A stretch of DNA of 31,516 bases, from positions 1-31,516 of the IMG/VR virus record IMGVR_UViG_3300025759_000410; one strand, given 5' to 3'. The translations under genes and the position numbers were made by a program. The notes beneath the pieces are model-generated. The model was not told where the DNA came from, did no database searches, and saw only the letters and a program-made list of their open reading frames with translations. Of the stretch, positions 1-31,516 are shown piece by piece (the stretch's first letter is position 1; every line of letters begins with the position of its first letter). Origin of the DNA: a virus.

Positions 1-928
1 CATTCTCCAGGGCGGTAACACGAGTAAGTAAATCAGCGTTTTGAGTTTCAAGCGTTTCAATCTTAGCAATAGCTTCCTGCAGTGCAGCAGTCAACAAAGG
101 CACAAGTTTGGACTGGTCAATACCTTGATAAACAGGATTGTTGTCATCGTCAACTTCGTCTTGCGTTCCAGTGACAGCTTCAGGCACAACAGCTTGTGCT
201 TCGTGAGCAATGAAGCCGTCAACCGTGGTGTCAGGATCCGCGATGAAGTTGAAGCGACGTACCTGAAGCTGATTGACGCGATCAATAGCACCAGTTAGGT
301 CAACAACGTTTTCTTTGAGGCGGTGGTCAGAAGAAGTATTAAAAGCAGTTGCAGAGCCACTCGTGCTTATAGAGCCTACAAAACCATTGGGATTGGCAAA
401 ACTAAGGTGAAATGCTTGACTTGTGGATGTAGCGCCAGAGCTAGCGGTGTGATCGGTTTTGAATACTTTGCCAGCCTGTGTACCTCCTTCAATCGCAGAT
501 ATAGAGTTCGTACCTCCGGTAAAAAAGTTACCGCTGGAATCGATGCGCGCCCGCTCGTTTCCACGTGTTTCAAACTTAATGAATGAGGTGCTTCCTGAGC
601 CGCTTTGACCTGCTAATACAAGCGGCTGAGACGCTAGTATTTGAATTCTTGCTTCTGTTGATGATTGCTCAATTTGTAAAGGGTTAGTAGTTGTGCCTTC
701 ATTCAGCCTAATTGCAGCATCAGTGTCTGCAGGCGTCTTAATTTCGAGTGGTGCACCTGGGGTTGCCGTGCCAATACCAACATTTTGCGAGCTATCAACA
801 GTAACAGCTTCCGTTCCACCAGTAACTAGCTTAAGTTCGTTAGTACCAACCTGCAGACCAGTGTCTGTATCATCCCCACTAAATCCAGGGTTTGCGACTG
901 AATTGTCGCCGTTAATTTTAATAGTCAT
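1..928 (-). CDS. Tail-fibre-like protein with C-terminal Peptidase S74 chaperone domain (partial)
   Basis: The reading frame is open from ATG at 928 to the window edge (309 codons, no stop), so the C terminus is missing. Residues 1 to about 195 are Gly/Ser/Thr-rich fibre-like sequence with the motif VGIGTATPGAPLEI, common in phage fibres. Residues 200-208 read SDHRLKENV, the hallmark of the S74 intramolecular chaperone. It is followed by GFIAHEAQAVVPEAVTG and a heptad-like end (VPLLTAALQEAIAKI, then ETLETQNADLLTRV) expected to form a trimeric coiled coil. In this family the domain drives trimerisation and then cuts itself off just before the conserved Ser (here Ser200, with Lys205 as likely partner). 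It follows the main tail fibre by only 2 bases, so it is probably a second fibre or tip protein. The domain call is firm; the structural role is inferred from family and position. Confidence 0.9.
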   Translation of the reverse strand, partial: MTIKINGDNSVANPGFSGDDTDTGLQVGTNELKLVTGGTEAVTVDSSQNVGIGTATPGAPLEIKTPADTDAAIRLNEGTTTNPLQIEQSSTEARIQILASQPLVLAGQSGSGSTSFIKFETRGNERARIDSSGNFFTGGTNSISAIEGGTQAGKVFKTDHTASSGATSTSQAFHLSFANPNGFVGSISTSGSATAFNTSSDHRLKENVVDLTGAIDRVNQLQVRRFNFIADPDTTVDGFIAHEAQAVVPEAVTGTQDEVDDDNNPVYQGIDQSKLVPLLTAALQEAIAKIETLETQNADLLTRVTALEN

Positions 929-930
929 AA

Positions 931-3900
931 TTAAACAATAGTCCAGGTAGATCCAGAAGGTACGGTGACAGTTGCACCGGAGTTGATCGTCAAAGGTCCA
1001 GCACTAATCACGTTTTTACCAGTGCTAATGGTGTAAGAAGTAGTAATGGTGTTGTCATGTTCGACAGCCCATTGGTCTCCTCCACCGCCAGTAGCACCGC
1101 CTCCAACGCTTGACCATGCAGTACCGTTGTAACCTTCAAACTGGTCAACGTCGTCGTTAAAACGAATCATGCCTGCAGCAGGTGTACTGTCACGTTGAGC
1201 TTCAGTACCTACAGGTAGCTGTGCAGAACCAGTGTCAGAAGTTTTATCAACAAAGTTGGTATCTACATAATTTTTAGTAGCTGCATCTTGTGCATCCGTA
1301 GGATCACCAACACCCGTAACCTTATTAGTACCCATTGCCAGGTCACCTGACATGGTGCCACCAGCGTCGGCAACAAAATTTGTATCTACATAGTTCTTGG
1401 TAGCTGCGTCTTGTGCACCGGTTGGGTCATCAATACCAATCAGCCTTGTTCCGCCAATACCTAGTGGGTCAAAGTTAACATTACCTGTACCACGTGGGTA
1501 GATTTCAACATCACTACCAAGATCACTAGTAATCTGTTGTTTTACATTAATACCGCCACTATTAGCATCAAGTGTTAAATCACCAGTACCTGTGGTAGTA
1601 ATTGAACGATCATCTAGGATAAGATTATCAATGTTAGTTGTGCCCGTACCGTTTGGTTCGATAACAATATTACCATTAGACGCGCTGACAATCTTCTTAC
1701 CGTTGACATCCAAATCACCACCAAGCTGTGGCGTTTCATCTGACACCAGGTTAAAGGCAATAGAACCTTCAGGAATGGTAACGAAACCAAGCTGCTGGTC
1801 TACTTCAAAGAACGGGTCATCAGTCTGGTTACCGCCAATCTTAAACTTACCGTTGTGGTCAGTAACTGCAGTCCAAACTTTACCGTTGTTGAGTTCAGTG
1901 ATCTGTTTGGTTTCATCCGGTACACCACCATTTTCAGGCAATGCATCGTAGTCCATGCCACTACCAACATACTCCATAGTGTGACCACTAGAAGCAATTT
2001 GGGAACGAAGGAAGAACGATACGGCAGCGTTGTCAGCTACAGCGCCATTAAGTCCAAGGTTGGTACTACGGTTGTCAGGATCAGGACGACTAATAGTAAC
2101 CCTGTGTCCACCAGTAATAACAGTAGACGACAGAATAGGATAGGTGACACTGTTGACAGTAACAAGCATGTTGCTCGCCGGTTTAGTTTGACTACCAAAC
2201 CAACCTGTACCTGCAGTAACGTTATCAATGTCAAACGTCAGATCGCCGCTAGAAGCTGCACCGTTAACTGTTGCAGTAAAAATGGCAGCAGTAGACTTAC
2301 CATCAGCAACCAATGCCTTTTCACCAAAATCAGTGGTAGAAGCAGCCAGGTTGGCTTGACCACCATTTAATGCTTTGATGTGATACTTGTTAAAGAAGGC
2401 GTAGCTAGACGTACACTGTGCATAACCATTGTTAGTAACAAGGATGCCAGGTCCGTTAAGACCAACGTGTGTATAGCTGTCTGCAACCATCGACCGCAAA
2501 GGACTTGTGGTCTTAGGCACAGAACCGTCAATCAACATACCGCCGCCGGTAGGAGCGTTAGTCAAGTCACCTGCAGAACCGCCACGTGGACGATGAGCCC
2601 GCAGATCGCTGTTGTCAATCTGACTATCAGAGAAGTTAGTACAGTTTTGAATATAAGGAGATTTGGTGATAAACGAATTGTTATAGAACGTAAAGTTCCA
2701 ACCTTGTTTATCAGGCAGATCAGAGTCAATACTGTTAGTACCAGAGCTGCTGGCTTGCATACCAGTCAACGTCAAGTTTTGAATAAACGAACCACTGTTC
2801 AATTCAAACAGTGCAGAGTTGCCAGCATTTGATGGTTTTTCAGTTGCAACAGTTGGGTGTACAATAGTGCTACGCAATGCCATGCCAATAATAGACACGT
2901 TACGACGTTTGATTTGAATAGGAGCAGCTTCCTGATAAACACCAGCAGCCACGATCACGGTCATACCGTCACCACCACCAGTAACTTCAAGCTCAAAACC
3001 TGAACCGCCACCAGCACCAAGGTTAGAATCAGAAGCAGACAAGATGTCACCAATCTGATACTCCTCAAGCGTAGATGCGCTAATATCAGTAACTGCTGTC
3101 ACAGCACCACCAGACACTGTAATGTCTGCAGTCAAACCTGAGCCAGTAGTACCACCAGTCAAGGGTACATCTTGATATGTACCATCAGTATAGCCTGAAC
3201 CAGCAGTTTTAATAGACGTATTAATGTCTGCGTTAATATCGTTAATAGCCTCTTTAATGGTTAATTTAGGACCGCTAATACGATGACCGGTTTTTGAATC
3301 GTCACCACCAGTTGCATCAACGTAAATAACTTTATCTTGGGTTCGGAAAGAACCACCAGACGCAACATCTAGCCAAGTGCTACCATTCCAAATTTTAAGG
3401 GTTTGGTCGTCATCATTTTGCAACCAAGTCTTACCAACTTCATAACTGCTTTCACTAGGAGTACCAGTTTGTACAAGGGTATCGAAACGTTTAACAGCAG
3501 CAGATGCAGTAAAAATATTACTATCTGCAGGAGTTGGAGAACCAGAATCCTGCTCAGTTTTAGTAATAATATCGTCGTTTTTAATACGATCAAAATCTAC
3601 AGAGTTAGAACCAATACCAAGCGTAATAGTGCCATCACCATCATCAGTAACGGTCAAACCAGTATTATCAACAGCAATATCACCAGTAATGGCAGCATCG
3701 ATCATGTCATCGATTTTAGCTGTAGTGGCGATAGTAGTATCGTTGTTAGGGTTTGCTTCTGATGAAGTGACAAGATCTTCAGGCTTAATTTTATCAAGGT
3801 CAACTGACCCTTGATTAATACTAATAGTTGTTTGCCCACCCCCAAAGGTTCTTGTAAGACCATCACCAACAAGGATGTCACTTTCAACTACATGGTCAAC

Positions 3901-4539
3901 ATAATTCTTAACGGTACCTGTTGTAGGTACAGCGACATCATCGTCAGGAATCACATCGCTGGCTGCTGCCAGCTCAGCCTTAGTAAATGTATCGTTTACT
4001 TCGTCTTGGAACCGTGCGTCAAGTGCTGCAGTAGTAGCAATCTTGGTGTCATCGCTGACCCAAGTGTCACCATCATACAACGTATTGTCGTAACGGTCCC
4101 AGTAATAATCTTTTAGGTACTGATCAACATCATCAGGAATACCCTGACAGTTAGACTCTTGAATAGCATAACGGAGCTGTTCAAAGTTAATATTCAGATC
4201 ATTAGACCGAATGGCAGAACCAGGGTTGAACAATGCCCGGATGTCGTCCACCTTAGTGATTCGACGAATCTTAACATTGTCAACCGTGGGTTCACCAGGA
4301 TCTGTAGGAGTAGTCGGGGCAGGTGGAGCGGTCCCCGTAAACTCTACGATCGTTGGGTTGGCATCAGTAATCTGCCAAGGGTAGGTGGCATCTGTCGTAA
4401 GCTTCTCGTCGTATTCTTTTGTAGTCGCGTTCCAAAAATAAACGTGAATCTCAGATTTAAAAATATACGGGAAATCAAAAGAGAATTGTGTCTTTGACCC
4501 GTCTCCAGCTTGAATTGTTTGTACGTCAGAGCACGCCAT
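931..4539 (-). CDS. Tail fibre protein (T7 gp17-like N terminus)
   Basis: A 1202-aa fibre. Residues 1 to about 130 match the phage T7 tail-fibre N-terminal domain that anchors the fibre to the tail (MACSDVQTIQAGDGSKTQF, then KVDDIRALFNPGSAIRSNDLN and QLRYAIQESN). Residues 160-390 hold repeated fibre motifs (DDTKIATTAALDARF, NNDTTIATTAKIDDM, TGTVKNYVD). At about 404 VIYVDATGGDDSKTG starts a right-handed beta-helix-like region (VYQEAAPIQIKRRNVSIIGM, near 534-553) of the pectate-lyase or DUF1565 type. It is interrupted at about 447-520 by a Gly-rich module (SGYTDGTYQDVPLTGG ... GSGFELEVTGG). Near the C terminus are two copies of a DAATKNYVDTNFV repeat. The N terminus is conserved for attachment; the rest is probably the host-contact part. 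Its ATG follows an AT-rich leader (TTAACTAACT) without a Shine-Dalgarno sequence. Confidence 0.93.
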   Translation of the reverse strand: MACSDVQTIQAGDGSKTQFSFDFPYIFKSEIHVYFWNATTKEYDEKLTTDATYPWQITDANPTIVEFTGTAPPAPTTPTDPGEPTVDNVKIRRITKVDDIRALFNPGSAIRSNDLNINFEQLRYAIQESNCQGIPDDVDQYLKDYYWDRYDNTLYDGDTWVSDDTKIATTAALDARFQDEVNDTFTKAELAAASDVIPDDDVAVPTTGTVKNYVDHVVESDILVGDGLTRTFGGGQTTISINQGSVDLDKIKPEDLVTSSEANPNNDTTIATTAKIDDMIDAAITGDIAVDNTGLTVTDDGDGTITLGIGSNSVDFDRIKNDDIITKTEQDSGSPTPADSNIFTASAAVKRFDTLVQTGTPSESSYEVGKTWLQNDDDQTLKIWNGSTWLDVASGGSFRTQDKVIYVDATGGDDSKTGHRISGPKLTIKEAINDINADINTSIKTAGSGYTDGTYQDVPLTGGTTGSGLTADITVSGGAVTAVTDISASTLEEYQIGDILSASDSNLGAGGGSGFELEVTGGGDGMTVIVAAGVYQEAAPIQIKRRNVSIIGMALRSTIVHPTVATEKPSNAGNSALFELNSGSFIQNLTLTGMQASSSGTNSIDSDLPDKQGWNFTFYNNSFITKSPYIQNCTNFSDSQIDNSDLRAHRPRGGSAGDLTNAPTGGGMLIDGSVPKTTSPLRSMVADSYTHVGLNGPGILVTNNGYAQCTSSYAFFNKYHIKALNGGQANLAASTTDFGEKALVADGKSTAAIFTATVNGAASSGDLTFDIDNVTAGTGWFGSQTKPASNMLVTVNSVTYPILSSTVITGGHRVTISRPDPDNRSTNLGLNGAVADNAAVSFFLRSQIASSGHTMEYVGSGMDYDALPENGGVPDETKQITELNNGKVWTAVTDHNGKFKIGGNQTDDPFFEVDQQLGFVTIPEGSIAFNLVSDETPQLGGDLDVNGKKIVSASNGNIVIEPNGTGTTNIDNLILDDRSITTTGTGDLTLDANSGGINVKQQITSDLGSDVEIYPRGTGNVNFDPLGIGGTRLIGIDDPTGAQDAATKNYVDTNFVADAGGTMSGDLAMGTNKVTGVGDPTDAQDAATKNYVDTNFVDKTSDTGSAQLPVGTEAQRDSTPAAGMIRFNDDVDQFEGYNGTAWSSVGGGATGGGGDQWAVEHDNTITTSYTISTGKNVISAGPLTINSGATVTVPSGSTWTIV
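1249..1445 (-). repeat. Tandem fibre repeat inside the tail-fibre gene
   Basis: Two copies of a coding repeat about 120 bases apart (roughly 1249-1325 and 1372-1445). They encode DPTGAQDAATKNYVDTNFV and DPTDAQDAATKNYVDTNFV. The DNA differs at several wobble positions, so this is an old duplication. The NYVD-type repeat is common in trimeric phage fibres. Confidence 0.75.
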
Positions 4540-4555
4540 AGTTAGTTAAATAAAT

Positions 4556-7500
4556 TTACTTCCGTGTTTCTAGAATGGATGGATCAAAAACATCACCTGT
4601 AGTCGCGTAATCCTCACGCAGGTCTTTTTCAACTTGCCTTAGTTCAATGGCGGCATACATATCACCGTCCATCTCAGCATAAGCAATTTCTTCTGCTTCA
4701 CGCCTTGCCTCAGACAAACGAGCATGGAGATCATGCCATTTCTTCAGAGACACTTCATCAGACTTAAATCCTTGGCTACGCAATTCACGTAGTTTTTGGA
4801 TGCTATCCCAATCACCAGCGTCACGCATGATTTCTGTAATAGCGTCCTTAAAGTACTCACGCTCACCCATCAGACGGAACAATTCAGACCGTTCCTCAGG
4901 AAGCAGTCGGATGCCGTCTTTAGTTCTAAACGTAGTGTTGATGTCAAATTCAACAGCTTCCAGGAATTTTTCCTCAGGAGTTTGTGCAGGATGGATTTGA
5001 ATTGGGCTGTATGCATTATACAGACGCTGCATCATTCCGTAACCATTAGGTTTCTTACCGGTAACAGGGCTATAGACAAAAGGTTGTTTAGTGTCAAACA
5101 ATGCACCAATAAACCTGTTACGGTTGTTAAGTTGAGACATAAAATCAGCCTCAACCTCTAGCAAACCTTCACTGAGGATACGTGAAAAATCACCACGCAA
5201 TGAAGCCAGGGGTCCAAGACTGTTGACAAAACCAGCAGCCCAACGGTTAATAGCAGCACCATTGCCGCTTGTCATATCCATCAACGGCTTGATACTAGAC
5301 AATGTAGTACGGTTAGTGATAGCAGCGCTCAAGATGAAAGCCATCTTTTGGCTGAGGTTTTCCATCTTAGCTTCACCCAGACTATCAAAGTTATCACCAA
5401 TGTTAGCCACAAGTGCTAGCCAATCAGCAATCGGTCCAAACTGAGCATAGGAATAATACTTACCATCTAAACCTTTGATGCTACGTGGTTTCCAGTTAGA
5501 GTTTTTAACACGAGCTAATTGTGTTTCTTTATCATAGAAACCATCACCTGTAATCCTGTCATTCATGACAAGGTTATAAGTACCGAGCATTGCAAGTGCA
5601 CCGATAGCTTTCCGACCCCGTGTCATATACTTAAGATCAGCAAGACGTTCCTGCTTAGCAATGACATCCATGTTTTCAACATCAAAGTTACGTGCTTTCA
5701 GCAATTGATTAACACGGCTTTCATCTGCCAACAGGTCATTAAGAGGTACATAAGCAAGCTCATTGACATCACGTTGGAAAGGTGCCCAAGGACCATACTT
5801 ACCCATAATATCAATGGTGTTCATTGAAGTTGCATTAAACATCATGAACGGTTTAGCAGCAGGGATGATCCTAGTTAAGTCATCAAGACCTCTTGCCATA
5901 GGTGTGTCGATGTTAAGTGCCATTTCAGAAGTAGCATACTTAACTGCGTCGTCTTGCAGCAAACCATCAGAATTAAACATCTGACTGTAGTACTTATCTG
6001 CAATAGGCTTGACGTTTTCTTTAGTAATAGGTTTACCAGAAGCGATCAGTTCGTCCATAGCACGGAACCTAGCTTCTGCTGATGCATTAAATACACCAGT
6101 CATACCGTCCATTGCAGTCATGGCGTTAGGACCAAACCGCAACACAGGATCCTTAGCAAGGTCATTAAGGAGTTCAATCTGATTTACAATGTATTGCAAA
6201 CCATCATTACCTTCGGCTGATGCAGTAGCAGCAGCTTTTTTAAGAAAGTCCATCTCACGTTCTGACTGCAACAGCAGGTCAATACGTGTACCAGAACTTA
6301 CGGATTGAGGATTGCGTGATGCACGCATAAACACATCACCAGCATAAGGCAATGCACGTTGCAGTGTTTCACCCAGAGAACTGTAAGCTACCCAACCACG
6401 TTGAATACCTTTCAAATCAGCAGACATCAAGGCACCAGCAAAGTGTGCTGTAGGTTGTGCAATGATACCACCAAAGTTACCGACAAGTGCTTTAACACTT
6501 GAGCCGATACCCAGGATGCTATTGTAAATGTTAGACCATACACCAGCAACAATCTTATTCTGTACTTCAGGATTTAGATTGACAATACCCTTACCAATAT
6601 CCACAGTCATCTCATTAATCCACTTGTTCATCTTAATGATGGTGTCAATTTTACCATCAGTAAGTTCATAAGCAAGTAGGAATTGATCCATCAGCTGTGG
6701 TTGGTTAGCTGCAATCTGCCGCATAGAAGTGGCAAATCGTTCGGAATCTTTAAAGATGCGTTGTGCAACTTCACCAGCACCAAGTGCAGTAGCCTCGTTG
6801 TAACCTTCGATGTTCCTAAATCCATTCTTTACCTGTTGGATCAGACCCATCTTACGGTTCTTGTAATACTTAGCAGAAGCAGATAGCTGGCTAACATACT
6901 GAAGCATGTCAACAATCTTATCTTGTGCTTCACGTACTGCGCTAGTACCGTTCATCAAACGTGCACCCTCAGAAAGGTCTGAGACACGTCCAGAAAGGCT
7001 TCCAGCAAGGATAGACTGTGCTCTTGCTACATCCATACCTGTAAGCTCTTCTCCGAAGCTACGGAGCGCTTTAGACGCCATTGCAAACCCGTCTTCGACC
7101 AGACGTTCAGTACCATCTTCTCCACGAACAATATAAGGTTCAAGGACTTGACGTACATCTGCCTTAGTCATACGAGGATCAAACAATTCGATTGCAAGAT
7201 CTTCATTAGCATCCATCACATCTTTAAATGTGACCTTCCAGTTTCTACCTTCCATGCCAATAGAACCAGCCTTATGTAGCTGATCAGCAAGACCAAGAAC
7301 AACATCCTGTCCAGCACCAGGTGTGCTTACAGAATACTTGAGGGCAGGTTCAGAGATAACATTACCAAGACGTCCATGTACGGTATCAAGGTTACGTGCA
7401 ATACGTGCGCTATCAATAGCAGCACCGACGACACCAAAATCATCTACAGTACGAACACCAAGCTCGGTGTAGTCGTACATGTCATGAACACCTTTGAGAG

Positions 7501-8479
7501 GTTGGGTAAGGTCAGGATTCCTGCTGTAGTTGTACATACCAACTTCGTCAAGAGCTTCCTCTTGTTTGATAGCAGCACGTGTAACAACATCTTCTGCAGT
7601 TTCATCTTCCAAACCTTTAGGAGGTTGATTTTCTTTCAACCATGCACGGGCTTCAGGTGTTTCACCGACCAGCTGGTTAGACTTACGCAAACCGGCGATG
7701 GTGCTTTCAGCAGCGGTAATAAACTTAGAGGCACCCATTGCCAGGTCAACAACAAAACCCATCCCGAGATCTTCGTAGATGTTTTTCTGTCGTTTCATGT
7801 CCTCACTGTCTGTATCCAGGGTAGCCATGCTATCCGGAATAAAGTCGTAAGTTTTAGGAAATCTCTTTTTAAGAGTACCAGCCAGGTTGTCTTCAGTGTA
7901 CTCACTGCTAACAGCACCGACACCAAGACCAGCCAGGGCTTCAACACCTCGGCTACCGATCCATTGTACGAACTTGTTTTGACCAAGTGACCAACCAACA
8001 CGAGTGTTTGCAGCAGTACCTGCAGCTTGCATTGCACCACCGAACACCATTGTAGGTACTACAACAGAAGAGATTTCACGTACTGATTGTGCGACTTCAT
8101 TCTCAAAGTCATTAGCTTTAGGGATATTAACACCAGGGATTACATTAAGCACATCGACACCAAAGTCGGCAATGCCTTGCACTACGTCCATATCACTCTC
8201 AGCACCGTACTGCCTCATCTTTTCTAGATCAAGCGTACCGTCTGGTTTTCTAAAAGGACTGGTATCTACTGGTTGCAATCCTGTTGGTTCTTCTACTTGA
8301 GGTTCCGTAGATACCTCGGGTTGTGGAGCTGGTTCAGGCTGTTCTCCCGTGGGAGTAAGAGGCTCTTCAGATGCAAGCTCTTCGGCTTGTTGTTGGAGCT
8401 GCAGCTGAGCTTGAAACTCAGGAGACAGCTCCATTTCACCTGGATCCTCCCTAAACTGCTCGTTAAGGTCAAGTTCCAT
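4556..8479 (-). CDS. Large internal virion (core/ejectosome) protein, gp16-like
   Basis: A 1307-aa protein in the position of T7 gene 16, between the gp15-like gene (3-base gap) and the tail fibre. In T7 gp16 is part of the internal core and is ejected to form the DNA channel through the envelope. Residues 1-75 are Glu/Pro/Gln-rich and probably disordered. The rest is mostly helical with short hydrophobic stretches (for example VVVPTMVFGGAMQAAG near 135). The C terminus is rich in charged helices (LHARLSEARREAEEIAY). I see no N-terminal lytic transglycosylase motif like that of T7 gp16. A peptidase-like domain sits in the neighbouring gp15-like protein instead. Identification rests on size, order and composition, not on a motif. 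The ATG follows AGATAAACT with no Shine-Dalgarno. Confidence 0.82.
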   Translation of the reverse strand: MELDLNEQFREDPGEMELSPEFQAQLQLQQQAEELASEEPLTPTGEQPEPAPQPEVSTEPQVEEPTGLQPVDTSPFRKPDGTLDLEKMRQYGAESDMDVVQGIADFGVDVLNVIPGVNIPKANDFENEVAQSVREISSVVVPTMVFGGAMQAAGTAANTRVGWSLGQNKFVQWIGSRGVEALAGLGVGAVSSEYTEDNLAGTLKKRFPKTYDFIPDSMATLDTDSEDMKRQKNIYEDLGMGFVVDLAMGASKFITAAESTIAGLRKSNQLVGETPEARAWLKENQPPKGLEDETAEDVVTRAAIKQEEALDEVGMYNYSRNPDLTQPLKGVHDMYDYTELGVRTVDDFGVVGAAIDSARIARNLDTVHGRLGNVISEPALKYSVSTPGAGQDVVLGLADQLHKAGSIGMEGRNWKVTFKDVMDANEDLAIELFDPRMTKADVRQVLEPYIVRGEDGTERLVEDGFAMASKALRSFGEELTGMDVARAQSILAGSLSGRVSDLSEGARLMNGTSAVREAQDKIVDMLQYVSQLSASAKYYKNRKMGLIQQVKNGFRNIEGYNEATALGAGEVAQRIFKDSERFATSMRQIAANQPQLMDQFLLAYELTDGKIDTIIKMNKWINEMTVDIGKGIVNLNPEVQNKIVAGVWSNIYNSILGIGSSVKALVGNFGGIIAQPTAHFAGALMSADLKGIQRGWVAYSSLGETLQRALPYAGDVFMRASRNPQSVSSGTRIDLLLQSEREMDFLKKAAATASAEGNDGLQYIVNQIELLNDLAKDPVLRFGPNAMTAMDGMTGVFNASAEARFRAMDELIASGKPITKENVKPIADKYYSQMFNSDGLLQDDAVKYATSEMALNIDTPMARGLDDLTRIIPAAKPFMMFNATSMNTIDIMGKYGPWAPFQRDVNELAYVPLNDLLADESRVNQLLKARNFDVENMDVIAKQERLADLKYMTRGRKAIGALAMLGTYNLVMNDRITGDGFYDKETQLARVKNSNWKPRSIKGLDGKYYSYAQFGPIADWLALVANIGDNFDSLGEAKMENLSQKMAFILSAAITNRTTLSSIKPLMDMTSGNGAAINRWAAGFVNSLGPLASLRGDFSRILSEGLLEVEADFMSQLNNRNRFIGALFDTKQPFVYSPVTGKKPNGYGMMQRLYNAYSPIQIHPAQTPEEKFLEAVEFDINTTFRTKDGIRLLPEERSELFRLMGEREYFKDAITEIMRDAGDWDSIQKLRELRSQGFKSDEVSLKKWHDLHARLSEARREAEEIAYAEMDGDMYAAIELRQVEKDLREDYATTGDVFDPSILETRK

Positions 8480-8482
8480 AGT

Positions 8483-11119
8483 TTATCTAAATGAGTTTAG
8501 TATCTCAATGTCTTCTGCTGTCAGCGGTCTCATAAGACCACCAAGATGCAGATGGGTTGCGTGAGCAGGATCACCATCGCCAGGTCCGATCACTTCTTTG
8601 AAAAGATTCATAGAACGAATCAGTTCTTTAAGTTGTCGAGTTTTTTCGATGGATGTATCGTAATCACCTGTTTGGTGTGTAATGTCAAATGCTTCACCAT
8701 AACCGTGGAAACTGTTACCTGCATGTACAGGAGCAACACCACCAAAGTCAGGATGTTCGGCTACTTGAAAACCAAGTTGTTGCAGGGCTTGACCAGTTTG
8801 TTGATAAGCACCTCTGTTGCCCTCATAAGTCAAGGCATCAGTAAAGGATCTCTTAAGGCTGTTACCTGCAAAACCTGCTCTAAGATTAGAAGGTTGTGCA
8901 ACAGTACCAGCAACCTGTTGTAAAGCACGGATTCTTTGTTTAGGACCGTTAATAGCGTTAAACAAATCCTGACGTTGTTGGTCAGACATTGTGCTATTAA
9001 TACTTTTAATAATTGCTGGGGGTTCTAAAGGTAACAAGTTAGGATCTCCAAGTGCTGCAATTTGACGGTTGATAACCGTAAAAGGATCAAGACCATTGCC
9101 CATGCCAGTAACTGCAAGGACATCCGTAGGAACTACAAAACCAGGCTTACCATAGCCAGATACAATAGACACAATCTCATCTCTAGTAAGGATGCTTTCT
9201 GCTGTGTCTAAGGTTTTTTCTAATCCCTTTGCTCCACCACCGTTATCAATAACACTATGTACAATTGCTTGATAACTGCGTCTAGCTTCTTCGAATGCGC
9301 TTAAATTAGCTTTTGAGTATAGATTTGGAAATTGAGCAGCGCCGCCAGGTCCACCCGGTTTACGGTAAAACAAAGAGTCCGGGTCCTTTGACCTGGCTCC
9401 TGCTTTAACTTCATTTTCAATTTCTTTAGCTATTAACTCAGCTGCAGTGTTAAAGGCTGCTTGATCAGCATTGCCCCCAACACTTCGATCTACTCTTTTA
9501 CGGAATTCAGCACGCATAGCTCTTTGAAGAGCTAAACTAGTTGCACTGTTAGGTTTTTGGCTACCATAACTGGTCACACCATTTGCAGTAGTCTTAAAGG
9601 CATCGGATAGGTCTTTGTAAACACCTGAGTTATACTTAGCCTCTTGCGCAGCAAAACGTTTTTCTAAGTCTTTACCAGCAGTAGCGTCTAGACGTTTAAG
9701 TGCGTCAACATGCTCCCTAAGGATAAACCCGTCAGGCATAGACTCAAGTTCTTCTACTTGTTTAGCTTTAGACTCTGCTTCAACAGTATAATTTTCTAGA
9801 TATTTAGTAATACTTGCAGGTACTTTACCGTAAGTTTTTTTAAATCGATTTGCAGCTGATTCTACATAATCTTTGGTAGGATTTTGGATGATCAGTTCAA
9901 GAGCATTTTTCTCTGCTTCTTTGTAAGAAAGATCATCTGCTTTAATCTGTGCATTTCTATACTTATTATCGTCTTCCAAACGTGCCTGCAATATAGCAGC
10001 AAATCGTCCAGGTCGTTCTTTTGCATACGGTTTTTCACCAGCTTGCAACACAGTACCTGCCAGCTGTTCTGTACTAAACAAATACTTACCATCAGGACCA
10101 CGCATTGTAGCAAGACTTACATACCAGTCATGTGCTTTTGCATAGTCGTTACCGTTTGCACGGCGGACCATTTGGAATGACTGGCTGATATTATTGCCAA
10201 ACTCTGTAGGGTTTTGAGTTAGAATAGTAAGTGCGCTATCAGCATATCGCTGGTTTTCATTTTCTATTTCTTGCTCACGGCGGTCAGATAAAATAGATTG
10301 GTGGTGTTTTGCTTGAAACTCTAGAGCAGTTCTCATGCTACCAGGTTTAAGACTCATCCCACCTTCAGCTCTAAACCTATCAGAAACAATCTTAGACACA
10401 TCTGTCATGTATCCAGCAAGTTCTGATGAGGTCAAAGGACGACCTAAAGTATCCTCTTGCTTTTTAATAGCTTCGTTAAGAAGTTGTGGGTATTTATATT
10501 GATAGAAAAATGCAGCCTTACCCTTCAGGATTTCACGTCTAACGCGGTCACTGTAGTTACGAGATTTAGCAACAACTAACGGATCACCACCTCTAGCTTC
10601 ATACTCATCTAATTGAGATTGCTGCATTTCATCTAGAACATCCAACCCCAACTCATTACGAATAGTGTTTAGATTTTCATCATAGGGGTTTTGTAGATAC
10701 TCTTCAAGAGCTTGGTTGATCGTCTTGTCTTCTTCAGCCTCAACATACTCTGAATAGGCTTTACCGGCAGACTCGCTAATACTTGAGATGCTTTGTAAAA
10801 TAGAAGCGTTGTCTCTTTGATTTTGCTCGTATTGAGCTTGCTGAGCCCGTGCTTCCGCTTGAATGCCTGTTAGCTCTCGTTGGAAGTTTTGTGTTTGAAT
10901 TTGGCGATTGGTCTCGCGCTGGCCTGCTTCTAGTCGTTGGTTTTCTTTTTGTTGCGCAAGGATCTGTTCACGATTTTTGATATCAGCGTCCCGTACATCG
11001 CGCATGTTTTGCACAACACGGGCGCTCTCCTCACGCATACGAGCGATGTTATCTCCACTTACTTGTATAGGACGAAAACCAGCCCCTTGAGCAGCCCTCC
11101 TGTATTGTACTTGTTTCAT
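8483..11119 (-). CDS. Internal virion protein (gp15-like) with C-terminal LAS/M15-type peptidase signature
   Basis: An 878-aa protein starting at ATG 11119, 4 bases after the preceding stop. An in-frame extension to 11218 is possible but would lie inside the preceding gene. Residues 1 to about 140 are Gln/Arg/Glu-rich and probably coiled coil. The middle is helical with no recognised motif. Residues 803-812 read SFHGYGEAFD, an exact SxHxxGxAxD motif of LAS metallopeptidases (M15/VanY/VanX fold). HLHLG at 856-860 supplies the HxH element. Likely zinc ligands are His805, Asp812 and His858. Such enzymes cut peptidoglycan peptides, so the domain could open the cell wall during DNA ejection or lysis. 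Position matches T7 gene 15; the enzymatic role is inferred from motifs only. Confidence 0.85.
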   Translation of the reverse strand: MKQVQYRRAAQGAGFRPIQVSGDNIARMREESARVVQNMRDVRDADIKNREQILAQQKENQRLEAGQRETNRQIQTQNFQRELTGIQAEARAQQAQYEQNQRDNASILQSISSISESAGKAYSEYVEAEEDKTINQALEEYLQNPYDENLNTIRNELGLDVLDEMQQSQLDEYEARGGDPLVVAKSRNYSDRVRREILKGKAAFFYQYKYPQLLNEAIKKQEDTLGRPLTSSELAGYMTDVSKIVSDRFRAEGGMSLKPGSMRTALEFQAKHHQSILSDRREQEIENENQRYADSALTILTQNPTEFGNNISQSFQMVRRANGNDYAKAHDWYVSLATMRGPDGKYLFSTEQLAGTVLQAGEKPYAKERPGRFAAILQARLEDDNKYRNAQIKADDLSYKEAEKNALELIIQNPTKDYVESAANRFKKTYGKVPASITKYLENYTVEAESKAKQVEELESMPDGFILREHVDALKRLDATAGKDLEKRFAAQEAKYNSGVYKDLSDAFKTTANGVTSYGSQKPNSATSLALQRAMRAEFRKRVDRSVGGNADQAAFNTAAELIAKEIENEVKAGARSKDPDSLFYRKPGGPGGAAQFPNLYSKANLSAFEEARRSYQAIVHSVIDNGGGAKGLEKTLDTAESILTRDEIVSIVSGYGKPGFVVPTDVLAVTGMGNGLDPFTVINRQIAALGDPNLLPLEPPAIIKSINSTMSDQQRQDLFNAINGPKQRIRALQQVAGTVAQPSNLRAGFAGNSLKRSFTDALTYEGNRGAYQQTGQALQQLGFQVAEHPDFGGVAPVHAGNSFHGYGEAFDITHQTGDYDTSIEKTRQLKELIRSMNLFKEVIGPGDGDPAHATHLHLGGLMRPLTAEDIEILNSFR

Positions 11120-11123
11120 AGTT

Positions 11124-12128
11124 TTATGCGATGTTGTAAGTAGAACCCGGCAAAGGTGTGTACCCGCTTGGTGCAATTGGGAACATGTTGCCTGCGGACG
11201 TGGTTGGGTTTGAAACACCGCCGCCTACGCCGCCTCCACCACCAAAAGCACTGCTCCAATCCACACCAGCAAGCGACGAAGCTGCACTACCGAATCCAGA
11301 GATAAGAGGTGCAATTGTGCTTTGCTGTTGTGCTGGTGGGATATATTGTGGTGTAGCTTCCATTGGTGGCATGAAGATCGTTTCCGGTCCCAGTTCTGGC
11401 ATAGGAATATCCATAGGCTTCATCGGTTTAATCATCATAGATGCCCTAGCCTGCATGTCTGCACCAAACTTTTGCAAAGTAATTGCTCGCATGTTGCGTT
11501 GAGATTGCTCAACAGAACTAGCTAGACTTGCATCTGTAATAGCAGCATTACGACCGGCAGCAGCTACTCTTGATTGGATAGCTTTGTTTCTTGAGACACC
11601 ACCTTGAAGCATTGCAGCACGTCCTTCCTGCTCTAAGCGATCTACAAGAGCACCTTGCTTATTAAAGGCATCTTCTGCCTTTATATCATTTAGGGCAGCT
11701 TGCTCGGCTGAATACGCATCAGCTGCAGCAATACTATTAAAAACCAGCTGATCTTCTGTGTTCTGCTCTGATTTAGCATAACGTCTTAAAACATTGAGGT
11801 ATTCAAAGTCTTGAATTGACTGGTCATACTTCCATTTTTTAATTGCAGTTTCGTATTGAAAAGCTCTATTGTTGTAATAGTTTTGCTTAGTAATTGCAAA
11901 CTTTTCAGCGTTATATTTGTTGGTTGCTTTAGCCTGTTTTTTAGCAAGTTTTTCCTGCTTCTTTTGTGCTCTCCTAGCAGCAGCATTTTGCTTTGATGCA
12001 GAGCGGGAACCCATGATTCCGCCAACAATAGCGGTACCCGCACTAATAGCAGCGGCAACCCAGTTCATCTCCAAACCAGAGAAAGCCAGTTGATCGTCTA
12101 GGAGATTATTACTTTTTGGATTAAACAT
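11124..12128 (-). CDS. Internal virion protein, gp14-like
   Basis: A 334-aa protein in the T7 gene 14 position, directly after tail tubular protein B (TAATG overlap). The N terminus has a short hydrophobic stretch (NWVAAAISAGTAIVGGIMG, about 22-40) typical of gp14-type internal core proteins that enter the outer membrane at ejection. Next is an Ala/Lys/Gln-rich helical region (about 45-75) and a helical middle. The C terminus is Pro/Gly-rich with a polyglycine stretch (FGGGGGVGGG). ATG at 12128 is supported by a strong AGGAGGG six bases away on the coding strand. A second Met at codon 21 lies just before the hydrophobic segment but is less likely. Assignment is by order, composition and length; no catalytic motif is expected. 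Confidence 0.82.
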   Translation of the reverse strand: MFNPKSNNLLDDQLAFSGLEMNWVAAAISAGTAIVGGIMGSRSASKQNAAARRAQKKQEKLAKKQAKATNKYNAEKFAITKQNYYNNRAFQYETAIKKWKYDQSIQDFEYLNVLRRYAKSEQNTEDQLVFNSIAAADAYSAEQAALNDIKAEDAFNKQGALVDRLEQEGRAAMLQGGVSRNKAIQSRVAAAGRNAAITDASLASSVEQSQRNMRAITLQKFGADMQARASMMIKPMKPMDIPMPELGPETIFMPPMEATPQYIPPAQQQSTIAPLISGFGSAASSLAGVDWSSAFGGGGGVGGGVSNPTTSAGNMFPIAPSGYTPLPGSTYNIA

Positions 12129-14674
12129 TAAGCCCTCCTATAGAATCGTTGGGAATAGTTACCTTCCCACATCATTGACACCAACGATACAGGATATGGA
12201 TAATTACTTGTCACTTTAAGTTCAAAATTAGTATTACGTTGATGGATGGGTAAAGTAAATACACGTTCCTGGATTACAGGATTAGTATCACCTTGGTACT
12301 TATCACCTTCTGCTGTATGCTGTACATCCTTCCATTCGTTAGAACCATCTGCTTTCAGCTTAAACTGGATAGCACCAGTACGACCAACAGAAAGTTTAAC
12401 CCTAGCAATAGTAAGTGCAGCAGTGTAGTCAGCTCCAGTACCTTGTCTTTGTAGATAGAACTTAGGCAAAACAGCCTCTAAATCATAACCATAACCAACT
12501 ACAATACCATCAGAATAATCTGTAAAGTCACCTTTTACTTCAAAGTAATGGTACCCAGTTCCAGATTCAATACGTTCAATACCCTTAGCCCAGTAGCCTT
12601 GGTCTGAGTCTAGCTCAGCATCCGTACCATCATCTGCTGTAGGCACTGTAAGGAGCATCACGGCGTCCTTATCGTCAATAGGAGTGTATGGGACGTAGAC
12701 CTTGGTAATGTCGTTTGTAGAGTCATATACAACTGCATCAACACCGACACCTGGACTTACAGGACGTGTAGCCATGTCAAGCGGTACGTTACCAGTAAAG
12801 CTATTCGACGTGGCAATAATGTCACCAGACGGAAGTTCATCTAGCTCAATAGAACCAATAGCGTATTCATCTTCAAACTGTGTTACAACAGTAACTGCAT
12901 CATTAAGGATTTTGGCAGCCTGTACATCAGCAGGTAGCTCCCACTTGACCCAGGCTTGGAATAGATCTTCCTTACCGTTGTTGTAAAAACGATACAAGTA
13001 AAGGTACTTTGTATCACGGTCAACCAACATAATAAGAGAGTTGGGAGGACTGACAGTAAGATCATCTACAGTATCAGGAAGCCATTCCAAAACAGCTTTA
13101 CTAATGTCAACTACTACCGGAGGCTGTTGCACGTCACGTAGAGTCATAGTAAACAATTTACTATAACCAGGCACTCGGCTGATAAACGCAGAAGCTGTGC
13201 CAAAATCTACAGGTCTGATGTTCTCAGCCATTTCATAGTTAGACAGCGTACGGACTACAGTAGTGGTAGGTGTCAAAACCCCTGACTCTGTAGTGTACAC
13301 TTGGAACTGTTGACGTTCACTGAACATTAACAAGCCTTGTGGTGATGGCAAGACATCAAACAATTTAACAGGACGTACACTAGATACGTTCAAATCAATA
13401 GGATCTGAATCGATTTGAGTTAGCGCAGATTTAGCAAAAAAGTTGTAGTTATCGTTAGCAACACCAAAAATAACGTTATCTTCAGATAACATCCCGAACC
13501 TGTTGTTATAAAAGAAAGTAGAGCTAATCTTTTTACCAACAAAAGACGGTTTAGGGTTAGTGTTATCATCACCGACTAGGCGATCCTTATAAGTAATAGG
13601 ACCGAACGTAAAGGTAGTAGCACCTGTATTAGCTAACTCGTGAGGCATGGTCGTATTGTCAAGACCAGGAGACGCATCTCGTGCAATGGTTTCTTGCCAG
13701 TAACCTTTACCGTCAACACCATCCTTAGCGACAAACTTCAGATAATAATCATCATCTGCAGAGTCACTGTTCAAAATCTTTACAGTATGGTTGTGGTATG
13801 ATTCGACAGGCAACTCAGATACGTTAGTAACTTCATCTTGAAATGCTTCTGCACTATTGTTAAAAGTACCACCGACAACTCTTAGGGTAAAGAACACATA
13901 AGTAGCGTTTGCAGGTGGCTGCTGATCAAACACAACAGCATTACTCTCATTAGTTCTGCGGATAGTTAGACTATTAGCATAAGCATTGAGGTACCATTTA
14001 CCGTTAAAAGCAGCGTTGTTTTCATTATGACGCTTTTCTATCAAATCTGTGATAGCGCCCCGAAGTTCATGTGAATCATGTGTACCAGTTAGAAACGAAT
14101 CAAATGTTGCACCAGACTGGGCAACCGCAGTCTCAAGATATTTAGTACCACCTGAGGCACCTTGAATAGTTACTTTAACTTCGTCACCATTAGTCAAAGT
14201 CTTTAGTACAATAGTACCTTGTGATTGAGCAACAAACGTGTTATCTGCATCCATAGCAGTAGTAACCGTTTTGTTGGTGATGATAGTGGTGTCTTGGATA
14301 CTACGGAAATGGTAGTCATCTTGACTGGTACCGGTCAGATAACCTGTACCGTTATTAGTTACTGTACAGAACGTACCGTCATCAGCAGTCCAAATGTACA
14401 AGTTTGTACCTTTAATGGCTCCAATGTAAGAGCCAGCTGCAGCACGGTCGATGAAGAACCAAGACGCATCTGCTAATTCAGATTTATTAAATGGTGTACC
14501 ATCAGCCTTTTTCAGCACTTCAATATGCTTCATGCCAGGTCGTTTCAGCAGACCAAACGTAGGGTCCGGATAACCGTTAACACACTCAGCCAACTGATTA
14601 GCAAGTTTTTTGTCGTCAGTTTGGCGGGATACACCACCAAGAAAATTAGGGATCTGTTGTGTTACTGCTGGCAT
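12128..14674 (-). CDS. Tail tubular protein B (gp12-like)
   Basis: An 848-aa protein that begins PAVTQQIPNFLGGVSRQTDD, the conserved start of T7 gp12-type tail nozzle proteins (T7 gp12 is about 794 aa). Other family-like stretches are CVNGYPDPTFGLLKRPGMKHI near 32-52 and NNRFGMLSEDNVIFG in the middle. The C terminus (SNYPYPVSLVSMMWEGNYSQRFYRRA-like end) also fits. It forms the tail nozzle beneath the gp11 ring, through which DNA passes and to which fibres attach. It overlaps the stop of tail tubular A by TAATG, and its own stop overlaps the gp14-like start in the same way. Order gp11-gp12-gp14 is exactly that of T7. Confidence 0.96.
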   Translation of the reverse strand: MPAVTQQIPNFLGGVSRQTDDKKLANQLAECVNGYPDPTFGLLKRPGMKHIEVLKKADGTPFNKSELADASWFFIDRAAAGSYIGAIKGTNLYIWTADDGTFCTVTNNGTGYLTGTSQDDYHFRSIQDTTIITNKTVTTAMDADNTFVAQSQGTIVLKTLTNGDEVKVTIQGASGGTKYLETAVAQSGATFDSFLTGTHDSHELRGAITDLIEKRHNENNAAFNGKWYLNAYANSLTIRRTNESNAVVFDQQPPANATYVFFTLRVVGGTFNNSAEAFQDEVTNVSELPVESYHNHTVKILNSDSADDDYYLKFVAKDGVDGKGYWQETIARDASPGLDNTTMPHELANTGATTFTFGPITYKDRLVGDDNTNPKPSFVGKKISSTFFYNNRFGMLSEDNVIFGVANDNYNFFAKSALTQIDSDPIDLNVSSVRPVKLFDVLPSPQGLLMFSERQQFQVYTTESGVLTPTTTVVRTLSNYEMAENIRPVDFGTASAFISRVPGYSKLFTMTLRDVQQPPVVVDISKAVLEWLPDTVDDLTVSPPNSLIMLVDRDTKYLYLYRFYNNGKEDLFQAWVKWELPADVQAAKILNDAVTVVTQFEDEYAIGSIELDELPSGDIIATSNSFTGNVPLDMATRPVSPGVGVDAVVYDSTNDITKVYVPYTPIDDKDAVMLLTVPTADDGTDAELDSDQGYWAKGIERIESGTGYHYFEVKGDFTDYSDGIVVGYGYDLEAVLPKFYLQRQGTGADYTAALTIARVKLSVGRTGAIQFKLKADGSNEWKDVQHTAEGDKYQGDTNPVIQERVFTLPIHQRNTNFELKVTSNYPYPVSLVSMMWEGNYSQRFYRRA
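12133..12139 (-). promoter_or_regulatory. Strong Shine-Dalgarno of the gp14-like gene
   Basis: AGGAGGG on the coding strand with suitable spacing to ATG at 12128. It lies inside the end of the tail tubular B gene and fixes the start of the gp14-like protein. It is one of very few clear Shine-Dalgarno sequences in the window. Confidence 0.8.
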
Positions 14675-15561
14675 TAGCGTTGCAAGGTATGGAACGGTTT
14701 ATAGCTGTTATAGTAATTTTCACCTTGTGGTTCACCAAAGAAGGAGAAGTCACCTTGATTGCATTCATACTCCATAGCCATAGCTCGTGCAAACGCTTCC
14801 TTTTGTTGAAGCATTTGGAACTGGTTGGCGTCACCCATAACACGGCTAGAGAAGATAGCAGCAGCACGTGCTACGATGAATGCTTGGATAGGAGCAGGGA
14901 TATATTCCCACTCAAAATACCACAAGATGTCTGCCTGAACGCTATCGTCAGTCCACTTGTAGGTATGTTTAATACGGTCGTAGAGTTTACCTCCACGGTT
15001 AATACTGTCAAACTGACGGTTACCAGATCTCTTAGAAGAAATGTTTAGATCGACCTGAAGCATGTCATCAGGAATTAGGATCTCGTCGTTGTTGTCGGGT
15101 GTTAGTGTATAATCAAATTCTTTATTGAAAGTCCATCCTTCACTCTGTACTTCACGCGACACTTCTCTCAGGGTGTTGAGTGCAATCGCAACGTCCGGGT
15201 TGGTTTGGGTTTCAACTCTACTTGTAACTTCATTACGAGTCAAAGTACGTTCTGCTACAGTCTGTGAAATGTTCAGAGTGTATTCATACGTTACAGGATC
15301 AGTGGCAGGTGTTACTTCTACACCAGCTACTGCAATAGATGTACCGTCAGTAACACCAGTACCACCAATGTAAGTACCAACAGGAATGTTAGCAGTTTCA
15401 GTGGTAAGTGTAGTACCTGAAATAGAACCAGTAAATCTAGAGACTTCGTTAATGATGAGAGTTTCTTCAGTTGTCAACGTGGTAACAGGAGCCTGACCAA
15501 CTGACGCCAGGATCTGATTAACGGCTTTAAGTTCAGTGGAGCCAGTAGTTAGGTAAGGCAT
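14674..15561 (-). CDS. Tail tubular protein A (gp11-like)
   Basis: A 295-aa protein with two gp11 hallmarks: TELKAVNQILASVGQAPVTTL at residues 9-29 and NTLREVSREVQSEGWTFN at about 129-146. The C-terminal part (FIVARAAAIFSSRVMG ... FARAMAMEYE) is also typical. In T7 gp11 forms the ring joining the portal to the nozzle. The protein is about 100 residues longer than T7 gp11 (196 aa). Most of the extra length is a Thr/Gly/Val-rich, probably beta-rich insertion at about 35-112 between the two hallmark helices. The gene starts right after the post-capsid terminator, so it needs its own promoter or readthrough. No Shine-Dalgarno is visible. Confidence 0.95.
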   Translation of the reverse strand: MPYLTTGSTELKAVNQILASVGQAPVTTLTTEETLIINEVSRFTGSISGTTLTTETANIPVGTYIGGTGVTDGTSIAVAGVEVTPATDPVTYEYTLNISQTVAERTLTRNEVTSRVETQTNPDVAIALNTLREVSREVQSEGWTFNKEFDYTLTPDNNDEILIPDDMLQVDLNISSKRSGNRQFDSINRGGKLYDRIKHTYKWTDDSVQADILWYFEWEYIPAPIQAFIVARAAAIFSSRVMGDANQFQMLQQKEAFARAMAMEYECNQGDFSFFGEPQGENYYNSYKPFHTLQR

Positions 15562-15595
15562 AATTGCAAATGAGTATTATTCTCAATAAGGAATT

Positions 15596-15623
15596 AAAAA
15601 AAAGGAGCCTCCGAAGAGACTCC
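15596..15623 (-). terminator. Intrinsic terminator after the capsid gene
   Basis: On the coding strand an 8-bp stem GGAGTCTC/GAGGCTCC (one G-T pair) closes a TTCG tetraloop and is followed immediately by eight T. It lies 13 bases after the capsid stop, the same place as the T7 late terminator T-phi downstream of gene 10. Partial readthrough would set the capsid-to-tail expression ratio. Confidence 0.93.
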
Positions 15624-15636
15624 CGTATAAGAAAAA

Positions 15637-16779
15637 TCAGAATGCAGCAGGCTTGGTAGCGGTGCCAGCAAACAGTTCCACAGCAGCAGCGGGATTCAGG
15701 TAGTCAGCGCCCATGGCGAGACGACCCAGGATCACGTCACCTTGGTAGATGGTGGACACATCGCCACTGGTGACTTGCACCTGAGGAGCGATAGCTTCCA
15801 CACAACCAGCAGCTTCACGCTGGAAGATCAGACCGCAGCTGTTAGCAAATTCGGTTTCTTCACCGTACTCGTTATCACCACCGATGCCAGAAACATCGTT
15901 AGCAGCATCTTCCATATCTTCACCCACGAAGTCACCAGTGTTACCAGGATCGGTCACACCGGGGTTCGTAGCAGAGCCAGTACCATACTTAGTACCGTAC
16001 TGAGAGAAGAACGGAATGTTCATGGACTTGTAGATCTTGATACCGGCGATCTCAATGATTCCGTTGCCGCTTTGCAGCGCAGAACCTTGAGCATCACGGT
16101 TCACAAGACCGTTCGATCCAACAGCTTGGATCAGTTCATAGTACTGACGGGGGTTAAGAACACCCACACGTCCATCCTGAGACACACCCTTCTCATCCAG
16201 AGCAGCAGCAGCGTCATAGAATGCAGACACCAGTGCAGAGGAAGAGTAAGCATCAGAAGCGTTGGTCGTAGTACCAACACGGATCTGAGTACCACCGGGC
16301 TCAACATAGTTGGTCTTGGTGATAGGAGAAGCTTTACGTGCACCACGGGTGATAGCACGGAAGATCAGACGGTCATACTTTTGAGCCAGAGCGTAGCCGA
16401 TCTTACGGCTGATCTCAGAGCGCATGTCGTAATGAGAAAGAACTTCGTCCAGCTCATACAGGAAAGCAGAGCTGATCAGCAGGTCATCAACCGTGATGGT
16501 CTTCTCGGCCACCGGCGGTGCACCGTTGGAATCACCCAGGATGCTGTTACCAGGAGTATGGTACTCAGCCTTGGTGTGACCGGTGTAGATGAACTGAAGA
16601 GACTTACCGTTGGTAAGCGTACGACGCATAACCAGATCACGAGCGATCGCGTTATGCTGGAAGCCTTTGAACATCTCTCCAGAGAAGAGTTTCAAATATA
16701 GGGCGCGGGCGTCGGACCCGCCATTGTCTGCACCCGGGCGAGTCAGACTCGCAGCCATGTCAGAAGATTGAAAAGCCAT
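15637..16779 (-). CDS. Major capsid protein (gp10-like)
   Basis: A 380-aa T7-type HK97-fold capsid protein. Family features include the N-terminal LKLFSGEMFKGFQHNAIARD (about 30-49), LQFIYTGHTKAEYHTPG near 61-77 and DLLISSAFLYELDEVLSHYD near 99-118. Also present are SRKIGYALAQKYDRLIFRAI and RVGVLNPRQYYELIQ. An acidic/Gly-rich segment at about 270-310 is probably a surface loop. It assembles the icosahedral head around the scaffold. The gene is preceded by a structured leader of about 150 bases and followed by an intrinsic terminator, consistent with high, separately controlled expression. Its wobble positions look richer in G and C than neighbouring genes (by eye). ATG 16779 follows ACTTTAATTAAAA with no Shine-Dalgarno. 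Confidence 0.97.
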   Translation of the reverse strand: MAFQSSDMAASLTRPGADNGGSDARALYLKLFSGEMFKGFQHNAIARDLVMRRTLTNGKSLQFIYTGHTKAEYHTPGNSILGDSNGAPPVAEKTITVDDLLISSAFLYELDEVLSHYDMRSEISRKIGYALAQKYDRLIFRAITRGARKASPITKTNYVEPGGTQIRVGTTTNASDAYSSSALVSAFYDAAAALDEKGVSQDGRVGVLNPRQYYELIQAVGSNGLVNRDAQGSALQSGNGIIEIAGIKIYKSMNIPFFSQYGTKYGTGSATNPGVTDPGNTGDFVGEDMEDAANDVSGIGGDNEYGEETEFANSCGLIFQREAAGCVEAIAPQVQVTSGDVSTIYQGDVILGRLAMGADYLNPAAAVELFAGTATKPAAF

Positions 16780-16811
16780 TTTTAATTAAAGTAAATAAGT
16801 ATTAAACAGAC

Positions 16812-16825
16812 TTCAAACGTTTGAA
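16812..16825. repeat. 14-bp perfect palindrome in the capsid leader
   Basis: TTCAAACGTTTGAA is a perfect palindrome, followed on the plus strand by an AAAAA/TTTTT palindrome. It lies about 33 bases upstream of the capsid start. It could be a protein-binding site or the base of an RNA hairpin; the function is unknown. Confidence 0.6.
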
Positions 16826-16833
16826 AAAATTTT

Positions 16834-16923
16834 TGTGGTCTATTCCCACCGTCTAGACGGCTAGAGGTATCGGCGTACCGGCTCTAACCAATGCAAGGGA
16901 GGTCCTACTCTGAGGTGCCTCCC
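16834..16923 (-). ncRNA. Structured leader: four consecutive hairpins upstream of the capsid gene
   Basis: Read on the coding strand there are four hairpins in 90 bases. First is GGGAGG...CCTCCC (16923-16897) with an inner CC/GG. Second is TAGAG...CTCTA (16886-16862) with an inner GTA/TAC and a 3-base bulge. Third is CCGTCTAGACGG (16860-16849). Fourth is GTGG...CCAC with a 7-base loop (16848-16834) followed by AAAAATTTTTT. No ORF of note crosses it. It could be the 5' leader of a capsid transcript, an RNase processing site, a weak terminator of the psbA transcript, or a promoter region. A tRNA was considered and rejected. The function is inference; the inverted repeats are seen directly. Confidence 0.5.
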
Positions 16924-16929
16924 AAGCTA

Positions 16930-17115
16930 TTACAGAAGACCTTTAAGGCACTTCTTTTGTTTGCGGCATTCTGGCTTTTTATCACCACAAAGACCGCAGC
17001 GTTTAAACACAGCCTGGTCATCACCTGGTGTCATAGAAGTGACACTAGCTTTGACCGTATCAGATTGCATTGATTGAAACTGACCGTTTTGTGCACGCTT
17101 TCGTTTAGCTGGCAT
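16930..17115 (-). CDS. Small basic protein with a C-terminal cysteine cluster (61 aa)
   Basis: A 61-aa ORF beginning PAKRKRAQNGQFQ, very basic at its N terminus. Its C-terminal third is CGLCGDKKPECRKQKKC, a CxxC plus C...C pattern that could bind zinc. It starts 2 bases after the stop of the 38-aa ORF and ends just before the structured capsid leader. The leader AACTAATT resembles those of other genes here. I do not recognise a named family; nucleic-acid binding is a guess from the charge and cysteines. Confidence 0.65.
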   Translation of the reverse strand: MPAKRKRAQNGQFQSMQSDTVKASVTSMTPGDDQAVFKRCGLCGDKKPECRKQKKCLKGLL

Positions 17116-17117
17116 AA

Positions 17118-17234
17118 TTAGTTAAGAACAGTTTTTTTATATGCGGTGCCACGATAGCACAATGCTACTTCTTTCTCCTCACGGATCATTTTGTTGTAAG
17201 CATTGACAATGTAGCGCTTTTCGAGATCAGACAT
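17118..17234 (-). CDS. Tiny hypothetical protein (38 aa)
   Basis: ATG at 17234 opens a 38-codon frame ending TAA at 17118: MSDLEKRYIVNAYNKMIREE, then KEVALCYRGTAYKKTVLN. It looks like a compact amphipathic helix followed by a short strand. It sits between a 54-aa ORF and the 61-aa ORF with minimal gaps and is preceded by CGAACT. That leader (AACTATG) is shared with the gp15-like, gp16-like and fibre genes. No function is known to me. The fit into a gap between same-strand genes and the protein-like composition argue it is real. Confidence 0.6.
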   Translation of the reverse strand: MSDLEKRYIVNAYNKMIREEKEVALCYRGTAYKKTVLN

Positions 17235-17248
17235 AGTTCGTACAGGAT

Positions 17249-17275
17249 AAACCTAACCCCCGTTCCATGGTTAGG
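17249..17275 (-). other. Inverted repeat between two small ORFs
   Basis: CCTAACC and GGTTAGG form a perfect 7-bp stem with a 10-base loop in the gap between the 54-aa and 38-aa ORFs. There is no T-run after it on the coding strand, so it is a weak terminator candidate at best. It could be a processing site or chance. Confidence 0.35.
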
Positions 17276-17278
17276 CAG

Positions 17279-17443
17279 TCATGCGTCTATAGTTGACTCT
17301 AGAACCATGCGAGTAAATTGTGTCTCCAGGAAGTTGATATCTTCCTGTTCTTGCGGATGACCACCAGGCCATTGTTTTTTGTATAGCCTTAGTGCATCAC
17401 GAATAATTCGAGCACCATTATCGCACACTTGAATGTCAAACAT
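17279..17443 (-). CDS. Small hypothetical protein downstream of psbA (54 aa)
   Basis: ATG at 17443, TGA at 17279. The protein starts MFDIQVCDNGARIIRDALRL and continues YKKQWPGGHPQEQEDINFLE before ending TRMVLESTIDA. It is predicted to be mostly helical, with a charged middle. It starts 18 bases after the psbA stop and therefore is likely co-transcribed with psbA. I do not recognise the family. Composition and the tidy fit between psbA and the next small ORF support it being a gene. Confidence 0.65.
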   Translation of the reverse strand: MFDIQVCDNGARIIRDALRLYKKQWPGGHPQEQEDINFLETQFTRMVLESTIDA

Positions 17444-17461
17444 AGATGAACGTACGAAAAA

Positions 17462-18541
17462 TTAACCGATTGCTGGAGCAGTCAGAGCGACAGGAGTTGT
17501 CTCAGCTGCTGCGAGATCCAGCGGGAAGTTGTGGGCATTGCGTTCATGCATGACTTCCATACCGAGACCAGCCCGGTTCAAGATGTCTGCCCACGTATTG
17601 ATCACATGACCTTCACGGTCTTGGATCGACTGGTTGAAATTGAAACCATTCAGGTTGAAAGCCATGGTAGAAACACCAAGAGCAGTAAACCAGATACCAA
17701 CAACAGGCCAGGCTGCCAAAAAGAAGTGGAGACTACGGCTATTGTTAAAAGAAGCGTACTGAAAAATAAGACGACCAAAGTAGCCATGAGCTGCAACGAT
17801 GTTGTAGGTCTCTTCTTCCTGACCAAATTTGTAGCCATAGTTTTGACTCACTTCCTCAGTTGTCTCACGAATGAGTGAAGATGTGACGAGAGAGCCGTGC
17901 ATGGCGCTGAACAAAGATCCCCCAAACACACCAGCGACGCCCAACATGTGGAACGGGTGCATGAGGATATTATGTTCTGCCTGAAAGACGAACATGTAGT
18001 TAAAGGTACCGGAAATGCCAAGAGGCATAGCATCGGAAAAAGATCCTTGACCAAAAGGGTATACCAAGAAGACAGCAGAAGCTGCGGCAACAGGTGCACT
18101 GTATGCCACAAAGATCCAGGGACGCATACCTAGTCGATAACTAAGTTCCCACTCTCGTCCCATGTAAGAGTAGATACCGATAAGGAAGTGGAAGACAACG
18201 AGCTGGAAAGGTCCGCCGTTGTACAGCCACTCATCAAGGGTGGCTGCTTCCCAAATCGGGTAGAAGTGCAAGCCAATAGCGTTGCTAGAGGGCACGACGG
18301 CGCCTGAGATAATATTGTTCCCATACAGAAGGGAGCCTGCAACTGGTTCTCTGATTCCATCGATGTCTACCGGGGGTGCAGCCACGAAGGCAGTTACAAA
18401 ACAAATAGTAGCGGCTAGCAAAGTTGGAATCATAAGGATACCAAACCAGCCAACATACAAACGGTTGTTAGTGGACGTTACCCACTGGCAGAACTCCTCC
18501 CAAGTAGAACGAGACTGCCGTTGTGAAAGAATAGCGGTCAT
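17462..18541 (-). CDS. psbA: Photosystem II D1 protein
   Basis: A complete 359-aa D1 protein, the PSII reaction-centre core subunit that turns over under light damage. All key residues are at standard D1 positions: Tyr161 (TyrZ), Asp170 and His190, His198 (P680), His215, His252, Ser264 and His272 (QB and iron), and His332, Glu333, His337, Asp342 with Ala344 at the processing site. Residue 130 is Glu, the high-light (D1:2) form rather than Gln. The C-terminal extension after Ala344 is present. No frameshift or intron is seen. Cyanophages use psbA to keep photosynthesis and energy supply running during infection. It follows a GC-rich hairpin and an AT-rich leader, so separate control is likely. 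Acquisition from a marine Synechococcus or Prochlorococcus host is established for the phage family. Confidence 0.99.
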
Positions 18542-18590
18542 TTAAAAGTGCGGTTACATTTACATTCTTATGTATTTGAGCACTTTGTTA

Positions 18591-18623
18591 GGGGCGACCA
18601 AGGCTCACATCCAGTGCCGCCCC
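18591..18623 (-). other. GC-rich hairpin between the beta-barrel-like gene and psbA
   Basis: On the coding strand GGGGCGGC pairs with GGTCGCCCC (8 bp with one G-T and a small mismatch), loop about 17 bases. It begins 8 bases after the upstream stop and lies about 50 bases before the psbA start. There is no T-run, so it may protect or process mRNA ends rather than terminate. The remaining stretch to psbA is AT-rich, but I cannot define a sigma70 or phage promoter there. Confidence 0.6.
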
Positions 18624-18630
18624 GGTCTTA

Positions 18631-18972
18631 TCAGAACTTATACTTAGCACCCACCTTGGTGCCGAAGCCGTTCTCATCTCCAGTAATGATCGAGACTTCC
18701 CCGTATACAGACAGAGCCTCGCTCAGGTCATAGGAACCACCTGCTTTACCAGACAGTTCAGTGGTAGCCTCAGCACCGTCAGGTTGGATGAGGGTAGTAC
18801 CACCTTGGACATACCAGTTAGCACCTTCGTAACCAACGTGAACGTCCGTAGCAGCACCGGTGTAATCGTCACCGTAGTAACCGGCGTTCGATTCGATGTT
18901 TGCGTAGGGACCAGCAATAGCGGCACCGTGTGCCATGCCGAGGAGGAGACCGGAAGCAATAATAGATTTCAT
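18631..18972 (-). CDS. Small secreted beta-barrel-like protein (113 aa)
   Basis: Residues 1-20 form a typical signal peptide: Lys2, a hydrophobic core IIASGLLLGMAHGAAIA, and cleavage after an AxA-type site before GPYAN. The mature part (about 93 aa) has alternating hydrophobic/polar strands rich in Gly, Tyr and Thr (DVHVGYEGANWYVQGGTTL, LSVYGEVSIITG) and ends GTKVGAKYKF. That C-terminal Phe with alternating aromatics is the classic outer-membrane beta-barrel signal. It may therefore be inserted in the host outer membrane during infection. At this size it would make at most a few strands and would have to be a fragment-like or multimeric barrel. It lies between a 54-aa basic ORF and psbA. Function unknown. 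Confidence 0.8.
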   Translation of the reverse strand: MKSIIASGLLLGMAHGAAIAGPYANIESNAGYYGDDYTGAATDVHVGYEGANWYVQGGTTLIQPDGAEATTELSGKAGGSYDLSEALSVYGEVSIITGDENGFGTKVGAKYKF

Positions 18973-18982
18973 GATTAGTTAA

Positions 18983-19147
18983 TTAAGCTTTTTTAGGTTT
19001 ACGTTTTTTAGCAGTCTTAGCTGCTGCTTTAAATTGTGCGGCAGTAGGTGCTCCCTGGCTGCCAGCTTTGCGCATTTTCTCTCCACTACCAGCGGCGATC
19101 CGCTTGCGCTTGGCGTGGATGTTAGCATAGAGTCCAGGTTTTGCCAT
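18983..19147 (-). CDS. Small basic protein (54 aa)
   Basis: ATG at 19147, TAA at 18983. It begins MAKPGLYANIHAKRKRIAAG and continues SGEKMRKAGSQGAPTAAQF, with a Lys/Ala-rich tail ending KKRKPKKA. I have the impression that similar short KPGLYANIHAKRxRI proteins occur widely in phages including cyanophages, but I cannot verify that here. The stop of the upstream 19-aa ORF overlaps its start as TAATG, so translation is coupled. The strong positive charge suggests DNA or RNA binding, possibly in the head. Function unknown. Confidence 0.8.
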   Translation of the reverse strand: MAKPGLYANIHAKRKRIAAGSGEKMRKAGSQGAPTAAQFKAAAKTAKKRKPKKA

Positions 19148-19206
19148 TATTTTTTCTTAGGGGGACGACCTTTCTTTGTACCGTACGTTCCTTTACCTTG
19201 AGGCAT
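19147..19206 (-). CDS. Micro-ORF of 19 residues, basic
   Basis: ATG at 19206 to TAA at 19147 encodes MPQGKGTYGTKKGRPPKKK. It begins where hli ends (19206) and overlaps the next gene by TAATG, so all three are translationally linked. The PQGKGTYG...GRPPKK pattern resembles AT-hook-like (GRP) basic peptides. It may be a true micro-protein or a leader that couples hli to the 54-aa gene. Confidence 0.65.
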   Translation of the reverse strand: MPQGKGTYGTKKGRPPKKK

Positions 19207-19397
19207 TACCATACTCCGGGGATAATTTGACCAGTGATTGCATAAGCACCAAGAGCCGCCATGACGCCAAGCATAGCAAGACGACCGTTAAGCTTCTCAG
19301 CCTTTTCATTGTGAGTTTCAGTTACATCCATAATAGTCATAGGTGGTTCGATTGCATAGAGGTTTAGACGACCCCGTTCTTCAGTGACAGTAGTCAT
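19206..19397 (-). CDS. hli: High-light-inducible protein
   Basis: A 63-aa single-helix Hli/Scp protein. The C-terminal part AEKLNGRLAMLGVMAALGAY (residues 33-52) is the chlorophyll-a/b-binding-type helix with the ExxNGRxAMxG signature, followed by AITGQIIPGVW. Hli proteins bind chlorophyll and carotenoid and protect photosystems, especially PSII during D1 turnover. A phage copy beside psbA is standard in cyanophages and should help keep photosynthesis going. The start overlaps the scaffold stop as TGATG. The N-terminal 30 residues are variable, as usual. Confidence 0.96.
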   Translation of the reverse strand: MTTVTEERGRLNLYAIEPPMTIMDVTETHNEKAEKLNGRLAMLGVMAALGAYAITGQIIPGVW

Positions 19398-20032
19398 CAG
19401 AATTGAACATCAGAGTTTTCAAGACGACGCATCAGGTCTTGCCGATACGCCGGGTCACGATCATAGCGTGGATCGCTCATCGCAGCAACCAGTTCAGCCT
19501 GACTCTTGAATGAATCGTCTGTGTCCTGGGAGCCACGACCTGTAAGCAGCTGACCATCAGAGCCTACAGAATCGTTGTAACGTGATTGTAGCGCCTGGAC
19601 GGCGTAGTAGATAGCGTTAGGGTTACCAGAACCCATCACACCATCATACATCTCGATCTCTTCTTTGGAGAAATTATCGCCTGCCCACGCCAGCATAGAC
19701 TGATAGGCTTTTTCACCGCCCACCATGTCCATCAGCATGTTAGCTTGCTCGTCGGAGAGGAGTTCTTCTTCTCCGTCGTCGTCTGCTTCTGGCTCTGCCT
19801 CTGCTGGCTCGCCCTCGTCTTCGGGGGTCGGTACTTCATCACGAGGTTCTCCAAGTTTTTTCTGAAGTTCTACATAAGCTTGTTCAAGAGCTTGTGTGTC
19901 CTTGAACTTACCGGCAAGCAATGACTGCTCACCTTGCTCAAGAGACTCAGCAATCGCAAGAGACTCCTTTTCGTCTGAGTTAAGAATCTCAGGATTGGCA
20001 GGAGTCTCATTCATTGTAAATGTTTCAGCCAT
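19397..20032 (-). CDS. Scaffolding protein (gp9-like)
   Basis: A 211-aa, very acidic protein in the T7 gene 9 position just after the portal. Residues 64-95 are a Glu/Asp/Pro stretch (DEVPTPEDEGEPAEAEPEADD). The middle (LSDEQANMLMDMVGGEKAYQ, then SMLAWAGDNFSKEEIEMYD) matches the gp9-type pattern. The C terminus is helical and mixed charge (DPAYRQDLMRRLENSDVQF), expected to contact the capsid protein. It guides procapsid assembly and leaves the head before or during packaging. Unlike T7, where gene 10 follows, the host-derived photosynthesis cassette is inserted between it and the capsid gene. Confidence 0.9.
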   Translation of the reverse strand: MAETFTMNETPANPEILNSDEKESLAIAESLEQGEQSLLAGKFKDTQALEQAYVELQKKLGEPRDEVPTPEDEGEPAEAEPEADDDGEEELLSDEQANMLMDMVGGEKAYQSMLAWAGDNFSKEEIEMYDGVMGSGNPNAIYYAVQALQSRYNDSVGSDGQLLTGRGSQDTDDSFKSQAELVAAMSDPRYDRDPAYRQDLMRRLENSDVQF

Positions 20033-20035
20033 AAA

Positions 20036-21613
20036 TTATTGGGGTGGGATAGGTGGTTGTTGTTGTAGCTCCTGTTGAGCCATCTGCATTTCAGCTTGAG
20101 CTTGTTTCTGCTCAACGGCTGCCATCTGTGGAGCCTGTTGTATAGCCATCATCTCTTGCTGCTGTGCCATCTGTTGCTGTTGCTCAGATTGCAGTTCATC
20201 CATACTCTTCACAAGGTTGAGTACGTCAATGCCAGAGGCTGCTGCCAGACGTTTAATGACTTCATCAGGATTAATGAACTGACCGATAGCTTCTGGTCCC
20301 ATAGTCTGTGCAATAATTTGCAAGAACTGACCAAGGCTTTCACGGTCTTGACCACGACCCAAGGCATTAATACCTGCCACGATCGTTGGTCGAACAATGT
20401 CACCTTTAGGCAAGCGAGGGATCTCGCCTGTCTTCTGTGCAATGTTCAGTTTACGATTGAGGTATGGCACAAGGAACTCAACAGTTAGCAGGGAGAAGAG
20501 TCCTCCGAGTTGCTGTTCCAGTTCGAGTTGTGTCATACGGACTTCCTCTGCCGTAGTGCGTTCACTGTCCCTCACGTTGAGAATCAGGAACGCTTCGTTC
20601 AGACGTTGAGTCAGTGACCCGATCATCTGATAAGCAGTCTGGAAGTCAGCTGTCTTACCAACCTGTACAACACCAATGTCATCAGGTCGTCCCTGGATGA
20701 TAGCACCATTACCTGCCTTGGCAAGAGTCTGGGGCTTGGTGGTACTGCTCGGTGCGACAGTAAATACTACCTTAGCAGCTGCAGCGGAGCCTTCAACGAT
20801 GGCTTGTGACAGAGCTTCAAGTGACTTCAAGTCACCCAAGAACTCTTCCACTCTACCACGTCCATAGACCTCGCCGTCAACATGGTTGAAGCGTAGCACG
20901 AGCCAGGGGTTAGCGTCAATAGGTGCCTTACCCTGTGACTTGGGGAGGATCTTATCGAACATCTCCTGGTGCCACACCCAACGGTTGTTGTCACGAGTGA
21001 CATGCGTGTAAATAATACATTCATCATCTGGCATAGTAGTGTCATCTACCACACCAGGCTTCATGAGATCAGGGTAAAAATTTTTTACCAGTTTTTTCGA
21101 GACTGTTTCTTTTGTTACGATCTCAATAACATTACCATTACCATCTCTATCTACCACATAGCGGTTGAGAGGATAGAGCTTTAGCCCATCCTTACTCATA
21201 AAGATAAGAGCATTACCAGCTACAACTAAATGCTTCAATGCTTGGTGAACGACAACCCTATCACCAGACTCCGCAATGGATTCCATGATAGTACGTTCAA
21301 CCTTTGCAAACGACAAGTCAAGTTCAGATCGAATCTGTGGTCCTAACTCTTGAGGAAGATTGATGTCATTTACCTGCAACTTAAAAAAGCTAGTTTGTGG
21401 AGGTAGCAGTGCAAGCATAAGTTTACTTGCAAGCGTCACCACACCTTTGGCTCCTGTTGACTGCCACGGTTGCGGCAGCCTTAGGTTAGTCTTGGTAGAA
21501 CTCTCATCATCCCGAATAAGGTAAGGAAGAGTTAGATCTGCTGCTTGTCTAGCAGAGTTAAGAAACTGGGAACGGCGTGAAGACAGTCTGTCGTATCGTT
21601 GTTTAGCTGTCAT
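20036..21613 (-). CDS. Portal protein / head-tail connector (gp8-like)
   Basis: A 525-aa portal of T7 size (536 aa). Typical stretches are RYDRLSSRRSQFLNSARQAADLTLPYLI at the N terminus, LASKLMLALLPPQTSFFKLQ near 55-75 and NPWLVLRFNHVDGEVYGRG in the middle. VRDSERTTAEEVRMTQLELEQQLGG at about 350 is also typical. The last 55 residues are Gln/Met/Pro-rich. Twelve copies form the DNA entry gate. The start overlaps the preceding stop (TAATG), and the stop is 3 bases before the scaffold ATG. Confidence 0.97.
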   Translation of the reverse strand: MTAKQRYDRLSSRRSQFLNSARQAADLTLPYLIRDDESSTKTNLRLPQPWQSTGAKGVVTLASKLMLALLPPQTSFFKLQVNDINLPQELGPQIRSELDLSFAKVERTIMESIAESGDRVVVHQALKHLVVAGNALIFMSKDGLKLYPLNRYVVDRDGNGNVIEIVTKETVSKKLVKNFYPDLMKPGVVDDTTMPDDECIIYTHVTRDNNRWVWHQEMFDKILPKSQGKAPIDANPWLVLRFNHVDGEVYGRGRVEEFLGDLKSLEALSQAIVEGSAAAAKVVFTVAPSSTTKPQTLAKAGNGAIIQGRPDDIGVVQVGKTADFQTAYQMIGSLTQRLNEAFLILNVRDSERTTAEEVRMTQLELEQQLGGLFSLLTVEFLVPYLNRKLNIAQKTGEIPRLPKGDIVRPTIVAGINALGRGQDRESLGQFLQIIAQTMGPEAIGQFINPDEVIKRLAAASGIDVLNLVKSMDELQSEQQQQMAQQQEMMAIQQAPQMAAVEQKQAQAEMQMAQQELQQQPPIPPQ

Positions 21614-22272
21614 TAAGCGTTAACCATTCCTGATTGAATTGTGGCTAGACCGGTATAAGGGGATGCGGTACCAAACTGTGAACCAATACGGCGACGGAAC
21701 TGTTGAGCAGCACCAAGCTTAGGAGTTGTACCAGCACCTTGGAGTTGGAGACTAGGTTGCAGGCTTGCGCTATAAGCATTTTGAGCTTGAGCACGCATAG
21801 CAATTTCCATTTGTTTACGCTGTTCTTCTGCTTGCTTAGCCTGTTCAATCATCATCTGCTCATACCGTGCCATCATCTCCTCACGCTCCTTTTGGAAATC
21901 AAGTACCTGCTGATCAGTGGATGACGTGTCAAATGACGGCTCTCTATCACGATCACGATCTCTCGATTTTTTAGATCTCTTTTGCTTTGGCCCACCTGAG
22001 ATGTACATCATATCGGGAGTGCCACCATCCATCTTTCTGTAGAAGTCTGCTCTCCGCCTTTCATAGACATCGCGAGACATTCTATCAGACCTGAACTGCG
22101 GCTCAATACCACGCATACGCGGAATACCACCGTACTTTTTCTCTAGCTTTTTCTTCTGTTTTTTACTAAAGCCAAGATACCTTGATGATGAGTATTTATA
22201 CTGGTCCCTTTTACTCGCTTCGGGACGTTTTACTGCATACTTGTAGCTTTTTTTATCTTTCTTTTTGCCCAT
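21613..22272 (-). CDS. Hypothetical basic, coiled-coil protein before the portal (219 aa)
   Basis: Start at ATG 22272, supported by GGAGGA six bases before it on the coding strand and by a TAATG overlap with the previous gene; an in-frame upstream Met at 22302 is less likely. The N-terminal half is Lys/Arg/Tyr-rich (GKKKDKKSYKYAVKRPEASK). The middle has KSRDRDRDREPSF, then a Gln/Met/Glu-rich helix (KEREEMMARYEQMMIEQAKQ) likely to be coiled coil. The C terminus is Ser/Gln/Gly-rich. Its place, right before the portal, is that of T7 genes 6.7-7.3, which encode small virion or tail-assembly proteins. That is a weak hint that it is a virion protein. I do not recognise a named family. Confidence 0.78.
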   Translation of the reverse strand: MGKKKDKKSYKYAVKRPEASKRDQYKYSSSRYLGFSKKQKKKLEKKYGGIPRMRGIEPQFRSDRMSRDVYERRRADFYRKMDGGTPDMMYISGGPKQKRSKKSRDRDRDREPSFDTSSTDQQVLDFQKEREEMMARYEQMMIEQAKQAEEQRKQMEIAMRAQAQNAYSASLQPSLQLQGAGTTPKLGAAQQFRRRIGSQFGTASPYTGLATIQSGMVNA

Positions 22273-22454
22273 TAGTTTTCCTCCATATATTTGATGACCC
22301 ACTCAACGACACTACGTTGACCGGATCGGTACATAATTTTTTCCATTGTATCGTCAGGTGTAGGGTTTGTGGGTGGGAAGGATTCTTCTAGTGCATGAAT
22401 TAAACCTCGGGAGTTCATCCCAAGGACTTCAAGCATATTGGGGGAGGTTGACAT
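22272..22454 (-). CDS. Small hypothetical protein after nrdB (60 aa)
   Basis: Start probably at ATG 22454 (overlapping nrdB by 26 bases); the frame is open upstream to 22523, and ATG 22436 is an alternative. The sequence MSTSPNMLEVLGMNSRGLIH, then ALEESFPPTNPTPDDTMEKI and SVVEWVIKYMEEN has a Pro-rich linker between two helices. The ALEESFPP...DDTMEKIMYRSGQRSVVEW core looks like a conserved small cyanophage protein, but I cannot name it. It overlaps the next gene by TAATG. Function unknown. Confidence 0.72.
   Translation of the reverse strand: MSTSPNMLEVLGMNSRGLIHALEESFPPTNPTPDDTMEKIMYRSGQRSVVEWVIKYMEEN
22279..22284 (-). promoter_or_regulatory. Shine-Dalgarno deciding the start at 22272
   Basis: GGAGGA on the coding strand, six bases before ATG 22272. 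It lies inside the end of the upstream small ORF and favours the shorter reading over the in-frame Met at 22302. Confidence 0.75.
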
Positions 22455-23145
22455 TGCTATGCTCGAAGAAGGCTGGCATTCTAGCTGCTTTAGTTGCGGA
22501 CAATTCTGGGGCTTTACCCTCATACATTAGCCGGTCGCTAGAATCCAGCCAAAATTTTTTGTCCAAATATTTATCGGTAGTATTTACACCTAGTGGTTGC
22601 ATTACCCAATTGATAGTTGCCTTCCTGAGTTTATCAAGAGAAGGACTGATGTTATACCCCAGCTCAGTATGAACCAGACTATTGGTAGCCACATGAATTT
22701 GTTCATCTCGACTAATATCAGCGGAAACCGTTCTCATCCCAGCGTCACCATTAAAGCGGAAGAATGGTAGAAGAACGAAGAAAATCGCACGTTCAGCCAC
22801 CATGGCTTTCGTGATCGTGTGATCTGGATGTGCCTCCCAAGCGGTCCTAAGCCTCTTGGCTTCCTTCTCAGCTTGCGGATCAACACCGTAAGCATTGGCG
22901 ATGTAACCAAGTGCGAGGTCATGGTTCTCTTCGTCTTTAACGTTGGATGCCAGTATTTCACGGGCCAACGTTGGTACTTCACTATTGAGGGCATGAGTAA
23001 TAAAATCTCCCACAGGCAGTTCCATATGTCGCAATGCAAGAGCACGGAAGATCGCTTCCTCCGCGCCCGCTTTGCATGTACCAGCAGTTGTCTGTACTGG
23101 CGTCCATTTGCGCTTCCGCGCTTGTAGTTTTTCGTAAGGGTTCAT
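22429..23145 (-). CDS. nrdB: Ribonucleotide reductase class I beta subunit, lacking the usual radical tyrosine
   Basis: Start at ATG 23145, overlapping the nrdA stop as ATGA; a TTG nine bases upstream is less likely. The 238-aa protein has the ferritin-like metal ligand set: Glu29 or Glu30 (GAEEAIFRAL), ExxH at 72-75 (DEENH), Glu118 (VAERAIF) and ExxH at 148-151 (SRDEQIH). In E. coli NrdB the radical Tyr122 is four residues after the first His. Here that position is Leu79. The protein is also short (E. coli NrdB is about 375 aa). It should pair with the adjacent alpha subunit to make dNTPs. The missing Tyr points to a metal-based or otherwise unusual radical generator, as known for some class I subclasses. 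Confidence 0.88.
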   Translation of the reverse strand: MNPYEKLQARKRKWTPVQTTAGTCKAGAEEAIFRALALRHMELPVGDFITHALNSEVPTLAREILASNVKDEENHDLALGYIANAYGVDPQAEKEAKRLRTAWEAHPDHTITKAMVAERAIFFVLLPFFRFNGDAGMRTVSADISRDEQIHVATNSLVHTELGYNISPSLDKLRKATINWVMQPLGVNTTDKYLDKKFWLDSSDRLMYEGKAPELSATKAARMPAFFEHSNVNLPQYA

Positions 23146-24533
23146 TCTGCACAATCACATTGAGGTTCTGGTGTCTCCTCTTCAGTGATTAGGCTAGCAA
23201 GATAGTCCTCGACCTCTGTCTCTTCGAGAGCAGCATACGCGCTTGACTTATCTTGAACGTCGCCCATCACCTGGAGACTATAATAAAGAGAAGTCTGGGG
23301 CGATTCAAGCCACTCCTGGATAAACTCTTCATCATACGTGACCACATCGGACCACGAGTTGAAGCTGTAACCATGTAGAAGTCCAGTCTTGTTAAGTAGA
23401 GTCATGATGCCATCGGCAACACGTTTGTAAGCTTCCCAGCCTACTTTACTGGCGATCTCTACGTCACCATAGTTGTATGTTTGTACTCCGAAAGTACCTG
23501 AGTCACGATCGACTGTCTGCGAGATAGGCGGAGCGATTTCTGGTGTGCAAGTATAGCCATCCAGATCTGTGCTTCGATAACTGCAGGAGGCAGTGGGCGC
23601 AATAGCAAAGGCTCGAACCATTTCATTGTTGCGAGCAATGCTGGCTGCAAGCTCAATGCCAGTGTTAATTTGGGTGACAAGTTCATAGGCTGCAGACCGT
23701 ACTGATTCTCCTTTGTTGAATTGTTCCAACGCTCGACCAAACTGGTCATACGTCACTCCGTACCGACGAAGTAGGTTGGCGAGTCCGAGCAATCCCAACC
23801 CAACTTGTCTGTCAGTTTCACTGGGGAGATACTCTCCGCTGCTCCCAACACCTGTTTTACCATGGAGTTGGCACAGTTGGGACATACCTTCAGCAAAAGC
23901 GTTAGGGATGTCGTCGAACTCACAGGCACCGAGATTGACATGTTGGAGTAGACAGGTACCTCGTGAGGGCAGGTAAACCTCAAGGCAGACGTTACCTCGG
24001 ATGCGTTTTCCTTCGTTGTCATATTTTACTTTGTTGAGCCAGATGTCACCTGATTTGATACCGTAGAGGAGGTCCTCCTTAAACGTACACCCCTCCCACC
24101 ATTCGGGGGTGATGTTGATGCATCGCTTAACCCACGGAAGCTCGGATCGAGGAGTGAGAATAAAGTCACGAGCATCAGGATGGGATAAATCAAGGTGGCA
24201 AACAATCGCACCGTTACGATAAGTGCCTCCGCGCCGAAGTATTTCATTTAGCGTTGAGTAGATTTTTGCAAAGGATACTGGCCCGCTCGCAATGAGTTTG
24301 TCATTTCCTTTAACCGACTCAGTTCCTTTGGGTCGCAGTTTCGACAGGTGGATCGCGCAGCCTGCTCCATTTCGTAGAGCGTGACTAGCAAATTTCCAGC
24401 TTGATTCAATTCCATCAGGTCCCTCCATAGAGTCTTCGACGGTGAATACCGTGCACGACACCGGCAGTCTGGACGTTGGATTATCCAACCAAGATTGGAC
24501 ACGTCCCGTGCGAGAAATATAAGATGCGGTCAT
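23142..24533 (-). CDS. nrdA: Ribonucleotide reductase catalytic (alpha) subunit, compact
   Basis: A 463-aa catalytic subunit without the N-terminal ATP-cone (allosteric activity) domain. Catalytic elements visible: Cys27 and Cys194 (active-site redox pair; VSCTVF, GTCLLQ), Asn181-x-Cys183-x-Glu185 (NVCLE, thiyl-radical site), the PTASCS loop at 313-318, and a C-terminal CDC pair (Cys459, Cys461). Tyr417-Tyr418 (SLYYS) corresponds to the class I radical-transfer Tyr pair, which class II enzymes do not need. With nrdB next to it, this supports class I, although the sequence style resembles small class II (B12) enzymes. It reduces ribonucleotides for phage DNA synthesis. The start overlaps the MazG-like stop by ATGA. 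Confidence 0.9.
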   Translation of the reverse strand: MTASYISRTGRVQSWLDNPTSRLPVSCTVFTVEDSMEGPDGIESSWKFASHALRNGAGCAIHLSKLRPKGTESVKGNDKLIASGPVSFAKIYSTLNEILRRGGTYRNGAIVCHLDLSHPDARDFILTPRSELPWVKRCINITPEWWEGCTFKEDLLYGIKSGDIWLNKVKYDNEGKRIRGNVCLEVYLPSRGTCLLQHVNLGACEFDDIPNAFAEGMSQLCQLHGKTGVGSSGEYLPSETDRQVGLGLLGLANLLRRYGVTYDQFGRALEQFNKGESVRSAAYELVTQINTGIELAASIARNNEMVRAFAIAPTASCSYRSTDLDGYTCTPEIAPPISQTVDRDSGTFGVQTYNYGDVEIASKVGWEAYKRVADGIMTLLNKTGLLHGYSFNSWSDVVTYDEEFIQEWLESPQTSLYYSLQVMGDVQDKSSAYAALEETEVEDYLASLITEEETPEPQCDCAE

Positions 24534-24913
24534 GGGTTGATAAGGTCGTTCAAAATGGGAGGCTGGTAGTTTGGTCCTTTCAGGACTTTACCATCGGCTC
24601 GGCGGATGGGTGTACCGTCTAATCCTAGCTTAGACATGTTGCTTCTGTGGACGCGATCTAGTGCCTCTTCTAGATCCCACTCCATGTTCTCGGCATATTG
24701 GAAGCAAACATACACAAGATCTGCAAGCTCTTTCAGTTCGTTTTCGTATGGTTCGTTGTGAAATGCACTGCGGAATTCATGATACTCTTCATCGATCAAA
24801 CCCAGTTGCATAGTCCGGTTGTCCGGCGTGTTCTGGATCCCATACGCTGAACGGAATTGAATTGCTTGATCGCTCAGACTGTTCGACCTGCAGTGTTGTG
24901 TGGTAGAGTTCAT
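24530..24913 (-). CDS. MazG-like nucleotide pyrophosphohydrolase
   Basis: Start most likely at ATG 24913 (127 aa). The frame is open upstream to 25000, but that part is low-complexity and basic. The all-alpha NTP-pyrophosphatase motifs are present: LIDEEYHEFRSAF (EExxE-type), then NELKELADLVYVCFQYAENM (ExxD). The C-terminal RSNMSKLGLDGTPIRRADGKV and GPNYQPP is typical of the phage MazG/dCTPase-like group. It would hydrolyse certain (d)NTPs or modified nucleotides, cleaning the pool before reduction by RNR. It overlaps the DUF3310 frame by about 125 bases and nrdA by 4 bases. Confidence 0.85.
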   Translation of the reverse strand: MNSTTQHCRSNSLSDQAIQFRSAYGIQNTPDNRTMQLGLIDEEYHEFRSAFHNEPYENELKELADLVYVCFQYAENMEWDLEEALDRVHRSNMSKLGLDGTPIRRADGKVLKGPNYQPPILNDLINP

Positions 24914-25088
24914 TTTCAAGGTAGTGGATAGCCTTTTTAAGATCTTTCTCTTTCGATTCAGAAGACTTGTAACCGGCTCTGCAAATATATTTAATAGCAT
25001 TGCCGAGATGGTAATTGAGTTGTTGGTCTCGGATAAAATCCCAGACTTCTATGGCTCCTCGTGTGTAGTGGGCGGGTGAATCGGCCAT
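24789..25088 (-). CDS. DUF3310 / T7 gp1.7-like protein
   Basis: A 99-aa protein. Residues 7-64 carry the DUF3310 pattern: HYTRGAIEVWDFI, LNYHLGNAIKYICRAGYKS, KEKDLKKAIHYLENEL. T7 gp1.7, a nucleotide kinase, has this domain; whether this one is an active kinase is not known. The last 40 residues (QVEQSERSSNSIPF...) are unlike the domain and overlap the MazG-like gene in another frame. It lies in a nucleotide-metabolism cluster with MazG and RNR. Confidence 0.8.
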   Translation of the reverse strand: MADSPAHYTRGAIEVWDFIRDQQLNYHLGNAIKYICRAGYKSSESKEKDLKKAIHYLENELYHTTLQVEQSERSSNSIPFSVWDPEHAGQPDYATGFDR

Positions 25089-25207
25089 TTTTTGACTAAG
25101 TTGCTTACGGTATTGGATAGGACAAAGTTTTGCTTCTGCAAGGCAAGGAAGACAGTGATGATGTCCTCCTTACCTGCTTCAGGTAGAAGGTCATTTAACC
25201 TTCTCAT
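25049..25207 (-). CDS. Small helical protein (52 aa) overlapping both neighbours
   Basis: Start chosen at ATG 25207 because AGGA lies seven bases before it; the frame is open further upstream, with ATG at 25225 and 25285, all inside the exonuclease gene. Protein: MRRLNDLLPEAGKEDIITVF then LALQKQNFVLSNTVSNLVKK, ending WPIHPPTTHEEP. Helical and amphipathic, possibly a coiled coil. It overlaps the exonuclease by 17 and the DUF3310 gene by 40 bases. No family recognised. Confidence 0.6.
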   Translation of the reverse strand: MRRLNDLLPEAGKEDIITVFLALQKQNFVLSNTVSNLVKKWPIHPPTTHEEP

Positions 25208-25961
25208 CTTTAGATCCTGCTCCATCGTCAACTCTGTAATCGGCGGAGGGGGTCCAAAGAATGGGCTGCTGTTTGTCGAAGTCATAGTCAGATGCTGTGA
25301 GGATCTTTGCGAGTCTTGCATTTTCAAGTGCGACATCTTCGGAAAGATCTTTCTGAGCAAACGCTTGAACGACAGTCTCCCAAGAATACCCTTTCTCTTC
25401 GAATAGGGTGATTGCACGTTTAATACCAATACCGGGTACGCCGGCATAACCATCTGTTTGATCTCCTGCTAAGGTTTGTACAAGGTGCCACTTCTCCCCT
25501 TCTGCCTTTTCCACATTCATCATTTCTGACATGTCAAAGAGGCGACCTGGGATCTGGCGCATGTCCTTGTCGGGTGAGCAGATCACACAATCAGGGTTGC
25601 TTGTAGCGTAAATACCTAAGGCATCATCAGCCTCAAGTGTTGGCATGAGGATAACTTCATACTCAGTCTTGAGTCGGTTAATCACACGCTTGTAACCGCA
25701 AGGTTTCTTGCGTTGTCGATGCCCTTTGTATGCGGGCTGGATAGATTTACGAAAGTTTACACTGTCGCTAAAGAACAGAATTAGTTCAGGTACATCCCAA
25801 AGAAAGTTGTTAATGATTTTGAGGAGGTCACGCTTGACGTTACCATAAGCCTCACTAAATTTACTTGTAACAAGAATTACATCATCGCCCCAATCAACTT
25901 CAGTTTCAGCACCAGCGCAAGCTTTGTAGACCACGTAATCAGCGTCTACAAGTATCTTCAC
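25191..25961 (-). CDS. 5'-3' exonuclease (FEN/T7 gp6-like)
   Basis: A 256-aa FEN-superfamily nuclease. Metal-binding acids are visible: Asp6/Asp8 (DADYVVY), Glu110, Asp112, Asp113 (LEADDALG), Asp131/Asp133 (SPDKDM), Asp167/Asp170 (AGDQTD). The helix-hairpin-helix segment is GYAGVPGIGIKRA (171-183). Its T7 counterpart removes RNA primers and degrades host DNA for reuse. The start is GTG at 25961, overlapping the stop of the 39-aa ORF as GTGA. It lies downstream of DNA polymerase as in T7 (gene 5, then gene 6). Confidence 0.95.
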   Translation of the reverse strand: MKILVDADYVVYKACAGAETEVDWGDDVILVTSKFSEAYGNVKRDLLKIINNFLWDVPELILFFSDSVNFRKSIQPAYKGHRQRKKPCGYKRVINRLKTEYEVILMPTLEADDALGIYATSNPDCVICSPDKDMRQIPGRLFDMSEMMNVEKAEGEKWHLVQTLAGDQTDGYAGVPGIGIKRAITLFEEKGYSWETVVQAFAQKDLSEDVALENARLAKILTASDYDFDKQQPILWTPSADYRVDDGAGSKDEKVK

Positions 25962-26077
25962 CTGCCTTGCCCCCGATAAGCTTTCTTACCACGCTTGGGG
26001 ACGGAATTACGTCCGCTGCCTTGACGGGTTTTCTTTGCGACTGATTTAATCTCAGTCTTGTTTTTCTTGCTGTACAT
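25958..26077 (-). CDS. Tiny basic protein (39 aa)
   Basis: ATG at 26077 to TGA at 25958: MYSKKNKTEIKSVAKKTRQG followed by SGRNSVPKRGKKAYRGQGR. It overlaps the polymerase stop as TAATG and the exonuclease start as GTGA, so it bridges the two genes exactly. Nearly a third of the residues are Lys or Arg. It is likely nucleic-acid binding, in line with its replication neighbours; family unknown. It echoes the basic style of the 19-aa and 54-aa ORFs after hli. Confidence 0.72.
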   Translation of the reverse strand: MYSKKNKTEIKSVAKKTRQGSGRNSVPKRGKKAYRGQGR

Positions 26078-27348
26078 TAATGAGTTTCACTCCAGTTGTT
26101 TCCGTGGGTTGCTTCCGCGTCGATGCGGATGCGCATGTTGTAGTACTCCCCAGCTGCTGTAGCGCTGTATACCAGGGATGTTGATAAGTCCCCAACGTGT
26201 TCTGGGGCGCATTCAAATTGTAGTTCGTCATGAATAAAGGCTAACTGCGATGCACATAGCTGTGCGTCTCGCATTGTGTCTTGGTTGATAACCATCCACC
26301 GCTTTGCGATAACACCGGCTCCTGACTGGAGGCAGTAGTTCAACGCTTTGTGAGGTGAATCAACCGCAATTTTTCTTCCGTCGATAGACTTGATGAACCC
26401 TCTCTCCGAAGCTTTTTTGATAGCTTCGAGCAAGTCACCCAATCCTTCAATTGCTTCGACGTATGCTGCACGGATCTCTTTACCCTTTGCTTTAGCTTTT
26501 GCAGTGGAGAGTTGTGGGTCATAACTGTGTCCGATTTTTTCGTCACCCGCACCGTACAGCATAGCGTACGTCACGGTCTTCACAGCCCTACGGCTGATAC
26601 CTATTCGGTCAGCGTTGACCTGGTGGATGTCTCCGTTGAGGAGGATGTCGGCATAACGTCCTTCATCATACTTAGCCAAATAATGGGCAAGCATACGAAG
26701 TTCAATGCCAGACAAATCAGCCCCGACCATATGTAACCCCGGACTCGGGATAAAGAGCTTTCTAAATCGTTCATCAGCGGGGGTCTGCCCAAGGTTGGGG
26801 TTACGGTGGGCACATCTGTGCGTGTTAGTTGCGACGGAACAATGATGATGGATACGCTTAGCAGTCGTACTCAACTTCAGCCAGGCGTTTGCGCCTTCTG
26901 AGATCATTCCAAGCATCTTCGTTATCGTCAAAATCCGGAGGAACATCGTCGCTACTTCCGTCCCAATCTCCTTCAGGATCACCTCGTCGATAACAGGTTT
27001 CCCAGTAGTCGTCTTCTGCTTTGGAGTCCAGCCATAGAATTGTTGCAAGATCCATGATATATGATCGCGAGAGGATGTGTTGAGTTCTTTCAGTCGAGTA
27101 AAGGATGCACCCTTGACATATCCTTGCGTGCGGTTATCTCGTTTAGGAGTGAATTCCGATCCTCGGACGAAAGGGTGCCGGTTTCGTAGTAGCTCTTCAG
27201 TTTCTCTAAGTTCTTGTCTGAGAGTAAATGCAAGTTCCCATGCAGCGTTCTCATCAAAAGCCCATCCATGAATTTCTTGTTGTGTGAGGATTTCTTGTAC
27301 CCTGTGTTCTAGCGCGACCCACTCAGGTATGGGAGGAAGTGGTGCCAT
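26077..27348 (-). CDS. DNA polymerase A family, polymerase domain (gp5-like, split)
   Basis: Start at ATG 27348 (423 aa), overlapping the exonuclease ORF by 40 bases; the frame is open up to 27405. All three polymerase motifs are intact: motif A Asp211 (GADLSGIELRMLAHYL), motif B RRAVKTVTYAMLYGAG (Arg253, Lys257, Tyr261), motif C HDE with Asp374 (FIHDELQFE). Comparison with T7 gp5 from memory: WVALEHRVQEILTQQEIHGW matches the region after the T7 exonuclease domain. The segment equivalent to the thioredoxin-binding loop, before SSRDHI, is about half as long. With the separate exonuclease ORF it would form the replicative polymerase. It may be two proteins or a frameshifted one. Confidence 0.93.
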   Translation of the reverse strand: MAPLPPIPEWVALEHRVQEILTQQEIHGWAFDENAAWELAFTLRQELRETEELLRNRHPFVRGSEFTPKRDNRTQGYVKGASFTRLKELNTSSRDHISWILQQFYGWTPKQKTTTGKPVIDEVILKEIGTEVATMFLRILTITKMLGMISEGANAWLKLSTTAKRIHHHCSVATNTHRCAHRNPNLGQTPADERFRKLFIPSPGLHMVGADLSGIELRMLAHYLAKYDEGRYADILLNGDIHQVNADRIGISRRAVKTVTYAMLYGAGDEKIGHSYDPQLSTAKAKAKGKEIRAAYVEAIEGLGDLLEAIKKASERGFIKSIDGRKIAVDSPHKALNYCLQSGAGVIAKRWMVINQDTMRDAQLCASQLAFIHDELQFECAPEHVGDLSTSLVYSATAAGEYYNMRIRIDAEATHGNNWSETH

Positions 27349-27836
27349 AATTTTGTTGTGACCTTCACGTCTTGAATACAGTAGTCCTCCATTTCTTGTG
27401 ACCATGTTTTCCAGTCAGAATTGCTTCCGTAGTTTCCTTTGTGTTCTTTAAGCCTGTGACCGTATGCTTCAAGCGAGTGCTTGCCGTACAACTTTAGAGG
27501 CATACCATCCCAGTTATGCTTTTTATCTAAGTTAACCATGTCTGGATGATACAGCCTGCTGAGTAGCAGAGTGTCAATCACGTACGGTTTTTGGAACCAA
27601 GGGTAGAGCTTGCAGATAACAGGTATGTCATACCCTATGATGTTGTGACCAATGATTTGATCAGCATCCGCAAGTCTCTGTATGCCCCTACTAATCGGTT
27701 CTTGATTACCTTCGTCGTTATACGATAAGGTTTGGTCCGTCGTGAGATCATGGATAGCCAGGCAGTGGATGGTAGTAACATCTTTTAACAGTCCGTCTGT
27801 TTCTATGTCAAAGACTAAACTCACTTCCCGTTCCAT
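27309..27836 (-). CDS. DNA polymerase 3'-5' exonuclease domain (split gp5 N-terminal part)
   Basis: A 175-aa proofreading domain with Exo I (DIETDG; Asp10, Glu12), Exo II (GHNIIGYD; Asp70) and Exo III (YCIQDVKVT; Tyr152, Asp156). It corresponds to the N-terminal part of T7 gp5 (Asp5, Glu7, Asp65, Asp174). The ORF ends just after Exo III (KLWHHFLPYLSGSR), where T7 gp5 continues into the polymerase. The polymerase ORF lies in the -1 frame and overlaps by 40 bases. So this is either a true two-gene polymerase, a programmed frameshift, or a sequencing error. Its ATG at 27836 lies inside the end of the 43-aa ORF. Confidence 0.92.
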   Translation of the reverse strand: MEREVSLVFDIETDGLLKDVTTIHCLAIHDLTTDQTLSYNDEGNQEPISRGIQRLADADQIIGHNIIGYDIPVICKLYPWFQKPYVIDTLLLSRLYHPDMVNLDKKHNWDGMPLKLYGKHSLEAYGHRLKEHKGNYGSNSDWKTWSQEMEDYCIQDVKVTTKLWHHFLPYLSGSR

Positions 27837-27952
27837 CGAAACGTCTTGTCCTTGAATTGGGCACGTTCAATGGCTTGGGTAGTGGGCGGGTTAGGACGCT
27901 TGAGTTCAGAAGTCTGTGGTTGCATCGAACTCTGGTTCTGCTTGAGTTTCAT
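27821..27952 (-). CDS. Tiny protein between primase-helicase and polymerase (43 aa)
   Basis: A frame from ATG 27952 (or ATG 27925, 34 aa) to TGA at 27821 fills the only gap (27837-27905) in the replication region. It overlaps the primase-helicase end and the exonuclease start. It encodes a Gln-rich start, then SELKRPNPPTTQAIERAQFK and DKTFRWNGK. The second half looks protein-like and ends with a short RWNGK. No Shine-Dalgarno is clear. Family unknown; real but unverified. Confidence 0.5.
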   Translation of the reverse strand: MKLKQNQSSMQPQTSELKRPNPPTTQAIERAQFKDKTFRWNGK

Positions 27953-29522
27953 GGAATTTACAGGTGTTAAGGTCATAGTCTAACATACAGGCTACTCCAG
28001 TCTCGCCCGAATAGCGATTCTTAAGAACTCTAACTGTCGTAGCACTTCGAGCTTGGTTGGATTGTTGATTTCGTTCCAATCCAATGACCGCGTCGCTGAG
28101 TTGAGCGATTGCAGCAGATCCGCGCAATTGTCCGAGCGTAACTCGTGCACCTTCTTCATGATTTTGATCCGATGATGTACGTTTGAGGTGAGACACAAGG
28201 AACAATACAATACCTGTGCGTTCGACCAATGACCGTAATTTGGTCATGGTTGTGTCGATCATCCGCCGTTCGTCTCCGTCAAGCCCAGAAAGGAGGATGG
28301 AGAGGTGATCCAAGAAAATGATTCTACAGTCGAGACCTGATGCCAGGTACTCAATGCGATTATAGATAACATCAGGATCATAGCTGCCGAACCCATCAAA
28401 AAGATACAGGTTCCAATTAGCCATGGTAGCGTCAAACGCTTCCGTAAGTTCTTCATGAGTATGTTCTCCAAGGTGTAATGATTTACCTACATGAGCACTC
28501 ATCAAACCTAGAGCTGTACGGCGGTTGGATTCTTCCAACGCCAGGTAACCGACCCGTTCTCCTTTTGAAAGAAAGTCAGCTGCAAGCTCACGACAGAATG
28601 AGGATTTTCCTTGGCCAGAGCCGCTAGTGATGCACACAAGCTCGCGATATCTGATCCCGTGAAGCTTTGATTGTAATCCTTGAAATGGGTAGTCATGGTC
28701 AGCAGCAGGTGATGGTGTGGTGACAACTTCGAGAAGGCTCTTGCCTTCAATTATACCATCTGGACGGTAAGGTTTTGCATCCCAAATAGCTTTACAAACC
28801 GCGTGAGAGTCATTGGCAGAGATGGCGTCTGACGCATCTTTATAGTCACCGAGTAAGTTAGCGATCTTGACCTTGCCCGGTGGTAAGACCTGACACGCCT
28901 CCTCCGTTGCCTTACGGCCAGCGTCGTCATTGTCGAAGAACAAGACAATCTCTTCATAGCCCTGTAGCCATTCGAGATTCCTTTGGATCGCCTTCCTTGC
29001 CGCAGCGGCACCGCTAGGTAGGCTGACCATCGGCCACCCCGACATAGCTTCATAACACGACACTGCATCGAGTTCTCCCTCGGTGATGACGACCCGTTTT
29101 CCAGTAGATGGAAACAAGTGTTGTCCAAAGAAGGTACCTGTTGACTCCCCTTCATAGCGGAATTGTTTGTCTTTGGTTTTTACTTTGGCACCTTTGACAA
29201 TGCCAGATTCGTCATGATAGTAAAAGCGTAGCTTGTCACCATCACGGTAGATTTTGTATTTCTCACATACTTTTTGTGAGATGTTGCGTTTCTGCAGCCG
29301 TTCGGCTGAGCCTAGTATTTGCACACTTTTGGTTTGATGAATGTGTAAAGATGGTTCACCATCACCGTGTGTGTAGTGATGGCAAACAAAACAGTAGGAG
29401 TGACCGTCATCGTAGACACTCTTGGCATCTGATGACCCGCACTCCCCACATGGCTCATGAAATAAGAATTCAGAGGAGCCAGTCGATAGGGATGTCCTTG
29501 AAGGATGTCCAAGGGATGTCAT
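27906..29522 (-). CDS. Primase-helicase (gp4-like)
   Basis: Start at ATG 29522 (538 aa), inside the end of the endonuclease gene; the frame is open to 29606 but that part is not protein-like. The zinc ribbon has Cys25, Cys28, Cys44, Cys47 (CGECG ... CFVC). The TOPRIM primase has EGELDA (148-153) and FFDNDDAG (195-202). The helicase has Walker A GSGQGKSS (301-308) and Walker B RIIFLDHLS. A C-terminal acidic tail (EPEFDATTDF) is typical for T7-type contacts with the polymerase. T7 gp4 unwinds the fork and makes primers. It lies between endonuclease and polymerase as in T7. Confidence 0.97.
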   Translation of the reverse strand: MTSLGHPSRTSLSTGSSEFLFHEPCGECGSSDAKSVYDDGHSYCFVCHHYTHGDGEPSLHIHQTKSVQILGSAERLQKRNISQKVCEKYKIYRDGDKLRFYYHDESGIVKGAKVKTKDKQFRYEGESTGTFFGQHLFPSTGKRVVITEGELDAVSCYEAMSGWPMVSLPSGAAAARKAIQRNLEWLQGYEEIVLFFDNDDAGRKATEEACQVLPPGKVKIANLLGDYKDASDAISANDSHAVCKAIWDAKPYRPDGIIEGKSLLEVVTTPSPAADHDYPFQGLQSKLHGIRYRELVCITSGSGQGKSSFCRELAADFLSKGERVGYLALEESNRRTALGLMSAHVGKSLHLGEHTHEELTEAFDATMANWNLYLFDGFGSYDPDVIYNRIEYLASGLDCRIIFLDHLSILLSGLDGDERRMIDTTMTKLRSLVERTGIVLFLVSHLKRTSSDQNHEEGARVTLGQLRGSAAIAQLSDAVIGLERNQQSNQARSATTVRVLKNRYSGETGVACMLDYDLNTCKFHETQAEPEFDATTDF

Positions 29523-29823
29523 GCTTCTCGCACCACTTAGCGTATGTAGTTTTAGATTTTTTGCTGATCTTATTGTATGGAGCCTGGAAGACCATACGCA
29601 AGTCAAGGTTAGGATTGAGATCCTTTACAGCCCTGATCTTACGTCGGTCAGCAGGTTCCCAGTAGCCCTTACACTCCAGCACGACACCGTTTGGTAAAAC
29701 AAAGTCAGGTGTGTACACGTGCTGGATAATGTAACGAACTCTAGTCGTTTCGTATTCGTACTTTACTCCAAGATCGACAAGTAGATCAGCTACTTTCTCT
29801 TCGAGCTTGGATCTGAATGCCAT
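29470..29823 (-). CDS. Endonuclease I / Holliday-junction resolvase (gp3-like)
   Basis: A 117-aa protein of the T7 endonuclease I family. The PD-(D/E)XK core is YTPDFVLPNGVVLECKGYW with Asp40, Glu50 and Lys52; Glu8 or Glu9 in the N-terminal helix SKLEEKVADLL supplies the fourth residue (T7: Glu20, Asp55, Glu65, Lys67). The shorter N terminus accounts for the offset. It resolves branched DNA and breaks host DNA for reuse. The start overlaps the 63-aa ORF stop (TGATG). T7 lysozyme gene 3.5, which follows in T7, is missing here. Confidence 0.95.
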   Translation of the reverse strand: MAFRSKLEEKVADLLVDLGVKYEYETTRVRYIIQHVYTPDFVLPNGVVLECKGYWEPADRRKIRAVKDLNPNLDLRMVFQAPYNKISKKSKTTYAKWCEKHDIPWTSFKDIPIDWLL

Positions 29824-30014
29824 CAGTCATCCAAGTTCTTTTCAATGATAGCCTCAACGACATCAGTTACAGCACGTTGCATTTCATACTTGAAGTCGTT
29901 CTTATCAGCCTTGTAACGGGTGACGTTGATGGGAGGCAGTTGGATGTCAAGGGTACCTTTGTAGATACCAGTCACCTCATCCTTGGCAACAGTGAATTGG
30001 AAATCAGAAGTCAT
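29823..30014 (-). CDS. Small hypothetical protein between SSB and endonuclease (63 aa)
   Basis: A 63-aa ORF overlapping the SSB stop by 11 bases and the endonuclease start by TGATG. It begins MTSDFQFTVAKDEVTGIYKG and ends DVVEAIIEKNLDD: beta-like first half and a charged helix in the second. Family not recognised. The tight overlaps suggest a real gene. Confidence 0.7.
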   Translation of the reverse strand: MTSDFQFTVAKDEVTGIYKGTLDIQLPPINVTRYKADKNDFKYEMQRAVTDVVEAIIEKNLDD

Positions 30015-30570
30015 CAGACATGTCCTCGGGGATAACAGTTACAGAAGGGTCGCCGGCTTTGAAGCCTTCAGTCTTACCAAACAGGGCAGCTACATCTTCA
30101 GCAGCCATATCGCCAGTGTCTACACCAGCTCCTGAATTGAGAGACACCAGTTGTACACCAACCAGTTTAAGACTCGTTCCATACGTGACTCCATCACGCA
30201 GGATATACGGCTTTTGATAGAACGCCAGCTTAACTGTGCTTCCAGAATACATGGGCGTATTCTCATCTGTGACGTGTACACCCTCGGTGTCGACGACAGG
30301 TGGTTTGGTTTCTTCATTCCAAGAGAACTTAACCTTGTACTTACCCTCAGCAACTTCTTCCCACGGCTCAGGCTTGAGCGTAGAACGCTTAGGGTTCTTC
30401 AGTTTACCTTGTGCCCACTGCAGTGATTCCTCACGGTCAGTTTCAAGGGCGTCAATCATTTCCTCACCGACAATAGCAGAGAGGGAGTAGCCAAACTTAC
30501 TTGGCTTCAGCACAGCCTGGTAACCTTCGAGGATCACGGGCTGTTCAGTCTTGTGGATAGTACGTGGCAT
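30004..30570 (-). CDS. Single-stranded DNA-binding protein (gp2.5-like)
   Basis: Start at ATG 30570, overlapping the RNA polymerase stop as TAATG (188 aa); a TTG six bases upstream is unlikely. The position is that of T7 gene 2.5, and the OB-fold-like middle (GKYKVKFSWNEETKPPVVDTEG, VYSGSTVKLAFYQKPYI-type strands) fits. The acidic C terminus PEDMSDDF ends in Phe, like T7 gp2.5, whose terminal Phe and acidic tail bind polymerase and helicase. It coats ssDNA and coordinates replication and recombination. Overall similarity cannot be quantified here. Confidence 0.9.
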   Translation of the reverse strand: MPRTIHKTEQPVILEGYQAVLKPSKFGYSLSAIVGEEMIDALETDREESLQWAQGKLKNPKRSTLKPEPWEEVAEGKYKVKFSWNEETKPPVVDTEGVHVTDENTPMYSGSTVKLAFYQKPYILRDGVTYGTSLKLVGVQLVSLNSGAGVDTGDMAAEDVAALFGKTEGFKAGDPSVTVIPEDMSDDF

Positions 30571-31516
30571 TAACAAAAAAAGTAAGTGGATTCAATCACG
30601 GATTCCGGTTCAAGGTCTCCAATGATCGGTGGTTCAGTCTCTGCTCCTATCTGGTGAGCAAAGTCTCGCAAGTAATCGTGCTCTGCAAAGAGGTGCATAT
30701 ATGTCTCTCGTACAATTGCACTGAGAGAAGACATGTCAGTAGCACGACACAATACAGAGTCATGAATGAGAGCGATCGGTGCGTCGAAACGAAGCGCACT
30801 GAAGTGGAGAAGAGATGCATCAAGTGAGTGGATTAGATTCGGTGCTGTTGCGTTCTTGTGGTGTTGCTTGTCAACCTTGTCATCGTCATCGACGGCGACG
30901 GTTAACTTACAACGACCCATCAACTGCAACTCGACTTGTTCTGTTTTCTTTTTCATAAGCTTTTGAGTGACGACAAATCCTGATGGAGTTGTCCATGTCA
31001 GCTCTTTCTCTCCTCTGTCAATTGCCTTGGCAACTTCAGACTCGATCCAGCTCATGACAGCCATGGGACCAGGTACGACCTCATCCATAGCATTTCTAAC
31101 AGCAACGACTGTTTTTGTCAAGTCGTCTTTGTCGATCTCGACACCTTTCTCTTTCAGTGCATCTCTGATGTACCCACGGTTGCTAAAAGGTTTAGCATTG
31201 TAGGGTACCGTCATAACTACTCGCTTGACAGTTTTTCTATCCATATGTAAGCGGATACTGTCAGGGCAGTAAGGGCTAGCACTAGTAGCAACGACTGCAT
31301 AAGCATCTTGTGGTTTGTCAGATGGTAGGACGTTGACTAACTTGGCTGTGCTCTTATCTCTAGCTAGACCAGCTAGGATTTGGAGTCCACTGCAAGTCGC
31401 ATCTGTGGCGATAGGCAGGCGTGTGAAATGACGATCACACTTTAGCACACAATGATAGTACTCATCACATGCTGCAAGGAATTGCCATGGTTCGTCAGCG
31501 GTTTCCCATTCGTGTA
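30570..31516 (-). CDS. T7-type single-subunit RNA polymerase, C-terminal part (partial)
   Basis: The frame is open from the window edge (first whole codon at 31514) to TAA at 30570, so the N terminus lies outside. About 315 codons remain. Motifs in order: PIATDATCSGLQILAGLARD (catalytic Asp, T7 Asp537 site), KRVVMTVPYNAKPFSNRGY (T7 Lys631/Tyr639 region), NLIHSLDASLLHF, and HDSVLCRA (second catalytic Asp, T7 Asp812 site). It ends ESTYFFC, like the aromatic foot (FAFA) of T7 RNAP. It should transcribe the late genes from phage-specific promoters. Downstream SSB is translationally coupled. Confidence 0.97.
   Translation of the reverse strand, partial: HEWETADEPWQFLAACDEYYHCVLKCDRHFTRLPIATDATCSGLQILAGLARDKSTAKLVNVLPSDKPQDAYAVVATSASPYCPDSIRLHMDRKTVKRVVMTVPYNAKPFSNRGYIRDALKEKGVEIDKDDLTKTVVAVRNAMDEVVPGPMAVMSWIESEVAKAIDRGEKELTWTTPSGFVVTQKLMKKKTEQVELQLMGRCKLTVAVDDDDKVDKQHHKNATAPNLIHSLDASLLHFSALRFDAPIALIHDSVLCRATDMSSLSAIVRETYMHLFAEHDYLRDFAHQIGAETEPPIIGDLEPESVIESTYFFC

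Follow-up and report, generated by a model that had tools for sequence, protein, structure and literature searches.

The last ~120 residues of a gp15-like internal virion protein form, quite likely, a LAS zinc peptidase that would be carried in the virion core and would open host peptidoglycan during genome entry. We also consider it rather probable that cyanopodoviruses in general use the gp15 C terminus as a place to exchange enzymes that open the wall, and that one of the modules exchanged is a circularly permuted LAS peptidase.

The protein is encoded in the window, i.e., the whole 31,516-base stretch of a virus record analysed here (Table 1). Its minus strand carries, in this order, the genes for tail tube A and B, the gp14-like, gp15-like and gp16-like proteins and the tail fibre. 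The record also includes a psbA gene, identified from its translation, which indicates that the virus is a cyanophage, with a T7-like gene order. The nearest isolate is Synechococcus phage S-RIP1, whose gp16-like and major capsid proteins are 77% and 78% identical to those of the window. The gp15-like gene runs from an ATG at 11119 to its stop at 8483; reading from an upstream GTG would give 911 residues, and the ATG was taken as the start because it lies 4 bases past the stop of the preceding gene and homologues agree. The product matches phrog_24152 at residues 1–326 (E 8e-16) and phrog_90 at residues 255–741 (E 5e-101), the latter labelled “endolysin” in the PHROGs annotation. As a large core protein in the gene order gp14–gp15–gp16, it corresponds to a T7-type gp15, and from this order and the families matched we infer that it resides in the virion core. 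The original prediction had assigned the peptidase to one of the internal virion proteins, at its C terminus, which agrees with a gp15-like gene lying between gp14-like and gp16-like ones. It had also seen no transglycosylase in the gp16-like protein, in line with the lack of any Pfam SLT match in either the gp15-like or the gp16-like protein. Its argument from a missing lysozyme gene does not stand, since the 31.5-kb fragment stops at the tail-fibre side, short of the region where relatives have their lysis genes.

Table 1. Positions of the features discussed, in the window unless a locus is named.
Feature	Coordinates	Strand	Basis or remark
gp15-like ejection (internal virion) protein, ending in a predicted LAS-type zinc peptidase domain	8483..11119	-	878 aa
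gp15-like body (“chassis”), residues 1-735, common to relatives with other C-terminal modules	8915..11119	-	BLAST/tblastn, phrog_24152/phrog_90
LAS-type zinc peptidase domain (predicted), residues ~757-878	8486..8851	-	Alignments A2/A3, AlphaFold2, sub-threshold Pfam, PDB profile matches
Motif 1, residues 799-812 (HAGNSFHGYGEAFD): H799; H805 and D812 as probable zinc ligands	8684..8725	-	Invariant in 42 homologues and phage tail proteins
Motif 2, residues 853-858 (HATHLH, HxxHxH): H858 as probable zinc ligand; H856 and H853, probably catalytic	8546..8563	-	Invariant; spacing of VldE H370/H373/H375 (PMC11667670)
gp14-like internal virion protein	11124..12128	-	phrog_20153 (E 2e-81) and a weak match to phrog_805 “internal virion protein”
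gp16-like internal virion protein, 1307 aa	4556..8479	-	phrog_6651 “internal virion protein”, E 0
Tail fibre, T7-type N terminus	931..4539	-	Pfam Phage_T7_tail E 9e-11
HxH-first module, L077	6284-6652		C terminus of gp15-like ORF
HxH-first module, L079	8221-8538		C terminus of gp15-like ORF
HxH-first module, L133	4953-5297		C terminus of gp15-like ORF
HxH-first module, L114 (S-CBP3)	2989-3309
HxH-first module, L110	3855-4202

Some other features of these records deserve mention. The gp16-like protein, a single ORF in the window, is annotated as two in S-RIP1 (L001, 8349–9140 and 9143–12346), probably owing to a frameshift or sequencing error in that record. The DNA polymerase of the window is found as two overlapping ORFs in different frames on the minus strand (26077–27405 and 27309–27836), with an exonuclease part of 175 residues and a polymerase part of 442, either a real split or a contig frameshift. 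Beside psbA, a 113-residue protein (18631–18972, minus strand) with a signal-peptide-like start and a repeated aromatic/Gly pattern resembles a small outer-membrane beta-barrel.

Sequence and predicted fold of the C-terminal domain

Residues 803–812 (SFHGYGEAFD) fit SxHxxGxAxD exactly, and an HxH element follows at 856–858 (HLH, with HLHLG starting at 856); the translation bears out both, as originally described. Their occurrence exceeds chance: when the gp15-like protein was shuffled 20,000 times, the first pattern arose in 5 shuffles, and together with a following HxH in none; it has a single match among the 23,048 residues of six-frame ORFs in the window. Half of the protein's histidines (6/12) fall within residues 796–860.

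Our IMG/VR searches yielded 49 loci with the domain. Among the 42 distinct C termini compared, with identity down to 34%, H799, H805, E809, A810, D812, H853, H856, H858, G860 and G861 are invariant. Weak tblastn matches led to four outside phage proteins (the tail proteins of cyanomyoviruses S-SM2 and S-CAM22, a Microcystis phage protein and a Brevibacterium phage tape measure protein) with the same two motifs, and H799, H805, A810, D812, H853, H856 and H858 are still invariant after these are added. The Ser and Gly of the pattern vary among homologues (S/G and G/D/N, respectively) and the ligands stay constant. Conservation of His805, Asp812 and His858, named beforehand as a test, was found in all 42 C termini; these three residues remain the probable ligand set, to which we add H856 and H853 as putative active-site histidines by analogy with VldE. 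Of 47 loci, 42 have the gp16-like gene next after the domain; in four of the remaining five, the sequence stops at the domain or shortly past it.

The two cyanomyovirus tail proteins (L084, 2114–4651, in S-SM2; L087, 2777–5365, in S-CAM22) are annotated as “transglycosylase”/“endolysin” and carry the domain as H...H...AxD...HxxHxH; in S-SM2, its gene is close to that of the baseplate hub/tail lysozyme. A scan of genome contigs gave one candidate cellular relative (L083), which was rejected as a wrong-frame match in a GC-rich genome.

As to the family, single-sequence searches of Pfam, NCBIfam and the PDB with the domain returned no match above thresholds. The sub-threshold Pfam matches among 19 members were to Extensin-like_C (13/19), VanY (4/19) and M15_4 (4/19), all of which we take, from their clan assignment, to be LAS families. 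When a broad profile (A3) was run with hmmsearch against 177,635 PDB sequences, hedgehog N-domains took the first 23 places (best E 0.0045); their alignment falls on H..SLHYEGRALDIT and on HAQDSLHYEGRALDIT. DacB and LdcB came next, and the DD-carboxypeptidase 1LBU lower, amid unrelated weak matches. Judged by sequence, the top-ranked matches are all LAS proteins. With hhalign, the domain aligned to M15_4 peptidases from bacterial genomes (P 1.7e-5), the first motifs of the two falling in register; reversed or shuffled controls gave P ≥ 0.22.

The AlphaFold2 model built from the 19-sequence alignment (pLDDT 89, pTM 0.82) has the order helix, strand, strand (D812), helix, strand, strand (H858), matching that of LAS domains. 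A Foldseek search of the PDB with this model recovered no LAS structure at a significant level, LdcB coming 38th (E 0.23), and the fold is therefore supported by sequence and topology rather than by structural superposition. The weak Foldseek matches were mainly to PLP enzymes; we judged these non-specific and gave them no part in the case for LAS. In BFVD, there is a close match to a protein of an “uncultured marine virus”, whose name, “exonuclease”, seems to be mistaken, and there are weaker ones to cyanomyovirus proteins.

The original prediction of a zinc peptidase of the LAS/M15 kind is thus supported in one part and not in the other. Invariant ligands, profiles, hhalign and strand order argue for the LAS type; the profile comparison brought up LAS families as best Pfam matches, with VanY and M15_4 below the curated cut-off, and the structure prediction was confident and of LAS strand order, with a Foldseek LAS match short of significance. 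Strict M15 membership was not supported. The acid that many M15 enzymes have three positions ahead of the last His ligand is absent, the position being a variable one occupied by Thr855, with HxH instead, and since the acid-xx-His feature was not found and no Pfam threshold was reached, we do not file the domain as a strict M15 member. Its spacing is instead that of MT3 enzymes: H805/D812 and H853/H856/H858 correspond to H301/D308 and H370/H373/H375 of VldE. However, 9FLH (VldE) is not among the PDB matches of profile A3 up to E 10, and at the place of VldE R294 there is V798/H799 and no Arg, with His799 next to that position, so that the domain would work like an MT3 enzyme but is not classed as one. 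Taken together, sequence criteria support a LAS (clan MD) zinc peptidase module, with zinc binding and activity predicted.

It is conceivable that the LAS fold and the zinc were kept while the enzyme activity was lost, the domain binding peptidoglycan or stabilising the core in the manner of non-enzymatic hedgehog-type LAS domains. The hedgehog domains at the top of the PDB matches and the lack of both the M15-type acid and the VldE-type Arg would agree with this; we nevertheless regard it as quite improbable, given that ligand and active-site histidines are all invariant over very divergent phages and that the alternative modules at the same site, described below, are enzymes. An active peptidase is the reading that we carry forward.

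Exchange of modules on the gp15-like body

BLAST and tblastn alignments of the body stop at residues 735–752 in S-RIP1 and in loci L072–L074 and L076–L078, and at residues 691–697 in L079–L081. The S-RIP1 homologue aligns to residue 735 and then continues into a phrog_90 “endolysin” domain of lysozyme type; its tblastn matches include an annotated tail lysozyme (E 4e-4). By eye, a lambda-R-like lysozyme had been suggested for it, which PDB phmmer did not confirm, and we call it phrog_90 lysozyme-type. A third module, “NDPFIVAIGINEGTRTAGGGTTSAYRGHTDPGDG...”, sits on the gp15 body of L072 (7180–7722), L073 and L074; no family match was found for it, and it may be another wall enzyme. A fourth one is present in L077 and L079–L081. 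Four module types are therefore found on gp15-like bodies of the same lineage: LAS, phrog_90 lysozyme-type, an unnamed one and an apparently circularly permuted LAS. In S-RIP1, L072, L077 and L079–L081, the gp16-like proteins are 60–77% identical to that of the window and the capsid proteins, where present, 72–90%. Conserved neighbours with differing modules mean that the C terminus changed while the adjacent genes did not.

Among isolated cyanopodoviruses, several of the proteins in the gp15 position share phrog_24152 with the window protein, and phrog_90 is likewise a family in common. Their C-terminal modules are SLT plus M23 in S-CBP4, glucosaminidase plus M23 in S-SRP01, glucosaminidase in S-CBP1, a SleB-like Hydrolase_2 in S-RIP2, S-SBP1, MedDCM S45-C4 and S-B28 (below cut-off in S-B28), and SLT_3 with a permuted LAS motif in S-CBP3. 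In Syn5 and P60, the protein just upstream of the gp16-like gene has a sub-threshold match to Phage_lysozyme2, and no recognised module was found in P-SSP7, P-SSP2, 9515-10a and P-GSP1. Judging from these sequences, the gp15 C terminus looks like an exchange site for wall enzymes among relatives, a sort of tool holder.

The body itself also varies. In L051 (3745–6381), the gp15 body is 26% identical to that of the window, against 92% for tail tube A and 75% for tail tube B; in L036 (3790–6444), body and module are at 66% and 72%, against 92% for the gp16-like protein. Such divergence suggests exchange or fast change of gp15 itself.

In the fourth module, the HxH element comes ahead of the HxxxxxxD motif. 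Its profile has VldE as the sole PDB match (E 0.031), and its AlphaFold2 model (pLDDT 93, pTM 0.87) reads strand, strand (HxH), helix, strand, strand (D), helix, which is the order of the window domain with the last two strands, those of the HxH element, shifted to the front. A rotation test of the profile gave no difference between rotated and unrotated forms, so that permutation is argued from the order of the motifs and of the predicted strands. Foldseek returned no LAS match for the permuted model, as would be expected of a sequential aligner faced with a permuted fold. On the model, circular permutation of a LAS domain is likely but not proven, and none of the open-licence papers searched was found to describe a permuted LAS peptidase. 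Large proteins of other phages contain the same module as well (L135, from residue 984 onward, L136, L138, L140 and L141), mostly in ORFs of 1178–1228 residues; in the two that were checked, L135 and L140, no relatives of the window's gp16-like or tail-tube proteins were detectable.

Predicted role at genome entry

The strongest argument for reading the window domain as a wall enzyme is that other wall-degrading modules occupy the same position on homologous bodies. It is chiefly on this ground that the wall-opening role originally suggested, with a chemistry other than that of T7, finds support. The details may be sketched from VldE (Spr1875), an L-Ala/D-Glu (L,D-) endopeptidase acting on cross-linked peptidoglycan, in which H301, D308 and H375 hold the catalytic zinc and H373 and H370 are proposed to be catalytic (PMC11667670). 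Given the equal spacings, we propose zinc-dependent cleavage of wall peptides during formation of the ejection channel. The gp15-like protein would carry the peptidase domain in the capsid core and be delivered to the host envelope as infection starts. A single zinc ion would be bound by His805, Asp812 and His858, with His856 and His853 polarising the water and steadying the transition state, as proposed for His373 and His370 of VldE. The domain would then cut a peptide bond in cross-linked peptidoglycan, and this local opening would let the gp14/gp15/gp16 channel form and the DNA pass. The role of the T7 gp16 transglycosylase would in this way be filled through peptide instead of glycan cleavage.

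Since the exact bond cannot be read from the sequence, the substrate might also be an envelope protein or the phage core proteins instead of peptidoglycan. We hold this to be very unlikely: LAS peptidases of the same spacing (VldE and TM4 MT3) cut peptidoglycan, and the swapped modules are peptidoglycan enzymes. Timing is another matter to consider. If gp15, or a processed C-terminal piece of it, degraded the wall for lysis late in infection, the domain would be a phage endolysin, as the PHROGs name of phrog_90 would have it; the annotation of S-RIP1, the closest relative in isolation, lists no lysozyme gene of its own, and none is evident by eye among the small proteins downstream of its fibres. 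Yet the gene sits in the ejection-protein operon, flanked by gp14-like and gp16-like genes; in P60 and S-SRP01, the wall enzyme of the gp15 region is accompanied by an endolysin or glycoside hydrolase encoded in a gene apart; and virion-borne wall enzymes mostly act at entry (PMC5380687, PMC6116005). A lysis role is thus unlikely in our view, and peptidoglycan opening at entry remains the preferred reading.

Wall enzymes on ejected core proteins are known from the T7 gp16 transglycosylase and the gp36 lysozymes of SP6 and phiKMV (PMC5380687, PMC8954989). A survey of ejection proteins places the wall enzyme on gp16, and lists SP6 gp36 as gp15-like (PMC8954989). According to reviews of 2017 and 2018, the virion wall enzymes of phages with Gram-negative hosts are nearly all glycan cutters; P5 of phi6 was the sole demonstrated endopeptidase for such hosts, the other virion-borne endopeptidases coming almost exclusively from phages of Gram-positive hosts (PMC5380687, PMC6116005). 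Papers on cyanopodoviruses describe gp15-region proteins as internal core or hypothetical proteins, without a wall function (PMC4646655, PMC9860041, PMC5345008). The database entry of MedDCM S45-C4 already reads “peptidase domain-containing protein”; in the open-licence papers searched we found no description of a peptidase on a gp15-type protein or of the extent of module swapping.

The peptidoglycan of marine cyanobacteria is unusually thick and cross-linked for Gram-negatives. A core-protein endopeptidase in their phages, as predicted here, would add an ecologically important group to the Gram-negative list. The exchange of modules at a single position amounts to a natural experiment: close phages carry different wall chemistries, which allows the kind of module to be compared with the wall type of the host, with growth phase and with host range.

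Likeness to known systems

Among characterised enzymes, the window domain may be set beside the MT3 domains of pneumococcal VldE (PDB 9FLH) and of the tape measure protein of mycobacteriophage TM4, which show HxxxxxxD and then HxxHxH, each motif spaced internally just as in the window domain. TM4 MT3 is likewise part of a virion protein, a tape measure protein that hydrolyses peptidoglycan and aids DNA entry into stationary cells (PMC1796659), a function that for the window enzyme is predicted. The window domain differs in having no significant match to 9FLH, a His at -6 but no Arg at the R294 position, and a podovirus core protein instead of a tape measure protein as its carrier.

In sequence, the closest are phage tail and tape-measure domains of the form HxxxxSxHYxGxAxD...GHxxHxH (LuckyBarnes TMP, Mwe-JY05, S-SM2 and S-CAM22) and the hedgehog N-domain. 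The former share both motifs and an additional His, placed six residues ahead of the first ligand; the latter share the first motif. Unlike the window protein, these relatives are long-tail or contractile-tail proteins or animal signalling proteins, and the hedgehog domains, the closest solved sequences, are of uncertain peptidase activity of their own. With Peptidase M15, VanY and Extensin-like_C (clan MD), the domain has in common the HxxxxAxD motif and the final H, but it falls below every curated cut-off and has HxH in place of acid-xx-His.

Among ejection systems, T7 gp16 also bears a wall enzyme on an ejected core protein, at the N terminus of gp16 and cutting glycan, whereas the window enzyme is at the C terminus of a gp15-like protein and is predicted to cut peptide. 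SP6 gp36 and related proteins carry theirs on a gp15-type ejection protein too (PMC5380687; PMC8954989), SP6 gp36 being a lysozyme and the window domain a predicted peptidase. A further comparison is with SWVG_00006 of S-RIP1, with the same body (44% identical) and the same gene order, whose phrog_90 lysozyme-type C-terminal module is unrelated in sequence to the window domain.

Follow-up and report, generated by a model that had tools for sequence, protein, structure and literature searches.

A class O ribonucleotide reductase in a marine cyanophage: a minimal β subunit without the radical tyrosine that probably uses a metal-centred oxidant

The virus record IMGVR_UViG_3300025759_000410, analysed here over its whole 31,516-base length (the window), derives from a marine T7-like cyanophage and carries a ribonucleotide reductase gene pair that raises a simple question: how could the β subunit oxidize its catalytic partner when leucine occupies the position of the radical tyrosine? 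The evidence below makes it very probable that the pair encodes a class O (written with a slashed O) or 'Cyano SP' enzyme, in which a minimal R2-like β subunit feeds α by proton-coupled electron transfer from a metal-centred oxidant. The features concerned are as follows.

22272..22457, minus strand: short conserved ORF overlapping the 3′ end of the β gene (61 aa; PHROG 4970, E = 1.3e-22)

22429..23145, minus strand: β, probable radical-generating subunit of the class O / Cyano SP ribonucleotide reductase (238 aa; from the ORF and its residues; PHROG 6799, E = 5e-134)

23142..24533, minus strand: α, catalytic subunit of the same class O enzyme (463 aa; match to PDB code 7urg)

24530..25000, minus strand: MazG-like nucleotide pyrophosphohydrolase directly upstream of α (PF01503, E = 1.7e-7; PHROG 671, E = 5.5e-33)

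The β gene runs from an ATG at 23145 to a stop codon ending at 22429, and because this ATG overlaps the α stop (ATGA), the TTG start listed at 23154 is unnecessary. The order of genes on the one strand (exonuclease, DUF3310, MazG-like, α, β, two short ORFs, portal, scaffold, hli and psbA, names partly read from translations) closely resembles that of P-SSP7 and Syn5. The MazG-like gene, with a pyrophosphohydrolase at the equivalent place in S-CBP4 and Syn5, is probably a nucleotide-metabolism neighbour outside the enzyme itself. The 61-residue ORF, which has a weak Bbp19-like Pfam match below the cut-off (E = 0.037) and counterparts at the equivalent place in P-SSP7, Syn5, S-TIP28 and SS120-1, adjoins structural genes and is probably not part of the enzyme either. 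NrdI was sought and not found in the 31,516-base record, which may be a fragment, and the repeats around the α and β genes resemble chance.

Much of this architecture is already in print. Harrison (2019; PMC6370689) found the β gene of P-SSP7, noted that Tyr122 is missing, described a first shell of E/E/H/E/E/H and a second shell of D/D, and proposed the new subclass 'Cyano SP'; the same paper documents that the cyanophage enzymes, once called class II, were later assigned to class I, as a sequence-only reading of the window had stated. That reading also filed the pair as a compact class I enzyme, which is no longer the current filing: Burnim (2022; PMC9531940) treated class O as a separate class that branched off from the ancestor shared by classes I and II before these two split, with an α sequence closer to class II, a β carrying Phe or Leu at the tyrosine site and a short β tail ending just past a Tyr. 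Class O is the smallest ribonucleotide reductase of the class I/II type and the most basal in one phylogeny. The window is a new member of this class, its missing tyrosine, ligand set and tyrosine dyad being features already published; what is added here is a natural-variation case against Tyr81 as a radical site, a split at residue 46 and a chromosomal gene pair. No published demonstration of activity was found for any class O enzyme, and a 2026 preprint still describes the class as 'yet to be biochemically characterized' (PMC12918982).

The 463-residue α subunit has the length and the NVCLE and Tyr417–Tyr418 motifs previously read from its sequence. It contains a C27/C194 redox pair, C183 within NVCLE (181–185), the Y417–Y418 dyad and a C-terminal CXC tail (CDC, 459–461), has no ATP cone and matches only the barrel domain in Pfam. 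Its length lies within the class O range of about 400–470 residues, and it resembles the S-CBP4 α subunit, known from cryo-EM (PDB code 7urg; Burnim, 2022, PMC9531940), throughout (E = 1.7e-227 over residues 5–463; 72% identity over the annotated S-CBP4 protein). C30/C196, C185 and Y420–Y421 of S-CBP4 align with C27/C194, C183 and Y417–Y418 of the window, and the two phages share the lack of an ATP cone, the CXC tail, the ferritin-like gene just downstream, Leu at the tyrosine site and glycine at position 46, so that the window differs as a new sequence and not in kind. Among 145 distinct near-full-length α sequences drawn from 182 rows (the window and three added by hand included, shorter sequences removed), both residues of the dyad are Tyr in 144 and the remaining one has an unreadable letter there; NVC never varies and is followed by LE in 141, EE in two and NE in one, with one unreadable; and C27 (142/142 readable) and C194 (144/144 readable) are never replaced. 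The tail is CXC in 81 and CXXC in 64.

The best NCBIfam model for α is that of a class II enzyme (TIGR02504, E = 1.4e-20, below its cut-off) and some phage records still carry a class II label, both of which favour an α that uses adenosylcobalamin and a ferritin-like protein with some other role. We regard this as very unlikely. In S-CBP4 the tyrosine dyad stacks on the catalytic cysteine and fills the space of the adenosyl pocket (PMC9531940), a structural analogy from which independence of B12 is likely for the window enzyme; the finger-loop motif of class O, NVCLE, does not occur in full in the class I and II sets considered in PMC9669993; and an α match lies within the retrieved stretch at 214 of 241 β loci, with β ligands that do not drift.

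The β subunit is far less readily placed by sequence. Searches gave nothing at E ≤ 1 in Pfam (PF00268 included), no match in NCBIfam, a best and non-significant E of 0.085 in a profile search of the PDB and a probability of 0.5% against Escherichia coli NrdB (hhalign); since none of these is significant, its identification as an R2 protein relies on fold and residues. An AlphaFold2 model calculated from 57 rows (56 selected from 224 complete β sequences at less than 86% mutual identity, plus the window) has a mean pLDDT of 91.4 and a pTM of 0.87. Foldseek ranked R2 proteins first in the PDB (best E = 7.6e-4), and the 50 VIA-align matches listed, headed by 2rcc_B (Z = 19.7, r.m.s.d. of 3.0 over 217 residues), are all R2 proteins or R2-like ligand-binding oxidases (Z = 18.2–19.7), with no other ferritin-like family among them. 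The model has a minimal R2 fold, in which β would bind two metals through four glutamates and two histidines. The R2lox fold is itself close (PDB code 3ee4, Z = 18.6), as would be expected if β were a ligand-binding Mn/Fe oxidase of that type and not the radical source for α; the overlap of the β start with the α stop, the position of β beside α in most loci and an invariant C-terminal tyrosine nevertheless leave this reading with little probability. Two chains of the E. coli holocomplex (6w4x_C and 9db2_C) align the model over 1..238 with residues 33..357, which places Tyr237 at or beside Tyr356 (by the ends of the ranges, hence as support and not proof; pLDDT is 53–55 in the tail bearing Tyr237), and Tyr237 is likely to be the Tyr356 counterpart.

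Within this fold the metal ligands are E42, E72xxH75, E118 and E148xxH151, with D71 and D147 beside them, and Leu79 falls at the Tyr122 site; coordinates and residues are those reported in the sequence-only reading. The published rule that the radical tyrosine lies four residues past the EXXH motif (PMC8463856) likewise falls on Leu79. The window β is 76% and α 67% identical to P-SSP7, with the same E/E/H/E/E/H first shell, D/D second shell and missing Tyr122; the window β is one residue longer before the second ligand (E72/H75 versus E71/H74).

Conservation was assessed on β sequences taken from ten phage records and on those that scans detected in viral contigs and in species genomes, the larger scans contributing the best 80 of 600 matches, so that near relatives are sampled more densely than far ones. 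β is encoded in 56 of 50,697 phage records, and the frame is present in all 241 loci examined, giving with the window 186 distinct β sequences after removal of duplicates. E42, E72 and H75 are each found in 185/185 filled rows, E118 in 186/186, and E148 and H151 in 182/183 and 181/182 readable rows; conserved as it is across relatives, the gene pair is more than chance. At site 79, 182 rows have Leu, three have Phe (SS120-1 and two related loci), one has a gap and none has Tyr, which bears out the view that the radical tyrosine is missing. The class Ia/Ib hallmark, a radical Tyr at the fourth residue past the first EXXH motif, is thus replaced by Leu79 here and absent from all 185 filled rows, and class Ie, which has lost three carboxylate ligands and forms DOPA at the Tyr, differs in that all ligands are kept here and no Tyr is present. 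The features that mark a class O β are all present in the window: a small ferritin-like gene immediately downstream of α, the E..EXXH / E..EXXH pattern, Leu or Phe (here Leu) at the radical site and a second-last Tyr.

Could another tyrosine take over? Tyr81, two residues past the usual site and close to the first EXXH motif, had been put forward as a substitute, and it is Tyr in 175 of 185 filled rows. A stable tyrosyl radical there is nevertheless highly improbable: the residue is Phe in six, Met in two, Leu in one and Asn in one of the remaining ten (one further row is unfilled), these including the isolate S-TIP28 and a chromosomal β from Limnothrix with their ligands intact, and at helix position i+6 it would lie off the metal-facing i+4 side. 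Since it is replaced in ten natural β sequences, Tyr81 is unlikely, on conservation, to be the radical site and appears to be dispensable in nature. The replacements are few, and the minority that carries them could have another mechanism. The sole Tyr column identical in all filled rows is Tyr237 (181/181); three tryptophans are comparably conserved (Trp14, 185/185; Trp180, 183/183; Trp103, 184/185). Together with Tyr81, all other β tyrosines were set aside as radical sites on conservation.

These counts leave no tyrosine near the metals that is kept family-wide, neither at the radical site nor elsewhere nearby, so the oxidant is most likely to be held by the metals themselves; the metal-centred generator suggested in the sequence-only reading is therefore the likely one as judged from conservation. 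The oxidizing equivalent would then reside on the metals, as it does on the Mn(IV)Fe(III) centre of class Ic or the Mn2(IV,III) centre of class Id. As to metal identity, a dimanganese centre is our tentative first choice, a Mn/Fe centre a possible second and a diiron or other centre a rather doubtful third.

Both classes share with Cyano SP a four-Glu first shell (Harrison, 2019, Table 3; PMC6370689) and a close fold (Z = 19.2 for class Ic, 4d8f_A; Z = 19.3 for class Id, 6sf4_B). The class Ic R2 of Chlamydia trachomatis also has a non-Tyr radical site, but it is much longer, with Phe where the window has Leu and second-shell Glu119 where the window has Asp71, and class Ic and Cyano SP do not cluster in the trees or networks of Harrison (2019; PMC6370689). 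In class Id (NrdBi; F. johnsoniae, L. blandensis and F. ignava) the metal-centred oxidant is established. Class Id keeps a non-radical Tyr and a conserved Trp seven residues past the first ligand (the Trp246 rule; PMC6754362), whereas class O has Leu or Phe at the former and Ile, Leu or Val at the latter position (residue 49: Ile 122, Leu 62 and Val 1 of 185), which counts against placing it in class Id.

In the metal-centred mechanism favoured here, docking of β on α would be followed by proton-coupled electron transfer, the probable route being from the metals through Trp14/Asp147 to Tyr237 at the C-terminus, and from there through Tyr418 and Tyr417 to Cys183 of α; Trp14 and Tyr237 are likely radical-transfer residues. 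Cys183 would then reduce the ribonucleotide together with the Cys27/Cys194 pair, which the CDC tail would re-reduce. Counted against this scheme is that β ends one residue past Tyr237, without the usual α-binding tail (PMC9531940). The least probable reading is that the enzyme is degenerate or inactive; α is indeed far shorter than usual and activity has not been reported, but the catalytic residues are near-invariant in 145 α and 186 β sequences, and the P-SSP7 homologues are co-expressed during infection (Harrison, 2019, PMC6370689, citing Lindell, 2007).

The species-genome scan returned 17 β loci, many of which, on MAG or single-cell contigs close to phage sequence, are probably phage contigs. 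Limnothrix sp. CACIAM 69d encodes a 465-residue α with NVCNE, YY and CXXC, and a 239-residue β with Leu at site 79 and Met at 81; the two genes are flanked by metE-like and proS-like genes (names read from translations). A second cyanobacterial genome has a matching gene order on a contig of 472,125 bases, and a sample of 388 genomes from the class contains three with β, which in the third lies on a short contig. The Limnothrix genome and this second genome each also encode a class II enzyme that scores above the cut-off of TIGR02505. Calothrix FACHB-236 has a solo β, and no class O α was found in its genome; that this β neighbours a class II enzyme was ruled out, the two lying on separate contigs (16,077 and 46,963 bases). 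With PF02867, the genome of Calothrix gave no α and that of Limnothrix only fragments of class O α; as the class II enzymes were detected only with TIGR02505, absence of a PF02867 match would by itself mislead. Term searches of PMC6370689 and PMC9531940 (main text of each) found no mention of the chromosomal class O pair of Limnothrix, nor was it apparent in a wider literature search (supplements and most subscription papers lay outside its scope). Through a pair of this kind, function could be tested outside a phage, in a free-living cell, although the class II enzyme present there has to be borne in mind.

A final feature distinguishes two groups of phages. In class Id a lysine directed at the metals, and proposed to attract superoxide, lies four residues past the first ligand (E170/K174 in L. 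blandensis and E239/K243 in F. ignava, PMC6754362; E67, Harrison, 2019, Table 3, PMC6370689, and Lys71, PMC8463856, in F. johnsoniae), which corresponds to position 46 in class O; the class Id lysine evolved from Gly, and its conservation is limited to a subgroup of that class (PMC6754362). Residue 46 in 185 filled class O rows is Gly in 122 (the window among them), Lys in 57, Ala in four and Arg in two, so that class Id and class O both have Gly or Lys at this position in different subgroups. On a tree of 66 rows calculated with column 46 left out, a clade with 22 Lys, two Arg and one Ala (support 100/98; Syn5, S-TIP28, SS120-1, S-CBS4 and environmental relatives) is sister to one with 35 Gly and one Ala (support 100/98; the window, P-SSP7 and S-CBP4). 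Column 46 requires five changes on this tree versus 24.1 in shuffles, and the long-branch warnings (the Mic1 pair, the Calothrix β and L106/L107, the latter being Limnothrix) fall outside the two clades. In a table of 130 α–β pairs (15 α sequences without a matching distinct β set aside), Gly46 goes with CXC in 78 and CXXC in three, Lys/Arg46 with CXXC in 47, and Ala46 with one of each; two old clades would be expected to show such a match, which therefore does not count as separate evidence. The same term searches found no mention of the split in either paper's main text, nor was it apparent in the wider search, of the scope given above; no published report on a Lys46 member was found, and S-CBP4, the one studied so far, has Gly46.

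It is conceivable, though we rate it as somewhat improbable, that class O β subunits hold a metal-only, probably manganese-based oxidant and have the superoxide entry of class Id in two forms, the Gly-to-Lys step of class Id having a separate class O counterpart. Phages with Lys46 would then assemble Mn2(IV,III) by means of superoxide, expected to be available in an illuminated cyanobacterium, and phages with Gly46 would need another oxidant or metal. In the model of one Lys46 member the ligand helix is broken at residue 43, and in the window model it is continuous over 29–53, a one-residue DSSP difference from which nothing is concluded. The Lys/Gly split itself provides natural variants in pairs, on which metal and oxidant could be tested.

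Two Limnothrix-like cyanobacterial genomes carry a chromosomal alpha-beta pair of the ribonucleotide reductase group designated class O, bordered by a metE-like gene on one side and a proS-like gene on the other. Short ORFs of 154 and 162 residues, which appear similar by eye, lie on either side of the pair in Limnothrix. The features are as follows.

L107 (Limnothrix sp. CACIAM 69d) 3591-4988 and 5001-5720, class O alpha-beta pair
L107 3038-3502 and 5801-6289, short flanking ORFs, likeness judged by eye
L262 (second Limnothrix-like genome) 7177-9306, class O alpha-beta pair

The same two genomes also hold a class II enzyme, which in Limnothrix lies within a single open frame of 1512 residues (L251/L253, contig G002:C52); the frame includes a long, intein-like insert that falls between positions 378 and 387 of the model. 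A search of the Calothrix membranacea FACHB-236 genome did not find a class O alpha, although the beta is intact.

L105 (C. membranacea FACHB-236) 4929-5720, intact class O-type beta

Contigs assigned by binning to Flavobacteriales, Euryarchaeota, Dehalococcoidia and other taxa carry class O genes that closely resemble cyanophage sequences (L092-L104). These contigs may be mis-binned phage DNA, a possibility that touches claims that bacteria have class O members.

In Microcystis phage Mic1, the class O alpha and beta genes are not adjacent, being separated by ∼12 kb (L087 2483-3253; L243), and the beta frame is interrupted in the deposited DNA of both P-RSP2 (L088 2501-3207) and S-CBP4 (NC_025464; L082 2498-3210). 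In the window, a short ORF overlaps the 3' end of the beta gene, and several relatives have a short ORF at the matching position.

Window 22272-22457, 61-residue ORF, PHROG 4970

The DNA polymerase of the window appears to be divided between two overlapping ORFs of 442 and 175 residues (26077-27405 and 27309-27836); the P-SSP7 record annotates its DNA polymerase gene with either a split variant or a programmed event.
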